From Lentzea tibetensis (GTDB lineage: Bacteria; Actinomycetota; Actinomycetes; Mycobacteriales; Pseudonocardiaceae), in NCBI RefSeq assembly GCF_007845675.1, contig NZ_VOBR01000030.1:60120-124119 (forward strand): a DNA stretch of 64,000 nucleotides, read 5' to 3'. The notes beneath the pieces were generated by a model. It ran no database searches and had not been told where the DNA came from. It worked only from the letters and a program-made list of their open reading frames with translations. Both the position numbers and the translations under genes were made by a program. Position 1 is the first letter of the stretch. Each line of letters opens with the position of its first letter. Shown piece by piece: positions 1 to 64,000 of this stretch.

Positions 1-1277
1 ACGGTGACCCGGCGGTGGTCGTGTTGCGCGGCCGGTGTGAGGCGGAAGTAGTCGTCGATGGCTGACCGGCCGATCGCGGCGACGTACCCGTCGGGCCGCA
101 CGAGCACCGGGCCGTCCGCGCGTTCGAGTGTGGTGAAGTGCGTGCCGCGCAACAGGTCGAAGACGCGGCCCTGCTCGACGAGCCCGTCCGGCATCCGGTC
201 GCCCACCTGCAGTCCGGGCGCGTCGGGGTCGTCGCGGTAGCTGAGACTCAGCTGCAGGGTGTCCTCGTCGCGCTCGAACCTCCCGCTGGTGTGCAACCTC
301 GTGGTGATGCCGAGCATGGACTCGGCGACCGGCTTGCGCTCGGACTCGTAGGTGTCGAGCAGCGCGTCGATGCCGAGCTTCCAGCCGAGGTTGTAGGCGT
401 CCTGGATGCCGGTGTTCATGCCCTGCCCGCCCGCGGGGGAGTGCACGTGCGCGGCGTCCCCGGCGAGGAACACCCGGCCCACCCGGAACCGGTCCACCAT
501 GCGGATGTTGACCCGGTACAGCGAGCTCCACGTGACCTCGGTGATCTCGACGTCGTCGCGGTACCTGCCGATGATCGCCCGGAAGTGCTCCAGCGTCGGC
601 TCGCCGTCGCCGGTCGCCTGGAACTGGTAGAGGTCGGTCGCGGGCAAGGGGCACAGCCCGACGAACCCGGTCTGGTCACCCCAGCCGTGCCAGTACTCGC
701 GGTCCAGGCCGGTCGCCCGCACGTCGCCGACGAGCAGGCGCTGGTCCTCCCACGTCTCGCCGAGGAAGCCGACGCCGAGGTGCTTGCGCACGAAGCTCTT
801 CCCGCCGTCGCAGCCGACGAGGTAGCGCGCGCTGACGGTCTCACCGTTGCCGAGCGTGGCGGTGACGTGCTCGTCGTCCTGGTGGAAACCCGTGAGCGCG
901 GTGCCGAACTCGACCGCGCCGCCGAGCCGGTCGCGCAGGATCTGCTCGACCCGGAACTGGGGGATGATCAACGTGCTCGCGTACGGCCGGTCCGGTGTGG
1001 GATGGCGGCCCTCGTGCATGTCCAGCTCACGCAGGACCTCGCGGTCCCGGTAGTGGCGCATCCGCACGTGGAACCGGCCGTTCGCGAGGATCTCGTCGAT
1101 GAGGCCGAGGTCGTCGAAGACCTCCATGCTGCGCGGCTGCAGTCCCTTGCCGCGCGACCCGTGGAACGGTCCCGGCGCCGCGTCGACGATGCGGAACGGC
1201 ACGCCCCTGCGGGCGAGGTCGACGGCCAGCGTGAGCCCGGTCGGCCCCGCCCCGATGATCAGTACCTGCGTGTCCAT
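1..1277 (-). CDS. FAD-dependent aromatic hydroxylase (partial, 3' end outside window)
   Basis: Flavin monooxygenase of the PheA/RdmE polyketide-hydroxylase type, which uses FAD and NAD(P)H to hydroxylate phenolic or polyketide aromatic rings. The ATG at 1277 opens with the dinucleotide-binding fold IIGAGPTGLTLAVDLARRG (residues 7-25). The second FAD motif GRVFLAGDAAHVHSPAGGQG follows near residue 270, and the family DG-type motif YLVGCDGGKSFVRK near residue 150. About 425 codons are present before the window edge, and the small thioredoxin-like C-terminal domain of this family begins but is cut off. Nothing in the window indicates its substrate. It could be a catabolic phenol hydroxylase or a tailoring enzyme of an adjacent cluster beyond the left edge. 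Confidence 0.85.
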   Translation of the reverse strand, partial: MDTQVLIIGAGPTGLTLAVDLARRGVPFRIVDAAPGPFHGSRGKGLQPRSMEVFDDLGLIDEILANGRFHVRMRHYRDREVLRELDMHEGRHPTPDRPYASTLIIPQFRVEQILRDRLGGAVEFGTALTGFHQDDEHVTATLGNGETVSARYLVGCDGGKSFVRKHLGVGFLGETWEDQRLLVGDVRATGLDREYWHGWGDQTGFVGLCPLPATDLYQFQATGDGEPTLEHFRAIIGRYRDDVEITEVTWSSLYRVNIRMVDRFRVGRVFLAGDAAHVHSPAGGQGMNTGIQDAYNLGWKLGIDALLDTYESERKPVAESMLGITTRLHTSGRFERDEDTLQLSLSYRDDPDAPGLQVGDRMPDGLVEQGRVFDLLRGTHFTTLERADGPVLVRPDGYVAAIGRSAIDDYFRLTPAAQHDHRRVT

Positions 1278-1346
1278 GGGCCGAGCCTGACCGGCCGCGC
1301 TGTCACGCCCCTGCTGCGCCGCTGTCACGAGCTGTCCCGACATGCG

Positions 1347-1379
1347 AAAGGGCGCTCCCCGTGACGGGAAGCGCCCTTC
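1347..1379 (-). terminator. hairpin terminator downstream of the Gln/Pro-rich protein gene
   Basis: Inverted repeat AAGGGCGCT...AGCGCCCTT extended by CCC/GGG around a GTGAC loop, with one internal mismatch. It lies just past the stop at 1395 of the minus-strand gene and before the start of the next one. There is no clear T tract, as is usual in actinobacteria. Confidence 0.7.
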
Positions 1380-1394
1380 AGCAGTGCGGTGTCG

Positions 1395-2954
1395 CTACTT
1401 CATGACCTTCAGCAGCTCGTCCACGTCCTTCGGGTCGAGCCCGCGGAACAGGGTGAGCGCCAGCTCGTAGTACGTGCGGATCGGGCTGACGTACCACTTG
1501 CCGTCGACCTCGGTGGCCACGACGCCGACGCCGTCCTTCATGACCTGGCCCGCGATGCGGCCGATCACGTCCACAGCGGCGGCCGGGATGTCCTTGCCGC
1601 CCTGCTGCTGAACGAGCTCGGTGATCTCGTTGGCGCACAGCTTCTGCGACTTGCCCTCGGCCTCGACGGTGTAGCAGTCGCCGGAGCGCGAGATGTCGAA
1701 CTTGGAGCCCTCGGCCTCGATCGTCAGCTTCTTGATCGTGGCCTGCTTGCCGCCGGTGACGTCCTTGACGTCGGTCTCCAGCGCGATCAGCTTCGCGCCC
1801 GTCGCGGGCACCTTGCCGACCTGCTCCAGGATCACCGGGCCCGCCGCCTGCAGCACGCCCATCTCGTCCGGCGGCAGCAGTGCGATGACCTTCTCGATGT
1901 TGCCCTCGAGCGACGCCTCGACGATCTGCTTCGCGGCGTCACCGGCGGAAGCCGCACCGGCGGGCGCGATGCCCTGCGCCGGCCACTTGAGGTTCTCCTC
2001 CTCCAGCGCGATGTTCGCGACGGTGTAGAAGGCGCTCGGGTACCACTCGCCGTCGACGTTGATCGTCGCGATGCCGATCGGCTTGCCGCGCTTCTTGACC
2101 TCGGCGGTGATGTCGAGGGTCTCGGTCTGCGGGCCGGTCTCCAGCTTCGCGCCCAGCGCCTGGACGATCTTGTCCGTCAGCGGGATCTTCTTGGCGTCCG
2201 ACGTGACCGTGATCTTGCCCTCGGTCAGCTTGTTGATCGTGAGCTTGTCGTTGATCTTCTCGGCGGCGGCCTCGTCGAACTTGATGCCCTCGCTCTTGAA
2301 CTCGACGCCGCTGACCTTGTTCGGGTCGGCGTCGGCCTTGAGGATCTCGAGGCGCTTGGCCTCCTTGACGACGGCCTCGGTGTAGTCCTTGGAGAGGCTG
2401 GCCTCCGCGGGCGCCAGGCCGCTCATCACGCCGATGATGTCGCCGGAGCCGAGCGAGGTGATCAGCTTCTCGGCGGCGAGCTTCGGGGTGTCCTGGCCCG
2501 ACGCCGCGGTCGTGCCGGACCTGATCACGGCGAAGTAGGTCACCGCGCCGCCGACGAGGAGCAGCACCGCGACGAGCGCGGTGATCACCAGGCCGGTGCG
2601 CTTCTTCTTCGGCGGCTCACCACCCGCGTAGCCGATGGGGCCCTGGCCGTAGGGCGGCTGGCCGCCGTACTGGTCGCCACCCCACTGCGGCTGCTGGCCC
2701 TGCTGCGGGTAACCAGGCTGCTGGCCCTGCTGCGGGAAGCCCTGCGGGCCGGTCTGCGGGTAACCCGGCTGCTGCGGGTATCCCTGCTGCGGCTGCGGGC
2801 CGGTCTGGGGGTAGCCGCCCTGCTGCGGCTGCGGGCCCGTCTGCGGGTAGCCGCCGGGCTGCTGGGGGTAGCCGCCCTGCTGAGGATGTCCCCCCTGCTG
2901 GTACGGGTCGTTCTGGGGCTGCCACTGGCCGCCGCCACCACCTGGGTAACTCAC
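1395..2954 (-). CDS. membrane-anchored protein with Q/G/P-rich cytoplasmic repeats
   Basis: 519-residue protein of unknown function. Residues 1-115 form a low-complexity Gly/Gln/Pro/Tyr tail built from repeats such as [13 protein letters not shown] basic stretch (PPKKKRTG) and one transmembrane helix ([22 protein letters not shown], about residues 125-147) follow. The remaining 370 residues are outside and contain two similar alpha/beta repeats, each ending near a conserved [11 protein letters not shown] or [12 protein letters not shown] strand, which suggests an internally duplicated fold. The layout resembles the proline/glutamine-rich DUF4878- or DUF4333-type envelope proteins of actinobacteria. 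The start is GTG at 2954, preceded by a strong AGGAGGAGG and overlapping the upstream stop by 4 bp. It forms an operon with the preceding small membrane protein. Confidence 0.75.
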
Positions 2955-3403
2955 GGTCCTCCTCCTGGAGTACTCATCGCCGAGCGAGTTTTCGCGGTGA
3001 GCACCGTGATCGCCCCCACGATCGCTAGTACGGCACCACTGAGCGTCACTGCTGGTCCGGTCGTGTTGATCCCGATCAGCTGCCCCTCATCGCCCCCTTG
3101 GACGACGGCAAGTGCCGCCACCGTTCCCGTGATGGTGCCAAAAATTAGTCCGAGGCACGCGGCGAATCGGCGAAAACGGACCATCCACAGGGCGACTGCC
3201 AACACCGCCAACGGGGTGATTCCCACCCAGACCAGCGTGACTACCTGCCCAGGACCCGTGTCCAACCCGGCGAAATCACGGAGCGAGAGCACCTCGTAAC
3301 TGTCCCGGTTGACGTTGCCGGACCTCAGCCACGGCAAGAAGGTTCCGGTGACTCCAGTGATCAAGCCCACGCCCGCTAGGGCCCCACCCATCCGTGTACG
3401 CAC
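2951..3403 (-). CDS. four-helix membrane protein, unknown function
   Basis: About 150 residues with four hydrophobic helices: residues near 5-24, 48-67, 75-97 and 110-135. Helix 1 is followed by [14 protein letters not shown], a pattern common to small actinobacterial integral membrane proteins with an extracellular loop. GTG at 3403 is preferred because an upstream start would run into the divergent sirtuin gene; helix 1 begins right after it. The stop overlaps the next gene by 4 bp, so the two are probably co-expressed as an envelope unit. No specific role can be assigned. Confidence 0.65.
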
Positions 3404-3408
3404 GGGGT

Positions 3409-3414
3409 TAGTTT
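3409..3414 (+). promoter_or_regulatory. -10 element (TAGTTT) of leaderless sirtuin gene
   Basis: TAGTTT fits the actinobacterial TANNNT -10 consensus and ends 6 nt before the ATG at 3421, the spacing expected for leaderless transcription. The same A/T-rich stretch lies 5 nt from the divergent GTG at 3403, so the two promoters may overlap. No good -35 is seen. Confidence 0.4.
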
Positions 3415-3420
3415 GTACGG

Positions 3421-4239
3421 ATGGTGTCGGAAGCGTGCGAGGTGGCACGGACGTTGGTCGCGTCCGCCCACCGGATCACGGTCCTGACCGGCGCCGGGGT
3501 GTCCACCGACTCGGGGATCCCGGACTTCAGGGGACACCGCGGCGGTACCGAGGTGTGGACGAACGACGCCGACACCGGCCCCGAGTTCGGCCTCCAGGCG
3601 TACCTGGCCGATCCCGAGGTGCGCAGGCTCGCGTGGCAGACCCGTCTGCACCATCCGATGTGGACCGCCCGGCCGAACGCCGCGCACAAGGCGCTGGTCG
3701 AGCTGGAACGGTCGGGCAGGCTGCGGACGGTCGTCACGCAGAACATCGACGGACTGCACCAGCGCGCCGGATCGGACCCGCACCGCGTGCTGGAGCTGCA
3801 CGGCACGCTGCTCACGACGATCTGCCTCCAGTGCGGCACGACCGGACCGATGAAAGACGCGTTGAGGCGCGTCGCGGAAGGCGAATCAGAGCCGGACTGC
3901 CCGCGCTGCGGTGGAATCCTCAAGTCGGCGACCGTCTCCTTCGGACAGCCGCTCGACGCCGAGGTGCTGCGCAAGGCCCGCACCGCGGCGATCGACTGCG
4001 ACGTCCTGCTCGTCGCCGGGACGAGCCTGCTCGTGCAGCCCGCGGCCGGACTCGTCGGGCTGGCCGCGAAAGCGGGCGCCTCGGTGATCATCTGCAACGC
4101 CGACCCGACGCCGTACGACGCGGTCGCCGAGGTCGTGCTGCACGAACCGGTCGGGGACGTGCTGCCCGACCTCGCCGCTGTTCCCCCATCCGGGCGAGGA
4201 ACCTTCCGCTCCTGGGGCGACCCCAGTACCTGGAGGTAA
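3421..4239 (+). CDS. NAD-dependent protein deacylase, Sir2 family
   Basis: 272-residue sirtuin that removes acyl groups from lysines using NAD+. The NAD-binding GAGVSTDSGIPDFRG motif is at residues 22-36, TQNIDGLHQRAG at 109-120 and the catalytic histidine lies in LELHGTLL. A zinc finger is formed by CLQC and CPRC pairs. A GTSLLVQPAAGL segment and an ICNADPTPYD cofactor-end motif complete the Rossmann fold. Length and motif order are normal. In actinobacteria such enzymes commonly reactivate acetylated AMP-forming acyl-CoA synthetases, and the next gene, 52 bp downstream on the same strand, is one. That pairing as enzyme and target is an inference. Confidence 0.9.
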   Translation: MVSEACEVARTLVASAHRITVLTGAGVSTDSGIPDFRGHRGGTEVWTNDADTGPEFGLQAYLADPEVRRLAWQTRLHHPMWTARPNAAHKALVELERSGRLRTVVTQNIDGLHQRAGSDPHRVLELHGTLLTTICLQCGTTGPMKDALRRVAEGESEPDCPRCGGILKSATVSFGQPLDAEVLRKARTAAIDCDVLLVAGTSLLVQPAAGLVGLAAKAGASVIICNADPTPYDAVAEVVLHEPVGDVLPDLAAVPPSGRGTFRSWGDPSTWR

Positions 4240-4291
4240 CCGACAACCGCGGGGACTGGGGGATCGCGGCAGGTGGTCGTAAGGTCACGAC

Positions 4292-5821
4292 ATGCGTGTG
4301 CCACTGACTGTTTCCGACTTCCTGGACCGCGCCGAGACCGTCTTCGCGGCCACGACAGCGACCGTCGACGAGCCCGACCAGCCAGCGAAGCCGGTCGACA
4401 CCACCACTTACGGCGAGATGGCGACCCGGATCCGCGCCTGGCAGGCGGGACTCGACGCGCTCGGCATCGGTGAGGGCGAACGCGTGGCGATCGTCAGCCA
4501 CAACTCCGCGCGCCTGCTGGAACTGCTGCACGCCGTGCCCGCGAGCGGCCGCGTCTGCGTGCCGGTCAACTTCCGGCTGCGGCCCGACGAGGTGAAGTAC
4601 ATCGTCGAGCACAGCGGCGCGTCGGTGCTGATGGTCGACCCGGAGCTGGAGCTCGGCGAGGTCACCGCGGCGCACCGCTTCACCCTCGGCGAGGAGACCG
4701 AGGCGCTGATGCGCTTCGACACCGAGCCCCGGCCGTGGAGCGCTCCGGACGAGGACGCCACCGCCACGATCAACTACACCTCGGGCACCACCGCGCGGCC
4801 CAAGGGCGTGCAGCTGACGCACCGCAACATCTGGATCAACGCCGTCACGTTCGCCATGCACACCCGCGCCTGGGAGCGCGACGTCTACATGCACGTGCTG
4901 CCGATGTTCCACTGCAACGGTTGGGGCATGCCGTTCGGCCTGGCCGGACTCGGCGTGCCTCAGGTGGTGCTGCGCAAGGTCGACGGTGCCGAGATCCTGC
5001 GCCGCGTGCGCGACCACGGCGTCACCCTCATGTGCGGCGCGCCCGCCGTGTGGAACGCCGTGCTCGACGCCGCCCAGGACTGGGACGGCGAGATCCCCGG
5101 CCGGGACCGGGTGCGCATCGTCTGCGCGGGCGCGCCGCCGCCCAGCCGCACGATCCAGCGCGTCTCCGAGGAGCTGGGCTGGGAGTTCCTGCAGATCTAC
5201 GGCCTGACCGAGACGGCGCCGCTGCTCACGTTCAACCGCCTGCTGCCCGGCGGCGACGCGCACGAGCCCGAGGTGCGCGCGAAGAAGCAGTCCCGCGCCG
5301 GTGCGCCCGCGCTGGGCGCGCGGCTGCGGATCTCCGAGTCCGGTGAGGTCATGGCGCGCTCGAACGTCGTCATGGACGGCTACTGGGACAACCCGCAGGC
5401 CACGGCCGACGCGATCGAGGACGGCTGGTTCCACACCGGCGACGGCGGGTTCTTCGACGACGAGGGCCACCTGACGATCTCGGACCGCAAGAAGGACGTG
5501 ATCATCACCGGCGGCGAGAACGTGTCGTCCATCGAGGTCGAGGACTGCCTGTTCAGCCATCCGGGTGTCGCCGAGGTGGCCGTCATCGGCGTCCCGCACG
5601 AGAAGTGGGGCGAGACGATCAAGGCGCTGGTCGTGCGGTCCGACGACAGCGAGGTCACCGAGGCCGAGCTCATCGCGCACTGCAAGCAGAAGCTCGCCGG
5701 CTACAAGGCACCGACCTCGGTCGAGTTCCGCGACTCCATCCCGCGCACGGCCACCGGCAAGATCCAGAAGTTCAAGCTCCGCGAGCCCTATTGGTCCGGG
5801 CTCGACCGCAAGGTCAACTGA
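4292..5821 (+). CDS. AMP-forming acyl-CoA synthetase
   Basis: 509-residue ANL-family ligase converting a carboxylic acid to its CoA thioester through an acyl-AMP. The P-loop NYTSGTTARPKGVQLTH lies near residues 158-174, the aromatic gate LPMFHCNGWG near 205-214, QIYGLTETAP near 305 and the hinge motif YWDNPQATADAIEDGWFHTGDGGFFDD near 360-390. The catalytic lysine motif PRTATGKIQKFKLRE is close to the C-terminus. The HCNGWG form is typical of medium- or long-chain and short-chain acyl-CoA synthetases of the FadD class; chain length cannot be judged. It starts at ATG 4292 and may be co-transcribed with the upstream sirtuin. Confidence 0.9.
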   Translation: MRVPLTVSDFLDRAETVFAATTATVDEPDQPAKPVDTTTYGEMATRIRAWQAGLDALGIGEGERVAIVSHNSARLLELLHAVPASGRVCVPVNFRLRPDEVKYIVEHSGASVLMVDPELELGEVTAAHRFTLGEETEALMRFDTEPRPWSAPDEDATATINYTSGTTARPKGVQLTHRNIWINAVTFAMHTRAWERDVYMHVLPMFHCNGWGMPFGLAGLGVPQVVLRKVDGAEILRRVRDHGVTLMCGAPAVWNAVLDAAQDWDGEIPGRDRVRIVCAGAPPPSRTIQRVSEELGWEFLQIYGLTETAPLLTFNRLLPGGDAHEPEVRAKKQSRAGAPALGARLRISESGEVMARSNVVMDGYWDNPQATADAIEDGWFHTGDGGFFDDEGHLTISDRKKDVIITGGENVSSIEVEDCLFSHPGVAEVAVIGVPHEKWGETIKALVVRSDDSEVTEAELIAHCKQKLAGYKAPTSVEFRDSIPRTATGKIQKFKLREPYWSGLDRKVN

Positions 5822-5963
5822 CCCAGTCGCGACACGCCGTAGCTGATCGGCCGAGTTCCGAGTACTCCCTGTGTTCAACTGTGACACGAGTGGTTGACGG
5901 TGTGTGAGTTCTTGCTGCGACAAATGGGTCTGATTGGTCTAATGCGGTGGGAGGTGATGGTCG

Positions 5964-7256
5964 GTGTTGACACGACTTTCCGCCGCGGTGGCGCTGGTGC
6001 TGACGTTCGTCCTCGCGGGGGCGGCGCACGCGGTCCCGCCGCCGCCTCCGAACCCGAGCGACGCGGAGATCGACGCCGGGCGCCGCGACGCGGACGCCAA
6101 GGCCGCGCGGGTCGGTGAGCTGACCGGTCAGCTCACCGAGGCCGAGGCGCGGCTCCAGCAGCTGAACGACGACGTCGCGTTCAAGGCCGAGCTGGCCAAC
6201 AAGGCGCGCGTCGACCTGGAGAACGCCCAGAACGAGGCGGACAAGGCCAAGCAGGACGCGAACTCGGCGCGCATCGAGGCCGATGCGGCGGGCAAGGCCG
6301 TCGAGGACAGCCGCACCCAGCTCGACGAGTTCGCCGCCGCCAGCTACGCGCAGGGCAGCACGGTCGGGTCGGTCACGGCGTACTTCGGCGCCAAGAGCCC
6401 CGAGGACCTGCTGGCCCGTGCACAGCTGCTGGAGGCGGTCAGCGGATCGGGGCTCGACGCGCTCGACCGCGTGCACGCCGACCAGGCGGACAAGGCCAAC
6501 AAGGACTCCTTCGCGCGGGCCGCGTTCGACAAGGCCGAGGAGAAGCAGGACGCGGCCGATCAGGCCAAGCGGGACGCGGACGCAGCGCAGCAGGTCGCGA
6601 TCACCGCGCAGCAGTCGCAGGCCGGTCAGACGGCCGCGCTGGAGAACGACAAGTCCGCCGTCGAGCAGCAGCTGGCGCAGGCGCGGGGCAACGTGGGCGG
6701 GCTGGAGGCCCAGCGCAGGCAGTACGACCAGTGGTTGCAGGACAAGAAGCGCGAGGACGAGGAGAACGCGAAGCGCGCCGCCGCGGCCGCCGCTCCGGCT
6801 CGGCCCGGTCCCGTCGCGGCGGCTGCCGCGCCGTCCGGCAACCGCGTCGAGATCGTCGTCAACCGCGCGCTGGCGCAACGCGGCGTCATCTACGCGTGGG
6901 GCGGCGGCAACCACAACGGCCCGACCTACGGCATCCGCGACGGTGGCGTCGCCGACTCGTTCGGCGACTACCGCAAGATCGGTTTCGACTGCTCGGGGCT
7001 GATGATGTACGCGTTCGCGGGCGCCGGCGTGTACCTGCCGCACTACAGCGGCTACCAGTACAACGCGGGCCGCAAGGTGCCGCTCTCCCAGATGGCGCGC
7101 GGCGACATGCTGTTCTGGGGACCGGGTGGCGGTACGCACGTCGCCCTGTACCTGGGCGGCGGGATGATGGTCGAGGCGCCGTTCTCCGGTGCCGTCATCC
7201 GCGTCGCACCCGTTCGATATTCTGGGATCATGCCTTACGCGACCCGGTTGCTGTGA
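5964..7256 (+). CDS. secreted NlpC/P60 peptidoglycan endopeptidase (RipA-like)
   Basis: 430 residues. A Sec signal peptide (LTFVLAGAAHA, cleavage near residue 24) leads into a Pro-rich spacer, then about 220 residues of Ala/Lys/Glu-rich coiled coil, an Ala/Pro linker and a C-terminal NlpC/P60 domain. The catalytic cysteine is in FDCSGLMMYAF (about residue 342) and the catalytic histidine in GGGTHVALYLGGG (about 392), inside the typical RGDMLFW context. Such enzymes cleave D-iGlu-DAP bonds of the stem peptide during septation. The GTG start at 5964 follows GGGAGGTG. The stop overlaps the mobA-like start by 4 bp, an unexpected coupling of a wall hydrolase and a cofactor gene. I see no c-di-AMP riboswitch in the 142-bp upstream gap. 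Confidence 0.9.
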   Translation: MLTRLSAAVALVLTFVLAGAAHAVPPPPPNPSDAEIDAGRRDADAKAARVGELTGQLTEAEARLQQLNDDVAFKAELANKARVDLENAQNEADKAKQDANSARIEADAAGKAVEDSRTQLDEFAAASYAQGSTVGSVTAYFGAKSPEDLLARAQLLEAVSGSGLDALDRVHADQADKANKDSFARAAFDKAEEKQDAADQAKRDADAAQQVAITAQQSQAGQTAALENDKSAVEQQLAQARGNVGGLEAQRRQYDQWLQDKKREDEENAKRAAAAAAPARPGPVAAAAAPSGNRVEIVVNRALAQRGVIYAWGGGNHNGPTYGIRDGGVADSFGDYRKIGFDCSGLMMYAFAGAGVYLPHYSGYQYNAGRKVPLSQMARGDMLFWGPGGGTHVALYLGGGMMVEAPFSGAVIRVAPVRYSGIMPYATRLL

Positions 7257-7786
7257 CCGCTGCGATCATCCCTGCTGCGATCATTTTGGCAGGTGGTCAG
7301 GGCTCGCGGCTCGGCGGTGTGGACAAGGCCGCGCTGCGCTTCGGTGCCGGCACCTTGCTCGACCACGTCCTGTCCGTTGTGGACGGTTGTGCGCCGGTCG
7401 TGGTGGTCGGCCCGGAGAAGGACGTGCCCGGTGTGCGATGGGCCCGTGAGGACCCGCCCGGTGGCGGACCGCTGGCCGGGCTGGCGGCCGGGCTCGCGCA
7501 CGTCGACACCGAGTTCGTCGTCGTGCTGGCCGTCGACCAGCCGGGGCTGACGCCCGAGACCGTGCAACGCCTGCTGGCCGTTGGCGACAACGCGGTGCTG
7601 TTCGACGGCAGGCAGCAGTGGCTCACCGGCGCGTGGCGCACGGCCGACCTGAAGGCCGCGCTGCCGGACGACCCGAGCGGGAGAGCGCTGCGCGCGGTGC
7701 TCGGGCCGCTGAACCCGGTGAAGGTGGCCGCGCGGCCCGGTGAGGCCCGCGATGTGGACACCCCGGAAGACCTCTCCAACCTTTAG
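7253..7786 (+). CDS. mobA: molybdenum cofactor guanylyltransferase-like protein
   Basis: 177-residue nucleotidyltransferase of the MobA/MobA-related fold, which transfers GMP to molybdopterin. The N-terminal signature LAGGQGSRLGGVDKAAL (about residues 12-28) binds GTP. EDPPGGGPLAGLAAGL and the metal site VLAVDQPGLTPE follow as expected. It is slightly shorter than E. coli MobA but typical of actinobacterial versions. The GTG start at 7253 overlaps the NlpC/P60 stop as GTGA, so translation is coupled. MobA-like proteins can also act on other sugar nucleotides, so the exact substrate is inferred. Confidence 0.85.
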   Translation: MTAAIIPAAIILAGGQGSRLGGVDKAALRFGAGTLLDHVLSVVDGCAPVVVVGPEKDVPGVRWAREDPPGGGPLAGLAAGLAHVDTEFVVVLAVDQPGLTPETVQRLLAVGDNAVLFDGRQQWLTGAWRTADLKAALPDDPSGRALRAVLGPLNPVKVAARPGEARDVDTPEDLSNL

Positions 7787-7810
7787 CCGCGCTCGGGCGT
7801 TTACCGGGGT

Positions 7811-8293
7811 GTGGGGTTCGCGGGGTTCGAGGAGTTCGTGACGGAGCATCGCGCTGCGTTGCTGCGTTCCGCGTACCTGCTCACCGGGGAGCGGCACCGC
7901 GCCGAGGACCTGGTGCAGCAGGCGCTGACCAAGCTCGCCGAGCGGTGGGACCGGATCGGGCCGTCGCACCCGGAGGCGTTCGTGCGCACCGTGCTCTACC
8001 GCGACGCCGTGTCCGGCTGGCGCAAGCTGCGGCGCGAGCGGGTGACCGAGACCCCGCCGGACGTAGCCGGGTGGGGTGACCTGGCTGAGGACGTCACCCG
8101 GCGGCAGGAGTTGTTGCGCGCGTTGGCGGACCTCACGCCCAAGCAGCGGGCGGTGCTGGTGCTGCGGTACTTCGACGACCTCACCGAGTCCCAGACCGCG
8201 GCGGTGCTCGGGGTGCGGGTCGGCACGGTGAAGAGCCAGACGCACCTGGCGTTGCGGCGGATGCGTGAGCAGATGCAGGAGGTGACCGCGTGA
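7811..8293 (+). CDS. SigE-family ECF RNA polymerase sigma factor
   Basis: 160 residues with region 2 (EHRAALLRSAYLLTGERHRAEDLVQQALTKLAERW, residues 12-46) and region 4 (LTPKQRAVLVLRYFDDLTESQTAAVLGVRVGTVKSQTHLALRRMRE), separated by a short linker. The compact size and the YLLTG...AEDLVQ pattern match the actinobacterial SigE-type ECF subfamily. No anti-sigma zinc-finger gene follows. Instead the stop overlaps a membrane protein gene by 4 bp, and that protein or its neighbour is the likely regulator. The GTG at 7811 is the most plausible start. Confidence 0.92.
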   Translation: MGFAGFEEFVTEHRAALLRSAYLLTGERHRAEDLVQQALTKLAERWDRIGPSHPEAFVRTVLYRDAVSGWRKLRRERVTETPPDVAGWGDLAEDVTRRQELLRALADLTPKQRAVLVLRYFDDLTESQTAAVLGVRVGTVKSQTHLALRRMREQMQEVTA

Positions 8294-9456
8294 GCGAGAG
8301 CGACATCAGGGACGCGTTGCGGAACCTCGCGCTGGACGCGCCCGAAGGTTCCGATGATCTCGCCACCGACGCGTGGGCGGGTGGTCAGCGGTTGCGCCGG
8401 CGTCGTTCCGCGACGCGCATCGGCCTGGCCGCCGCGGCGACCATCGCGGTGTGCGGGGTGATGCTCGTCGTCACGACACCGGCCCCCGAGGAACACCTGC
8501 CGCTCGCGCCGCCGCCGATCACGCAGACCACGCCCCGCAAGGTGTCCGAGACGCTGCCGCCGAAGAAGGACGAGCTCGCGCTGCCGCAGCTGACGACGTC
8601 CTACCCGGTGGCCGTCGACCCCGACCCGGCGCAGGCCACCCTGCTGAACGCCGATCCCGTGCGGCGTGCGCTGGCGTTGTTCCAGACCTCACCGGACATG
8701 CCCGTCGTGGTGCTCGGGGACGACGGCCGGATTCGGTGCATCGACGAGGACCTGCAGCCGATCGTCACCGCCGGTGGCGACACCGTCGGCGCGCTGCGGC
8801 CCGGTGCGCTGTCCGCCGACGGCAGGACCGCGGTGTTCCCGCAGCGCGACTCCGTCGTGCTGGTCGACCTGACGACCGGCGCCGACCGCCGCATCCCCGC
8901 TCCGGGCGCCAACGAGCAGGCGGCGCTCAGCGCCGACGGCCTGCTGGTCGCCGTCACCACCGGCAGTTCCACGTCACTGCGCCGCGTTCCGGGCGGTGAG
9001 GTGGTGACCGAGTGGCCGCGGCCCGCGCCGATGGCCGGTGGCGCGGTCGACCCGCCGTTCCACGGTGCCGGCGACGTGGGCGGCACCCCGTCCGTGTGGT
9101 CGATGGAGCCCGACGGCGAGTCGACCACGTACCGGATGCCCGACCTCGTCGGCCAGTTCTGGGGTCTGCCCGCGGTGAACCGGACCAGGCTCGCCGCCGC
9201 CGGTTTCGGCGGGTACGACACCGACGCGGTGGTCATCGCGCTGCACGACCACCACCGGGGGCCCGTGCGCGTGCTCGGCTCACCGACCACGGACGGCAGG
9301 TGGAAGGGCGGCACCCGGCCGTTGCGCTGGCTCGACGACACCACGTTGCTGCTGCTCAGCGATGGTCCGGAACCCGTGGTGCTGTCCTGGAACACGAACA
9401 CCGGGGAGATCAACCGGGTGATGCATGTGAAACGGATGGGGACAATCGTCCTTTAG
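8290..9456 (+). CDS. membrane-anchored beta-rich protein, likely sigma-factor partner
   Basis: 388 residues. A cytoplasmic N-terminus of about 35 residues (SESDIRDALRNLALDAPEG...) precedes one transmembrane helix (RIGLAAAATIAVCGVMLVVT, about 38-57). A Pro-rich spacer and an extracellular beta-strand-rich domain follow, with repeated blade-like elements such as ALSADGRTAVFPQRDSVVLVDLTTG. The topology (short cytosolic region, one helix, sensor domain) resembles the non-zinc anti-sigma or regulatory proteins often encoded next to SigE-type factors. This role is inferred from translational coupling (GTGA overlap) and not from a recognised anti-sigma motif. It is paralogous to the next gene. Confidence 0.7.
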   Translation: MSESDIRDALRNLALDAPEGSDDLATDAWAGGQRLRRRRSATRIGLAAAATIAVCGVMLVVTTPAPEEHLPLAPPPITQTTPRKVSETLPPKKDELALPQLTTSYPVAVDPDPAQATLLNADPVRRALALFQTSPDMPVVVLGDDGRIRCIDEDLQPIVTAGGDTVGALRPGALSADGRTAVFPQRDSVVLVDLTTGADRRIPAPGANEQAALSADGLLVAVTTGSSTSLRRVPGGEVVTEWPRPAPMAGGAVDPPFHGAGDVGGTPSVWSMEPDGESTTYRMPDLVGQFWGLPAVNRTRLAAAGFGGYDTDAVVIALHDHHRGPVRVLGSPTTDGRWKGGTRPLRWLDDTTLLLLSDGPEPVVLSWNTNTGEINRVMHVKRMGTIVL

Positions 9457-9474
9457 TTGGCGGACAATCGGTGC

Positions 9475-10515
9475 GTGGCGCCGAGGTCCCGGCTCGTCCC
9501 GGCCGCCGTGCTGGTCGCGGCGTTCGTGGCGACGGCTGTCGTGATGCGCCTCGAACCGTCGCTCCCGCCACCGAAACCGCCCGATGCCGTGGTGACCCGC
9601 GCGGTCGACGTCAACCTCCCGTTGCGCGGCACCGAGGACTCGCTGCGGTACCTGGACACGGACTTCCCCGCCCGCGTCGACCCCGATCCGGCCGGTGCGA
9701 TGCCGCTGCGGGAGAACCCGGTCACGCGCGCGCTCGCGTTGTTCCAGACGGCCGCGTCCGCGCCCGTGCTGGTGCTGGGCGAGGACGGCTTCCTGCGGTC
9801 GCTGGACGTGCCGGCCACGGCCACCAGCTCGGGCGAGCCGGTGTGGGCGATGCGGCCCACCTCGCTGTCCGGCGACGGCCGCACCGCGGTGTTCCCGCAG
9901 CGCGACGCGGTGCTGATCGTGGACCTCACCACCGGACTGAGCAGGAGCGTTCCGGTGCCGGGCGCCAACACGCACGCCGCGATCAGCCCCGACGGGAAGC
10001 AGCTGCTCACGGTCAGCGGCCGGGGTACGCAGCTGGTGGACGCCGCGGACGGCTCGGTGATCATCCGGATGTCGGACCGCAGGCGCCCGTCGTCGTTCTC
10101 CGGGAGCGACGCGACCGCGGCGGGCGTCAGCAACGGACGGCGCAACCCGGAGATCATGCTGTCGTACTTCTACGGGCCCGAGCACATCGGCCGAACGATC
10201 AGCCACTCGCTGAAACCGCTGGTGGACGACGTGCGCGACATCCCGGCGGCGCGTGGCCAGCGGATCGCCGTCGCGGGCAACGGCGGGTACGCCGTGCCGA
10301 TGGTGATCATCATGACCTACTACAGCTTCGTGCCGATGGCCGGAGCGCCGCCGCGGGTCCTGGGGGCGCCGTCCGGGGACGCTCGGGTGCTGCGCTGGTT
10401 CGACGATTCGACGTTGCTGGTGCTCAGCGGCGACCACATCCTGTCGTGGAACGTCGACACCGGCGAGATCAGGCGGGTCACGCACATCGCCCGGCACACC
10501 GAGATCGCGGTTTAA
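9475..10515 (+). CDS. paralogue of the preceding beta-rich membrane protein
   Basis: About 346 residues. From the GTG at 9475 it opens with a basic patch and a hydrophobic helix (LVPAAVLVAAFVATAVVM), then a Pro-rich spacer and a beta-propeller-like ectodomain. It shares long stretches with the previous protein, including NPV.RALALFQT, DGRTAVFPQRD.V.IVDLTTG and PGAN..AAIS.DG, but lacks the cytoplasmic N-terminal extension. The pair therefore arose by tandem duplication, with only the first copy keeping a possible sigma-contacting segment. A TTG at 9457 directly after the upstream stop is an alternative start; neither has a strong ribosome site. Confidence 0.65.
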   Translation: MAPRSRLVPAAVLVAAFVATAVVMRLEPSLPPPKPPDAVVTRAVDVNLPLRGTEDSLRYLDTDFPARVDPDPAGAMPLRENPVTRALALFQTAASAPVLVLGEDGFLRSLDVPATATSSGEPVWAMRPTSLSGDGRTAVFPQRDAVLIVDLTTGLSRSVPVPGANTHAAISPDGKQLLTVSGRGTQLVDAADGSVIIRMSDRRRPSSFSGSDATAAGVSNGRRNPEIMLSYFYGPEHIGRTISHSLKPLVDDVRDIPAARGQRIAVAGNGGYAVPMVIIMTYYSFVPMAGAPPRVLGAPSGDARVLRWFDDSTLLVLSGDHILSWNVDTGEIRRVTHIARHTEIAV

Positions 10516-10542
10516 CGGGACCCTTCACAGGAGTTAAACCGC
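10507..10542. repeat. 10-bp perfect inverted repeat between gene and MoxR operon
   Basis: GCGGTTTAAC and GTTAAACCGC separated by 16 bp. The left arm covers the stop codon of the upstream gene. It may be a terminator hairpin or an operator for the MoxR operon that starts about 50 bp further on. Confidence 0.5.
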
Positions 10543-10595
10543 ACGTCGGGAAGACTCGGTCCCGTCGCACAACCATGTCCATGGAGGCCTTCCTC

Positions 10596-11626
<1,031 letters not shown>

Positions 11627-11627
<1 letters not shown>

Positions 11628-12574
11628 TGAGCGAGTCGAAGAAGCCAGCCGAGCGCCCTTCGTGGGCGCCACCGGTGCTGCACGGCGGTCGCATGGAGGC
11701 CGCGCTGCGCATGCTGGAGCTCGACGTCCGGCGCAGGCTCGACGGCCTGCTCCAGGGCAACCACCTCGGCCTCGTGCCGGGGCCCGGCAGCGAGCCCGGT
11801 GAGGCGCGGACCTACCAGCCAGGCGACGACGTGCGCCGGATGGACTGGGCCGTCACCGCGCGCACGACCGTGCCGCACATCCGCGAGACGGTCGCGGACC
11901 GCGAGCTGGAGACGTGGGTCGCGATCGACCTGTCGCCGTCGCTGGACTTCGGCACGGCGGCGTGCGAGAAGCGCGACCTGGTGATCGCGGCCACCGCCGC
12001 GATCGCCCACCTGACCCGCGGCGGCGGCAACCGCATCGGCGCCGTCGTGTCGACCGGTGCGTCCACCGTCCGCATCCCGGCCCGCGGCGGACTCGCGCAC
12101 GCGCGCGGCATGATCCGCCGCATCGCCGAGATCCCCCGCGCCGGTGACGGCACCCGAGGTGATCTCGCCGAGCTGCTGGAACAGCTGCGCCGCCCGCCGC
12201 GCCGCCGCGGCCTCGTGGTGGTGGTCTCGGACTTCCTCGGCGGCATGGAGTGGCAGCGCCCGCTGCGCGCGCTGTCGGCGCGGCACGAGCTCGTCGCGGT
12301 CGAGGTGATCGACCCGCGGGACATCGACCTGCCCGACGTCGGTACCGTCGTGCTGTCCGACCCGGAGAGCGGCAGGCAGCGCGAGGTGCACGCGTCGGCG
12401 TTGCTGCGCAAGGAGTTCTCGGCCGCGGCCGCGGAACACCGCGCCTCGGTCGCGTCCGGTCTGCGCCGTGCCGGTGCCGGGCATCTGGTGCTGCGCACCG
12501 ATTCGGACTGGATCGCGGACATGGTCCGCTTCGTGGTCGCTCGCAAGCGGCGTTGGTCGGGAGGTGTGGCATGA
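11627..12574 (+). CDS. DUF58 domain protein
   Basis: 315 residues with the DUF58 core ARTYQPGDDVRRMDWAVTARTTVPHIRE at residues 60-87, followed by a degenerate von Willebrand A fold (VAIDLSPSLDFGT) with a partial MIDAS. It is cytosolic, with no transmembrane segment. The GTG start overlaps the moxR stop by one base and the stop overlaps the next ATG by 4 bp. In MoxR operons this protein is thought to be a client or adaptor; its molecular activity is not known. Confidence 0.9.
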
Positions 12575-13536
12575 GCTTGTCCAGCTTCGTCGCCCCCTGG
12601 TGGTTCCTGCTGTTGCTGGTGGTCGTCGCCCTCGCGGCGGGATACGTGGTGCTGCAACGGATCCGTCGCCGTCGGGTGATGCGCTTCACCAACCTCGAGC
12701 TGCTGGAGAAGGTGGCGCCCAAGCGCGAGGGCTGGAGCAGGCACGTGCCGGCGACCCTGCTGCTGGTGGCGTTGTCGTTGCTGACCGTCGCGCTGGCCGG
12801 GCCGACCGCCGAGCAGCGCGTGCCCCGCAACCGCGCGACCGTGATGCTCGTGGTCGACACGTCGCTGTCGATGAAGGCCACGGATGTGCAGCCGTCGCGG
12901 CTCGAAGCCGCTCAGGTGGCCGCGAAGTCGTTCGCCGAGGGCCTCACGCCCGGCATCAACCTGGGCCTGATCTCGTTCGCCGGCTCGGCGACCGTGCTCG
13001 TGGCGCCCACGACGGACCGTCCCGCGGTGACGCAGTCGATCGACGGCCTCAAGCTGGCTCAGTCGACCGCGACCGGTGACGCGATCGTCGCTGCCATGGC
13101 CGCGATCGACTCGTTCGGCAAGGTCGTCGGCGGCGCCGAGGGCCCGCCGCCCGCGCGCATCGTGCTGATGACGGACGGCAAGGAGACCGTCGGCACGCGC
13201 AAGGCGTTCGACGCGGCCGAGGACGCCAAGAAGGCGGGCATCCCGATCTCGACGATCTCGTTCGGCACCGAGGAGGGCACCGTCGACATCGAGGGACGGC
13301 AGCAGCCCGTCCCCGTCGACGACGAGTCGATGAAGGAGATCGCCCAGCTGTCCGGCGGCGAGTTCTTCAAGGCCGCGTCCGCCGAGGAGCTGCGCCGCGT
13401 GTACGACACGCTCGGCGAGCAGATCGGCTACGAGAAGAAGAAGGCGGACGCCTCGAAGCCGTGGCTCATCATCGGCACCCTGTCGTCGGTCTTCGCCGCC
13501 GCGCTGGCGCTGCTGCTGGGCCAGCGACTGCCCTGA
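12571..13536 (+). CDS. BatA-like VWA membrane protein
   Basis: 321 residues. Two N-terminal helices (about 8-30 and 55-73) flank a short basic loop, then a VWA domain with an intact MIDAS DTSLSMKATD (about residues 90-99), SATGD-like threonine site and MTDGKET. A final helix (LIIGTLSSVFAAALALLLG) sits at the C-terminus. This is the Aerotolerance/BatA layout. It completes the MoxR-DUF58-VWA operon and probably displays its metal-binding domain outside the cell. The stop at 13536 abuts the convergent stop of the TAXI gene. Confidence 0.9.
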   Translation: MSLSSFVAPWWFLLLLVVVALAAGYVVLQRIRRRRVMRFTNLELLEKVAPKREGWSRHVPATLLLVALSLLTVALAGPTAEQRVPRNRATVMLVVDTSLSMKATDVQPSRLEAAQVAAKSFAEGLTPGINLGLISFAGSATVLVAPTTDRPAVTQSIDGLKLAQSTATGDAIVAAMAAIDSFGKVVGGAEGPPPARIVLMTDGKETVGTRKAFDAAEDAKKAGIPISTISFGTEEGTVDIEGRQQPVPVDDESMKEIAQLSGGEFFKAASAEELRRVYDTLGEQIGYEKKKADASKPWLIIGTLSSVFAAALALLLGQRLP

Positions 13537-14394
13537 TCACCCGTGCAGGCGGCGGTACTCCGCCGCCGCACCGGGGTGGAGGCCGATCCGGCCGGTGACG
13601 ATCAGCGAGCGCACGTCGAGGAACTGGGTGCCCAGCGCCTGCGCGGGCACCAGCTGGGCCGCCCGCTGGACCAGCATCCGCACCACGGCACCGGCCAGCT
13701 CGTCCGGGAGCGTCGGCTTGCACACCAACAGGTTCGCCGTCCCCACGGTCGGCACCTCGGCCACCGAGTCGTACACGCCCGCGCGCACGGTCACCAGCTC
13801 GTAGACCGAGCCGTACGCGGCGCGCAGTCGGGGGATCTGCCCGTCGAGTGGCAGCAGGCGCAGCCCGCGCTCGCGCGCCAGCCGCGGTGTGGGCACGCCA
13901 CCGGACCAGAGGAACGCGGTGATCTCGCCGCGTTTCAACGCGTCCACGGCGTCGTCCAGCGGCATGTGCCGCACGTCCGCGCCGAGCTCCAGCCGGGAAC
14001 CCTGCAGCGCCGCACCGGAACCCAGTGCGCCCAGCGACACCGGTTTCCCGGCCAGGTCGGCGACGCCGCGCACCGGTGAGTCCGCGAGCACGACGAGCTG
14101 CAGGTAGTTCTCGTACACGCGGCCCAGTGCGAGCAGTTCGGGTGTGGCGCTGTCGGCCAGCGTCAGCGCCAGGTCCACCTCGCCGGCGCGCAGCCGGTTC
14201 AGGTTGTCCATGCTCCCGCCGCTCGCGACGGGCGTGATGCGCAGGCCGGACGGCGCGTTGGCGGCGAGCAGGCGGGCGAAGTCCAGGTACAGCCCGCCTT
14301 CCTCGCCCGCGGCGAGCACCAGCGAACCCGAAGGCTCGCCCGAGGAGCACGCGGACACGGCCAGCGCGCCGAGCAGGAACGTCCGCCGCTTCAC
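13537..14394 (-). CDS. TAXI-family substrate-binding lipoprotein
   Basis: 285 residues with a lipoprotein signal peptide (FLLGALAVSACSS; lipobox Cys near residue 16). The TAXI/TRAP-type binding fold shows AAGEEGGLYLDFARLLA near the N-terminus, VASGGSMDNLNRLRAGEVDLALTLAD and LAGKPVSLGALGSGAALQG. Such proteins bind small carboxylates. No TRAP membrane subunits (DctQM) are encoded nearby. Instead its start overlaps the stop of a histidine kinase gene by 4 bp, so it probably serves as the external ligand-sensing partner of that kinase rather than a transporter subunit. Confidence 0.85.
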   Translation of the reverse strand: MKRRTFLLGALAVSACSSGEPSGSLVLAAGEEGGLYLDFARLLAANAPSGLRITPVASGGSMDNLNRLRAGEVDLALTLADSATPELLALGRVYENYLQLVVLADSPVRGVADLAGKPVSLGALGSGAALQGSRLELGADVRHMPLDDAVDALKRGEITAFLWSGGVPTPRLARERGLRLLPLDGQIPRLRAAYGSVYELVTVRAGVYDSVAEVPTVGTANLLVCKPTLPDELAGAVVRMLVQRAAQLVPAQALGTQFLDVRSLIVTGRIGLHPGAAAEYRRLHG

Positions 14395-15695
14395 AGCACC
14401 GGCTCCCTCGGCAGCGCGAGCGTGACCGAAAGTCCCTGTGGCGACGCGAGTTCCAGCGTCCCGCCGCGCGCGGTGACCAGGCGTTCCGCGATGGCCAGCC
14501 CGAGCCCGGTGCCGCGCCGGTCGTCGCGGCCGCGCCAGAACCGCTCGGTGGCCCGTTCGATGTCCTCAGTGGACAGGCCGGGACCGTTGTCGGACACCGT
14601 CAGCACGGCCCGGTCGTGCGTGATGGTGACGGTGTTGCCGCCGTACTTGATGGCGTTGTCCAGCAGAACGTCCAGCACCTGCGCGAGGTCGGACTCGGGG
14701 CACCGCACCAGCGACGGCATGCCGTCGACGATCGTCAGCGCCACCCCGGCCTCGGTCGCGGACGGGAGCCAGAAGTCGACCCGCTCGTGCACCACCACCC
14801 CCAGGTCGGCCAGCTCGGGCTCCCGGCCGCCCGCGGCCACCTCGGTCGCGGTGCTCTCCGCCGACGCGAGCGCGAGCAGGCCGTCCAGCAGCGACTCGAG
14901 CCGTTCGACCTCGGCGACCACGGACTCGTTGCCCGGCAACATGTCCACCCGCAACCGCAGCGCGGCCATCGGGTTGCGCAGCTGGTGCGACGCGTCCGCG
15001 ATGAGCCTGCGCTGCTGGTCCGCGGCCTCGGTGACGGCGTCGGACATGCGGTTGAACGACTCGGACAAGGCCCGCAGCTCGGCCGGTCCGGCGGTGTCGA
15101 CGACGTGCGCGCGCCGCTGACCGGCCGCGACCGCGCGCACCCCGCGGTCCAGCTCCTTCAACGGGCGCAACAACCAGCGCGCCACCACGAGCACCAGCAG
15201 CACGGACGCCACCGCGGCCAGCACGGCACCGGCCAGCACCCACGCCCACCGGCGCAGCACGTCCGTCGCCGTGGCCTCGGTGGACGCGCGCAGCACGACG
15301 GCGCCGTTGACCCGCGTGCCGGTGCCGATCGGGCGGGCGAACAGCACGTCGCCGCCGTTCCACGGCAGCACGGTCGGCACCGGCGCGGCGGGCTGGTTGC
15401 GCAGCGCGGACTCGATGACGTCCGGCACGTCGAGAACGTCCATTCCCGACTCGACGACCACACCGCCCGACGCGTCCACGATGACGATCTCCTCGCCGTA
15501 CAACGAGGTGTAGCGGACGGCCTCATCGGCGACGACGTCGCGGGGGAGCGCGGCGAACCGGTCGAGGTCGGCGGTCCGGCTGATCACGAACTGCTGGGTG
15601 CGTTCGGACGCGGTGCTGGCGAGCAGCGGCACGGCGAACGCCGCCACCGCCGACAGCGAGAACAGCAGCAGCACGAGCAGAAGCCGTTGGCGCAT
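14391..15695 (-). CDS. sensor histidine kinase
   Basis: 434 residues: helix 1 (LLLVLLLFSLSAVAAFAVPL), an extracytoplasmic sensor of about 120 residues, helix 2 (AWVLAGAVLAAVASVLLVLVVARWLL), HAMP, HisKA with the phospho-accepting histidine in DASHQLRNP (about 236), and HATPase_c with N box LLDNAIKYGG and G boxes DNGPGLS and GTGLGLAIAERLV. It is coupled on both sides: the stop overlaps the TAXI gene, and the start shares a base with the response regulator stop. The set resembles TctE-like carboxylate sensing systems. Confidence 0.93.
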   Translation of the reverse strand: MRQRLLLVLLLFSLSAVAAFAVPLLASTASERTQQFVISRTADLDRFAALPRDVVADEAVRYTSLYGEEIVIVDASGGVVVESGMDVLDVPDVIESALRNQPAAPVPTVLPWNGGDVLFARPIGTGTRVNGAVVLRASTEATATDVLRRWAWVLAGAVLAAVASVLLVLVVARWLLRPLKELDRGVRAVAAGQRRAHVVDTAGPAELRALSESFNRMSDAVTEAADQQRRLIADASHQLRNPMAALRLRVDMLPGNESVVAEVERLESLLDGLLALASAESTATEVAAGGREPELADLGVVVHERVDFWLPSATEAGVALTIVDGMPSLVRCPESDLAQVLDVLLDNAIKYGGNTVTITHDRAVLTVSDNGPGLSTEDIERATERFWRGRDDRRGTGLGLAIAERLVTARGGTLELASPQGLSVTLALPREPVL

Positions 15696-16354
15696 CAGTC
15701 ACCGAGCCGGTAGCCGAAGCCGCGGATCGTGGTGAGCAGGCCGGGCCGCCGCAGCTTGGACCGCAGCCCGGTCAGGTGCACGTCCAGCGACCGCGACACG
15801 GCCACGAACGCGTCACCCCACACCTCGTCCATCAGCTGCTGCCTGCTGACCGCGGTGCCCGGCCGCCGCGCGAGCACCGCGAGCAGCTCGAACTCCTTGG
15901 TGGTCAACGAGATCTCCTCGCCACCGACCGACACGCGCCTGCGTTCGAGGTCGATCTCCACATCGGACACCCGCACGATGTCGTCGGGCGCGGCGGACCG
16001 GGCCGCGCTGCGCCGCACGACGGCGTCCATGCGCGCCAGCAGCTCGGCCAGCCGCACCGGCTTGACCAGGTAGTCGTCCGCGCCGAGCCGCAGCCCGCGC
16101 ACCACCGTGCGCTCGTCGCCGCGCGCGGTGAGCACCAGCACCGGCTGGGTGTCCACCTTGCGGAGCTTGCGCAGCACCTCGAGGCCGTCCTCGTCGGGCA
16201 GGCCGAGGTCGAGCAGCACCACGTCCGCGTCGCGGTGCGCGATCAGCGCGTCCGCGCCCCTGCTCACCCGCGTCGGCTGGTGCCCGTGCGCGCGCAGCGC
16301 CTCCACCAGGGCGTCCGCGACACCATCGTCGTCCTCGACCAGCAGCACTCGCAC
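15695..16354 (-). CDS. OmpR/PhoB-family response regulator
   Basis: About 219 residues. The receiver domain carries acidic VEDDD near the N-terminus, phospho-acceptor Asp in VVLLDLGLPDEDG, conserved VLTARGDE and YLVKPV lysine. The C-terminal winged helix contains LTTKEFELLAVLARRPGTAVSRQQLMDEVWG and DVHLTGLRSKLRR. GTG at 16354 is chosen because GATACT (16362-16367, minus strand) lies 7 nt upstream as a -10 for a leaderless transcript. It likely controls its own operon and the divergent transporter through the 19-bp repeats in the spacer. Confidence 0.92.
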   Translation of the reverse strand: MRVLLVEDDDGVADALVEALRAHGHQPTRVSRGADALIAHRDADVVLLDLGLPDEDGLEVLRKLRKVDTQPVLVLTARGDERTVVRGLRLGADDYLVKPVRLAELLARMDAVVRRSAARSAAPDDIVRVSDVEIDLERRRVSVGGEEISLTTKEFELLAVLARRPGTAVSRQQLMDEVWGDAFVAVSRSLDVHLTGLRSKLRRPGLLTTIRGFGYRLGD

Positions 16355-16392
16355 GCGCACCAGTATCGCGCCGGGTGAGCTGCCGGGCGGCT

Positions 16393-16411
16393 TAAGGGAA
16401 CGTAAAGAAGC
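16393..16411. promoter_or_regulatory. 19-bp repeat, copy 1 (candidate response-regulator site)
   Basis: TAAGGGAACGTAAAGAAGC, identical to copy 2 at 16569-16587. This copy lies about 26-44 bp upstream of the inferred -10 of the response regulator operon, the position of an activator site. The repeated sequence stands out by A/T content from the surrounding DNA. Confidence 0.6.
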
Positions 16412-16505
16412 CCGTGCCGCCACTTCCGCACGCCGAAATCAAGATCGACCCTCGGCCCATCGAGCTTCCTGAAGTCGCGCCGAACCAGCTCGCGCCTCCG
16501 CGCGA

Positions 16506-16527
16506 GCGTGCGAAACGCGTGCGAAAC
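16506..16527. repeat. perfect 11-bp tandem repeat
   Basis: GCGTGCGAAAC occurs twice head to tail between the two 19-bp repeats. An 11-bp period is one helical turn and is typical of tandem OmpR-family regulator sites. Confidence 0.5.
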
Positions 16528-16568
16528 AGCCCTGAGCGCAGGGAGAAGTGGCGTCGAGATCTGCTGCC

Positions 16569-16587
16569 TAAGGGAACGTAAAGAAGC
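16569..16587. promoter_or_regulatory. 19-bp repeat, copy 2, upstream of MFS gene
   Basis: Identical direct repeat of 16393-16411, 70 bp before the ATG of the MFS transporter. Matching elements in front of both divergent units suggest one regulator acts on both. Confidence 0.6.
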
Positions 16588-16656
16588 ACGCGTCCGCCTT
16601 CTTCGACACCACCAGCGCCCCTGATCGTGTGGTGATCACGCAACGGGAGGGCGACT

Positions 16657-17952
16657 ATGGCAGTCGTTGAGCAGCGGTCCGAGCGCCGGGTGGTGGCGAA
16701 CGTCCTGCGAGGTTCCATCGGCAACCTCATCGAGTGGTACGACTGGTACGCCTACACGGCGTTCAGCATCTACTTCGCGGCGGCGTTCTTCCCGAAGGGC
16801 GACCAGACAGCGCAGCTGCTCAACACGGCGGCGGTGTTCGCCGTCGGCTTCCTGATGCGCCCGCTGGGCGGCTGGATGCTCGGCCGGTACGCGGACCGCC
16901 ACGGCCGTCGCGCGGCGCTGACCCTGAGCGTGACGCTCATGGCGTTCGGCTCGCTGCTGATCGCGCTGACGCCGTCGTTCGCGACGATCGGAGTCGCCGC
17001 GCCGATCCTGCTGGTCACCGCACGCCTGCTGCAAGGGCTGTCAGTGGGTGGCGAGTACTCGACCTCGGCGACCTATCTGTCCGAAGTGGCCTCGAAGGGC
17101 AAGCGCGGGTTCTACTCGAGCTTCCAGTACGTCACGCTGACGGCGGGCCAGCTGGTCGCGCTCGGCGTGCAGATCGTGCTCCAGCAGTTCCTGACGAAGC
17201 AGGAGATGCTGAGCTGGGGCTGGCGCGTGCCGTTCGTCATCGGTGCCACCGGCGCGATCATCGTCATGTACCTGCGGCGCGGCATGGACGAGTCGGAGAG
17301 CTTCGAGAAGCAGAACGCCAAGGGGACCGAGACCCAGCGCGGCACGTTGCGAGTGCTGCTCAGCTACCCCAAGGAGTGCCTGCTCGTCGTCGGCCTCACC
17401 CTCGGCGGCACGGTCGCGTTCTACACCTACACGACCTACCTGCAGAAGTTCATGGTGAACACCAGCAAGATCGACGAGTCGACGGTCAGCTGGGTCAACT
17501 TCCTGGCATTGCTGGTGTTCGTGGTGATCCAGCCGCTCGCGGGTGGCCTGTCGGACCGCATCGGGCGACGTCCGCTGCTGCTGACGTTCGGCGTGCTCGG
17601 CACGTTGTGCACGGTGCCGCTGCTCAGCACGCTCGCCACCACGAGGCAACCGGTGCTGGCGTTCCTGCTGATGCTCGCCGGCCTGGTGATCGTCACCGGC
17701 TACACGTCGATCAACGCGATCGTGAAGGCCGAGCTGTTCCCGACGAAGATCCGCGCGCTGGGTGTCGGCCTGCCGTACGCGCTGACCGTGGCGATCTTCG
17801 GCGGCACCGCCGAGTACGTCGCGCTGGGCCTCAAGAAGGCGGGCCACGAGTCGCTGTTCTTCTACTACGTCGCGGGTTGCGTGCTCGTGTCGCTGATCGT
17901 CTATGGCACGATGCGCGAAACGTCGAGGGACTCGGTGCTCGACAGGGACTGA
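16657..17952 (+). CDS. MFS metabolite:H+ symporter (carboxylate/betaine type)
   Basis: 431 residues, 12 predicted helices. NLIEWYDWYAYTAFSIYFAAAFFP at residues 22-45 and GRYADRHGRRAAL in the first cytoplasmic loop are signatures of the metabolite:H+ symporter branch (KgtP, ProP, ShiA and CitA relatives). RLLQGLSVGGEYSTSATYLSE is the usual second motif. The divergent TAXI-kinase-regulator operon and shared 19-bp repeat suggest it imports the carboxylate that the TAXI protein senses. The ligand itself cannot be named. ATG at 16657 follows GGGAGG. Confidence 0.88.
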   Translation: MAVVEQRSERRVVANVLRGSIGNLIEWYDWYAYTAFSIYFAAAFFPKGDQTAQLLNTAAVFAVGFLMRPLGGWMLGRYADRHGRRAALTLSVTLMAFGSLLIALTPSFATIGVAAPILLVTARLLQGLSVGGEYSTSATYLSEVASKGKRGFYSSFQYVTLTAGQLVALGVQIVLQQFLTKQEMLSWGWRVPFVIGATGAIIVMYLRRGMDESESFEKQNAKGTETQRGTLRVLLSYPKECLLVVGLTLGGTVAFYTYTTYLQKFMVNTSKIDESTVSWVNFLALLVFVVIQPLAGGLSDRIGRRPLLLTFGVLGTLCTVPLLSTLATTRQPVLAFLLMLAGLVIVTGYTSINAIVKAELFPTKIRALGVGLPYALTVAIFGGTAEYVALGLKKAGHESLFFYYVAGCVLVSLIVYGTMRETSRDSVLDRD

Positions 17953-17964
17953 CCTGGGGGAACG

Positions 17965-18759
17965 GTGCGAAGACCGCTGGTGGCGCTGTGCATTGCGTTG
18001 CTCACGGCGTGCACAGCGACACCGCCACCCCCGCCATCCCCGACGACCAAGCCCGCCCCGTTCACCGAAGCGGAGAAGCTGACGAAGTCGGTCGGCAAGT
18101 CGGCGGTCGCGAAGGACTGGGTACGCACCGTGGACACGGTCACCCAGGGCGGCAAGGAGGTCGTGCGGGGCGAGTGCCTGCACCGGCTGCGCAACCTCCC
18201 CCGCCGCGACTGCCGGTTCCAGCACGACATCGCGGGCCAGCCGCGCAGCTACCGCATCGTGTTCACCCAGTTCATGTTCATGGAGCTGCCCGCGGACTGG
18301 GCCGCGCAGACGGGCAAGCCGTGGGTCCAGGTCAGCCCGTGGTTCGGCGCCTCCGCGCTCGACAAGGCGCTGGCGCCGATCGCCGACCGCTTCCCGGCAC
18401 CGGCGGACCTCGACCGCGACCTGCCGCGCGGTAGCCGGATCGAGTCGTCCGGCGAGACGCTCGACGGCAGGCAGGTCACCCACTACCGCAGCACCGTCCA
18501 GTACGCCGACCTGCACGCGACCGCCACGACCGAGCGGGAACGCGGGGAGCTGAAGCAGCTCATGGACGCGGGGCTCACCGAGATGAGCACCGACGTGTGG
18601 GTCGACTCCGAGGGGCTGCTCGTCCGCGTGGAGACCGACCGGCCGGTGCTCGGCGGTGGCCGGCGGATCGCGACCAGGACGTTCACCGACTGGGGTGCGC
18701 GCGGCGTGATCGAGGAACCGGCCGCCGAGCAGCTGGGATCAGCTCCCGAGATCAACTGA
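17965..18759 (+). CDS. putative lipoprotein, tandem copy 1
   Basis: 264 residues with a short lipoprotein signal (LVALCIALLTACTA; lipobox Cys near 14), a Pro/Thr-rich spacer and a single beta-rich domain of about 210 residues. Conserved elements are DWVRTVDTV, ECLHRLRNLPRRDC (possible disulfide) and DLPRGSRIESSGETLDGRQVTHYRS near the middle. The fold resembles LppX/LprG-like lipoproteins that hold lipids or monitor the envelope, but I cannot confirm it. Starts GTG at 17965 and is followed 16 bp later by a close paralogue. Confidence 0.65.
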   Translation: MRRPLVALCIALLTACTATPPPPPSPTTKPAPFTEAEKLTKSVGKSAVAKDWVRTVDTVTQGGKEVVRGECLHRLRNLPRRDCRFQHDIAGQPRSYRIVFTQFMFMELPADWAAQTGKPWVQVSPWFGASALDKALAPIADRFPAPADLDRDLPRGSRIESSGETLDGRQVTHYRSTVQYADLHATATTERERGELKQLMDAGLTEMSTDVWVDSEGLLVRVETDRPVLGGGRRIATRTFTDWGARGVIEEPAAEQLGSAPEIN

Positions 18760-18775
18760 CCGACCTGGGGGAACG

Positions 18776-19582
18776 ATGAGAGGAACGCTGGCGGCGCTGT
18801 GCGCTGCCCTGCTGACGGCGACCACGGCGTGCACGGCCGCACCGGCACCACCGGCACCACCGACGTCGACCAAGCCCGCCCCGTTCACCGAGGCGTACGC
18901 GCTGACGTCGGCGGTGAGCAAGGCGGCGGTTGCGAAGGAATGGGTCCGCACCGTGGACACGGTCACGGAAGGCGGGGTGGAGAGCTCCAGAGCGGAGTGC
19001 CTCCACGCGGTCCGCAACCTGTCCAGCCGCGACTGCCGCTACGAGCACCAGTTCGGCAGCCAGCGGCGCGGCTACCGCATGGTGTTCACCAACTACATCT
19101 TCATGGAGCTCCCCGCGGAGTGGGCTGCGCAGACCGGGAAGCCGTGGACCAAGGTCGACCCGTGGTACGGCAACTCCCCGCTCGACCGGACGCTCGCCAC
19201 CATCGCCGACCGGTTCCCCTCACCGGCCGCCATCGACCGCGACCTGCCGCGGGGCAGCCGGATCGAGTCGTCCGACGAGGTGCTCGACGGCAGGCAGGTC
19301 ACGCACTACCGCAGTGCCGTGCAGTTCACCGACCTCCACGCGACCGCGGAGTCCGACCGGGAGCGGGCACACCTCAAGCAGCTGATGGACTCGGGTCTGT
19401 CCGAGATGAGCACCGACGTGTGGGTCGACTCCGACGGGCTGCTCGTCCGGCTGGAGACCGACGAGCCGGTGCTCGGTGGCGGCCGGAGCATCACGACCAG
19501 GACGTTCACGCAGTGGGGTGTGCCCGGTGTGATCGAGGAGCCGGCCCCCGAGCTGCTGGGACCGGCTCCCGAGATCACCTGA
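18776..19582 (+). CDS. putative lipoprotein, tandem copy 2
   Basis: 268 residues, about two thirds identical to copy 1 along its full length, with the same lipobox region (LLTATTACTA), the KPAPFTEA segment, a paired-cysteine motif CLHAVRNLSSRDC and the C-terminal ITTRTFTQWG.PGVIEEPAPE. Even the 14-bp leader GACCTGGGGGAACG before the start codon is duplicated (17951-17964 and 18762-18775), which shows a recent duplication including the ribosome-binding region. The stop abuts the convergent peptide synthetase stop at 19583. Confidence 0.65.
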   Translation: MRGTLAALCAALLTATTACTAAPAPPAPPTSTKPAPFTEAYALTSAVSKAAVAKEWVRTVDTVTEGGVESSRAECLHAVRNLSSRDCRYEHQFGSQRRGYRMVFTNYIFMELPAEWAAQTGKPWTKVDPWYGNSPLDRTLATIADRFPSPAAIDRDLPRGSRIESSDEVLDGRQVTHYRSAVQFTDLHATAESDRERAHLKQLMDSGLSEMSTDVWVDSDGLLVRLETDEPVLGGGRSITTRTFTQWGVPGVIEEPAPELLGPAPEIT

Positions 19583-22500
19583 TCAACGTGCCGCGATCTC
19601 CGTCGCGAGCACCTCGACGTGCGGGGCGGCCAGCATGGTGAAGTGGTCGCCCGGCACGGTCACCACCTCGATGGGCTCTCGTGAGAACTCGGCCCACCCG
19701 CGCCACTGCTCGGCTGTGTCGCCCGCGTCGTGCGCGCCGAAGTACACGATCCGGCCCTCGAACGGTTCGGCAGGCGTGTAGGTGCTGCGCTGGTCGGCCC
19801 ACAGGGTGCGCAGGAAGCCGGTGAACCGCTCGGCGTCCATCTCCGGTGGCAGCAGGTCGAGCGCCCGCATCCGGGACCGCAGGTGCTCTTCCTGCGCGGC
19901 GTCGTCCAGTCCGGCGACGTCCGCGGCCCGGACACCCGGATCGCGGCCGTAGAGCCGGTGGAACAGCACCGCGACCGACTCGATCCACTCGGCGTGCGAG
20001 GCGGGTTCGGGAACGGGTGTCCGGCCCGGTGAGAACGTGTCCGCCATGCCGAGCAGGGCGACCTCCTCGCCGACTGCGCGCAGCCGGGTGGCGATCTCGA
20101 ACGCGACGCCGCCGCCGAACGAGTGCCCGACGAGGCGGTACGGGCCGTGCGGCTGCACGGACCGGATCTCGTCGAGGTACGCCGACGCCAGGTCCTCGAC
20201 CACGCTCGACCCCGTCGTGACGGGCTGCAGGCCGTACACCGTGAACGCCTGCGGCAGCCGGGTGACCAGGTCGTACAGCGACACCAGGCTGCCGCCCGCG
20301 CCGGGCAGCAGGAACAGCGGCACCGAGCCGGACGTCCGCAGCGGCACCACGACCCGCGGGTGGTCGAACGTGTCGAGCAGACGCACCAGCCCGGCCACCG
20401 TCGGCGCCTGGAACAGCGACGACAGCGGCAACCGCTCGCCGAACTCCCGTTCCACCGCGGCCAGCAGGCGCACCGCCAGCAGCGAGTGGCCGCCGGTGCG
20501 GAAGAAGTCGTCGTGCACGCCGATCGGGCGCACGTCGAGCACCTCCTCCCACAGCGCGGCCATCCGCAGCTCGCGGAAGTCGCGCGGTGCCACCGAGTCC
20601 GACATCGAACCGCCGGGCGTCGGCAACGCCCTGCGGTCGAGCTTCCCGTTCGGCGTGTACGGCAACGACGGCAGCGGCACCACGTGCGACGGCACCATGT
20701 ACTCCGGCAGCCGTTCGGCCAGGAACTCCCTGACGTCCGAGGCGTTTCCGGTCACGTACGCGACGAGACGCTCGTCGCGCAGCACCACCGCGGCCCCGGT
20801 GACGTGCGGGTGCTCGCGCAGCACCGACTCGATCTCACCGAGCTCGATGCGGTAGCCGCGCAGCTTCACCTGGTCGTCCGTGCGGCCGAGGAACTCCAGC
20901 ACGCCGTCACGCCGGTACCGCACCAGGTCACCGGTGCGGTAGATCCGCCCGTCCCCGAAGGAGTTCGGGAGGAACCGCTCGGCCGTGAGCTCCGCCCGGC
21001 CGAGGTACCCGCGCGTCACGCCCGCGCCGCCGATGTGCAGTTCTCCCGGCACGCCAACGGGAACGGGCTCGTGGTGCGCGTCCAGCACGTACAACGAGGT
21101 GTTCGCGATGGGCCGTCCGATGGCACACGTGTCGCCGGTGGTCGACCAGATCGTCGTCTCGGTCGGCCCGTACATGTTGCGCACCGGCACCAGCTCGGTG
21201 AGCTCCTCTGCGAGCGGCGGCGACAGGGCCTCGCCACCGACCAGCAGAGAGCTCAACGAGGACAGGGCTTCCCTGCCGCCGGGCTCCAGCAGGATCATCT
21301 CCGCCTGCGACGGCGTGCACTGCAGGTGCGTGACCCCGTGCGCGCCGATCAGTCCGGGCACGGACGTGTCCGCGGCGCGCTGCGCGTGCAGCGATCGCGC
21401 CTCCGCCAGGTGTTCCAGCGACGCCAGCACCTCGTCCTCCGGCACGCCGAAGTCGATGAGGCACGCGACCTCGTCGACACCGGCGTCCGCGATGGCGGCC
21501 AGCTTCTCCGCGCACTGCTCGGGCGTGCCGAACAGGCCGGACGAGTGGTAGTGCCGCTCGAACGCCCGGTCCAGCAACGCCTCCACCTCGTCGTCGGACG
21601 CCGTCACGAGGTTGCGCATCAGGTTCGCGGACGTCGCCAGGTAGCGCCGGAACGGATCACGCACGACCGAGCGGACGACGTCCGCGTCCGGGCCGACGAA
21701 CGCGTGCACCATCAGCGAGACGCGTCCCGGCCCGTCATGTCCGGCCCGAGCGCGTGCCTTGCGGTACAACGACACCCGCTCGGCGAGCTGGTCGAGGTCC
21801 TGGCCGAGCAGGTGGGTCAGCAGGTTCGACCCGCTCTCGCCCGCCGCCTCGAACGTGGCCGGGCTGCCCGCCGCGGTGAGCCACACCGGCAGCTCGGGCT
21901 GCACGGGCGCGGGGTGCACCCGCACGTCGATCTCCTCGCCCTCGCCGTTCATCCGGCTCACCGAGCCGCCGCGCCACAGCGTGCGGATCTCGTCCATCGC
22001 CGACATCATCACGTTCTTGCGGTCGGCGTAGTTCTCCGGTGCCAGCACGAAGTCGTTGGCCTGCCAGCCGGACGCGAATGACACACCCACCCGGCCACCG
22101 GACAGGTTGTCGACGACCGACCACTCCTCGGCTACCCGCAGCGGGTTCTGCAGCGGTGCCACGACACTGCCAGCCCGGATGCCGATTCGCGACGTCACGG
22201 CCGCGATCGCCGCGCCGACGACCGCGGGGTTGGGAAACGGCCCGCCGAACTCGTGGAAGTGCCGCTCGGGCGTCCAGACCGCCTCGAAACCGTTGCGGTC
22301 GGCGAACTTCGCCCCCTCCAGCACCAGCCGGTACGGGTCGTCCGCTACGGACGTCCCGAAGTAGAACAGGCTCAGGTCCGCGACCTTGCCCGGTGTCGCG
22401 GCCGCGTCCGGTTGCAGCACCACGGTCGTGCCCGCGGTGAGCGTCCAGAGCAGCTCCAGCACGGAGATGTCGAACGACACCGTCGTGACCGCGAGCCACT

Positions 22501-24535
22501 TCGCCGGCCGGTCGAGCACGTCGTCCATCGCCGCGCAGAAGTTCACCGCGTTGCGGTGCTCGACCATGACGCCCTTGGGCCGCCCGGTCGAACCCGAGGT
22601 GTACATGACGTACGCGAGGTCCTCCGGTTGCGGTCCCTCGAACGCCACTCCGTCCAGCAGCTGCAGTGCCCGGAGCTCGTCGGCGTCCAGCACCAGCGCC
22701 ACCGACGCGTCCCGCGCGATGTGCTCCCGCCGGGCGGGTGGTGCGGCCGGGTCGAGCGGCAGGTACGCGGCACCGCAGCGCAGCACCGCCAGCAACGCCG
22801 TGACCAGCGATGCCGTGCGGGGCAACAGGATTCCGACGAGCGAGCCCCTGCCGACGCCGCGCTCGGCGAGCCGGGCGGCCAGCCGCCCGGACTCCTCCCA
22901 CAGCTCGGCGTAGGTCAGCGCCGCCGAACCGGCGTGCAACGCGATCGCGTCCGGGGTGCGCGCCACCTGCTGTGCCACCAGTTCGGGCAACGTCGCCTGA
23001 GCGACTGGCCGCGACGTGGCGTTCCACTCGACGAGCAGCCGGTGCCGTTCGGCCGAACCGAGCATCCCGAGCTTCGACACCGGCGTCTCCGGTGCGCCGA
23101 GTGCGTTGCGCAGCAACGTCTCCCAGTGCTCCAGGTAGCCGGCCGCGGTCTCCGGGTCGAACAGGTCGGCCGCGAACTCCAGCGCGCAGCGCAGCTCGTC
23201 CGGGTGTTCCTCGACGGTGAGCGTCAGGTCGAACTTCGACGCGCCGCCGTGCACCTCCTCGGGGTGCGCCACGAGGTCGCCGATCGTCGTCGTGCGGATC
23301 GGTGCCTCGTACTGGATGAACATCGTCTGGAACACCGGCGCGTGCCGCAGCGAGCGGTCCGGCCGCAGCCGCGCGACGACCTGCTCGAACGGCACGTCCG
23401 CGTGGTCGTAGCCCGCGAGGCAGCGGGTGTGCACCCGGTCGAGCAGCGCGCGGAACGACGGGTCGCCCGCCAGGTCGACCCGCCACGGCAGCGCGTTGAC
23501 GAAGTACCCGACGAGCGGGGTCGTCTCCGGCCGCTGCCGGTAGCTGACCGGCGAGCCGATCACCAGGTCGTCGGTGCGCGCGTACCGGCCGAGCACGGCC
23601 GACCACGCCGACAGCAGCACGGTGTACGGCGTGACCCGCGCGGCCTTCGCCAGCTCGCGCACGCCGCGCACCACGTCCTCACCCAGCACGCGCTTGGCGA
23701 CGCCGCCGCGGTAGGACTGCTGCGCCGGACGCGGCCGGTCGGTCGGCAGCTCCAGCAGCGGGGGAGCGCCGTCGAGCACGTGCTGCCAGTACGCCAGCTG
23801 CCGCTCTTCGTCCACAGGGGACAGTGCGCGGTGCCGCCACACGGCCACGTCCGGGTACTGCACGGTCAGCGCGGGCGGTTCGTCGCCCGCGTAGAGCGTG
23901 AACAGCTCGCGGAACAGCACACCGAGCGACCACGCGTCCGCGCAGATGTGGTGGACGGACAGCACGAGGTGGTGCTGCTCCGGCCCGAGCCTCAGCAGCA
24001 CCGCCCGCATCAGGCGGCCCGCCGCGAGGTCGAACGGCCTGGCAGCGTGAGCCTGGATCACCGCATCGGCGTCCGACGGTGCCACGTCGACGCACGGCAG
24101 CGGCACCGGCAGCGGTGGCAGCACGACCTGCTCCGGCCCCGGCCGGAACGCGGTGCGCAGCGACTCGTGCCGTGCCGCGACGGTGGTGAGACAGCGTTCG
24201 AGCCGGGCCGCGTCGAGCGGCCCGTCGAACCGGACGCCACCGGTCAGCACGTAGGTGGCCTGGTGGCCGTCCAGCTCGTCGAGCAGCCACAGCGCGCGCT
24301 GGTTCGGTGCCAGCGGCAGGTTCTCCCGCCGCACCACCTCGATCGCGCCGATCGCGGCCTCGTAGGCCCGCAGGTGCTGCACCAGCTCGGCCTTGTGCGA
24401 CGCGAGCCGGAGCCGCAGCCCGGTCGTCATCGCGTCCTTCGGCGCGGACACCCGCAGTGCCTCGCCGTCGAGCAGCAGGCGGATCTTGGCCGCCCTGAGG
24501 TCGTCCAGGAGTTCAGCCACGAATTCTCCGGTCAC
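19583..24535 (-). CDS. NRPS: docking-C-A(luciferase-like monooxygenase)-T-TE
   Basis: 1650 residues. An N-terminal TubC-like docking region (1-55) accepts the chain from the upstream PKS. The C domain is about 75-490 with HHICADAWS near 195. The A domain runs about 520-1310 with [14 protein letters not shown] near 645. After FDISVLELL (about 688) a flavin luciferase-like monooxygenase of about 320 residues is inserted (720-1045; LSLFYFGTS, WTPERHFHEFGGPFPNP, GVSFASGWQANDF), and the A domain resumes through YGPTETTIWS and [10 protein letters not shown]. The pocket reads D-I-L-Q-L-G-M-I-W, matching published glycine codes. The T domain has GGHSLL (about 1352) and the TE has GHSFGG and a C-terminal GDHFTM histidine. 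GTG at 24535 overlaps the PKS stop. Oxidised glycine followed by TE matches the terminal-amide logic known from MtaG/MelG. Confidence 0.93.
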   Translation of the reverse strand: MTGEFVAELLDDLRAAKIRLLLDGEALRVSAPKDAMTTGLRLRLASHKAELVQHLRAYEAAIGAIEVVRRENLPLAPNQRALWLLDELDGHQATYVLTGGVRFDGPLDAARLERCLTTVAARHESLRTAFRPGPEQVVLPPLPVPLPCVDVAPSDADAVIQAHAARPFDLAAGRLMRAVLLRLGPEQHHLVLSVHHICADAWSLGVLFRELFTLYAGDEPPALTVQYPDVAVWRHRALSPVDEERQLAYWQHVLDGAPPLLELPTDRPRPAQQSYRGGVAKRVLGEDVVRGVRELAKAARVTPYTVLLSAWSAVLGRYARTDDLVIGSPVSYRQRPETTPLVGYFVNALPWRVDLAGDPSFRALLDRVHTRCLAGYDHADVPFEQVVARLRPDRSLRHAPVFQTMFIQYEAPIRTTTIGDLVAHPEEVHGGASKFDLTLTVEEHPDELRCALEFAADLFDPETAAGYLEHWETLLRNALGAPETPVSKLGMLGSAERHRLLVEWNATSRPVAQATLPELVAQQVARTPDAIALHAGSAALTYAELWEESGRLAARLAERGVGRGSLVGILLPRTASLVTALLAVLRCGAAYLPLDPAAPPARREHIARDASVALVLDADELRALQLLDGVAFEGPQPEDLAYVMYTSGSTGRPKGVMVEHRNAVNFCAAMDDVLDRPAKWLAVTTVSFDISVLELLWTLTAGTTVVLQPDAAATPGKVADLSLFYFGTSVADDPYRLVLEGAKFADRNGFEAVWTPERHFHEFGGPFPNPAVVGAAIAAVTSRIGIRAGSVVAPLQNPLRVAEEWSVVDNLSGGRVGVSFASGWQANDFVLAPENYADRKNVMMSAMDEIRTLWRGGSVSRMNGEGEEIDVRVHPAPVQPELPVWLTAAGSPATFEAAGESGSNLLTHLLGQDLDQLAERVSLYRKARARAGHDGPGRVSLMVHAFVGPDADVVRSVVRDPFRRYLATSANLMRNLVTASDDEVEALLDRAFERHYHSSGLFGTPEQCAEKLAAIADAGVDEVACLIDFGVPEDEVLASLEHLAEARSLHAQRAADTSVPGLIGAHGVTHLQCTPSQAEMILLEPGGREALSSLSSLLVGGEALSPPLAEELTELVPVRNMYGPTETTIWSTTGDTCAIGRPIANTSLYVLDAHHEPVPVGVPGELHIGGAGVTRGYLGRAELTAERFLPNSFGDGRIYRTGDLVRYRRDGVLEFLGRTDDQVKLRGYRIELGEIESVLREHPHVTGAAVVLRDERLVAYVTGNASDVREFLAERLPEYMVPSHVVPLPSLPYTPNGKLDRRALPTPGGSMSDSVAPRDFRELRMAALWEEVLDVRPIGVHDDFFRTGGHSLLAVRLLAAVEREFGERLPLSSLFQAPTVAGLVRLLDTFDHPRVVVPLRTSGSVPLFLLPGAGGSLVSLYDLVTRLPQAFTVYGLQPVTTGSSVVEDLASAYLDEIRSVQPHGPYRLVGHSFGGGVAFEIATRLRAVGEEVALLGMADTFSPGRTPVPEPASHAEWIESVAVLFHRLYGRDPGVRAADVAGLDDAAQEEHLRSRMRALDLLPPEMDAERFTGFLRTLWADQRSTYTPAEPFEGRIVYFGAHDAGDTAEQWRGWAEFSREPIEVVTVPGDHFTMLAAPHVEVLATEIAAR

Positions 24536-27500
24536 AGCACGAACTCCTCTCGTTCCGAGTCGTCGGCCAGCTCGGCGAGCTGGGCCGTCACCGTCTCCGT
24601 CAGCTCGGCGAGGCTCGCCCCGCTGAGCACCCGCACCGCGGGCACGTCGACCCCGAGGTCGCGCTTGAGGTCCCCGAGCAGGTCCATGGACATCAGCGAG
24701 TCCAGCCCGAGGTCCGTCATCGGTTGCTCGGAGTCGATCCGAGCCGGGTCGATCTCCAGCACGAGCGCGAGCCGGTCGCGCAGCTGCGCGCCGATGTCGG
24801 ACGACGCGAACGACGCGGAGCCGCTCGTCTGCCGCACGACCTTCAGCCGCATGCCCAGCGCCTGCGCGAACACGCCACCGGAATCCGACCAGCGCACCGT
24901 GCCCGAGCAGACGTCGCCGCTCGTGTCCGCCGCGGTCGCGTGCGCCAGCACCTGCCCCACCGGCTCGCGCAGCACGTCCACCCGGTCGACACCGACCGGC
25001 AGAACCAGCGAGCTGCCGTCGAGCAGCAGGCCGAGCAGCTGGAACCCGGTGTCCAGCAACGCCTCCTGGCCGGACGGCCGCAACGAGGCGAACGACTCGC
25101 CGTCGGCCACCCACGCCCGGTCGACGCAGCGCAGCGACGGTCCGTACTCGACGCTGCGCGCCATGATCCGGTAGTACTCGGCCGCGTCGACCTGGCGGCC
25201 GTGCGGGTCGATCGGGTCCGCCTTGATGACCGGTTCGGGCGTCAGCACCCCCGACGCGTGCAGCGTCCGTTCCGGTCCACTGCGGACGGTGAAGCGCATG
25301 CGGTCGTCCAGCGCCACCTGGATGGTGCGCGTGCCGGTCAGCGCCAGCACCGCGTGGAACTCCACGTGCTCGGCGCGGTGCCGCGCACCGGTGAGCTCCC
25401 GCGCCGCGGTCAGCGCCATCTGGACGTACCCGACGCCCGGCACCACGACCTGCCCCTGCACCCGGTGGTCGTCGAAGACGTCCACGCCGCCGGGGGAGAC
25501 CACGCGCTGCCACAGGTGTTGCGGCGCGACCACGTCGTCATTCTTGTCAGGCAGCCACAGCCGCCTGCGCTGGAACGGCGTCGTCGGCAGCGCCACCTTG
25601 CGGCCGCGGTACGGCCAGCGCACCGCGGCACCCGCGACCCACGCGGTCGCGAGGTCGTCGGCGGGCGGGACCGACCGGCCCAGCACGAAGTCCGACAACG
25701 CGGCGGCGAGCTCGGCGGTGCTCGTGCCCGCCACGGCGAGCCGGAACGCCTGCGCCGCGCGGCCGGTGTTGGCCGTGGCGCACACGTCCGCGACGTGCAG
25801 GTCGCCCTCGGCCAGCCGGTCCGCGTACAGCAGCGCCAGCTCGTGCAGCGCGGCCTCGGTGTGCGCCGACAGCGCCAGCACGTACCGGCTGTGCGCGGAG
25901 CGCTCGACCGGGCTGCGCGGCGCCTCGGCGACCACGACGTGCGCGTTGGTGCCGCCGAAACCGAACGAGCTGACACCGGCGACCCTGCGCGGCCACTCGG
26001 CGTTCGCCGCCGGGATCGACAGCGGCGACCCGATCGCGTCGATGTGCGGGTTCAGCACACCGAGGTTGCGGTGCGCGGGAATCCGGCCGTTGCGCAGCGA
26101 CAGCACGACCTTGATCAGGCCGGCGACGCCGGCGGCCGACTCCAGGTGGCCGATGTTCGTCTTCGCCGACCCGAGCAGGCAGCCCTCGTTGCCGCGCAGC
26201 ACGTCCGCGAGCGCCCCGTACTCGATGGGGTCACCCAGCGGCGTGCCGGTGCCGTGCGCCTCGACGTAGCCGATCTCGGCGGGCGTCACGCCCGCGTCGG
26301 CCAGCGCGTCGGTGATCACGGCGCGTTGCGCGGGGCCGTTCGGCGCGGTGAGCCCGTTGCTGCGGCCGTCCTGGTTCACCGCGGAACCGCGGATGACCGC
26401 CAGCACCTCGTCGCCGTCGGCCAGCGCGGTCGACAACGGCTTGAGCACCACGACACCGCAGCCCTCGGAACGCACGTAGCCGTCCGCGTCCGCGCTGAAC
26501 GTCTTGCAGCGGCCGTCCGGCGCGAGCATCTTCGCCCGCGTGAACACCGTCGACAGGTGCGGCGCGAGGATCAGGTTCACCCCGGCCGCCAGCGCGATGC
26601 GGCTCTCACCGCTGCGCAGCGACGCGCACGCCTGGTGCACCGCCACGAGCGACGACGAGCACGCCGTGTCGATCGCGACGCTCGGGCCGCGCAGGTCGAG
26701 CACGTAGGACAGCCGGTTCGCGGCGATGCTCAGCGCGTTGCCGGTGCCGTAGTGGGCGTCCAGCCGGTCGCCGAGCAGCCGCGCGTAGTCGTTGTTGCTG
26801 ATGCCGACGAACACGCCAGCCCGCGTGCCAGCCAGCGAGGTGGGCGCGATCCCGGCGTGTTCCAGCGCCTCCCACGCGACCTCGAGCAGGAGTCGTTGCT
26901 GCGGGTCCATCCCGACGGCCTCGGACGGCGCGATGCCGAAGAACTCGGCGTCGAACCCGGCCACGTCGTCCAGGAAGCCGCCGCGCACGCCGTCCCGCTC
27001 GGTGATCGCGTCACCGCCGCGGTCGAGCAGGTCCCAGAACTGGTCCGGGTTCTGCGCGCCGGGGAACCGGCAGCCGATCCCGATGACCGCGACGGGCTCG
27101 TCGGCGCCGTTGGCCGCCACCGACGGCCGGTGCTCGTCACCGGAGAGGAACCGGGCGACGGCCTCCGGCGTGGGGTGGTCGAACAGCAGCGTCGCGGGCA
27201 GCGGACGCCCCATGAGGCGCTGCAGGTCACCGGAGATCGCGACCGCGGTGACCGAGTCGACGCCCGCGCTCGCGAACGCCTGGCCCGGTGCGATGCCCCG
27301 GCCGAGCCGGTCCGTGACCGCGGCGAGCACCTCGTCGTAGATCGGCCGCCAGCGCCCGACCACGTCGAGCGCGCCGTCGAGGTAGGCCTTCCGGCACGCC
27401 CTCCGCGCGATCTTGCCACTGGTCGTCTTCGGCACGCTGCGGGTCCGGATCAGCACCAGCTCGTGCAGTGACACCTCGTGGTCCGCGGCGAGCGCGGCCG

Positions 27501-28959
27501 CCACGGCGGGCCCGGCGTCGACCGCTTCGTCGACGACCTCCTGCACGAGCACGAGCTTCTCGTCGTCGTCCCCGACGGTGAACGCGGCGCCGCAGCCGGG
27601 ACGCAGGCCGGGGTGGGCCTCCTCGGCGGTGCGCTCCAGGTCCTGCGGGTACAGGTTGCGGCCGTGCTGGATGATCAGGTCCTTCATCCGGCCGGTGAGG
27701 AACAGCTCGCCGGTGTCGTCGAGGAAACCGAGATCACCGGTGCGCAGCCACGTCCCCGGCTCGCCGGGCAGCTCGTTGCCGAACGTCGCCAGGCTCTCCT
27801 CCGGCCGCTGCCAGTAGCCGATCCCGGTGCTGGACCCGGTCGTCCAGACCTCGCCGACCGCGTTCGGGCCCAGTGCGACGCCGCTGTGCGGCGAGACGAT
27901 CCGCAGTCGCTGGTCACCGGACATCCGGCCCAGCCCGACCAGCGGGTGCTCACCCGGCCGCACCTCGTCGCGCTCCAGCGCCTTGCGGTCCACAGTGGAC
28001 ACCTTCGGCAGGTCGCCGCTGCCGGGGCCGCAGACGAACACCGAGTTCTCCGCGAGCCCGTAGCACGGGAACATCGTCTCGGGCCGGAGGCCGTGCGGGC
28101 CGAACGTCTCGGCGAACGCGCGCACCGTGTCCGCGCGCACCGGCTCGGCCGCGTTGTACGCGACCCGCCAGCTGCTCAGGTCGAGACCTTCGCGCTGCTC
28201 CGGCGTGGTGCGCCGGACGCACAGGTCGAAGGCGAAGTTCGGTGCCCCGCTGACGGTTCCGCCGTGCTCGCTGATGGCGCGCAGCCAGCGGATCGGGTGC
28301 TGCAGAAAAGCGGACGGAGGCATGACGACGCACTCGGCGCCCCAGTGGAAGGCCTGGAGCAGCTTCGCGATGAGGCCCATGTCGTGGAACAGCGGAAGCC
28401 ACGACACGAACTTCGGATCGCCGCCGTGCGCGATCCCGTCGGCGAGCAACTTCAGGTTTCCCAACAGGTTCGCGTGCGTCAGCACGACGCCCTTGGGGTT
28501 CCCGGTGGAACCCGAGGTGTACTGCAGGAGAGCGACGTCGGGGAGTGCGGGCTCACTCCATTCGCCGGAGGCGTCCGGCAGCCGATCGGTCGCGATCACC
28601 TTGGTACCGGGGAACTCCAGATCCTGCGGGGTGAGCACGAGCGACGCCTTGGCATCGGCGACGATCGCGCGCAGGCGGCCGAGGTGCTTGTCGGACCGGG
28701 GCGGATATGCGGGCACCGCGATCACGCCGGCGTACAGGCAGCCGAGGAACGCGGTGACGAAATCGGGACCTGACGGGTAGAGCAGCAGCGCTCGTTCGCC
28801 CGGCTGACCCAGTTGCGCGGCGATCGAACGGGCTTTCCGGTCGATCTCCGCGTAGTCCGTGCGGACGGCGATGTTCTCGCCGTCCGCCAGGAAGGTGAGG
28901 GCGGTGTGGTGGGGGCGCTGTCGTGCGTGGCCGCGTAACAGGTCGACCATGCTCTTCAT
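24532..28959 (-). CDS. AT-less PKS: FAAL-ACP-KS-DH-ACP
   Basis: 1475 residues. The fatty acyl-AMP ligase (1-545) has YTSGSTGNPKGVVLTH near 146 and the FAAL-type GRMKDLIIQHGRNLYPQD, so it adenylates a fatty or aryl acid and loads it on ACP1 (GVDSVTA, Ser near 569). The KS (about 615-1030) is complete: DTACSSS (Cys 767), EAHGTGT (His 902) and NIGHL (His 938). The KS-AT linker leads straight into the post-AT motif LPTTPFQRRRLWLP with no AT between. The DH (about 1150-1390) has HRVQGQVVVP and DTGFQ. ACP2 has GLDSL (Ser near 1421). No KR or ER is present. The extender must be loaded in trans. ATG at 28959 overlaps the exporter stop. Confidence 0.93.
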   Translation of the reverse strand: MKSMVDLLRGHARQRPHHTALTFLADGENIAVRTDYAEIDRKARSIAAQLGQPGERALLLYPSGPDFVTAFLGCLYAGVIAVPAYPPRSDKHLGRLRAIVADAKASLVLTPQDLEFPGTKVIATDRLPDASGEWSEPALPDVALLQYTSGSTGNPKGVVLTHANLLGNLKLLADGIAHGGDPKFVSWLPLFHDMGLIAKLLQAFHWGAECVVMPPSAFLQHPIRWLRAISEHGGTVSGAPNFAFDLCVRRTTPEQREGLDLSSWRVAYNAAEPVRADTVRAFAETFGPHGLRPETMFPCYGLAENSVFVCGPGSGDLPKVSTVDRKALERDEVRPGEHPLVGLGRMSGDQRLRIVSPHSGVALGPNAVGEVWTTGSSTGIGYWQRPEESLATFGNELPGEPGTWLRTGDLGFLDDTGELFLTGRMKDLIIQHGRNLYPQDLERTAEEAHPGLRPGCGAAFTVGDDDEKLVLVQEVVDEAVDAGPAVAAALAADHEVSLHELVLIRTRSVPKTTSGKIARRACRKAYLDGALDVVGRWRPIYDEVLAAVTDRLGRGIAPGQAFASAGVDSVTAVAISGDLQRLMGRPLPATLLFDHPTPEAVARFLSGDEHRPSVAANGADEPVAVIGIGCRFPGAQNPDQFWDLLDRGGDAITERDGVRGGFLDDVAGFDAEFFGIAPSEAVGMDPQQRLLLEVAWEALEHAGIAPTSLAGTRAGVFVGISNNDYARLLGDRLDAHYGTGNALSIAANRLSYVLDLRGPSVAIDTACSSSLVAVHQACASLRSGESRIALAAGVNLILAPHLSTVFTRAKMLAPDGRCKTFSADADGYVRSEGCGVVVLKPLSTALADGDEVLAVIRGSAVNQDGRSNGLTAPNGPAQRAVITDALADAGVTPAEIGYVEAHGTGTPLGDPIEYGALADVLRGNEGCLLGSAKTNIGHLESAAGVAGLIKVVLSLRNGRIPAHRNLGVLNPHIDAIGSPLSIPAANAEWPRRVAGVSSFGFGGTNAHVVVAEAPRSPVERSAHSRYVLALSAHTEAALHELALLYADRLAEGDLHVADVCATANTGRAAQAFRLAVAGTSTAELAAALSDFVLGRSVPPADDLATAWVAGAAVRWPYRGRKVALPTTPFQRRRLWLPDKNDDVVAPQHLWQRVVSPGGVDVFDDHRVQGQVVVPGVGYVQMALTAARELTGARHRAEHVEFHAVLALTGTRTIQVALDDRMRFTVRSGPERTLHASGVLTPEPVIKADPIDPHGRQVDAAEYYRIMARSVEYGPSLRCVDRAWVADGESFASLRPSGQEALLDTGFQLLGLLLDGSSLVLPVGVDRVDVLREPVGQVLAHATAADTSGDVCSGTVRWSDSGGVFAQALGMRLKVVRQTSGSASFASSDIGAQLRDRLALVLEIDPARIDSEQPMTDLGLDSLMSMDLLGDLKRDLGVDVPAVRVLSGASLAELTETVTAQLAELADDSEREEFVL

Positions 28960-30227
28960 CGGAGGGGTATCTCCTCTTGCCGCAGATTCGGGACTACGTG
29001 GTCGTTGTCTATGTAGCGGGTCGTCAGCAAGATCAGGGTGCCGCTGAGGCCCGCCACCCAGGCCAGCGCGAGCAGGCTCGTGGCCGCTCCGTGTGGCGCG
29101 GTGAACGTGGTGATGGCGAGCGAGAGCACGCCCCCTGCGCCTACGAGTCCGTACGCCCAGGCGTAGGCCTGAGCACGTACCCGCGGCGGCGAGACGTAGG
29201 TGACGAGCGTGTAGAAAGCCGGCTGGTAAGCGCCGATCATCACGGCGTTGAAGAACTTCACCACCAGCACGGTGCTCTCCCACGGCATCAGCACCATCGC
29301 GCTTTGCGTGCCCGCGACGATCGCGATCGTGAAGCCGACGACCAGACCGAGCCCGCGGACGTTGCCACGCGAGACGGCGCGTTCGGCCATGATCGCACCG
29401 AGCACGATGCCGACGATGAGTCCGATGCCACCGAGCGCGAGGATCGTCCCGCGCCCGACCGGACCGTATCCGAATCTCTGCTCGAAGAACAAAGAATGCA
29501 GCTGGCGCAACGGAACGATGAGCACTCCGAGCAGCAGCGCGCCGGCCCACAGGCCGCGCAGGGTCTTCACGGCGAACAGCTGGCGGCACGCCTCGCGGAA
29601 CGGCACGGCCGGTTGCCGCGTCGTCTCACCCATCGTGCCGCCGCGCACTGGTTCCTTCAGCCGCAGGCCGACGAGTGCGATCACGAAGGTGGGCAACGAG
29701 ATCAGCACGAACGTCGTCTGCCAACCGTACTCGGAGCCGAGCCAGCCGATCAGCACGCCCGCCGCCGCGGCGCCGGGGTTCGCCAGGCGGTGCACGAAGA
29801 AGACGCCGGGCAGGTTGCGCGGCGGGTAGAGGTCACCGAGCAGGCTCGAGTGGATCGGCTCGTTGGACACTCGCGCGAGACCCGCGATCACGCGCAGCAC
29901 GACGAAAATCGTGAACGTGCTGGCGAGCCCGGTGAAAGCACCGGCAAGACCCCAGATCAGCGCCGCGCAGCACACCACTCGCACCCGGTTGGCCCGGTCG
30001 CCGATCACACCGGCGGGCACCGCGCCGAGCATCGCCGCGAGCGCGAGGATCGTGCCCATCGCGATGATCTGCGAGTTGGACAGCCCGAACGCGTCCCTGA
30101 TCTCCGGTGTGAGTGTCTGGAAGGCGAGCGCGTCCAGCTCGTCGGAGATGTTCAGTCCGAACAGGACGGCCAGGGGGAAGAGCGGCGCTCCTCCGGTGAG
30201 GCGTTCCCGCAGCGCGAGCTTGTGCAT
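28956..30227 (-). CDS. MFS transporter, exporter of locus 1
   Basis: 423 residues with about 12 helices. The early segment FGLNISDELDALAFQTLTPEIRDAFGLSNSQI and the cytoplasmic GVIGDRANRVRVV loop are typical of MFS drug/sugar-type carriers. It is the first gene of the biosynthetic operon, and its TGA overlaps the PKS ATG, so co-production with the synthases is expected. Export or self-resistance is the likely job, inferred from position. The 79-bp gap to the next upstream gene is the only space for an operon promoter; I see no strong -35/-10 pair there. Confidence 0.82.
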   Translation of the reverse strand: MHKLALRERLTGGAPLFPLAVLFGLNISDELDALAFQTLTPEIRDAFGLSNSQIIAMGTILALAAMLGAVPAGVIGDRANRVRVVCCAALIWGLAGAFTGLASTFTIFVVLRVIAGLARVSNEPIHSSLLGDLYPPRNLPGVFFVHRLANPGAAAAGVLIGWLGSEYGWQTTFVLISLPTFVIALVGLRLKEPVRGGTMGETTRQPAVPFREACRQLFAVKTLRGLWAGALLLGVLIVPLRQLHSLFFEQRFGYGPVGRGTILALGGIGLIVGIVLGAIMAERAVSRGNVRGLGLVVGFTIAIVAGTQSAMVLMPWESTVLVVKFFNAVMIGAYQPAFYTLVTYVSPPRVRAQAYAWAYGLVGAGGVLSLAITTFTAPHGAATSLLALAWVAGLSGTLILLTTRYIDNDHVVPNLRQEEIPLR

Positions 30228-30306
30228 GGGAAGAAGAACGCGCGCGTCTCAGATTAGGTTCACGGTTGCGGACAGATCACTACTTAAGGGGGGTCTTCGT
30301 GTCTCG

Positions 30307-32913
30307 TTAGGTTTCTTTGGAGACCAATCCAAGTGTGCTGGCAATCACGGTTGCCAGATGAACCGGTTCCTTTGCTGATCCGTGACGGATCTGCGTCCGG
30401 CAGCTGAATCCGTCCGCGACGACCTGTGCTTCCGTTTCTCTGACCGCGGGGAGAAGTCCCTGCTCAGCGCACGCCATGGACACCTCGTAGTGTCCTTTCT
30501 CGAAGCCGAAATTCCCGGCCAGACCGCAACAACCGGAGTCCAGAACGGTCGCGTCGACACCGGCCGTCTCAAATACGTTGCGATCGGCCACGAAACCCAG
30601 GTCCGCGTACTGGTGGCAGTGGATCTGCACGAGTGCTTTCCCGGAGCCGACGGCCTGCGGCAGGTCTTGTTCAATTTGTTCGGCAAAGGTGCGCATCGAG
30701 TTGGCGAGCAACTTCACGTCGCTGTCATCGGTCAACTTCTGCGCCTCGTTGCGCAGGAACGAGGTGCAGCTCGGTTCGAGTCCGACGACCGGCGTGCCCG
30801 TCGACGTCCACGGCCGCAGGATGCGCGCGGTGCGGCGCAGCACCCGCTCGGCCACTCCGAACTGGCCGGTCGAGTGCCACGTCAGTCCACAGCAGACCGT
30901 CGGCTTCGGCAGGTCCACCTGGTACCCGAGGTGCGTCAGCACGTTCGCCGCGTCGAGCCCGATCCGCGGCTCGAACCGGTTGGTGAAGGTGTCGGGGAAC
31001 AGCAGGACCCTGGTGCCGCCCTGGTTCGTCCGGCGGAAGAGCTGCTGGAGCGTTCGCCGTGCGGGCACGGGCAGCTCGCGTTCGGGCGCGATGCCGCCCA
31101 GGCGGCGGAACCGGGTGGCCAGTCGATGGACAAAACCCAGGCGCAGCCACAGTGGGAGCCATCCCATGGAGTAGTGCGCGGCGGGCCTGACGCGCCACTT
31201 GTAGTGGTGGTGCAGGAACTCCGCTTTGTACGCGGCCATGTCCACGTCGACCGGGCAGTCGCGCTTGCAGCCCTTGCACGCCAGGCACAGGTCGAGCGCG
31301 TCGCGGACCTCCGCCGACCGCCAGCCCTTCCTGATCACGTCACCGGTGAGCATCTCGAACAGCAGTCGCGCTCGTCCGCGCGTGGAGTGCTTCTCCTCCT
31401 TGGTGACCCGGTAGCTGGGGCACATCACGCCGCCCTTGGTGTTGAGGCATTTGCCGACCCCGACGCACCGGCGCGTGTCCGCCGCGAACTCGGCCCTGGT
31501 CGGGATGCGCGGCGGCGCCACGACGACGCGCAGGTCGGCGTCGAGCGGCAGCGGGTCGACGATGCGACCGGGGTTGAGCAGGTTGCGCGGGTCGAACGCC
31601 GCCTTGAACCGCCCGAACGCCTTGATCGCCGCGGGCGGGTACATGCGGGTCAGCAGCTCGGACCGCGCCTGGCCGTCGCCGTGCTCGCCGGACAGCGACC
31701 CGCCGTGCGCGACCACGAGGTCCGCCGCGTCCTCCAGGAACGCGCGGTAGCCGTGCGCCAGGTCGAAGTCGATGCGGACGTGCAGGCAGCCCTCGCCGTA
31801 GTGGCCGTAGGTGATGCCGCGCCGTCCGTGGCGGGACAGGAGTGCGTCGAACTCGCGCAGGTAGCGGCCCAGGTTCTCGGGCGGCACGGCCGCGTCCTCC
31901 CAGCCGGACCACGCCTCGCCGCCGTCCGGCGTGCGCGTCGTCAGGCCGGCGCCGTCCTCGCGGATGCGCCACAGCGCCCGCTGGTGCGCGGCGTCCTCGA
32001 TGATCAGGTGGTGCCGCGAGATCCGCGCGGCCTGTTTCGCGGTGTGGTGGTCGGAGACCTCGACGAACAGCCAGCTGCGGCCCGGTGGCAGCTCCGGACG
32101 CTGCCGGACCGCCCTGACCAGCGCCTCGTCGATCCCCTCGACGGCGAGCACCGGCAGTTCCCGCAGCGCGACGACCTGGTCGGCGGCGTCGTAGGTGTCG
32201 GCGAAGCCCAGCACGACGAGGATGCGCCGTTCCGGCGCGCGGACGAGCTTCAGCTCCGCGCCGAGCAGCACCACGCAGGTGCCCTCGGTGCCCACCAGCG
32301 CCTTCGTGAGATCGGGCAGTGCGTCCAGCGCGTAGCCGCTGACCCGGCGGCTGAGCTCCGGGAACCACGCGGGGTCCGCGGTGGGCAGGTCTAGCTCCGG
32401 CGGGGCGTCGGTGCGGAACCGCCTGCCGTCCGGGAGGAGCACGTCCAGCCGCGTCACGTTCTCGCTCGTCTTGCCCCACCTGACCGAGTGAGCGCCGCAC
32501 GCGTTGTTGCCGATCATGCCGCCGACCGTGCAGCGGGAGTGCGTGGACGGGTCGGGGCCGAAGAGGAACGGCGTGGCCAGCGCGTTCACCCGGTCGAGCA
32601 CGGCGCCCGGTTGCACCGTCGCCCGGTCACCGTCGATCTCGACCGCGTTCAGGTACCGCGAGAAGTCGATCACCAGGCCGGTGCCGCACGCGTTGCCCGC
32701 GATGGACGTCCCGGCACCTCTGCTGGTGATCGGCACCCCGTGCGCTGCGGCGACAGCGACCGCCTCGACCACCGCGTCGATGCTCTTCGGGCGGAGCACC
32801 ACCTGGGGCACGTGCCGGTAGTTCGAGGCGTCCGCCGAGTACAGGGCGCGGGTCGCCGGGTCGTGCAGCACGTCGCCGTTCACCCGGCGGAGTTGATCGA
32901 GGAACTCGCTCAC
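30307..32913 (-). CDS. FAD/Fe-S D-lactate dehydrogenase-like oxidoreductase
   Basis: 868 residues fusing an FAD-binding oxidase (PCMH-type; PITSRGAGTSIAGNACGTG near 62-80, GGMIGNNACG near 133), the FAD oxidase C-terminal domain (GHYGEGCLHVRIDF, GEHGDG), a 4Fe-4S ferredoxin-like region (CVGVGKCLNTKGGVMCPSY; CLACKGCKRDCPVD) and CCG domains (PTVCCGLTW, SGCCGLAGNFG). This is the Dld/GlcD-GlcF fusion that oxidises D-lactate or a related 2-hydroxy acid and passes electrons to the respiratory chain. The last 140 codons use more A/T-ending codons than the rest. It lies just upstream of biosynthetic locus 1 on the same strand but looks like core metabolism. Confidence 0.9.
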   Translation of the reverse strand: MSEFLDQLRRVNGDVLHDPATRALYSADASNYRHVPQVVLRPKSIDAVVEAVAVAAAHGVPITSRGAGTSIAGNACGTGLVIDFSRYLNAVEIDGDRATVQPGAVLDRVNALATPFLFGPDPSTHSRCTVGGMIGNNACGAHSVRWGKTSENVTRLDVLLPDGRRFRTDAPPELDLPTADPAWFPELSRRVSGYALDALPDLTKALVGTEGTCVVLLGAELKLVRAPERRILVVLGFADTYDAADQVVALRELPVLAVEGIDEALVRAVRQRPELPPGRSWLFVEVSDHHTAKQAARISRHHLIIEDAAHQRALWRIREDGAGLTTRTPDGGEAWSGWEDAAVPPENLGRYLREFDALLSRHGRRGITYGHYGEGCLHVRIDFDLAHGYRAFLEDAADLVVAHGGSLSGEHGDGQARSELLTRMYPPAAIKAFGRFKAAFDPRNLLNPGRIVDPLPLDADLRVVVAPPRIPTRAEFAADTRRCVGVGKCLNTKGGVMCPSYRVTKEEKHSTRGRARLLFEMLTGDVIRKGWRSAEVRDALDLCLACKGCKRDCPVDVDMAAYKAEFLHHHYKWRVRPAAHYSMGWLPLWLRLGFVHRLATRFRRLGGIAPERELPVPARRTLQQLFRRTNQGGTRVLLFPDTFTNRFEPRIGLDAANVLTHLGYQVDLPKPTVCCGLTWHSTGQFGVAERVLRRTARILRPWTSTGTPVVGLEPSCTSFLRNEAQKLTDDSDVKLLANSMRTFAEQIEQDLPQAVGSGKALVQIHCHQYADLGFVADRNVFETAGVDATVLDSGCCGLAGNFGFEKGHYEVSMACAEQGLLPAVRETEAQVVADGFSCRTQIRHGSAKEPVHLATVIASTLGLVSKET

Positions 32914-33010
32914 CGATCAAGTGTGACGGGGCGGACTGTGACGTGCCTCGGCCGATGACGGGGTACTCAGCGGTAGCCGATAGCCTCGGGCTGTCAACCA
33001 GCAGCGATGA

Positions 33011-33724
<714 letters not shown>

Positions 33725-33759
33725 AAACTTCGTACAAACCGCCAAGACGGAGGACGTAA

Positions 33760-34527
33760 GTGACGGGACTGCTCGAAGGCAAGCGACTGCTGATCACCGG
33801 TGTCATCACCGACGCGTCGATCGCCTTCCACGTGGCACGGGTCGCGCAGGAGCAGGGCGCGGAGGTCGTGCTCACCGGGTTCGGCAGGCTGAGTCTCGTC
33901 GAGCTGATCGCGAAGCGGCTCCCGAAGAAGCCGCCGGTGGTCGAGCTCGACGTGCAGAACCAGGAGCACCTCGACACGCTGGCCGACCGCGTGCGCGAGC
34001 ACGTCGACGGGCTCGACGGCGTCGTGCACGCCATCGGCTTCGCGCCCCAGTCGTGCCTCGGCGCGCCGTTCATGGACGCGCCGTGGGAGGACGTGGCGAC
34101 GGCCATGGAGGTCTCCGCGTTCTCGTACAAGTCGCTGGTGAAGGCCACCCTGCCGTTGATGGGCCCCGGCTCGTCGGTCGTCGGCCTCGACTTCGACGCG
34201 CGCCAGGCGTGGCCCGCCTACAACTGGATGGGCGCGGCGAAGGCCGCGTTCGAGTCGGTCAACCGCTACATGGCGCGCGACCTCGGCCCGCAGGGCATCA
34301 GGGTCAACCTGATCTCGGCCGGTCCGGTGAAGACGATGGCGGCCAAGTCCATCCCCGGCTTCATCGAGCTGGAGAAGATGTGGGCGGAGAAGGCGCCGCT
34401 CGGCTGGGACGTCGAGGACGCCGAGCCGGTCGCGAAGTCCGTCTGCGGCCTGCTGTCCGACTGGTTCCCGGCGACCACCGGCTCGATGGTGTTCGTCGAC
34501 GGCGGCGTGCACTTCTTGGGTCTGTAG
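33760..34527 (+). CDS. inhA: NADH-dependent enoyl-ACP reductase
   Basis: 255-residue FabI/InhA-type enoyl reductase. LLITGVITDASIAFHVA near the N-terminus replaces the usual GxxxGxG; VVHAIGFAPQSCLGAPFMD and the active site VVGLDFDARQAWPAYNWMGAAKAAFES with Tyr and Lys in the InhA register identify it, as does PVKTMAAKSIPGF in the substrate loop. It completes the fatty acid elongation cycle. It begins with GTG 35 bp after fabG and ends at a strong hairpin. Confidence 0.94.
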   Translation: MTGLLEGKRLLITGVITDASIAFHVARVAQEQGAEVVLTGFGRLSLVELIAKRLPKKPPVVELDVQNQEHLDTLADRVREHVDGLDGVVHAIGFAPQSCLGAPFMDAPWEDVATAMEVSAFSYKSLVKATLPLMGPGSSVVGLDFDARQAWPAYNWMGAAKAAFESVNRYMARDLGPQGIRVNLISAGPVKTMAAKSIPGFIELEKMWAEKAPLGWDVEDAEPVAKSVCGLLSDWFPATTGSMVFVDGGVHFLGL

Positions 34528-34537
34528 TTCTGTGCGG

Positions 34538-34562
34538 CCCGGCGCCCTTCGCGGGCGCCGGG
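34538..34562 (+). terminator. GC hairpin after inhA
   Basis: Ten-base perfect stem CCCGGCGCCC/GGGCGCCGGG around a TTCGC loop, 11 bp after the inhA stop. There is no T tract. It could terminate or attenuate transcription into the next gene, which begins only 13 bp later. Confidence 0.6.
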
Positions 34563-34574
34563 TGAGGGGGGACC

Positions 34575-34988
34575 GTGCGAGCCACGGACGCGACGCAGTT
34601 CCTGTCCACGGCCGCCGTGCTGTTCACGATCTTCCTGACCGTGGCGGCAGGCGCGCTGATCAGCGGGCTGCCCCGCAACCCGGCCGAGCTGGCCGAGCCC
34701 GATCCCGGCGACAACGTCGAGAAGGGCTTCGCTCGCGCCATGCGGTCGCTGCTGTTCGACCTGGTGGTGCTGAACGCGATCGGCGTGCTGCTGCCGTTCT
34801 CGTGCCTGTTCGCCGGTGTCTTCGTGCGGCTGCCCACGTGGCTGCTGATCGTGTGCTTCGGCTACACCACGCTGGTGTTCCTCACGAACCTGGCCGCGGT
34901 GCTGCTGATCAAGTTCGCGCCGCGGCTGTACGCGGCCGCCATGCGCAAACGCGGTGAGACCGAGCGCGAGGACGCGGGTCATCTCTAG
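34575..34988 (+). CDS. small membrane protein, unknown function
   Basis: 137 residues with three hydrophobic helices: LSTAAVLFTIFLTVAAGALISGL, LLFDLVVLNAIGVLLPFSCLFAGVFV and WLLIVCFGYTTLVFLTNLAAVLLI. A charged loop after helix 1 (NPAELAEPDPGDNVEKG) and a charged C-terminal tail (KRGETEREDAGHL) are the only hydrophilic parts. I recognise no family. It sits between inhA and hemH on the same strand. GTG at 34575 follows a run of G residues. Confidence 0.6.
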   Translation: MRATDATQFLSTAAVLFTIFLTVAAGALISGLPRNPAELAEPDPGDNVEKGFARAMRSLLFDLVVLNAIGVLLPFSCLFAGVFVRLPTWLLIVCFGYTTLVFLTNLAAVLLIKFAPRLYAAAMRKRGETEREDAGHL

Positions 34989-35089
34989 GAGCCGGCGAAA
35001 GTCTTGATCCAGCGGATCACGAAGTAGATCGGGAAGAGCAGGACCGCCAGCACCAGCAGGACACCTGTGCGTTTCCGTCGCTTCGCCAC
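34985..35089 (-). CDS. 34-residue basic single-helix membrane peptide
   Basis: A short frame from GTG at 35089 encodes AKRRKRTG followed by one hydrophobic helix (VLLVLAVLLFPIYFVIRWI) and KTFAGS. The basic N-terminus then helix is the pattern of a genuine small membrane protein. CATAAT (minus strand, 35096-35101 region) is 6-7 nt upstream and could serve as -10 for a leaderless transcript. It converges with the preceding gene, overlapping it by 4 bp. Function unknown. Confidence 0.45.
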   Translation of the reverse strand: MAKRRKRTGVLLVLAVLLFPIYFVIRWIKTFAGS

Positions 35090-35129
35090 GAAGTCGATTA
35101 TGCCCGCGGATCGTGCGGCTGTGGGCGGA

Positions 35130-35135
35130 TACGGT
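35130..35135 (+). promoter_or_regulatory. -10 element of leaderless mycothiol-type gene
   Basis: TACGGT (TANNNT) ends 6 nt before GTG 35142, supporting that start and leaderless transcription. Confidence 0.45.
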
Positions 35136-35141
35136 GACCCC

Positions 35142-35912
35142 GTGGACTGGCCGGCGCTCCGAGCCGAGATCAGCGCCGCGACGGCGCGGGTGTGCGAGCT
35201 GCTGCGTGCGCTGCCCAGTGGCGACCTGCCGCTGGCGCGCGTGACGTGGACCGCCGCCGAGCTCGGTGCCCATCTGGCCGGACTGCCAGGACGGTACGTG
35301 CGGATGTCCGGCGAGCCGCACCCGTTCCCCGCCTCGCTGGCCGACGAGAACCAGCGCGAGGTCGACGCCGTAGCCACCCGTGATCCGGTCGCGCTGGCCG
35401 GGCTGCTCGAAGCCGAGATGGCGTCCTTCCTGGCGGCGTCCGGCGCCGACGGACAGCGGCGCGCGTGGTACTTCACCGTGCCGCACACGGTCGAGGGCGT
35501 CGGTGCGAGCCTGCTCAGCGAGCTCCTGTTGCACGGCACGGACCTGGCGCGTGCGCTCGGCCGGCCATGGCCGATCAGCCGGGTGCAGGCGGTGACGTGC
35601 CTGCGCGGCGTGCTGCCCGCGGTGGTGCTGGCGGTCGACCCGCGCGCCGCCCGCACCGCGACGGGGACCTACCACGTGGCGTTGCGCGGTGGCGACGACT
35701 GGGCGTTCCGCGTGCGCGACGGCGAGCTGACCGTCGCCCGCGAGCGCCCGGCTCGGGCGGACCTGCACCTCTCGGTCGATCCGGTGGGGTTCCTGCTCAA
35801 CTCCGTCGGGCTCGTCGGCTCCGCGCGGTTCGCGTTGTCCGGCGGCGTCCTCGCCTGGGGGAGGCGGCTGTGGCTCGCGCCGAGGTTCAGCCGGCTGTTC
35901 GTCCCGATCTGA
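35142..35912 (+). CDS. maleylpyruvate isomerase-family mycothiol-type protein
   Basis: 256 residues. The N-terminal DinB-fold domain has the MDMPI motif TWTAAELGAHLAGLPGRYVRM, a central helix pair with LLLHGTDLARALGRPWPI, and a C-terminal SCP2-like part (ADLHLSVDPVGFLLNSVG). Relatives are metal- and mycothiol-dependent transferases or isomerases, but most are uncharacterised. GTG at 35142 is chosen over an upstream ATG because TACGGT sits 6 nt before it and the family motif begins soon after. Gene order places it between fatty-acid genes and hemH. Confidence 0.75.
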   Translation: MDWPALRAEISAATARVCELLRALPSGDLPLARVTWTAAELGAHLAGLPGRYVRMSGEPHPFPASLADENQREVDAVATRDPVALAGLLEAEMASFLAASGADGQRRAWYFTVPHTVEGVGASLLSELLLHGTDLARALGRPWPISRVQAVTCLRGVLPAVVLAVDPRAARTATGTYHVALRGGDDWAFRVRDGELTVARERPARADLHLSVDPVGFLLNSVGLVGSARFALSGGVLAWGRRLWLAPRFSRLFVPI

Positions 35913-35955
35913 CCCCGGTTGTGCGCTCACCATCTGCGCGTACCAGGATGGAGCG

Positions 35956-36984
35956 GTGAGTTTCGACGCGCTGCTCTGGCTGTCCTTCGGAGGCCCGGAA
36001 GGCCCCGAGGACGTCCGCCCCTTCCTGGAGAACGTGGTCCGCGGCAGGGGAGTGCCGCCCGAGCGGCTCGACGAGGTCGAAGCGCACTACCAGCACTTCG
36101 GCGGCGTCTCGCCGATCAACCGGCTGAACCTCGAGGCGATCGACGCCGTCCGCGCCGCGGGCCTCGACCTGCCCGTCTACTTCGGCAACCGCAACTGGCA
36201 CCCGATGGCCGAGGACACGCTCGGCAAGATGACGAGCGACGGCGTCCGGCGCGCGCTCGTGTTCCCGACGTCCGCGTACGGCGGCTACTCCGCCTGCCGC
36301 CAGTACGACGAGGACATCCTCCGCGCCCGCGCCGCGGTCGGCGACGACGCGCCGGAGCTCGTGAAGCTGCGCCAGTTCTTCGACCACCCGCTGTTCATCT
36401 CGTCCTTCGCGGACGCCGTGCGCGCGGCGGGCGCGGAGCTGACCGGGCCGTACCGAGTGGTGTTCACCGCGCACAGCGTGCCGGTGTCGGCGGACAAGGC
36501 CGCCGGTCCGCCCGCCGACGGCGGCCACCTGTACTCGCGTCAGGTCGCCGAGGCCTCCCGCCTGGTGGCGCTCGAGCTGGGGCTCACCGAGTACGACGTG
36601 GTGTGGCAGTCCAGGTCCGGTCCGCCGCAGATCCCGTGGCTGGCTCCGGACATCGTCGACCACATCGACGCGCTGCACGCCGACGGTGTGCGCGGTGTCG
36701 TGGTGGTCCCGATCGGGTTCGTGTCCGACCACCTGGAAGTCGTGTGGGACCTCGACACCGAGGCCCGTGAGCGTGCCGGTGAGCTGGGGATGGAGTTCGC
36801 CCGCGCGGCGACGCCCAACTCCGACCCCCGGTTCGCCGAGCTGGTGGTCGAGCTGGTCCGCGAGCACACCGAGGGGCTCGAGCCCCGCAAGCTGTCGTCG
36901 TTCACGTCGCTGGGCTGCACGACGGACGGCGCGTTCTGCGCGCTGCTGTGCTGCGAGCTGGCGAAGCGGCCGGTCCGGTCCTGA
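35956..36984 (+). CDS. hemH: ferrochelatase (coproporphyrin type)
   Basis: 342 residues. DALLWLSFGGPEGPEDVRPFLENVV starts the protein. The active-site histidine is in VVFTAHSVPVSAD, with YDVVWQSRSGPPQIPWLAPDI and VVVVPIGFVSDHLEVVWDLDTEA following. The C-terminal CxxxC-type cysteines (CTTDGAFCALLCCEL) may bind the [2Fe-2S] cluster known in actinobacterial HemH. It inserts iron into coproporphyrin III in the Gram-positive haem route. The position downstream of fabG-inhA mirrors the mycobacterial mabA-inhA-hemZ order, here with extra genes inserted. Confidence 0.94.
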   Translation: MSFDALLWLSFGGPEGPEDVRPFLENVVRGRGVPPERLDEVEAHYQHFGGVSPINRLNLEAIDAVRAAGLDLPVYFGNRNWHPMAEDTLGKMTSDGVRRALVFPTSAYGGYSACRQYDEDILRARAAVGDDAPELVKLRQFFDHPLFISSFADAVRAAGAELTGPYRVVFTAHSVPVSADKAAGPPADGGHLYSRQVAEASRLVALELGLTEYDVVWQSRSGPPQIPWLAPDIVDHIDALHADGVRGVVVVPIGFVSDHLEVVWDLDTEARERAGELGMEFARAATPNSDPRFAELVVELVREHTEGLEPRKLSSFTSLGCTTDGAFCALLCCELAKRPVRS

Positions 36985-36989
36985 CAGGG

Positions 36990-37037
36990 CCGCTCGCCCT
37001 CCCTCGGGGTGTGTCGGGGACTCGGGAGGGCGAGCGG
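36990..37037 (+). terminator. strong hairpin after hemH
   Basis: Perfect 14-bp stem (arms 36990-37003 and 37024-37037; CCGCTCGCCCTCCC and its complement) with a 20-nt loop, 5 bp after the hemH stop. Confidence 0.75.
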
Positions 37038-37158
37038 TGCTCATCGGTGGTGCGACGGGGCCGGGAGCTCACGGCCGTTGATGGAGGGCTGCCGGTCTCG
37101 GACCAGCCCCGTCGCAGGTCGACGCCGGGAACAGCCGCTTGTCCCGCGCCGACCGCTC
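37038..37158. other. intergenic gap without recognisable features
   Basis: Between the hemH terminator and the convergent small gene. I see no gene, repeat or RNA signal in it. Confidence 0.5.
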
Positions 37159-37548
37159 TCAGCGCTTCCGCACCACGTAGCGGATCGCGTCGATGACGAC
37201 GGCAGGCGGCGGGATGAGCGCACCCGGCGCGCTGACCCAGCGGGTCGGCACACCGTCCACTTCGGTCGGCGGCAACGCGATCGGTCCACTCTGGACGTTC
37301 ACGCCCGGCGGCAGCCGCTGAAAGGGTTCCTCCGTCAGGAAGACCCAGTGGTGCGTCGAGGCGAGGATCGGGACGACGATCTCCCGCCGCCGGATCTCGG
37401 TGTTGACCTCACCGGCGAGGCCCGCGGCGAGCCGCAGCCCGGCGATGCCCAGGTTGGCTGGCAGGAAGATCCCGTTGTTCTGCAGCAGCAGCGGCCACCC
37501 CAGGTCTCTGGCGTACCGGCTGATCACGGTGTGCGGTAGGACTGACAT
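37159..37548 (-). CDS. conserved-looking protein, unknown function
   Basis: About 129 residues from ATG 37548. It begins SVLPHTVISRYARDLGWPLLLQNNGIFLPANLGIAG, continues with a basic segment TEIRRREIVVPILASTHHWVFLTEEP and ends in PGALIPPPAVVIDAIRYVVRKR. The P-GV--GPIALPPTEVDG-P-RW middle resembles short actinobacterial proteins found with bifunctional primase-polymerase-like or Lsr2-linked loci, but I cannot place it in a family. An in-frame upstream start at 37617 is possible. No membrane segment or signal peptide. Confidence 0.5.
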   Translation of the reverse strand: MSVLPHTVISRYARDLGWPLLLQNNGIFLPANLGIAGLRLAAGLAGEVNTEIRRREIVVPILASTHHWVFLTEEPFQRLPPGVNVQSGPIALPPTEVDGVPTRWVSAPGALIPPPAVVIDAIRYVVRKR

Positions 37549-37620
37549 CTGCCGATTCCCCTCTCCTATGCCTGGTGTTCGCAGCGGAACACCATTGCGG
37601 TTGAGGGGGAATCGCATAAA

Positions 37621-38211
37621 TCAGCGAAGCATCTCCGCGAAGTGCTCGGACACCTCGTCGGCCACCTGTTCGGCGTTCCTCGAACCGTCCACTTCGTACA
37701 CCCGGATGCCGTAGGCACGTGCCCGCGAAACGGCGTCCTCGCCGATGATCCGGTCGCGGTCGATGTTGCGCACCGCGGCGCGGGCGAGCGTCTCCGCCTG
37801 GTGCAGGCGGAACTCCTCCGACGGCACCATCACGATCATCCGGTCGGGCTTGCTGAACTCCATCACCAGCTCCGGCCGCAGCCCCCAGCCCTCGGCGAGC
37901 ACGGGACGTCCGGACACCAGTGCGCGCAGGTCGTCGAGCGTCCACTCGAACCGGTCGGCGAACGACGACTCGATGATCCGCCGCGCCTCCAGCTCGGCCG
38001 TCGGCTCGGGCTCGGCGCCGTAGAGCGGCTGACTGCGCAGCGCGCGCTGGGCGATGCGCCGGTCGTTGTGGCCGCGCGCGTCGTGGTAGTCGTAGTGGTA
38101 CGCGGTGATCCCGTGCCGGTGCGCCAGGATTCGCGCCACGGTCGACTTACCGGCCCACTGGGCGCCACCGATCCACAACGCGTTGGCCAGCGTGCCGAAC
38201 GGATCCCACAT
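37621..38211 (-). CDS. P-loop kinase-like protein
   Basis: 196 residues. Walker A GAQWAGKSTVARILAHRHG at residues 15-33, then a YHYDYHD motif that may bind a phosphate acceptor, and ESSFADRFEWTLDDLRAL. VLAEGWGLRPELV matches the strand-2 acidic region of small-molecule kinases. It ends with a lid-like Arg-rich region (SRARAYGIRVYEVDG). It is most like uncharacterised AAA_33/shikimate-kinase-fold proteins. Substrate unknown. Confidence 0.7.
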   Translation of the reverse strand: MWDPFGTLANALWIGGAQWAGKSTVARILAHRHGITAYHYDYHDARGHNDRRIAQRALRSQPLYGAEPEPTAELEARRIIESSFADRFEWTLDDLRALVSGRPVLAEGWGLRPELVMEFSKPDRMIVMVPSEEFRLHQAETLARAAVRNIDRDRIIGEDAVSRARAYGIRVYEVDGSRNAEQVADEVSEHFAEMLR

Positions 38212-38261
38212 TCGAACCAGCTAACCAGGCGCCGACGCCCAGGCGCTCGCCCTTTCGGACG

Positions 38262-39059
38262 CTAGTGCCGCCCGGCAGCCTGGTCGGCGAGCACCCGGAC
38301 GGCCTCGTCGACGGCGGCGCACCGGGCCCGGCGCACGGCCTCGGACAACGGCCGCAGCGCGTCGTCGCGCGCCTGGGTCGCCGACGCGGACACGGCGCTA
38401 CCGGGTGCGTCCGACGCGGCGACGCGCAGGATCGCGTCGACCTCCGCGGCGCGCTGCAGGACGCGCAGCGCACGTGGAGGCATGGCGGCGGGCCACGGCA
38501 GCGTCGAGTTCTCCGTCGCCAGCTCGGCGATCTCCTTGCGCACGTTCGGCCGGTGCCGGGCGACGTCCAGCGTCACCAGCGCGGACGCGGCCTCGCGCAT
38601 CGCGGCGGCCAGGCCGTTCTCGGCCTCGCCGAGCGGGATGTGCTCGAGGCCGTTCGCGCTCGGCAGGTCGAACACGGTCCAGCGCATCACGCCGTCCGCG
38701 ACGATCTTCGGCACGAGCCCGACGCTCACCGACGGCACCACGATCGCCTCACCGGCGCGCAGCGCGCACTGCGAGAGCGGGCCCTTGCCGCCGAGGCCGC
38801 GCACGTCCCCGGCGACGGGCAGGACGAGTCGTGCGCCGACCGCTCCGGCGCGCCGCAGTGCGGCCAGCAGCAAAGCGGGCCCCACCGGGGCCTCGTCGGG
38901 ACCGGGGAGGTCGAGCGCAGTGGCGGTGCCGTCGTCGTCGGCGACCACCTCGTGCAGCTCGGCCCACGTTTGCAGGGCGTCGAGGACGTCGTCGGAGGCA
39001 GCCAGACCGTGCAGCCATCCCGACGCCCACACGACCAGCGTGGCGCTCGCACAGGACAC
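38262..39059 (-). CDS. hypothetical protein
   Basis: 265 residues, no signal peptide or helix. The N-terminal half is alpha/beta, with VLPVAGDVRGLGGKGPLSQCALRAGEAIVVPSVSVGLVP and DGVMRWTVFDLP. The C-terminal half is helical and Ala/Arg/Glu-rich. I recognise no family. It is divergent from fruR with 131 bp between them. Confidence 0.6.
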   Translation of the reverse strand: MSCASATLVVWASGWLHGLAASDDVLDALQTWAELHEVVADDDGTATALDLPGPDEAPVGPALLLAALRRAGAVGARLVLPVAGDVRGLGGKGPLSQCALRAGEAIVVPSVSVGLVPKIVADGVMRWTVFDLPSANGLEHIPLGEAENGLAAAMREAASALVTLDVARHRPNVRKEIAELATENSTLPWPAAMPPRALRVLQRAAEVDAILRVAASDAPGSAVSASATQARDDALRPLSEAVRRARCAAVDEAVRVLADQAAGRH

Positions 39060-39126
39060 GCATCGAGATTACGGGGCCAGCGGAAAGCGGACCCACCCGG
39101 TGTCTCGCATGGGGGACAAGAGGGGA

Positions 39127-39154
39127 TTGACACTCAGGTAACACCGGGCACAAT
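39127..39154 (+). promoter_or_regulatory. promoter of fructose operon
   Basis: TTGACA (39127-39132), 16 bp, CACAAT (39149-39154), 37 bp upstream of the fruR ATG. Two CAAACG direct copies at 39155-39160 and 39172-39177, just downstream of the -10, are candidate operator half-sites for autoregulation. Confidence 0.55.
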
Positions 39155-39190
39155 CAAACGTAACCAGGCAACAAACGGAAGGAACCGGGC

Positions 39191-39934
39191 ATGTACGCGA
39201 CGGAGCGGCACCGGCTGCTGGTGCAGCGAGCTCGTCAGGACGGGCGGGTCGACGTCGCGGACATGGCGGCCGAGCTGAACGTCGCCCCTGAGACCATCCG
39301 CCGTGACCTGGGCATTCTCGAGCGCCAGGGTCTCGTGCGCCGGGTGTACGGCGGCGCGGTCATGATCGATCGGCTCGACTTCGAACCGGGCGTGGCGCAA
39401 CGCGACCAGACCAACGCCGCCGAGAAGGAGCGCATCGCCAAGGCGGCGCTCCAGGAGGTGCCCGACCGCGGCGCGATCCTGCTCGACGCGGGCACCACGA
39501 CCAGCAGGCTCGCCACGTTGCTGCCGGCGGACAAAGAGCTGATCGTCTTCACCAACTCGCTGCCCGTCGCCACGATCGTCGCCGCCCGCCCGAACCTCAC
39601 GCTGCACCTGCTCGGCGGCCGGATCCGCGGCACGACGCTCGCCGCCGTCGAGTCGTGGACGCTGCAGGCGCTCGACGGGCTGCTGGTGGACGTGGTGTTC
39701 CTCGGCACCAACGGTTTCTCCGCCGAGCACGGGTTCACCACGCCGGACGTCGCCGAGGCCGCCGTGAAGCAGGCCATGGTCCGCGCCGGGCGCCGCCGCG
39801 TCGTGCTCGCGGACCACAGCAAGCACGGAGCGGACCAGCTCAGCCGGTTCGCGCACCTGTCCGAGGTCGACCTGCTCATCACCGACTCCGGACTCACCGA
39901 AGAGCTCGAGGACCTGGAGGTCGTCCGAGCATGA
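39191..39934 (+). CDS. fruR: DeoR-family fructose operon repressor
   Basis: 247 residues. The DeoR helix-turn-helix is at about 8-55 (RQDGRVDVADMAAELNVAPETIRRDLGILERQGLVRRVYGGA), then a sugar-phosphate-binding NagB/RpiA-like domain with ILLDAGTTTSRLATLLP and ADHSKHGADQLSRFAHL. It is first in an operon with 1-phosphofructokinase and the fructose PTS, with a 4-bp overlap to fruK, so it most likely responds to fructose 1-phosphate. The CAAACG repeats just before the gene may be its sites. Confidence 0.92.
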   Translation: MYATERHRLLVQRARQDGRVDVADMAAELNVAPETIRRDLGILERQGLVRRVYGGAVMIDRLDFEPGVAQRDQTNAAEKERIAKAALQEVPDRGAILLDAGTTTSRLATLLPADKELIVFTNSLPVATIVAARPNLTLHLLGGRIRGTTLAAVESWTLQALDGLLVDVVFLGTNGFSAEHGFTTPDVAEAAVKQAMVRAGRRRVVLADHSKHGADQLSRFAHLSEVDLLITDSGLTEELEDLEVVRA

Positions 39935-40851
39935 TCATCACCGTCACACCCAACCCGAGCCTCGACCGCACCGAGCTGGTCGAGGACTTCCGCCGCGGCG
40001 AGGTGCTGCGCGCGAAGAGCACCCGGCTGGACCCCGGTGGCAAGGGCGTCAACGTGTCCCGCGCGCTCGCCGCCGCCGGGACGCCGACCGTCGCCGTGCT
40101 GCCCGCGGGCGGTGCGGCCGGCGAGCGGCTCTCCGAGATGCTGGCGCCGGAAGGGGTTCCGGTCGTGTCCGTGCCGATCGCCGGTTCGACGCGCAGCAAC
40201 ATCGCGATCGTCGAACCGGACGGCACCACCACGAAGATCAACGAGCCGGGGCCTGAGCTGAGCCCGCGCGAGCTGACCGCGCTGGAGCACCGGGTCACCG
40301 CGCTGGCGCAGAGCGCGGAGTGGGTCGTCTTCTCCGGCAGCCTGCCGCCCGGCGCGCCGTTCGACTTCTACGCACGGGTCATCCGCAGGCTGGGCGACAC
40401 CCGGATCGCGGTCGACACGTCCGGCGGCGCGCTCGTCGCCGCCTGCGTGCCCCGGACCGACCTGATCAAGCCGAACCGCGAGGAGCTGGCCGAGCTCGCC
40501 GGTCGTCCGCTGAACACGCTCGACGAGATCGCGGACTTCTGCGCCGGGCTGCCCGTCGCCACCGTGCTGGTGAGCCTCGGCGCCGACGGCGCGCTGCTCG
40601 TCCAGCACGGCAAGGCGTGGCACGCCACCGGTCCCGCCGTCGAGGTGCGCAGCACGGTCGGCGCGGGCGACGCGATGCTCGCCGGTTTCCTGCACGCGGG
40701 CGCCCGAGGCCCGGACGCGCTGCGCATCGCCGTCGCGTACGGCACCGCCGCGGTCGCGCTCGAGGGCAGCCGCATGCCCACCCCCCAAGACGTGCACCCG
40801 CACGAGGTGCGCTGCCTCCCCTTCGAAGTCACCCACGGAGCCGCCCGATGA
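39931..40851 (+). CDS. fruK: 1-phosphofructokinase
   Basis: 306-residue PfkB sugar kinase. ITVTPNPSLDRTE opens the protein, PGGKGVNVSRALAA is the substrate motif, and VRSTVGAGDAMLAGFLHAG near 235 holds the anion hole and catalytic Asp. It phosphorylates fructose 1-phosphate to fructose 1,6-bisphosphate using ATP. It overlaps fruR by 4 bp and the next PTS gene by 4 bp. Confidence 0.94.
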   Translation: MIITVTPNPSLDRTELVEDFRRGEVLRAKSTRLDPGGKGVNVSRALAAAGTPTVAVLPAGGAAGERLSEMLAPEGVPVVSVPIAGSTRSNIAIVEPDGTTTKINEPGPELSPRELTALEHRVTALAQSAEWVVFSGSLPPGAPFDFYARVIRRLGDTRIAVDTSGGALVAACVPRTDLIKPNREELAELAGRPLNTLDEIADFCAGLPVATVLVSLGADGALLVQHGKAWHATGPAVEVRSTVGAGDAMLAGFLHAGARGPDALRIAVAYGTAAVALEGSRMPTPQDVHPHEVRCLPFEVTHGAAR

Positions 40852-41297
40852 ACGCCGCACTGATCACCACCGATCTCGTCGACCTCCACCTCGAGGGCGA
40901 GCGCCGTTCCGCCGTCCGCGAGCTGGCGCAGCGGCTCGTCGACGCGGGCCGCGTCACCGACATCGACCTCTTCCTCACCGACATCGAGAAGCGCGAGCAG
41001 CAGATGGCCACCGGACTGGAGGGCGGCATCGGCATCCCGCACTGCCGCTCGGCCGCGGTCACCGAGCCCACGCTCGCGTTCGGCCGCAGCACCAACGGCG
41101 TCGACTTCGGCGCGCCGGACGGCCCCGCGAAGCTGATCTTCCTGATCGCCGCGCCGGAAGGCGGCGGCGCAGACCACATGACCGTGCTCGCCGCGCTGGC
41201 CCGCCGCCTGGTGCGCGCCGAGTTCAAGCAGACGTTGTTGCAGGCCGACGACCCCGCCGCCGTCGCGGCCTACGTCCAGCAGGAGGTGTCCCCGTGA
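40848..41297 (+). CDS. fructose PTS IIA component
   Basis: 149-residue EIIA of the fructose/mannitol family. The phospho-accepting histidine is in GLEGGIGIPHCRSAAV (about residue 65). It receives phosphate from HPr and passes it to IIB. ATG 40848 overlaps the fruK stop. The separate IIA and HPr genes, in place of a fused FPr or IIABC protein, are the form seen here. Confidence 0.93.
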   Translation: MNAALITTDLVDLHLEGERRSAVRELAQRLVDAGRVTDIDLFLTDIEKREQQMATGLEGGIGIPHCRSAAVTEPTLAFGRSTNGVDFGAPDGPAKLIFLIAAPEGGGADHMTVLAALARRLVRAEFKQTLLQADDPAAVAAYVQQEVSP

Positions 41298-42712
41298 AGT
41301 TCGTCGCCGTCACCGCATGCCCCACGGGCATCGCGCACACCTACATGGCCGCGGAGTCGCTGGAGCAGACCGCGAAGGCCAACGGGGACGAGATCCTCGT
41401 GGAGACGCAGGGCTCCGCGGGCTCGACGCCGTTGAAGGCCGAGGAGATCGCGGGCGCCGATGCGGTGATCCTCGCCGCGGACGTCGCCGTGCAGGGCAAG
41501 GAGCGCTTCGCGGGCAAGCCGATCGTCGAGGCGTCCGTGAAGCAGGCCATCAGCGGAGCCACCGGCTTGTTCGACCAGGCTCGTGCCGCTGCTGCGGCTG
41601 GTCCAGCGCCTGCCGCACCTGCGTTGACCACCAAGGTCAGCGCCAACGACAAGCTCGGCACCAAGATCCGGCAGTGGCTGATGACCGGGGTCAGCTACCT
41701 GATCCCGTTCGTCGCGGCAGGCGGCCTGCTGATCGCGCTGTCGTTCGCGCTGGGCGGCTACGAGATCGTCAACGCCCCCAAGGTGACCGACCAGTTCGCC
41801 ATCGGCTCGCTGCAGAGCTGGGCCGCGCTGATGTTCCAGGTCGGCGCCGCCGCGTTCGGGTTCCTGGTGCCGGTGCTGGCGGGGTTCATCGCGTTCGCCA
41901 TCGCCGACCGGCCCGCCATCGCACCCGGCTTCGTCGGTGGCGCGATCGCGGTGACCGTCGGCGCGGGCTTCCTCGGCGGTCTCGCGGCCGGCCTGCTGGC
42001 CGGTGGCGTGGTGACGCTGCTGAAGCGCTGGAAGGTGCCGCGCTCGGTCGCGGGCATCATGCCGGTCGTCGTGTACCCGCTGCTCGGCTCGGCGATCGTC
42101 GGCATCCTGATGTACGTCGTGGTGGGCAAGCCCATCGCCGCCGCCACGACCGGTCTGACCAACTGGCTCAACGGGTTGAGCGGCGCGTCCGCGCTGCTGC
42201 TCGGCGCGCTGCTGGGCCTGATGATGGCGTTCGACATGGGCGGCCCGGTGAACAAGGCGGCCTACGCGTTCGCCGTCGGCGGACTCACCACCGGCGCCGA
42301 GGCGTCGCTGCAGATCATGGCCGCCGTGATGGCCGCGGGCATGGTGCCGCCGCTCGCGCTGGCACTGGCGTCGACCGTCCGCAAGAAGCTCTTCACCGAG
42401 GCGGAACGCGAGAACGGCCGCGCCGCGTGGCTGCTGGGCGCCTCGTTCATCACCGAGGGCGCGATCCCGTTCGCCGCGGCCGACCCGCTGCGGGTGATCC
42501 CGTCGATCATGCTCGGCTCGGCGGTCACGGGCGCGCTGTCGATGTCGTTCGGCGCGACGCTGCGCGCGCCGCACGGCGGCATCTTCGTGCTCCCGCTGAT
42601 CGGCTCACCGCTCCTGTTCGTCGTCGCGCTGCTGGCCGGTGTGCTCGTGTCCACCGCGGCCGTCATCGGACTCAAGCAGCTGCGGCCCGCGCCGTCGCTG
42701 GTCCCCGCCTGA
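41294..42712 (+). CDS. fruA: fructose PTS IIBC component
   Basis: 472 residues. The IIB domain (1-95) has the phosphocysteine in VAVTACPTGIAHTYMAAE. After an Ala/Pro linker the IIC membrane channel shows about nine to ten helices, with GVSYLIPFVAAGGLLIALSFALGG, AFDMGGPVNKAAYAFAVG and EGAIPFAAADPLRVIPSIMLGSAV, the IIC fructose signature. It transports and phosphorylates fructose to fructose 1-phosphate. GTG at 41294 overlaps the IIA stop. Confidence 0.95.
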   Translation: MKFVAVTACPTGIAHTYMAAESLEQTAKANGDEILVETQGSAGSTPLKAEEIAGADAVILAADVAVQGKERFAGKPIVEASVKQAISGATGLFDQARAAAAAGPAPAAPALTTKVSANDKLGTKIRQWLMTGVSYLIPFVAAGGLLIALSFALGGYEIVNAPKVTDQFAIGSLQSWAALMFQVGAAAFGFLVPVLAGFIAFAIADRPAIAPGFVGGAIAVTVGAGFLGGLAAGLLAGGVVTLLKRWKVPRSVAGIMPVVVYPLLGSAIVGILMYVVVGKPIAAATTGLTNWLNGLSGASALLLGALLGLMMAFDMGGPVNKAAYAFAVGGLTTGAEASLQIMAAVMAAGMVPPLALALASTVRKKLFTEAERENGRAAWLLGASFITEGAIPFAAADPLRVIPSIMLGSAVTGALSMSFGATLRAPHGGIFVLPLIGSPLLFVVALLAGVLVSTAAVIGLKQLRPAPSLVPA

Positions 42713-42722
42713 GGAGGCACCC

Positions 42723-42986
42723 GTGTACAAGGCAACCGTCGTCGTCGCGTCGTCCGTGGGCCTGCACGCCCGCCCAGCTGGGCTGGTCGCCCAGCTCGCG
42801 GCCCAGCAGTCCGCACCCGTGCTGATCAGCAAGATCGGCGGTGAACCGGTGGACGCGGCGAGCGTGCTCAGCCTCATGACCCTCGGCGCCGGGCACGGCG
42901 AGGAGGTCGAGCTGACGTCGGCCTCCGAGGAGGCGGTGCGGGCCGTGGCCGACCTGATCGGTCAGGACCTGGACGGACCTATGTGA
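42723..42986 (+). CDS. ptsH: phosphocarrier protein HPr
   Basis: 87 residues. VVVASSVGLHARPAGLVAQLAA holds the His15-type phosphorylation site. SLMTLGAGHGEEVELTSAS lies where HPr kinase Ser46 would be; the LSLMTLGA form is typical of actinobacterial HPr, which lacks HPr kinase control. It starts 10 bp after the IIBC gene and overlaps the convergent next gene by 25 bp. Enzyme I is not in the window. Confidence 0.95.
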   Translation: MYKATVVVASSVGLHARPAGLVAQLAAQQSAPVLISKIGGEPVDAASVLSLMTLGAGHGEEVELTSASEEAVRAVADLIGQDLDGPM

Positions 42987-43444
42987 CGTTCCAGCAGCTC
43001 GCGGAACCGCTGCTGGTCGTCCGTTCCCGAGAAGGCGCGGTGCGGCACCGAGAGTGCGACCGCGCCTTCGTCCAGCGTGCTCAGCACGAACCCGGTGCGC
43101 GTCTCGGTCCAGCCGGGCAGCTCGGCCCAGTCGATCTCCTCGCGGATCGCCCCGCCGACCGCCATGCGGAACGAGTACTCGTCGGCGCTGCCCACGACCG
43201 TCTGGCTGACCAGGTCGTTCGAGCTGAACCGCCACCACACGGCCACCGGCTCCATGAACCCGATGACGACCGCGAACACCAGCCCGAAGATCCCGGCCGC
43301 GGTCATGTCGAGGAAGAACAGCACCACGGACATGGCGCCGAGGACCAGCGCGAACCAGGGGGCCCAGCGGAACATCGGGACCATCGTGCGCAGGCTGGCA
43401 CGCCAGTCGGCCGGTTCGGGGGCCCATCGAAAGTCAACACTCAT
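42962..43444 (-). CDS. YcxB-like two-helix membrane protein
   Basis: 160 residues. Two adjacent helices (MFRWAPWFALVLGAMSVVLFFL and AAGIFGLVFAVVIGFMEPVAVWW) are followed by a soluble beta-rich domain with SQTVVGSADEYSFRMAVGGAIREEIDW and RTGFVLSTLDEGAVALSVPHRAFSG. This layout matches YcxB-like C-terminal proteins of unknown role. Its 3' end lies inside the HPr gene on the opposite strand. Confidence 0.65.
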   Translation of the reverse strand: MSVDFRWAPEPADWRASLRTMVPMFRWAPWFALVLGAMSVVLFFLDMTAAGIFGLVFAVVIGFMEPVAVWWRFSSNDLVSQTVVGSADEYSFRMAVGGAIREEIDWAELPGWTETRTGFVLSTLDEGAVALSVPHRAFSGTDDQQRFRELLERHIGPSRS

Positions 43445-43508
43445 CGCGCGAACAGCCTAGAGCAGCTCCACGTCGACTGCGGCGGAAAGCGCAAGTAGCG
43501 TCGATGAG

Positions 43509-44894
43509 GTGACCCAGAACCTGCCCCGCACGGCGGGCGAACTGCGCGCCGCCGGACACCTGCCCCGCGGCGTGAAGACGGAGATCAGGGAGAACCTGCT
43601 CGCGGCGCTGCGCGAGGGACGTGACCCGTGGCCGGGCATCGTCGGGTTCGAGCGCACGGTGCTGCCGCAGCTCGAACGGGCGTTGCTCGCCGGGCACGAC
43701 GTCGTCCTGCTGGGCGAACGCGGCCAGGGCAAGACGCGGCTGCTGCGCACCATCGTGACGTTGCTCGACGAGTGGACCCCGGTCATCGAGGGCAGTGAGC
43801 TCGGCGAGCACCCGCTGGAGCCGATCACGCCCGAGTCGAAGCGGCGCGCCGAACAGGAGGGCGACGACCTGCCCGTGAAGTGGCGGCACCGGGACGAGCG
43901 GTACGCCGAGAAGCTCGCCACGCCGGACACCTCGGTCGGTGACCTGGTCGGCGACGTCGACCCGGTGAAGGTCGCGGAGGGCCGCAGCCTCGGCGACCCG
44001 GAGACGATCCACTACGGCCTGCTGCCGCGCAGCCACCGCGGCATCATCGCGATCAACGAGCTGCCCGACCTCGCCGAACGCATCCAGGTCGCGCTGCTCA
44101 ACGTCATGGAGGAGCGCGACATCCAGGTCCGCGGCTACACGCTGCGGCTGCCGCTGGACGTGCTGCTCGTCGCGACCGCGAACCCCGAGGACTACACGAA
44201 CCGCGGCCGCATCATCACGCCGCTGAAGGACCGCTTCGGCGCGGAGGTGCGCACGCACTACCCGCTGGAGATCACGCACGAGGTGGCGCTGGTGCGGCAG
44301 GAGGCCGAGCTGGTCGCCGAGGTCGGCGACCACCTGCTGGAGATCATCGCCCGGTTCGTGCGGCACCTGCGCGAGTCGTCGTCCATCGACCAGCGGTCGG
44401 GCGTGTCCGCGCGGTTCGCGGTCGCGGCGGCGGAAACCGTTGCCGCGTCGGCGTTGCGGCGCAGCGCGTTGATCGGTGAGACGCCCGCCGTCGCGCGGCC
44501 GGTCGACCTGTTGTCGGTGCCGGACGTGCTGCGCGGCAAGCTCGAGTTCGAGGCTGGTGAGGAGGGGCGCGAGGACGAGGTGCTCATCCACCTGCTGCGC
44601 CGCTCGATCGCGGACACGGCGCGCGCCCGGTTCGCCGGGCTCGACCTGCGGACGCTCGCGCACACCGTGTCCGACGGGCACCCCGTCGCGACCGGCGACC
44701 GCGTGCACGCGGGTGACCTGCTCGCCGCGTTGCCGGAGCTGCCGGTGCTGCACGAGGTCGCGGCGCGGCTCGGCGCGGGCCCGAAGGACCCGGTCGGGCG
44801 GATCGCGTCGGCCGTCGAGCTGGCGCTGGAGTCGCTCTACCTGACGCGCAACCTCGCGAAGGACGAGGACGACGAGCGACAGGTCTACGGGTGA
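43509..44894 (+). CDS. Mg-chelatase-like AAA+ ATPase
   Basis: 461 residues. Walker A GERGQGKTRLL (about 74-84), Walker B-like GIIAINELPDLAERIQ and sensor VLLVATANPEDYTNRGRIITPLKDRFGAEV, the ChlI/MoxR clade pattern. HIII-type lid motifs follow. It overlaps the VWA gene by 4 bp, so it acts with that protein in a ChlI-ChlD-like pair. These pairs, found in many actinobacteria without chlorophyll or cobalamin genes, probably remodel metal-binding or protein targets. The substrate is unknown. Confidence 0.88.
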   Translation: MTQNLPRTAGELRAAGHLPRGVKTEIRENLLAALREGRDPWPGIVGFERTVLPQLERALLAGHDVVLLGERGQGKTRLLRTIVTLLDEWTPVIEGSELGEHPLEPITPESKRRAEQEGDDLPVKWRHRDERYAEKLATPDTSVGDLVGDVDPVKVAEGRSLGDPETIHYGLLPRSHRGIIAINELPDLAERIQVALLNVMEERDIQVRGYTLRLPLDVLLVATANPEDYTNRGRIITPLKDRFGAEVRTHYPLEITHEVALVRQEAELVAEVGDHLLEIIARFVRHLRESSSIDQRSGVSARFAVAAAETVAASALRRSALIGETPAVARPVDLLSVPDVLRGKLEFEAGEEGREDEVLIHLLRRSIADTARARFAGLDLRTLAHTVSDGHPVATGDRVHAGDLLAALPELPVLHEVAARLGAGPKDPVGRIASAVELALESLYLTRNLAKDEDDERQVYG

Positions 44895-46819
44895 GGTACC
44901 GGTACGGACGCTGGGGAGGCGGCGCGGATCCGCTCGCGCCGCCCACCGACCTGCGTGCCGCCGTCGACGACCTCGGCCGCGAGATCATGGAGGGCGCGTC
45001 ACCGGCGTCGGCGTTGCGCGAGCTGCTGCGCCGCGGCGTGGACGGCACCCGCGGCCTCGACGACCTGACCAGCAGGCTGTGGCAGCGGCGGGCCGCGATC
45101 CAGCGCAGGCACCGGCTCGACGGCACGCTCCAGGAGATCCGCAAGCTGCTGGACGACGCGCTGGCAGCGGAACGCCGCGCGCTCTTCCCCGATCCGGCCG
45201 ACGACGCGCGGTTCCGCGAGGCGCAGCTCGACGCGCTGCCGCCGGGCACCGCGGCCGCAGTCCGCGAGCTCGCCGAGTACGACTGGCAATCGCCGCAGGC
45301 GCGCGAGTCGTACGAGAAGATCCAGGATCTGCTCGGCCGTGAGCTGCTGGACCAGCGCTTCCAGGGCATGAAGCAGGCGCTGCAGGGCGTCGAGCGCCAG
45401 GACGTCAAACGCATCCAGCGGATGCTGCGCGACCTGAACGCACTCCTCGACGCGCACGGCAAGGGCTCGCCGGACACACCGCGCCTCTTCGACGAGTTCA
45501 TGCGCAAGCACGGCGAGTTCTTCCCGGAGAACCCGCGCAACGTCGACGAGCTGATCGACGCGCTCGCCGCCCGCTCCGCCGCCGCGCAACGCATGATGAA
45601 CTCGATGACCGCCGAGCAGCGCGCCGAGCTGGCCTCGTTGAGCGAGCAGGCGTTCGGGTCGTCCGGCATCGGCTCCGAACTGTCCCGGCTGGACTCGATG
45701 CTGCAGTCGCTGCGGCCGGGCGAGGACTGGACGTCCTCCGCGCGGTTCCGCGGCAAGGACCCGCTCGGGCTCGGCGAGGGCGCGCAGGCGATGGCCGACC
45801 TCGCGGAGCTGGACGCGCTGGCCGAGCAGCTCTCGCAGTCCTACCCCGGCGCCCGCCTGGAGGACATCGACCTCGAGGCGCTGGAACGCCAGCTCGGCCA
45901 GGAGGCGTCCGTCGACGCACGCCGTCTCGCGGACCTGGAACGCCAGCTGCGCCAGCAGAACATCCTCGAACGCGCACCCGACGGCTCGATGCGCCTCACC
46001 CCGAAAGCACTGCGGCGGCTGGGGGAGACGGCGCTGCGCGGCGTGATCGACAAGATCCGCCGGCGCGGCGAACGCGACAGCAGGCGCGCGGGCGCGGCCG
46101 GTGAGCTGACCGGCAGCACCCGCCCGTGGCAGTTCGGCGACACCGAGCCGTGGGACGTGCCGCGCTCGTTGCGCAACGCGGTGCTGCGGTCCGGTGAGAT
46201 GAAGCTCAACGTCGTGGACGTCGAGGTGTCCGAGACCGAGCAACGCTCGCGCGCCGCGATCGCGCTGTGCGTCGACACGTCGTGGTCGATGGTCCAGGAC
46301 GGCCGCTGGGTGCCGATGAAGCGCACCGCGCTGGCGCTGCACCACCTCGTGCGCACCCGGTTCCGCACGGACGCGTTGCAGCTCATCACGTTCGGCCGCT
46401 ACGCGGAGACCGTCGACATAGGACAGCTGACCGCGCTGGAAGGCGTGTGGGAGCAGGGCACGAACCTGCACCACGCCCTGCTGCTGGCGGGACGGCACCT
46501 GCGCCGCCACCCGGACGCGCAGCCGGTCGTGCTGGTCGTGACCGACGGCGAGCCGACCGCGCACCTGGAGGCCGACGGCGAGGCGGAGTTCACCTACCCG
46601 CCGCTGCCCAGGACCCTGGCGCGCACGCTGGCCGAGGTCGACTCGATGGCCCGGCTCGGCGCGACGATCACCGTGTTCATGCTCGGGGACGACCCCAGGC
46701 TGGCCGCGTTCGTCGACCTCGTGGCCCGGCGCAGCGGCGGTCGTGTGGTGGCGCCCGGTGAGGACGGGCTGGGTGCCGCGGTGGTGAGCGACTACCTGAG
46801 GTCCAGGCGAAGGTCGTGA
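44891..46819 (+). CDS. VWA-domain partner of Mg-chelatase-like ATPase
   Basis: 642 residues. The first 420 are helical with many Arg, Leu and Glu (RRHRLDGTLQEIRKLLDDAL..., LSEQAFGSSGIGSELSRLDSML) and likely form a coiled, ATPase-binding scaffold. The C-terminal VWA domain has a MIDAS DTSWSMVQDG and VVTDGEPTAHLEADGE. It follows its ATPase with a GTGA overlap and is followed by a small membrane gene also overlapping by 4 bp. No transmembrane segment is seen. Confidence 0.88.
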   Translation: MRYRYGRWGGGADPLAPPTDLRAAVDDLGREIMEGASPASALRELLRRGVDGTRGLDDLTSRLWQRRAAIQRRHRLDGTLQEIRKLLDDALAAERRALFPDPADDARFREAQLDALPPGTAAAVRELAEYDWQSPQARESYEKIQDLLGRELLDQRFQGMKQALQGVERQDVKRIQRMLRDLNALLDAHGKGSPDTPRLFDEFMRKHGEFFPENPRNVDELIDALAARSAAAQRMMNSMTAEQRAELASLSEQAFGSSGIGSELSRLDSMLQSLRPGEDWTSSARFRGKDPLGLGEGAQAMADLAELDALAEQLSQSYPGARLEDIDLEALERQLGQEASVDARRLADLERQLRQQNILERAPDGSMRLTPKALRRLGETALRGVIDKIRRRGERDSRRAGAAGELTGSTRPWQFGDTEPWDVPRSLRNAVLRSGEMKLNVVDVEVSETEQRSRAAIALCVDTSWSMVQDGRWVPMKRTALALHHLVRTRFRTDALQLITFGRYAETVDIGQLTALEGVWEQGTNLHHALLLAGRHLRRHPDAQPVVLVVTDGEPTAHLEADGEAEFTYPPLPRTLARTLAEVDSMARLGATITVFMLGDDPRLAAFVDLVARRSGGRVVAPGEDGLGAAVVSDYLRSRRRS

Positions 46820-47223
46820 AAGCCGCGGTGCGGGCCTGGGCGCTCGCGGCGGTGATCGGCGGCGCGCCGTCGACCGCGCACGCGCTGCTCACCGGTCGCG
46901 ACCCGCTGGCGGCGACCCGTGCCGCGGGCGCGATCCTGGGCAGACCTGGGGTGGCCGCGGGAGTCGCGGCGCACGTGCTGATCTCCGCCTGGTGGACGCT
47001 CGTGCTCGCGGCCGCGCACCGGCGACGACCACTGGGCGCGGCGAGCGGTGCGGTGGCGGGCCTGCTGATCGCCGCACTCGACCTCGGCGTGCTCGCCCCG
47101 GCCGAAATTCGCGCGCTGCCGCAATGGCCCCAGTGGCTGGACCACGTCGTGTTCGGCGCGGTCGCCGGGGCAACGCTGAGCGGGTTGGGAGAGCGACCTC
47201 CCAACCACACCTCGGGCCGCTAG
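46816..47223 (+). CDS. small membrane protein at end of ATPase/VWA operon
   Basis: 135 residues with three to four hydrophobic stretches (AWALAAVIGGAPSTAHALL, AAGVAAHVLISAWWTLVLAAA, GAVAGLLIAALDLGVLAP, HVVFGAVAGATLSGLG). The helix-1 SATAHA-like segment and W pairs resemble DUF1761/DUF2938-type membrane proteins, which I cannot verify. GTG 46816 overlaps the VWA stop; its own stop overlaps the convergent gene by 4 bp. Confidence 0.6.
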   Translation: MKAAVRAWALAAVIGGAPSTAHALLTGRDPLAATRAAGAILGRPGVAAGVAAHVLISAWWTLVLAAAHRRRPLGAASGAVAGLLIAALDLGVLAPAEIRALPQWPQWLDHVVFGAVAGATLSGLGERPPNHTSGR

Positions 47224-47606
47224 TTGTTGCAGTTCTGCCGGCAGTCCTCCAGCGCGGTGGCGCAGTTCTGGGTGCAGGTCTCGATGTCAGCGGGATTCTG
47301 CGCGCACTTGAGCTCGCACTCGGTGAAGATCCGCACGCACTTGACGCAGTCGATGACGCCTGCCTGGGCCTTGGCCGCGCCGAACTCGGGGAACACGGCA
47401 CCGAACACGGTGGCCGCCGCCGCGACGGCCGCGAGCTGGATCGCGGGCGAGAAGCCGCTGACGCCGATCCGGGAGAAGCCGTGCAGCGCCACGGCGGTCA
47501 CCGCGGCGAGCAGCACCGCGTTGCGGATCAGCTCGCCGAGCGTGCCGAAGCAGCCGCAGGAGATCTTCAGCCCGCGCACCAGGCCGCTGACCACCGCGCC
47601 GGTCAC
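47220..47606 (-). CDS. MauE-like C-terminal membrane protein with Cys-rich tail
   Basis: 128 residues from GTG 47606. The first helix (VTGAVVSGLVRGLK) runs into ISCGCFGTLGELIRNAVLLAAVTAVAL, a segment typical of MauE/DoxX-type membrane proteins that act with thioredoxin-like partners. A second helix follows, and then a soluble tail with eight cysteines in CVKC, CELKC, CTQNC and CRQNC, three of them CX3C pairs. Normally MauE has about 80 more residues before SCGCFG; those are missing, so this is a shortened or split form. The GTG overlaps the stop of the next upstream short frame by 4 bp. Confidence 0.55.
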   Translation of the reverse strand: MTGAVVSGLVRGLKISCGCFGTLGELIRNAVLLAAVTAVALHGFSRIGVSGFSPAIQLAAVAAAATVFGAVFPEFGAAKAQAGVIDCVKCVRIFTECELKCAQNPADIETCTQNCATALEDCRQNCNN

Positions 47607-47701
47607 GGCCACACGGGCGTGGACGAGAGTTTCGCAAATCCGGCGACCAGCAGCAGAACGCCCACCACGAGCCTGGTCAGCAGTTCGAACCCGATCCACA
47701 T
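47603..47701 (-). CDS. 32-residue helix peptide, probable N-terminal MauE fragment
   Basis: ATG 47701 follows a GGGGGG ribosome site. It encodes one helix, WIGFELLTRLVVGVLLLVAGFAKLS, which is the usual first helix of MauE/DoxX proteins (LVVG...LAGxAKL), then stops after STPVWP. The TGA overlaps the GTG of the following frame. Read together the two frames keep the beginning and the SCGCFG part of MauE but lack the middle. Either an internal deletion with frameshift broke the gene or the pieces are made as separate subunits. Confidence 0.45.
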   Translation of the reverse strand: MWIGFELLTRLVVGVLLLVAGFAKLSSTPVWP

Positions 47702-47912
47702 CGGCATCACCCCCCGTTTCGACGTCGAAGCCAGCGGCGACCGTAGTGATCGGATACGCTCGACTGGTAGTGACTTTCGGCCACACCCGAAATGGGTACT
47801 GGGAAAAGGACGTTCGTAACTAACGTAGACACCGGTCATCCGCTCGTCGCAAGGATTTCCCCGTTGATCGGAACACGCGAACCAAGACCGGTGCGTTCAC
47901 GTGCTGGGTGCG
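47702..47912. other. intergenic region upstream of locus 2
   Basis: Spacer between the divergent MauE-like fragments and the peptide synthetase. It holds an inverted repeat ACGTT-7-AACGT at 47810-47826. I see no clear -35/-10 pair for the synthetase and no small gene. Confidence 0.5.
47810..47826. promoter_or_regulatory. candidate operator palindrome upstream of NRPS
   Basis: ACGTTCGTAACTAACGT, a 5-bp inverted repeat with 7-bp spacer in an A/T-richer patch, about 90 bp before the synthetase start. It may be a regulator site, but nothing ties it to a particular protein. Confidence 0.3.
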
Positions 47913-50900
47913 ATGAGAACCTTGCTGAAACTGTTCGCAGAGCAAGTAGTCCGAAATCCCGATGCGATCGCCCTCGTCTGCGGCGCCGAAGAAGTGTCCT
48001 ATGTGGACCTTCATGTGCGCGCGGGCGAGCTCGCGCGGGAGCTCGTCGCACGCGGGGTGCGGCCGGGTGAGCTGGTCGCGGTCAGCACGCCCCGGTCGGT
48101 CGAGCACGTCGTCGAGATCCTGGGTGTCCTGATCGCGGGCGCGGCCTACGTACCGCTGGACTCGCGCTGGCCGGAGGTCCGCAAGCAGCTCATCCTCGAC
48201 GACATCGCGGGCCACGTCGACGAGGACCTGGCGTACGTCATGTACACGTCCGGGTCGACGGGCAGGCCCAAGGGCGTCATGGTCACCCACGACAACGTGG
48301 CCGCTCTCGCGCTGGACCCTTGCTGGCGCAATCAAGAACGCGTTCTCGCAATTGCGTCCACCGCATTCGACGCGGCCACGTTCGAGATTTGGGTGCCGCT
48401 GTTGCGCGGCGGTACGGTCGTTCTCCACCGGGGTGATGTCGATACCGCTTCGGTGCGGCACGAGATCGGAGAACACCGAATCACTTCGCTCTTCCTCACC
48501 GCCGCATTGTTCGACGTGATCGCACGGGAGGATCCGGCCTGTTTCCGCGGTGTCCGCGAGGTGCTGGTCGGCGGTGACGTCGTCGCGCCCGCCGCCGTCA
48601 GGGAGGTGCTCGACGCGTGTCCGGGCACCGCCGTCTGCAACGTGTACGGCCCAACGGAAACCACGGTGTTCGCCACCCGGCACCCGATCAGCGGCACCGG
48701 TGGCCCCATCCCGATCGGCACGCCGCTGCACGGCGTCCAGGCGCACGTGCTCGACGAGCACGGGCGGTCCGCGCGGGAAGGTGAGCTGCACCTCGCCGGA
48801 ACCCGCGTCGCCAAGGGCTATCTGAACCAGCCGGAGCTGACGGCCGAGCGGTTCGCGGGCGGCCGGTACCGCACGGGCGATCTCGTGCGGCGGCGGTGGG
48901 ACGGCTCGCTCGACTTCCTCGGCCGCGCCGACCGGCAGGTGAAGATCCGCGGCTTCCGGGTCGAGCTGGGTGAGGTCGAGGCCGCGCTGGCCGAGTTCGG
49001 GCAGAACACCGTGGTGGTCAGGGACGGCGCGCTCGTCGCGTACCTCGTGCCGAACTCCGGTCGTGACGTCAGGCAGGAGCTCACCACCACCCTGCCGGAC
49101 TTCATGGTGCCGCACACGATCGTCGCACTGGACCGGCTGCCGCTCACCACCAGCGGCAAGATCGACCACGCCGCGCTGCCGGCACCGGAACGGGCCACGC
49201 ACGGCGGTGAGCCGCGCACCGAGACCGAGGAACTGGTGTGCCGCGTCGCGCACGACGTGCTCGGACGCGAGGTCGGTGTGCGGGACCGGTTCCTCGAGGT
49301 CGGTGGCGACAGCGTCACGGCGATCGCATTGGTCAGCCGGATGCGTTCGCACGGCTGGGAGCTGACCGTGCGCGACGTGCTGCGGCTGGACGTCGAACAC
49401 CTCGCGCAGACCGCGAAACCGGTCGACACCAGACGGCCCGAGGTGGCGTTCGGCCGCGAGCTGCCGCTGACCCCGTTGCAGGAGGGCATGTTCTTCCACG
49501 CCCTGCTCGACGCGGACAGCTACGCGGTGCGGCTGGTGGTCGCCGTCGGCAGGCCGCTCGACCCGGCACGACTCGATGCGGCGGTAGCAGAGCTCGTGGC
49601 CCGGCACGCGGCACTGCGCGCACGCTTCCACAACCGGCCGAACGGGCCCGTGCAGACGATCGGCGACGGCACGACGCTGTGGGTCGGGCTCGACGGCGAC
49701 CGGCTCGTGCTGACCTACCACCACCTGCTGTTCGACGGCTGGTCCGTGCCGGTGCTCGTGCGCGACCTCCTCGCGCTGCACGACGGCGCCGAACTGCCGC
49801 CGGCCGCGGACTTCCGCGACCACCTCGCGTGGCTCGCGACGCGCGACCGCCGCCCGGCCGAGGAGGCGTGGCGGAAGGCGTTGGCGGGACTGGACGAGCC
49901 GACGCTCGTCGCGCACGCGGACGGGAAGCAACCGCACGAGGCCGTGCACGCCGAGGTGGATCCGCCGCGGCACCACGGGATCACGCTCGGGACGGTGGTG
50001 CGGGTCGCGTGGGCCGTCACGCTCGGCGTGCTGACCGGCCGTGACGACGTCGTCTTCGGGTCGACGGTCTCCGGCCGCTCGCCCGAGGTGCCGGGCGTCG
50101 AGGACGTCGTCGGCTGCCTGATCAACACCGTGCCGACGCGCGTGCGGCTCGACCCCGCCGAGACGATGCCGCGCCTGCTCCGCCGGGTGCAGGCCGAGCA
50201 GGCGGACCTGCTGGCGCACCAGCACCTCGGGCTCGCCGCGATCCAGCGCGAGACCGGGCCGCTGTTCGACACCGCGACGGTCCTGGAGAACTTCCCGGCG
50301 GACGTGGCGTTCGAGTCGTTCGACGCGCCGCACTACCCGCTCGCGCTCGCGGTGACGCCCGGCGAACGGCTGCACCTGCGGCTGACCTACCGGCCCGACC
50401 TGTTCACCCGCGCCGAGGCCGAGACGATCCTGCGCCGCTTCGAGCGCGCGGTCACCGCCGGCGACCGGCCGGTGGGCGAGATCGACCTGCTCGATCCCGC
50501 GGAGCACCGGCTCTTCGCCGAGGCGAACGACACGACAGTCGACGTGCCGCGACGAACACTGCCCGACCTGCTCGCCGACCAGGCCGCGCGAACACCGGAC
50601 GTGACAGCGATCGTCTGCGAGGACACCGAGCTGACGTACGCACAGCTCAACGCGAACGTGAACCGCCTGGCGCACGAGCTGATCGCCCGGGGCGTGACAC
50701 CGGGGGACCGGGTCGTGCTGACGATGCGCAGGTCGGTCGGCCTGGTCACCGCGATGTTCGCCGTGACCCGCGCCGGCGCCGCGTACGTGCCGATCGACCC
50801 GGACTACCCGGCGGAACGCGTCGCGCACATCCACCGCGACGCGGACCCGAGGCTCGTGCTCGACGAGGCGGACGCCACCGGTTCTCCCAGCACACCACCA

Positions 50901-52208
50901 CTAATCGACGTTCCCCTCGACGCGACGGCGTACGTGATCTACACCTCCGGATCGACCGGCACGCCGAAGGGCGTCGAGGTCACGCACCGCGGCATCGCGA
51001 GCCTCGTGGCCGCGCAACCGGCGGAGCCCGGCACGCGGGTGCTCCAGTGGGCGTCACCGGGTTTCGACGCCGCGCTGTGGGAGATCGCGGGGGCTCTGCT
51101 GAACGGCGCCACGCTCGTCATCGCACCACCGGGCAGGCCAGACTTCGGGAAGCTGGTGGCTGAGCACGGGATCACGCAGATCACGCTGCCGCCGTCGGTG
51201 CTGAAAGCGTTGCCACCACGAGCGATTCCCGCGGGTACCACGCTGATCGTCGCGGGTGAGGCGTGCGACGAGGAGACCGCGGCGAGGTGGTCGCCCGGCC
51301 GCCGGATGATCAACGCGTACGGACCGACGGAGACCACGGTGTGCGCCACGACGTGCGAACTGCCGTCCGGCAACGGGATCCCGGCGATCGGCCGTCCCAT
51401 CGCGAACACCCGCGTGCGCGTGCTGGACGCGTGGCACCGGCCCGTCCCGGTGGGCGTCGCGGGCGAGCTGCACATCAGCGGGCCGGGTGTGGCACTGGGA
51501 TACCTGCACGGGCAACGGTTCGACGGCACCTACCGCACCGGCGACCTCGTGCGCTGGCGGCCCGACGGGCAGCTCGAGTACGTCGGCCGCACCGACGACC
51601 AGGTCAAGATCCGCGGGTACCGGGTCGAACCGGGTGAGGTCGAGTCCGTGCTCGCCCGGCACCCGGACGTCCGGACGTGCGCGGTGGTCGCGGTGTCCGG
51701 CAGACTGGCCGCGTTCGTCGTCGGCGACGTGCCGGCCGCCGCGCTGCGCGCCCACGTGACGACCACTCTGCCCCCGTACATGGTTCCGGCCAGCTACCAC
51801 CGCCTCCGCCGGCTGCCCGCCACCCCGAACGGCAAGCTCGACCGGCGCGCGTTGGCCGCTCTAGCGCGGCCTGAGGAGATCGACCCCGGTGACCTCGCGC
51901 CGGGTTCGGTGCTGGAACAGCGGATCGCGGCGATCTGGTGCGACCTTCTCGGCCGCGCGCGGGTCGGCGTGCGGGACAACTTCTTCGACCTCGGCGGCGA
52001 CTCGCTGCTGGTGGTCCGACTGCAGGCCGCGTTGACCACGGCGGTCGGGCGCGAGGTCCCGCTGGTGGACCTCTACGCCCATCCGACGGTCGCCGAGCTC
52101 GCCGCCCACCTCGGCGAAGGCGACCGGACCACGGTTTCCCGTGCGCGTCAGCGCGCGGCCTGTCAACGCGCGGCCCGTCAGGGTCGTGCGGGGAAAGGAC
52201 TGCATTGA
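47913..52208 (+). CDS. dimodular NRPS: A-T-C-A-T, no release domain
   Basis: 1431 residues from ATG 47913 (GTG 47901 is possible). A1 spans about 1-440 ([11 protein letters not shown] near 110, FDAATFEI near 152, [14 protein letters not shown] near 246); its pocket reads D-A-F-F-L-G-V-V-F, close to Ile/Val codes. T1 has GGDSVTAI (about 465). C is about 510-930 with LTPLQEGMF and an intact HHLLFDGWS near 604. A2 runs about 950-1320 ([23 protein letters not shown]), pocket D-A-W-T-I-A-A-V-C, essentially the GrsA phenylalanine code. T2 has GGDSLLV (about 1362). No epimerase, TE or reductase follows. The stop overlaps the next gene's TTG. A tandem 15-bp repeat encodes [10 protein letters not shown] at the tail. 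It should make an (Ile/Val)-Phe dipeptide on T2. Confidence 0.92.
52147..52181 (+). repeat. 15-bp tandem repeat in NRPS C-terminal tail
   Basis: About 2.3 copies of a 15-bp unit (GTCAGCGCGCGGCCT, then GTCAACGCGCGGCCC, then GTCAG) coding for a basic Arg/Gln/Ala tail after the last carrier domain, possibly a docking extension. Confidence 0.5.
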
Positions 52209-53917
52209 CCACGTCCGTGAACTCCACCGACATCGCCATCGTCGGGATGGCCGCGCGCCTGCCCGACGACCCCTTCGAGTTCGACGCGCGATTCTTCGGC
52301 TGCACCGACACCGAGGCCGCGGAGCTGGACCCGCAGCACCGGCTGTTCCTCGAATGCGCCTACCACGCGATGGAACGCGCTGGTCGCGTGCTGGACCGCT
52401 GGGACGGTGTCGCCGGGATCTACGGCGCCACCAACCTGAGCTGGTACTACCTGCGGCACGTGTATCCGCGCGCGGGCCACGACCCGTTGTTCGGCAACAC
52501 ACCGGACGGGCTCGTCACGCGCGCCGCGTACGAGCTGAACGCGACCGGCCCCTGCGTCACCGTGCAGGCGGCGTGCGCGTCGTCGCTCGTCGCGGTGCAC
52601 ATGGCGTGCCAGGACCTCCTGAGCTACCAATGCGATCTGGCCGTCGCGGGCGGCGTGTCGGTCGACGACGAGGGCGCCGGAACCGGTGTCGTGGTGCTGC
52701 GCAGGCTCGCCGACGCGCTGGCGTCCGGCGACCACGTGCACGCCGTGATCAAGGGCTCCGCCGTGGCGAACGACGGCAGGCGGCGCGTCGGCCCCGCGAG
52801 CTGCGGCTCGGCGGGCGCGCGGGAGGCGGCGCTCGCCGCGCTGGCCGTGGCGGGCCTCGAACCGGAGGACGTCGGGCACGTCGAGCCGCACCGGCCCGGT
52901 GACGCGGCCGAGGCGGCCCTGTGGGACGAGGTGTACCCGATGGCCATGCCGGGGTCGGCCAGCTCGACGGAGCTCGGCCAGGCGGCCGCGGTGGTGTCGC
53001 TGATCAGGACGGCGCTGGCCGTCGAGCACGGGTGGGAGCCGTCGGTGCCCGGCTTCCCGGCGGTCGGCTCGATGCCGGATGGACGGCTGGCCGGTGTCGC
53101 CGCGTCCGGGTCCGGCGGTGTGCACGCGCACGTCGTGCTCGGTCAGGCACCACGCCGATCGCAGGCCCCCGACGACGTGGAGTGGCACCTGCTCCCGTTC
53201 TCCGCCAAGACACCCGCGGCACTCGGCGTGCTCGCCGAGCAGCTGCGCGAGCACCTGCGGGTCAACGAGGTGCGCATGGCCGACGTGGCGCACACCCTGC
53301 GGTCCGGACGGCGCGAGCTGGGGCACCGGACGTTCGCGGTGTGCCGCGACGGCGAGTTCGAGGTCGCGCCGGTGACCCGTCCGGACTTCGCGTCGCTGGT
53401 GTTCTCGTTCACCGGCGAGTCGATCGAGTCGGACGTGCTCACCGCGCTGCGGCTGATGAACGCCGGCATCAGGCCGGTCGCCGTGCTGGGCACCGGTTTC
53501 GGCGAGTACGCGGCGGCGTGCGTCGCGGGCACGCTCACCCTCGACGAGGCGCTCGCGCTGGCGAAGGCGCGGGAGAGCCCGGAGTCCTATGAGAAGGCGG
53601 TGTGCAACGCTCAGCCGCGTGCGGGGGAACTCCCGCTGCTGTCCGGTGCGACGGGCGCCGTCGTCACCGAGGACGAGGTGACCGACCAGCGGCACTGGCT
53701 GTCCATGGTGGACGACATGTGCCCGGCCGTGCCCGCTGTCTCGGCGTTCGTCGTGGAGGTGTCCACGGCGGTCGACGAGCCGGCGTTCCTCGCTCTCGTG
53801 GGGTCGGTGTGGGCGCGCGGTGCCGAGGTCGACTGGGACGCGCTCAGCTCCGGGGCTGCTCGGCGGGTTCCGCTGCCGGGCTACCCGTTCGAGCGGCAGC
53901 GGTACCACCTGCCGTGA
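52205..53917 (+). CDS. degenerate KS-AT-like protein
   Basis: 570 residues from TTG 52205 (GGGAAAGG upstream; 4-bp overlap with the NRPS). It starts [11 protein letters not shown] like a type I KS and keeps the active Cys in [12 protein letters not shown]. However, EAHGTGT has become EPHRPGD, the K-x-x-GH site has become SSTELGQ, and about 25 residues around the usual SPDG-CR-FDA loop are gone. The AT part keeps the fold outline, but GHSLGE is GTGFGE, so the acyl-binding Ser is lost, and the domain is shortened. It ends with the usual post-AT motif [16 protein letters not shown]. The frame is fully open, with codon use like its neighbours. It may be a non-extending domain that releases or holds the dipeptide, or a decaying PKS. 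Confidence 0.85.
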
Positions 53918-55259
53918 CGTAGTCGTCCGGGTCGAAGTCGCGGATGCGGCGCATCATGCGGATCGTGGACCACGGCCACATGGTGCTGTTGCGGCCGTTG
54001 GCGTCGAGGTAGTAGCTGACGCAGCCGCCCGCGTTGTACACGGTGCGCTGAAGTGCCTGCTGCACCTCGGTGTTGTAGGCGTGCTGGACGTCCTCGCGCA
54101 CGTCCACGACCGGCCAGCCCGCCGCGCGCATCGCGGTGAGCGCGCTGGTGATGTAGTTCAGCTGCGTCTCGATGACGGTGAACGCCGACGAGTGCCCGGT
54201 GCCGAGGTTCGGGCCGAGCAGGAGGAACAGGTTCGGGAAGCCGTGCACCGAGGTGCCGAGGTAGGCCTGCGGGCTGCCGCGCCACACGTCGGCGAGCGTG
54301 CGTCCGCCGCTGACGACCCGCTTGGCCACGGACGGGTCGCTGAAGTGGAAGCCGGTGCCGAAGATGACCGCGTCGACCTCGCGTTCGGTGCCGTCGGCCG
54401 CGACGATCCCGTTGGGGGTGAACGACCGCACGGCCTGCGGGACGAGCTCGACGTTCGGCCGCGCGAGCGCGGAGTAGTAGGTGTTGGACATCAGCAGCCG
54501 CTTGCAGCCGAGCACGAAGTCCGGGGTGAGGTGCGCGCGCAGCTCGTCGTCCTCGATGGCCCTCCGCAGGTTGTAGGTGCCCAGTTTCTGCACCAGCTTC
54601 ATGATCCGCGGGTGGCGGAAGCCGACGCTGAACAGCTCCATGATCCCGAACACCACCTGGCGGGGGAGCTTGGCCGACGGCTTGGGCAGCACCCTGGGAG
54701 CGGTGCGCTGGAACAGGTACAGCTGGTCCACTGTGGATTGAATCTCGGGGACGAACTGGATCGCCGACGCGCCGGTGCCGACGACGGCGACGCGCTTGCC
54801 GCGCAGGTCGTAGTCGTGGTTCCAGCGCGCCGAGTGGAAGACCTCGCCCTCGAACGGTCCGGCGTCGGGGATCTTCGGCTCGTGCCACGGCCCGGTGGCG
54901 GAGACGATGGTGCGCGCGCTGATCTCACCGTTGATCAGCCAGCGCGCGCCGTCCCACTCGGCGCTGCGCACCTCGGTGCCGTAGCGGGGCCGGACGCCGT
55001 GCCGCTCGGCGGTGATCCTGAGGTACTGGAGAATCTCGCGCTGCCCGGCGAAGGCGCGTGACCACGTGCCGGGCGCGAACGAGTACGAGTAGAGCGACGA
55101 CGGCACGTCGCACGCGCAGCCGGGATAGGTGTTGTCCCGCCAGGTACCGCCCAGCTCGGGCGACTTCTCCAGCACCTCGACGTCGAAGCCCTGTGCGCGC
55201 AGCCGGATGGCCGCACCGATACCGCTGGGTCCCGCCCCGATCACGACCACGTCCGTCAC
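53844..55259 (-). CDS. flavin-containing monooxygenase / Baeyer-Villiger-type
   Basis: 471 residues. GAGPSGIGAAIRLRAQGFDVEVLEKSPELGGTW at the N-terminus binds FAD. The FxGxxxHxxxW fingerprint is present as FEGEVFHSARW (about 139-149), followed by the NADPH site VVGTGASAIQF. It should use NADPH and O2 to oxidise a ketone, sulfur or amine. The GTG start at 55259 has a near-consensus promoter (TTGACA-17-TACCGT) covered by a palindrome. The 3' end overlaps the KS-like gene by 74 bp on the other strand. A tailoring step of locus 2 is possible but not shown; the TetR pair suggests self-contained control. Confidence 0.88.
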   Translation of the reverse strand: MTDVVVIGAGPSGIGAAIRLRAQGFDVEVLEKSPELGGTWRDNTYPGCACDVPSSLYSYSFAPGTWSRAFAGQREILQYLRITAERHGVRPRYGTEVRSAEWDGARWLINGEISARTIVSATGPWHEPKIPDAGPFEGEVFHSARWNHDYDLRGKRVAVVGTGASAIQFVPEIQSTVDQLYLFQRTAPRVLPKPSAKLPRQVVFGIMELFSVGFRHPRIMKLVQKLGTYNLRRAIEDDELRAHLTPDFVLGCKRLLMSNTYYSALARPNVELVPQAVRSFTPNGIVAADGTEREVDAVIFGTGFHFSDPSVAKRVVSGGRTLADVWRGSPQAYLGTSVHGFPNLFLLLGPNLGTGHSSAFTVIETQLNYITSALTAMRAAGWPVVDVREDVQHAYNTEVQQALQRTVYNAGGCVSYYLDANGRNSTMWPWSTIRMMRRIRDFDPDDYVTAGGTAAARTGSPAAEPAEQPRS

Positions 55260-55261
55260 AG

Positions 55262-55274
55262 ATACCGACGGTAT
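55262..55274. promoter_or_regulatory. palindromic operator over the monooxygenase promoter
   Basis: ATACC-GAC-GGTAT is a perfect inverted repeat overlapping the -10 of the monooxygenase, in the gap to the divergent TetR gene. It is the obvious candidate binding site for that regulator. Confidence 0.65.
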
Positions 55275-55296
55275 TTCGATACTGATGGTCTGTCAA
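55268..55296 (-). promoter_or_regulatory. monooxygenase promoter
   Basis: On the minus strand, TTGACA (55291-55296) and TACCGT (55268-55273) are spaced by exactly 17 bp and end about 8 bp before the GTG start, giving a nearly leaderless transcript. Confidence 0.65.
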
Positions 55297-55311
55297 CGTA
55301 TGATCCGTGCC

Positions 55312-55914
55312 GTGCCGAGACTGAGTCGCGCCGAGAGCCAGGCGCGCACCCGTGAGCTGCTGAGCGAGACCGCGCAGCGGCTGTTCCTCTCCGACGGCTA
55401 CCACGCCACGTCACTGGAGAAGATCGCCGACGCGGCCGGCTTCTCGAAGGGCGCGGTGTACTCGAACTTCAGCGGCAAGGACCAGCTGTGCCTCGTCGTG
55501 CTGGACGCCCTGTACGCCGAGCGCATCTCCGCGATCGCCGCGGTGTTCAGCACCGGCACGCTCGACGACCGGCTGGCCGCGTTCGAGGCCTACGCGGAAC
55601 GGATGATCGGCGACGAGCCGCGCACCCAGTTCGAGGTCGAGTTCGCCCTGCAGGCCCGCAAGGACCCCGACCTGCGCGCCGCGCTGGCCGAGCGCGACGC
55701 GGTCGTGGCGGCCGCGCTGGCGGCGCTGATCGAGGCCCAGGTGGCCGAGCTGGAGCTGACGCCCCTGCTCCCGGTCCCGGACGTGGCGCGTGCCCTGCTC
55801 AGCCTGGGCATCGGGCTGGGCGTGCAGCGGTTCGTGGAGGGCGCGCCGTCCGTGCGCGTCCTCATCGACACCGTGCGGGTGCTACTCGGGGTCCGTGCCG
55901 TCCCGATGGGTTGA
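55312..55914 (+). CDS. TetR-family transcriptional regulator
   Basis: 200 residues from GTG 55312. The TetR helix-turn-helix is at about 8-55 ([48 protein letters not shown]), with a helical ligand-binding C-terminus ([20 protein letters not shown]...). TATGAT at 55299-55304 lies 7 nt before the GTG, the spacing of a leaderless start; an upstream ATG at 55300 is the alternative. It is divergent from the monooxygenase and very likely represses it through the palindrome at 55262-55274. The 3' end overlaps ctaD by 33 bp. Confidence 0.9.
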
Positions 55915-57648
55915 GGCGAGCACTTCCTCGGTCACCTTGTCCTTGCCCGCGCGGTGCTTGCCGTGGGGGAGCAGGGAGAAGTGCGCCTCGTCGCGCATCC
56001 GCTCGACCATGTGCGGGTAGTGCAGCTCGAACGCGGGCCGCTCGGACCGGATCCGCGGCAGCTCCTTGAAGTTGTGCCGCGGCGGCGGGGACGTGGTCGC
56101 CCACTCCAGCGAGTTGCCGTAGCCCCACGGGTCGTCCTGCGGTGCCGGGTCGCCGTAGCGGTAGCTGCGGAAGACGTTCCACACGAACGGGAGCACGGAC
56201 GCGCCGAGGATGAACGCGCCGATCGTCGAGAACGTGTTGAGGAACGTGAACCCGTCGCTCTCCAGGTAGTCCGCGTACCGGCGCGGCATGCCCTCGTTGC
56301 CCAGCCAGTGCTGCACCAGGAACGTGGTGTGGAAGCCGATGAACGTGGTCCAGAAGTGCAGCTTGCCCAGCGGCTCGTTGAGCATCCGCCCGGTCATCTT
56401 GGGGAACCAGAAGTAGATGCCCGCGTACGTGGCGAACACGATCGTGCCGAACAGCACGTAGTGGAAGTGCGCGACGACGAAGTACGTGTCCGAGACGTGG
56501 AAGTCCACCGGCGGCGACGCGAGCAGGATGCCCGTCAGGCCACCGAAGAGGAACGTCACCAGGAAGCCGACGGCGAACAGCATCGGCGACTCGAACGTCA
56601 GCTGGCCGCGCCACATCGTGCCGATCCAGTTGAAGAACTTGATGCCGGTCGGCACGGCGATCAGGAACGTCATGAGCGAGAAGAACGGCAGCAGCACCGC
56701 GCCGGTCGCGTACATGTGGTGCGCCCAGACGGCGACGGACAGCATGCCGATCGCGAGCGTCGCGAACACGAGTCCCTTGTAGCCGAACAGCGGTTTTCGG
56801 GAGAACACCGGGAAGATCTCGGTCACGATGCCGAAGAACGGCAGGGCGACGATGTAGACCTCGGGATGGCCGAAGAACCAGAACAGGTGCTGCCACAGGA
56901 TGACGCCACCGTTGTCCGGGTCGAACACGTGCGCGCCGAGGTGCCGGTCGGCCGCGAGACCCATGAGCGCCGCGGTGAGGATCGGGAACGCGAGCAGGAT
57001 CAGGATCGACGTCACCAGGATGTTCCAGGTGAAGATCGGCATCCGGAACATCGTCATGCCGGGCGCGCGCAGGCAGATGATCGTCGTGGTCATGTTGACC
57101 GCGCCGAGGATCGTGCCGAGACCGCTGACCGCGAGACCCATGATCCACAGGTCGCCGCCGATGCCGGGGCTGTGCACCGCGCTCGACAGCGGCGTGTACG
57201 CGAACCAGCCGAAGTCCGCCGCGCCGCCGGGCGTGATGAAGCCGGAGAGCACGGTCAGCCCGCCGAACAGGAAGAGCCAGTAGGAGAACGCGTTGAGCCG
57301 GGGGAACGCCACGTCCGGCGACCCGATCTGCAGCGGCAGGATGTAGTTCGCGAATCCGAACAGGATCGGCGTCGCGTACAGCAGCAGCATGATCGTGCCG
57401 TGCATGGTGAACAGCTGGTTGAACTGCTCGTTCGACAGGAACTGCAGGCCCGGCCGCGCCAGCTCGCCGCGCATCAGCAGCGCCATCAGGCCGCCGACCA
57501 TGAAGAACGCGAACGACGTGACCAGGTACATGATCCCGATCTGCTTGGGATCGGTCGTCCGGAACAGGCTCAGCAGGTAGGACCCCTTCGGACGGGCTCG
57601 CGCCGCGCCCGGATGGGGGATCACCGGTGTTGGTTTGATCGTGGTCAC
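55882..57648 (-). CDS. ctaD: cytochrome c oxidase subunit I (aa3 type)
   Basis: 588 residues with 12 helices. Conserved ligands are FTMHGTIML (haem a histidine), [19 protein letters not shown] (CuB His and the cross-linked Tyr), WAHHMYATG (two CuB histidines) and [15 protein letters not shown] (haem a3 and haem a histidines). The K- and D-pathway residues are in the usual places. It is the catalytic, proton-pumping subunit of the respiratory aa3 oxidase. Only ctaD is present here; subunits II and III are elsewhere, as is usual in actinobacteria. GTG 57648 follows GGAGGGAAGAGGG. Confidence 0.96.
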
Positions 57649-57710
57649 TTGTTGGACCCTCTTCCCTCCGGGGGAACCTCCTGCCGCTCAGACGAACATC
57701 GTCCTCCCGG

Positions 57711-59066
57711 TCAGACCTCTGGGCAATCCATGACGAGCACCGCACTGGTCACCGCGGCCACTGGAGCACCCGGCTTCAGGCCGCTGACCTGCACGGAGTA
57801 GGCGCCGGGGGCCAATCCGGGGAACCGCGCCGACACGATCCCGCTGGCCACGGACGGTGCCCTCGATTCGACCAGTCTGCCCGCTTCGTCCGTTACCGCG
57901 ATCTTCACCGCGCGCCGGTTCTCCTCGTCGAGCTCCACGTCGACCGGCAGGTCCTCGCCCGTCAGCAGCAGGTCGGGGACGGTCACCCTCGGGTGCGTCC
58001 ACTCGATGTTCCTGACCTGCACCGCGACCGCCGTGATGATCGACTCGACCTCGTCGAGCACGGCCGGGTTGTCCTGCAGGCTGGTGTGCTGCTCGGTCAC
58101 CCGGCGCAGCACGTTCGAGTCGAGCATGACGTCCGGCCTGGTCGAGCCCACCGACGGCACCGTCGAGTCGCCGAACAGGTCGCGGCCGTCGTAGGTGCGC
58201 ACCGGGGTCGCCTTGCCGTCCGCGATGCGGATCGTCGTGGCCGTCGGCTGCTTCGCGCCGATGATCGCGTGCGTGGCCGTCGCGCTCGCCGGCCGCGCCT
58301 CCTCGGCGTTGTTGATGGCCACGTGGAACGCCATGGCGTCCTCGACCATCTTCGTGCGCAGCTCGGGCAGCGTGGTCTCGGTGGTCTTGAGCAGTCCGTG
58401 CGGGCTCTCCACGCACGCGTACTCGGGCATCAGCTGGTGCAGCGACGGCATGCTGCGGGCGAACTCGGTCAGGTCGATCGCGAGCGGGCCGAGGCCCTTG
58501 CGCAGGCCGTTGACCAGCTGCTCGACGGCCGCCGCCGCGCCGCGGTACGGCGTGCCGATGGTGATCAGCTTGCGGGTCACCTCGTGACCGCCGCACTTCT
58601 CGATGTACCAGCGCGCGACGAGCCCGCCCATCGAGTGGCACACGAACACGGCTTTCGCGTCCGGCTGGGTCTCCCTGAGCTTGCCGAGTGCCCGTTCCAC
58701 CTCGCGGCCGAGGCGGGCGCCGTTGTACCGGTTGGACAGCCGCCAGTCGTACGGGAACAGCAGCAGGTTGCCCTTCTCCTCGGTGAAACCGATGGAGCGC
58801 AGGCGTTTCGTGAGCCGGTCGTAGCCCTTCAGCGGCGTCCAGATGCCCGGCAGCACGTGCAGGTCGGCCATGAGCGCCACCGGCTCGATTCCGTCGCCGG
58901 GGTGTTCGTCGCCGATGTCCTCGGGCAGCGTCATCCGGCGCAGGCTGCGCCCGAACGACAGCACCGCGCGCAGCGCCGCCCGGCCGGACACCTCCCACAC
59001 CGGGCCGTTCTCGTCGCGCAGGGTGCTCCCCAGGATGCCGGGCAGTACGACAACGAGGTCGTTCAT
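57711..59066 (-). CDS. LCAT/PGAP1-like alpha/beta hydrolase with Ig-like tail
   Basis: 451 residues. VVVLPGILGSTLRDENGPVWEVSG at the N-terminus is the entry motif of lecithin:cholesterol acyltransferase-like lipases. The catalytic triad is visible: Ser in VCHSMGGLVARW, Asp in RDLFGDSTVPSVG and His in VTEQHTSLQDNP. The last 120 residues form a beta-sandwich (DLPVDVELDEENRRAVKIAV...). No signal peptide, so it acts inside the cell. ATG 59066 overlaps the caspase-NTPase stop by 4 bp. A membrane-lipid hydrolase unleashed by the upstream protease/NTPase is a reasonable model. Confidence 0.85.
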   Translation of the reverse strand: MNDLVVVLPGILGSTLRDENGPVWEVSGRAALRAVLSFGRSLRRMTLPEDIGDEHPGDGIEPVALMADLHVLPGIWTPLKGYDRLTKRLRSIGFTEEKGNLLLFPYDWRLSNRYNGARLGREVERALGKLRETQPDAKAVFVCHSMGGLVARWYIEKCGGHEVTRKLITIGTPYRGAAAAVEQLVNGLRKGLGPLAIDLTEFARSMPSLHQLMPEYACVESPHGLLKTTETTLPELRTKMVEDAMAFHVAINNAEEARPASATATHAIIGAKQPTATTIRIADGKATPVRTYDGRDLFGDSTVPSVGSTRPDVMLDSNVLRRVTEQHTSLQDNPAVLDEVESIITAVAVQVRNIEWTHPRVTVPDLLLTGEDLPVDVELDEENRRAVKIAVTDEAGRLVESRAPSVASGIVSARFPGLAPGAYSVQVSGLKPGAPVAAVTSAVLVMDCPEV

Positions 59067-62000
59067 GAGGAGGCCTCCTCGGCCACTATGCGGATGAGCG
59101 TCAGCAGGTCGGGATGCACGGGGACGAGCCGGGTCAGCTCGATGATCCACTGCAGCGGGTGCCTGCCGCCGCGCACGAACGTCCGCGCGGCGGCCTGGTC
59201 GCCGGCGAGCATCCGCTCCACGGCCCGGTACAGCGGCACGTCCGGGTGCGTGCCGAGCGCGAGAGTCACGTCGCGCAGCGCGCCCGCGTGCGCCACGGCG
59301 AGGTCGTAGAGCAGCTCGGGGATCCGCGCCGGGTGGTCCAGCGCCTCGAACGTTTGGTCCAGCACGTCCGGGGTGTTCTTGGCGATGGTGAGCAACGCGT
59401 GCGCGGGCCGGTTGCCGTGCACGACCTCCATCGCCTCGGTCGTGAGCAGGTCGTCACGGCGTTCGTGCAGCAGCTCGCGGCGCCGTTCACCCGTGGCGTC
59501 GAGGAACTCGTCCGCGACGCTGGTGAGCAGCACCCGCCGGTAGGCCTCGGTGATGCCCTGCTCTTGCGCTGTCGTCCGGCGCTGCTGCAGGTTCTGCGCC
59601 TCGTTGATGCTCACGCCGAGCAGCGCCTCGGCGATCGCGACGTCGGCCGCTGCGTCGAGCAGTTCGGGGTGCTGGGCGAGGTGGTCGCGCTCGGTCAGGT
59701 AGGTGGGCGTGTGCACCCAGTCGCGTGCGGTGCGCAGCAGCGCGCGGTCGACGGTGAGCCAGCCGGGCAGGTTCGGCCACGGCCAGTTCTCGGCGGCGTC
59801 GAAGTGCCTGCGCGCCAGGTCGTGCAGGTCGCCGATCAGCAGCCGCGACGTGCCCGCGAGCACGAGTGCGGACCGCAGCCAGCCGACGGCCTCGCGGTCA
59901 CCGGGCGTCGCGCTCGCGGCGCGCAGCATGAGCAGCGTCGCGGCCTCGGGCTTGCCGGATCTGGCGATCACCCGGTGCCACGTCTCGTCCACGACGTCCG
60001 GCCTGCCGAGCGTCGCGCACACCGTGTCGAGCGTGCTCAGCGCGGCCACCAGGTCCTGCTGGCGCCCGTCGGTGGCGAGGAACGTCTCGATCGCGTGCTG
60101 CGCCGTCGCCATGGCTTCCTCGGCGCGGTTCGCGTCGCGGTAGCGCTTGGCGAGGTTCAGCACCGCCGCGCCGTGCGTCGGCAGACCCTCGGCCAGCCTG
60201 GCCGCGCGTTCGGCGGCGGCCCGCGCGTCCTCGCAGCGGCCGATGACGGCGTAGAGGCTGCTGACGCTCAGCAGCGCCTCGGCGAGCTGTGGGCGGTACG
60301 CGCCGTTCTCGTCCAGCCGCCGGCTGAGCTGGGCGGCCTTCTCGGCCGTGGTCTCCGCCTCGGCCCGCTGTCGCAGTGCCACGTGGTCGCGGCCGAGCGA
60401 CAGCAGCGCCGATGCCTCGTCGGACAGGAACGCCGGGTTGGACTCGGCGAGCCGCTGGTACAGCCCGACGGCCTCGCGGGAGTGCCGCATCGCGTCGTCG
60501 TAGCGGCCGATCTCGTGGCATCGCGCGGCGAGGCAGCGCAACGCTTTCGCGAGCGGCGGCCGGTGCACGGGCTCGTCGGCGTGCGGCCGCATCAGCGCCA
60601 CCGCGGCCTCGGCCGTGGCCAGCGCCTCACGCCTGCCGGACTGGGCGTAGAGGTCGCTGAGGTCGACCAGCGCGACGCTCAGGTGCGGCACGTACGTGAC
60701 GTTCTCGCTGCTGTGCGAGCGGCCGACGCGTTGCGCGAGCCGCTTGTGCGTGACCGTCTCCGCGGTGGTGGGCGTCTTCGCGACCAGCTCGCGGTAGCGG
60801 AGCACGGCCTCCTCGGCGGGCGCGATCGCCTGCTGCACCTTGCCCGCGTCGCGGTAGCGCTGGCCGAGCCGGTTCAGCACGTACGCGAGATCCGCCAGGT
60901 ACATGCGCGCCACCGGGACGAGGTCGCGGAAGTGGTCCGCCGCCTCCTCCAGCGGGGAGACCGCCTCGACCGGCCTGCCCCAGTGGGTCAGCTCGTTGGC
61001 GGCCGTCGTCGCCGCGAGCGCGATGTCCGGCACCAGCTTCGGGTTCTCACCCGCCAGCTTCCTCAGGCCGGCCAGACCGTCCGGGCCCGCGTGGCCGCAG
61101 TGCCGCCACGCGTACTTCCACAGGTAGCCGGCGGCGTCCGCGGCGATGCCGCTCTCGATCAGCTCGGTGTACCGGTCGATCAGCGCGGCGGCCACGACCG
61201 CCGACTCGGGTGCGAACACCTGCTCGCGGCTCGGCGCGAACGGCGGGCGCAGGTGGTCGGCGAAGCTCTGGTGGGCGAGCTTGTAGACCTCGGCACCCTC
61301 CTCGCGGTCCTGCACCACGTGGCTGCCCAGCTCGGCCAGCACCTTCCCGACGTCGTCGCTGGTGAGCCGCTCACCGCACAACGCGGAAGCGGCCGCGATC
61401 CACTCGGGCTCGGGGAAACCGGAGCCGAAGCTGAGGGTGAGCGCGCTGAGCAGCGGCCGCGCGGCGGGCACCCGGTCCAGCTCCTTCTCCAGTGCCGCGG
61501 TGAGCGACAGGCGGGGGTCGAGGCCGTCGCGCGGCTGGTTGGTGATCAGCCACGCGGTGTAGAAGGGCTCGGTGGCGAGCTGGGCCGCGGCCTTCTCGTC
61601 GCCCAGCCGCGCCAGCACGTAGTCGTGCACGTCGTCGGTGCTGTCGTAGTCGTCGAGGTCGAGTGTCTCGACCGGGGCGAGCTCCGTGAGCAGGGGAGCA
61701 CCGCCGGCCGCGCGCTGCACCTCGCGCGTCGCGACGATCACCGTGCAGTGCGGTGCGAGCTTGGTGAGCAGCGTCGTCGCGATCGTGAACGACTCGCCGC
61801 GCGCCTCGTCGAGCCCGTCGACGACGATGACGAGCCCGTCCGTCTTCTGGATCGCGCCGACCAGCTCAGCCGCGTCGCGTCGAGGACCGGTGGGCGACTG
61901 GACGCGGCCCTGCGCGACGAGCTGCTTGCTGATCAGGTCGGCGAGCCGGTTGGCGTCCATCGTCTGCGCGTGCACGTGGGCGTGCACCGAGCCCTCACCG

Positions 62001-62956
62001 GGGTCGGCGTGCTTGATCTCGGTGCCGGACTCGAGCAGGTGCTCGCGTTCGATCGCGTTGGACAGGCTGACGACGCGCCCGACGATCGCGGACTTGCCGG
62101 TACCGGGGGAGCCCGTCACGACCCGCAGCCCGGCGACCCCGGACCTCACCCAGCCGACGACCTTGTCGACCTCTTCCCGGCGTCCGGTGAACCAGCTGCG
62201 CTCGTCGGCGGAGTCACCGCCGCGCGCCGCCATCAGCATGCGCTGGACCACGCGTTGCGGCGTGTTCTTCGGGTGCCGCGGGTTGGCGAGCATCGACGCG
62301 GGCACGCCGTCCTGCAGGAACCGCGGCCGCTGCACGTCGGAGTCCCAGCCGCGCAGCAGCGCGATGCCGAGCGAACCGCCGTCGATCATCTCGATGTGGT
62401 CGGCCCAGCGCTGCAGGTCGTCGTCCGTGCGCGGACCTTCGCTGACCAGGGTGCGCAGCTTCGCGCCGAACAGCCCGTCGCGCGCGGTCTCGACGGCCGA
62501 GCAGGACACGAGGAACCCGATCCAGTGCTGCTCCTCGGGCGTCTCCGCCTTCAGCTCGGACACGATGCGCATCGCCTCGTCGAGCTGCGTGCCCGCGAAG
62601 CACCCGTCGATGATGATCAGCAACTGGTTCGCGCCGGACTCCGCGCACGCGGCGGCGAAGTCGTCGAGCAGGATCCCGTCGGCCTTGCCCCTGCTGTCCT
62701 TCGCGAGCAGCCGCAGCTTGCCCGCGTGCGGCATCGCGTGGCCGCTCCACAGCGCGATGAGCGAGGCACCGTCCTGCGGCTGCATCGTGAGGCCCTTGAG
62801 GTGCTCGCGAACCTCCTGCTCGGTCGGGTCGACCAGCGGCTCGCCCTCGTAGTCCTTGAGCAGCGCGCGCAGGGACCGCACGTCGTCGACGGCGTGCTGC
62901 AACTCGGGCACCGCCGCGTAGTTCCCGACGCCGATGCCGACGAACCGACCCTTCAT
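59063..62956 (-). CDS. caspase-fold protease with STAND NTPase and helical repeats
   Basis: About 1297 residues. The N-terminal caspase/C14 domain (1-230) carries the catalytic His in LIALWSGHAM (about 72) and Cys in LLIIIDGCFAGT (about 120). A STAND/NACHT-like ATPase follows with Walker A GSPGTGKSAIVG (about 285) and Walker B VIVVDGLDEAR (about 380). From about 650 to the end it is helical, with TPR-like units (LAEALLSVSSLYAVIGRCEDARAAAERAARLAEG and others). This protease-NTPase-repeat design is that of bacterial immune sensors, in which the repeats detect a cue and the ATPase oligomerises the protease. ATG 62956 or GTG 62968 starts it. The lipase gene is translationally coupled. Confidence 0.88.
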   Translation of the reverse strand: MKGRFVGIGVGNYAAVPELQHAVDDVRSLRALLKDYEGEPLVDPTEQEVREHLKGLTMQPQDGASLIALWSGHAMPHAGKLRLLAKDSRGKADGILLDDFAAACAESGANQLLIIIDGCFAGTQLDEAMRIVSELKAETPEEQHWIGFLVSCSAVETARDGLFGAKLRTLVSEGPRTDDDLQRWADHIEMIDGGSLGIALLRGWDSDVQRPRFLQDGVPASMLANPRHPKNTPQRVVQRMLMAARGGDSADERSWFTGRREEVDKVVGWVRSGVAGLRVVTGSPGTGKSAIVGRVVSLSNAIEREHLLESGTEIKHADPGEGSVHAHVHAQTMDANRLADLISKQLVAQGRVQSPTGPRRDAAELVGAIQKTDGLVIVVDGLDEARGESFTIATTLLTKLAPHCTVIVATREVQRAAGGAPLLTELAPVETLDLDDYDSTDDVHDYVLARLGDEKAAAQLATEPFYTAWLITNQPRDGLDPRLSLTAALEKELDRVPAARPLLSALTLSFGSGFPEPEWIAAASALCGERLTSDDVGKVLAELGSHVVQDREEGAEVYKLAHQSFADHLRPPFAPSREQVFAPESAVVAAALIDRYTELIESGIAADAAGYLWKYAWRHCGHAGPDGLAGLRKLAGENPKLVPDIALAATTAANELTHWGRPVEAVSPLEEAADHFRDLVPVARMYLADLAYVLNRLGQRYRDAGKVQQAIAPAEEAVLRYRELVAKTPTTAETVTHKRLAQRVGRSHSSENVTYVPHLSVALVDLSDLYAQSGRREALATAEAAVALMRPHADEPVHRPPLAKALRCLAARCHEIGRYDDAMRHSREAVGLYQRLAESNPAFLSDEASALLSLGRDHVALRQRAEAETTAEKAAQLSRRLDENGAYRPQLAEALLSVSSLYAVIGRCEDARAAAERAARLAEGLPTHGAAVLNLAKRYRDANRAEEAMATAQHAIETFLATDGRQQDLVAALSTLDTVCATLGRPDVVDETWHRVIARSGKPEAATLLMLRAASATPGDREAVGWLRSALVLAGTSRLLIGDLHDLARRHFDAAENWPWPNLPGWLTVDRALLRTARDWVHTPTYLTERDHLAQHPELLDAAADVAIAEALLGVSINEAQNLQQRRTTAQEQGITEAYRRVLLTSVADEFLDATGERRRELLHERRDDLLTTEAMEVVHGNRPAHALLTIAKNTPDVLDQTFEALDHPARIPELLYDLAVAHAGALRDVTLALGTHPDVPLYRAVERMLAGDQAAARTFVRGGRHPLQWIIELTRLVPVHPDLLTLIRIVAEEASS

Positions 62957-63015
62957 TCCTGAGCGCACCCCCCAGGGTGCGTCGCTGTGGCGGACGATCT
63001 GTTAGCCCGGTTCCC

Positions 63016-63798
63016 TCAGTCGGACGAATCCTCACGCTTGTTTTCTATCGCCGTGTTCTTCTCGAGGAACCGCAGCAGCTCGACCGGGAACGGCAGCACC
63101 AGCGTCGAGTTCTTCTCGGCCGCCACCTCGACGATCGTCTGCAGCAACCGCAGCTGCAACGCCGCGGGCGTCTGGTCCATCGTGGCCGCCGCCTCGGACA
63201 GCTTCTTGCTCGCCTGCAGCTCACCGTCGGCCGTGATGACCCGCGCCCGGCGCTCGCGCTCCGCCTCGGCCTGCCGCGACATGCTGCGCTTCATGCTCTC
63301 GGGCAGCGCGACGTCCTTGATCTCCACCCGGTCGATGTTGATGCCCCACTCCAGCGCCGGAGTGTCGATCATCAGCTCCAGCCCCTGGTTCAGGTGCTCC
63401 CGGTTGGACAGCAGGTCGTCCAGCTCGCTCTTGCCGATGATGCTCCGCAACGACGTCTGAGCCACCTGGAGCATCGCGAACCGGTAGTCCTCGACGTTGA
63501 TGACGGCCTTCGCCGGGTCGCTCACCTGGAAGTAGAGGACCGCGTCCACCCGGACCGTCACGTTGTCCCGCGTGATGCCGTCCTGCGCGGGGACCGGGAG
63601 GGTCACGATCTGCATGTTGACTTTTCTCAACGAGTCGACGCCGGGGACGATCATCGTCAGGCCGGGGCCCCTGACCGCCTGCTGGAGCTTGCCGAAGCGG
63701 AACACCAGGCCCTGCTCGAACTGCTTGATGACGCGGGCGCTCATCGCCGTGCCCAGCGCCGCGAACCCCAGAACTCCCGCCAGAATCTCCAGGATCAC
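63016..63798 (-). CDS. SPFH/band 7 family protein (slipin)
   Basis: 260 residues. A short N-terminal membrane segment (ILEILAGVLGFAALGTAM) precedes the SPFH domain (residues 25-180) with IVPGVDSLRKVNMQIVTLPVPAQDGITRDNVTVRVDAVLYFQV, the slipin signature. A charged helix, MSRQAEAERERRARVITADGELQASKKL, gives the usual coiled coil for ring assembly. It shapes membrane microdomains. GTG 63798 follows GGAGGCGGGG. It is upstream of the caspase-lipase operon on the same strand with a 59-bp gap, so it may be co-transcribed. Confidence 0.92.
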   Translation of the reverse strand: MILEILAGVLGFAALGTAMSARVIKQFEQGLVFRFGKLQQAVRGPGLTMIVPGVDSLRKVNMQIVTLPVPAQDGITRDNVTVRVDAVLYFQVSDPAKAVINVEDYRFAMLQVAQTSLRSIIGKSELDDLLSNREHLNQGLELMIDTPALEWGINIDRVEIKDVALPESMKRSMSRQAEAERERRARVITADGELQASKKLSEAAATMDQTPAALQLRLLQTIVEVAAEKNSTLVLPFPVELLRFLEKNTAIENKREDSSD

Positions 63799-63887
63799 GA
63801 GCCCCGCCTCCCTTGGCTGGTCCCTCTAGATCCTCAGGCTACGCCCGGTGCTTGGTCGCTGGCTTCTTTGCGGTGGTGGGGTGGGGA
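63799..63887. other. promoter region of slipin gene
   Basis: Gap between slipin and the palindrome. It contains the ribosome site of slipin; a -10-like TAGATC (63825-63830 region) is present on the plus strand, but no promoter is convincing. No gene seen. Confidence 0.35.
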
Positions 63888-64000
63888 GGGGCTCGCTGAT
63901 CACCAGAGGTCGCCACATCGAAAATGCCCTGTCAAGGCGGAAAAGCTGCCTTGACAGGGCATTTTCGATGTGGCAAGGCTTCGCCTGATCAGCGAGCCCC
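63888..64000. repeat. 113-bp nested palindrome
   Basis: An inner perfect 27-bp stem (arms 63912-63938 and 63948-63974, 9-nt loop GGAAAAGCT) sits inside an outer perfect 15-bp inverted repeat (63888-63902 and 63986-64000). Unpaired flanks are 9 and 11 nt. It ends exactly at the window edge and may continue. It could be a strong bidirectional terminator or a small mobile palindromic element. Confidence 0.8.

Follow-up and report, generated by a model that had tools for sequence, protein, structure and literature searches.

A glycine module with an embedded luciferase-like monooxygenase in Lentzea tibetensis and its predicted role in primary fatty amide release

Introduction

Does a nonribosomal peptide synthetase (NRPS) module that loads glycine and carries an oxygenase within its adenylation (A) domain leave the glycine in its product, or does it cut the glycine and keep only the nitrogen? 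This question is raised by a locus of Lentzea tibetensis (GCF_007845675.1, contig NZ_VOBR01000030.1, positions 60,120-124,119, forward strand), where a luciferase-like monooxygenase (LLM) is embedded in the A domain of a module that ends in a thioesterase (TE). The whole stretch of 64,000 nt is referred to below as the window; coordinates are window positions, and the gene under study and the other genes of its cassette lie on the minus strand.

The closest precedents are the modules of myxothiazol and melithiazol biosynthesis, the terminal ones being presumably those named MtaG and MelG. Their flavin-dependent monooxygenase (FMO) is described between the a4 and a5 motifs of a glycine A domain, and in the published model hydroxylation is followed by cleavage of the carbinolamide to a C-terminal amide, after which the TE hydrolyses the glyoxyl thioester (PMC10204066). 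A like mechanism has been given for amide release in a further report (PMC11342130), and the off-loading of myxothiazol has been described as cleavage of glycine by a monooxygenase domain to leave a terminal carboxamide (PMC9396620). A sequence-only reading of the window had pointed to this chemistry, and the published models do state it (PMC10204066). Other oxygenases in glycine A domains have also been reported. In SolF of the solanimycin pathway the FMO is inserted between a8 and a9, and the alpha-hydroxyglycine is internal and kept (PMC10204066), while 38 crz-like clusters, all from Serratia and Pseudomonas, hold a monooxygenase within a glycine-recruiting A domain, as the window does, and are associated with acylated short peptides (PMC11342130).

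This article describes the domain organization, genomic context and distribution of the Lentzea module, and weighs the possible fates of its glycine residue.

Domain organization of the terminal module

The gene (19583-24535) encodes a protein of 1650 aa, assigned by Pfam, NCBIfam and motifs as a terminal NRPS module of the order TubC_N-C-A(LLM)-T-TE. It starts with a GTG codon that overlaps the stop of the upstream gene (GTGA). The Pfam matches follow one another as TubC_N, Condensation, AMP-binding split by Bac_luciferase, PP-binding and Thioesterase. A TubC-type N-terminal docking domain (24368-24520; PF18563, 50.8 bits) precedes the condensation (C) domain (23033-24325; PF00668, 313.1 bits, motif HHICADA). 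The A domain is divided into an N-terminal half that reaches A4 (22394-22975; PF00501) and a C-terminal half from A5 to A10 (20642-21364; TIGR01733, PF13193), with the oxygenase between them (21401-22375). A peptidyl carrier (T) domain with the motif GGHSL (20375-20560; PF00550) and a type I TE with the motifs GHSFG and GDHF (19595-20320; PF00975, 94.5 bits) come directly after the A domain. The motifs of the C, carrier and TE domains and of A10 were all found, and the order C-A(MOx)-T-TE proposed from the sequence was recovered by Pfam and motifs.

The insert matches TIGR04020, the profile of MupA/Atu3671 FMN-dependent luciferase-like monooxygenases, at 464.7 bits (E 1.7e-139; residues 724-1048 in ORF numbering), far above the curated cut-off of 244.45 bits and over profile positions 1-339 of 341. 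The A4 motif (FDISVLELL) is separated from A5 (YGPTE) by 434 residues. A second NRPS of the window has two ordinary A domains in which this distance is 93 and 85 residues, so that about 340 residues are inserted between A4 and A5 here, the insert proper covering approximately 21353-22399. Full-length profile match and motif spacing together rule out a chance resemblance, and the oxygenase is, as judged from these features, a whole domain within an otherwise complete A domain. The monooxygenase that the sequence-only reading had placed between A4 and A5 is thus borne out by both TIGR04020 and Pfam (Bac_luciferase); its span of 21400-22480 takes in most of the insert but also the A4 motif.

The closest solved structure is PuwE (6ket; E 1.5e-100, query residues 2-328 of 330), followed by the alkanal monooxygenase alpha chain (8cbb; E 2.2e-22). 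The residues E-R-H-F of the window oxygenase and of PuwE align with E-H-H-F of the latter, and E-R-H is invariant across 20 aligned embedded domains; these conserved residues are kept, over a nearly complete profile. An AlphaFold model of the A(LLM) region, built from a two-row input (the window and the Lentzea orthologue described below), had a mean pLDDT of 32.9, and the luciferase fold is assigned here by homology. The monooxygenase of PuwE, together with an aminotransferase, has been assigned to a 3-amino-2-hydroxy acyl unit (PMC4219810), and therefore to hydroxylation alpha to a carrier thioester. It differs from the window oxygenase in that it is not embedded in an A domain and is described with the aminotransferase between PKS and NRPS modules (PMC4219810).

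The specificity pocket read from the alignment is D-I-L-Q-L-G-M-I-W, in agreement with the glycine code previously read by eye, and the final K is provided by the A10 motif NGKLDR. The complete code is identical to DILQLGMIWK, given for all four MOX-bearing glycine domains in a signature survey of 2025 (PMC12283262), and the A domain is accordingly predicted to be glycine-specific. The introduction of that survey places MOX inserts in the A8-A9 region (PMC12283262), whereas the insert described here lies between A4 and A5.

A three-gene cassette with a fatty acyl loading domain

The terminal module is the last of three overlapping genes that span 10.6 kb. The first (28956-30227; PF07690, 113.9 bits) encodes an MFS transporter, a probable exporter, and overlaps the second by ATGA. 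The second (24532-28959; 1475 aa, Pfam and NCBIfam) encodes a FAAL-ACP-KS-DH-ACP protein, so that a fatty acyl loading domain and a glycine module appear, from the gene arrangement, to sit in one operon-like set. Its fatty acyl-AMP ligase (FAAL) domain (27373-28956) matches the NCBIfam fatty-acid--AMP ligase models; it is followed by a first acyl carrier domain with two PP-binding stretches and the motif GVDSV (approximately 27130-27324), a ketosynthase (KS) with the motifs DTACSS, HGTGT and NIGH (26062-27099; Pfam), a dehydratase (DH; 24823-25524; Pfam PKS_DH_N and PS-DH) and a second acyl carrier domain (24592-24786; Pfam PP-binding). HRVQGQVVVP and DTGFQ in the dehydratase are taken to be its motifs.

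Neither an AT nor a KR was found by Pfam in the 1475-aa protein, and the nature of the acyl chain is uncertain for this reason. The KS-DH junction holds, just before the DH, the stretch LPTTPFQRRRLWL, which we take to resemble the usual post-AT linker; such a linker in a protein that lacks an AT suggests that an ancestral AT was lost from the KS-DH module. Elsewhere in the genome there are two short AT frames, of 324 and 350 aa. The cassette differs from the myxothiazol and melithiazol systems in how its chain would be supplied. There, the chains come from large thiazole-forming PKS/NRPS lines; here, they would come from FAAL-ACP-KS-DH-ACP without AT or KR. The terminal modules themselves are alike by published description, with a glycine A domain, an oxygenase at A4/A5 and a TE next to it.

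No flavin reductase was found among the three cassette genes by Pfam. Two reductase-type genes lie nearby (33020-34527; PF13561), are mabA- and inhA-like by eye and are probably housekeeping genes. Another NRPS of the window (47901-53917; A-T-C-A-T) overlaps the frame that follows it, which contains a KS; this KS is the window's second to lack a complete AT, the AT trace there being weak, 40 residues long and below the cut-off. Elsewhere in the genome, a large modular PKS is encoded on contig C35 (20172-112959; 19 acyltransferase matches, mostly in very long frames), and contig C23 holds a further TIGR04020 oxygenase (L074:11408-12994), which scores above the cut-off, is not embedded and lies near an NRPS with a TE.

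Conservation within the genus

A scan of named genomes, of a kind that detects close relatives only, found one orthologue of the module, in Lentzea sp. NBRC 105346 (L038), with about 80 percent identity and the same neighbours on both sides. Ka/Ks between the two was measured for six synthetase domains (0.14-0.40) and, in the FAAL protein, for five domains (0.10-0.33) and the KS-DH linker (0.45). Among 25 genomes of the genus, a synthetase match at E<=1e-250 was found in three: the own genome, G165 (81 percent identity) and G162 (45 percent). The MFS gene (E<=1e-80) occurs in two of the 25, the own genome and G165, matching the distribution of the orthologous synthetase. The match in G162 (L041/L071) is another C-A(LLM)-T-TE protein, and no FAAL or KS match was found within its mapped 20 kb.

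The C-terminal 722 residues of the FAAL-KS-DH protein (KS end, linker, DH and ACP) were compared with 296 genomes of the class, three candidates being scored per genome. They were matched over their full length in no genome but the own one; 14 others match the KS end and linker only, up to query position 368.

Embedded oxygenases in other bacteria

Of 150 genomes in the family, 31 (including the own genome) carry TIGR04020 matches at E<=1e-60, 55 in all. The part of these that was fetched and mapped comprises three kinds of loci: oxygenases embedded in an A domain, oxygenases placed before a C domain, and stand-alone proteins. In the class, embedded copies were found in at least four of 296 genomes, own included, when three candidates were scored per genome. 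A search of plasmids gave 61 records. In 28 of them one place spans 80 percent or more of the A(LLM) region, and ten of these 28 were examined in detail; the hosts of the 28 include Deinococcus, Methylobacterium, Streptomyces, Rhizobium, Shinella, Aminobacter, Ruegeria, Paracoccus, Nostoc and Burkholderia, among others. No LLM match at E<=1e-10 was found in 56 loci of viral contigs.

In total 22 embedded copies were mapped. Twenty of them were aligned, L072 and L073 being the other two and non-embedded LLM copies being left out; these 20 A4/A5-embedded copies belong to Actinomycetota, Deinococcota, Pseudomonadota and Cyanobacteriota. All share a glycine-type code, D-[IM]-[LV]-Q-x-G-[ML]-[IV]-W, which suggests glycine as the substrate of the oxygenase.

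The domains that follow the carrier vary. A TE in the same protein is present in four of the 22 (the window, L038, L041 and L058) and a reductase domain (PF07993) in two (L047 and L048), leaving 16 with neither. L046 and L072 continue into a C domain; for L059 the C domain is encoded by the following frame (L047 and L059 are split across frames), and L062 is followed by a gene that starts with C. A KS-bearing gene follows L042, L043, L044, L045, L056, L057, L060 and L073, and a PKS gene is upstream or divergent at L061, L063, L064 and L065. With 16 of 22 modules lacking a TE or reductase, the insertion by itself is ruled out as proof of chain termination, and hydroxyglycine may therefore stay in the chain in other systems; as judged from these contexts, the A4/A5 insertion marks a glycine module and not necessarily a chain end. 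As only four of the 22 have a TE, the amide prediction for the window rests on the TE context as well as on the insertion.

L061, L063, L064 and L065, from plasmids of Ruegeria, Aminobacter, Paracoccus and Shinella, encode A(LLM)-T proteins with glycine codes and a length of about 1540 aa. They adjoin a type I PKS (KS-AT-KR-DH-T-TE in L064) and are surrounded by polysaccharide genes, glycosyltransferase genes among them. The one of the four that was scanned, L063, has a formyltransferase-like domain at its N-terminus (PF00551), a sign that the starter may be N-formyl-hydroxyglycine or a glyoxylyl unit. The Deinococcus copy (L056) also has polysaccharide genes nearby, and a formyltransferase was not seen in it on scanning. 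The loci L042-L046, L056, L057, L060 and L073 encode glycine-coded embedded oxygenases with no release domain, most of them followed by a KS gene (L046 by C). In L047 (ORFs 4268-12457 and 11023-14157) and L048 (7602-13085), a glycine-coded A(LLM) and a carrier are joined to a thioester-reductase-type domain (PF07993), and no TE was found. On a plasmid of Streptomyces sp. NBC_01343, a flavin reductase gene comes immediately after the gene for a C-A(LLM)-T-TE protein (L058:7471-13265; code D-M-V-Q-L-G-M-V-W), unlike in the window cassette; a lysX gene and further genes of amino-acid type lie close by.

A quick tree was built from 55 LLM rows; many of its branches are weak, and 21 of 51 inner branches are drawn open. 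In it, the neighbours of the window domain and L038 are embedded copies and some stand-alone ones, while the other TE-linked copies, L041 and L058, are sisters placed elsewhere. These two separate places, on weak branches, speak against a single clade of TE-linked copies. A topology in which the 22 embedded rows all share a single origin was not rejected (p-AU 0.40).

Proposed mechanism and fate of the glycine residue

The gene probably encodes a chain-terminating, glycine-cutting module that completes a small lipid assembly line, the product of which would be a primary fatty amide. The FAAL would load a fatty acid, and the KS/DH pair would hand the C domain an acyl group that may be 2-enoyl; malonyl and reducing steps may be supplied in trans, or the KS and DH may act only on the preloaded chain. 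The A domain would load glycine onto the T domain and the C domain would form N-acylglycyl-S-T, on which the embedded FMNH2-dependent oxygenase would hydroxylate the glycine alpha carbon beside the thioester. Collapse of the carbinolamide would give the primary fatty amide and glyoxylyl-S-T, keeping only the nitrogen of glycine, and the TE would then hydrolyse the glyoxylyl group off the enzyme. Alternatively, the TE may hydrolyse N-acyl-hydroxyglycine, which would collapse to the same amide. The predicted product is a fatty primary amide, which may be a 2-enamide.

Survival of the carbinolamide, with the TE releasing the N-acyl-alpha-hydroxyglycine acid as the product or a cyclised form being kept, is unlikely; the acyclic acid is itself expected, from chemistry that we take to be general, to break down to the amide. 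The 16 of 22 embedded modules with neither TE nor reductase after the carrier, in which the chain may continue to a KS or C domain, lend this alternative some weight, as does solanimycin B, reported to keep an alpha-hydroxyglycyl residue that is attributed to the FMO in a glycine A domain (PMC10204066). However, SolF and the window share an oxygenase in a glycine A domain but not its position: the FMO of SolF is described at a8/a9, whereas the window oxygenase lies at a4/a5, as in the myxothiazol and melithiazol enzymes (PMC10204066).

Still less probable is an embedded oxygenase that is inactive or bypassed, so that the module would release an ordinary N-acylglycine. Omission of the FMO step has been reported to give solanimycin A (PMC10204066), and the cassette genes include no flavin reductase by Pfam; against this, the oxygenase is complete over 339 of 341 profile positions with its conserved residues kept, and its Ka/Ks against the Lentzea orthologue is 0.224 at 84 percent identity between the two species. 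Action on the acyl chain or nitrogen instead of the glycine alpha carbon is highly improbable: the LLM family is broad, and LLM domains of PKS modules have been assigned the hydroxylation and oxidation of polyketide chains (PMC8739492), but all 20 aligned A4/A5-embedded copies, from four phyla, lie in glycine-coded domains.

Amide release, as first proposed for this locus, is thus supported as the best interpretation, the predicted product resting on sequence and on the published models. The net chemistry proposed here on N-acylglycines equals that of the animal enzyme PAM (peptidylglycine alpha-amidating monooxygenase), which is not known to share an origin with the flavin oxygenase. PAM performs alpha-hydroxylation and N-C cleavage to give an amide and glyoxylate, and also converts N-oleoylglycine to oleamide; it is described as copper-dependent, with a separate lyase domain (PMC5461114, PMC6995544), and acts on free substrates, whereas the window oxygenase is predicted to be FMNH2-dependent and to act on an enzyme-bound substrate.

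Concluding remarks

The kind of terminal module described here is known from myxobacteria and its oxygenase belongs to a curated family; what appears to be new is the stripped-down lipid assembly line that would feed it. No published account of such a module behind FAAL-ACP-KS-DH-ACP was recognised in a few keyword searches, none of them naming Lentzea and covering mostly papers available without subscription. Tentatively, the three genes might constitute a dedicated bacterial fatty acid primary amide synthase, an enzyme-bound and independently evolved counterpart of the animal PAM route in which flavin replaces copper and the PKS module, having lost its AT and KR, borrows them from primary metabolism.

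If the amide prediction is true, a three-gene cassette of 10.6 kb makes simple lipid amides by sacrificing glycine. It is small enough to be expressed whole and would allow a clean test of chain cutting versus hydroxyglycine retention. With the same glycine-coded insertion found before a TE (four), a reductase (two) or neither (16 of the 22), the fate of hydroxyglycine becomes testable with defined examples.
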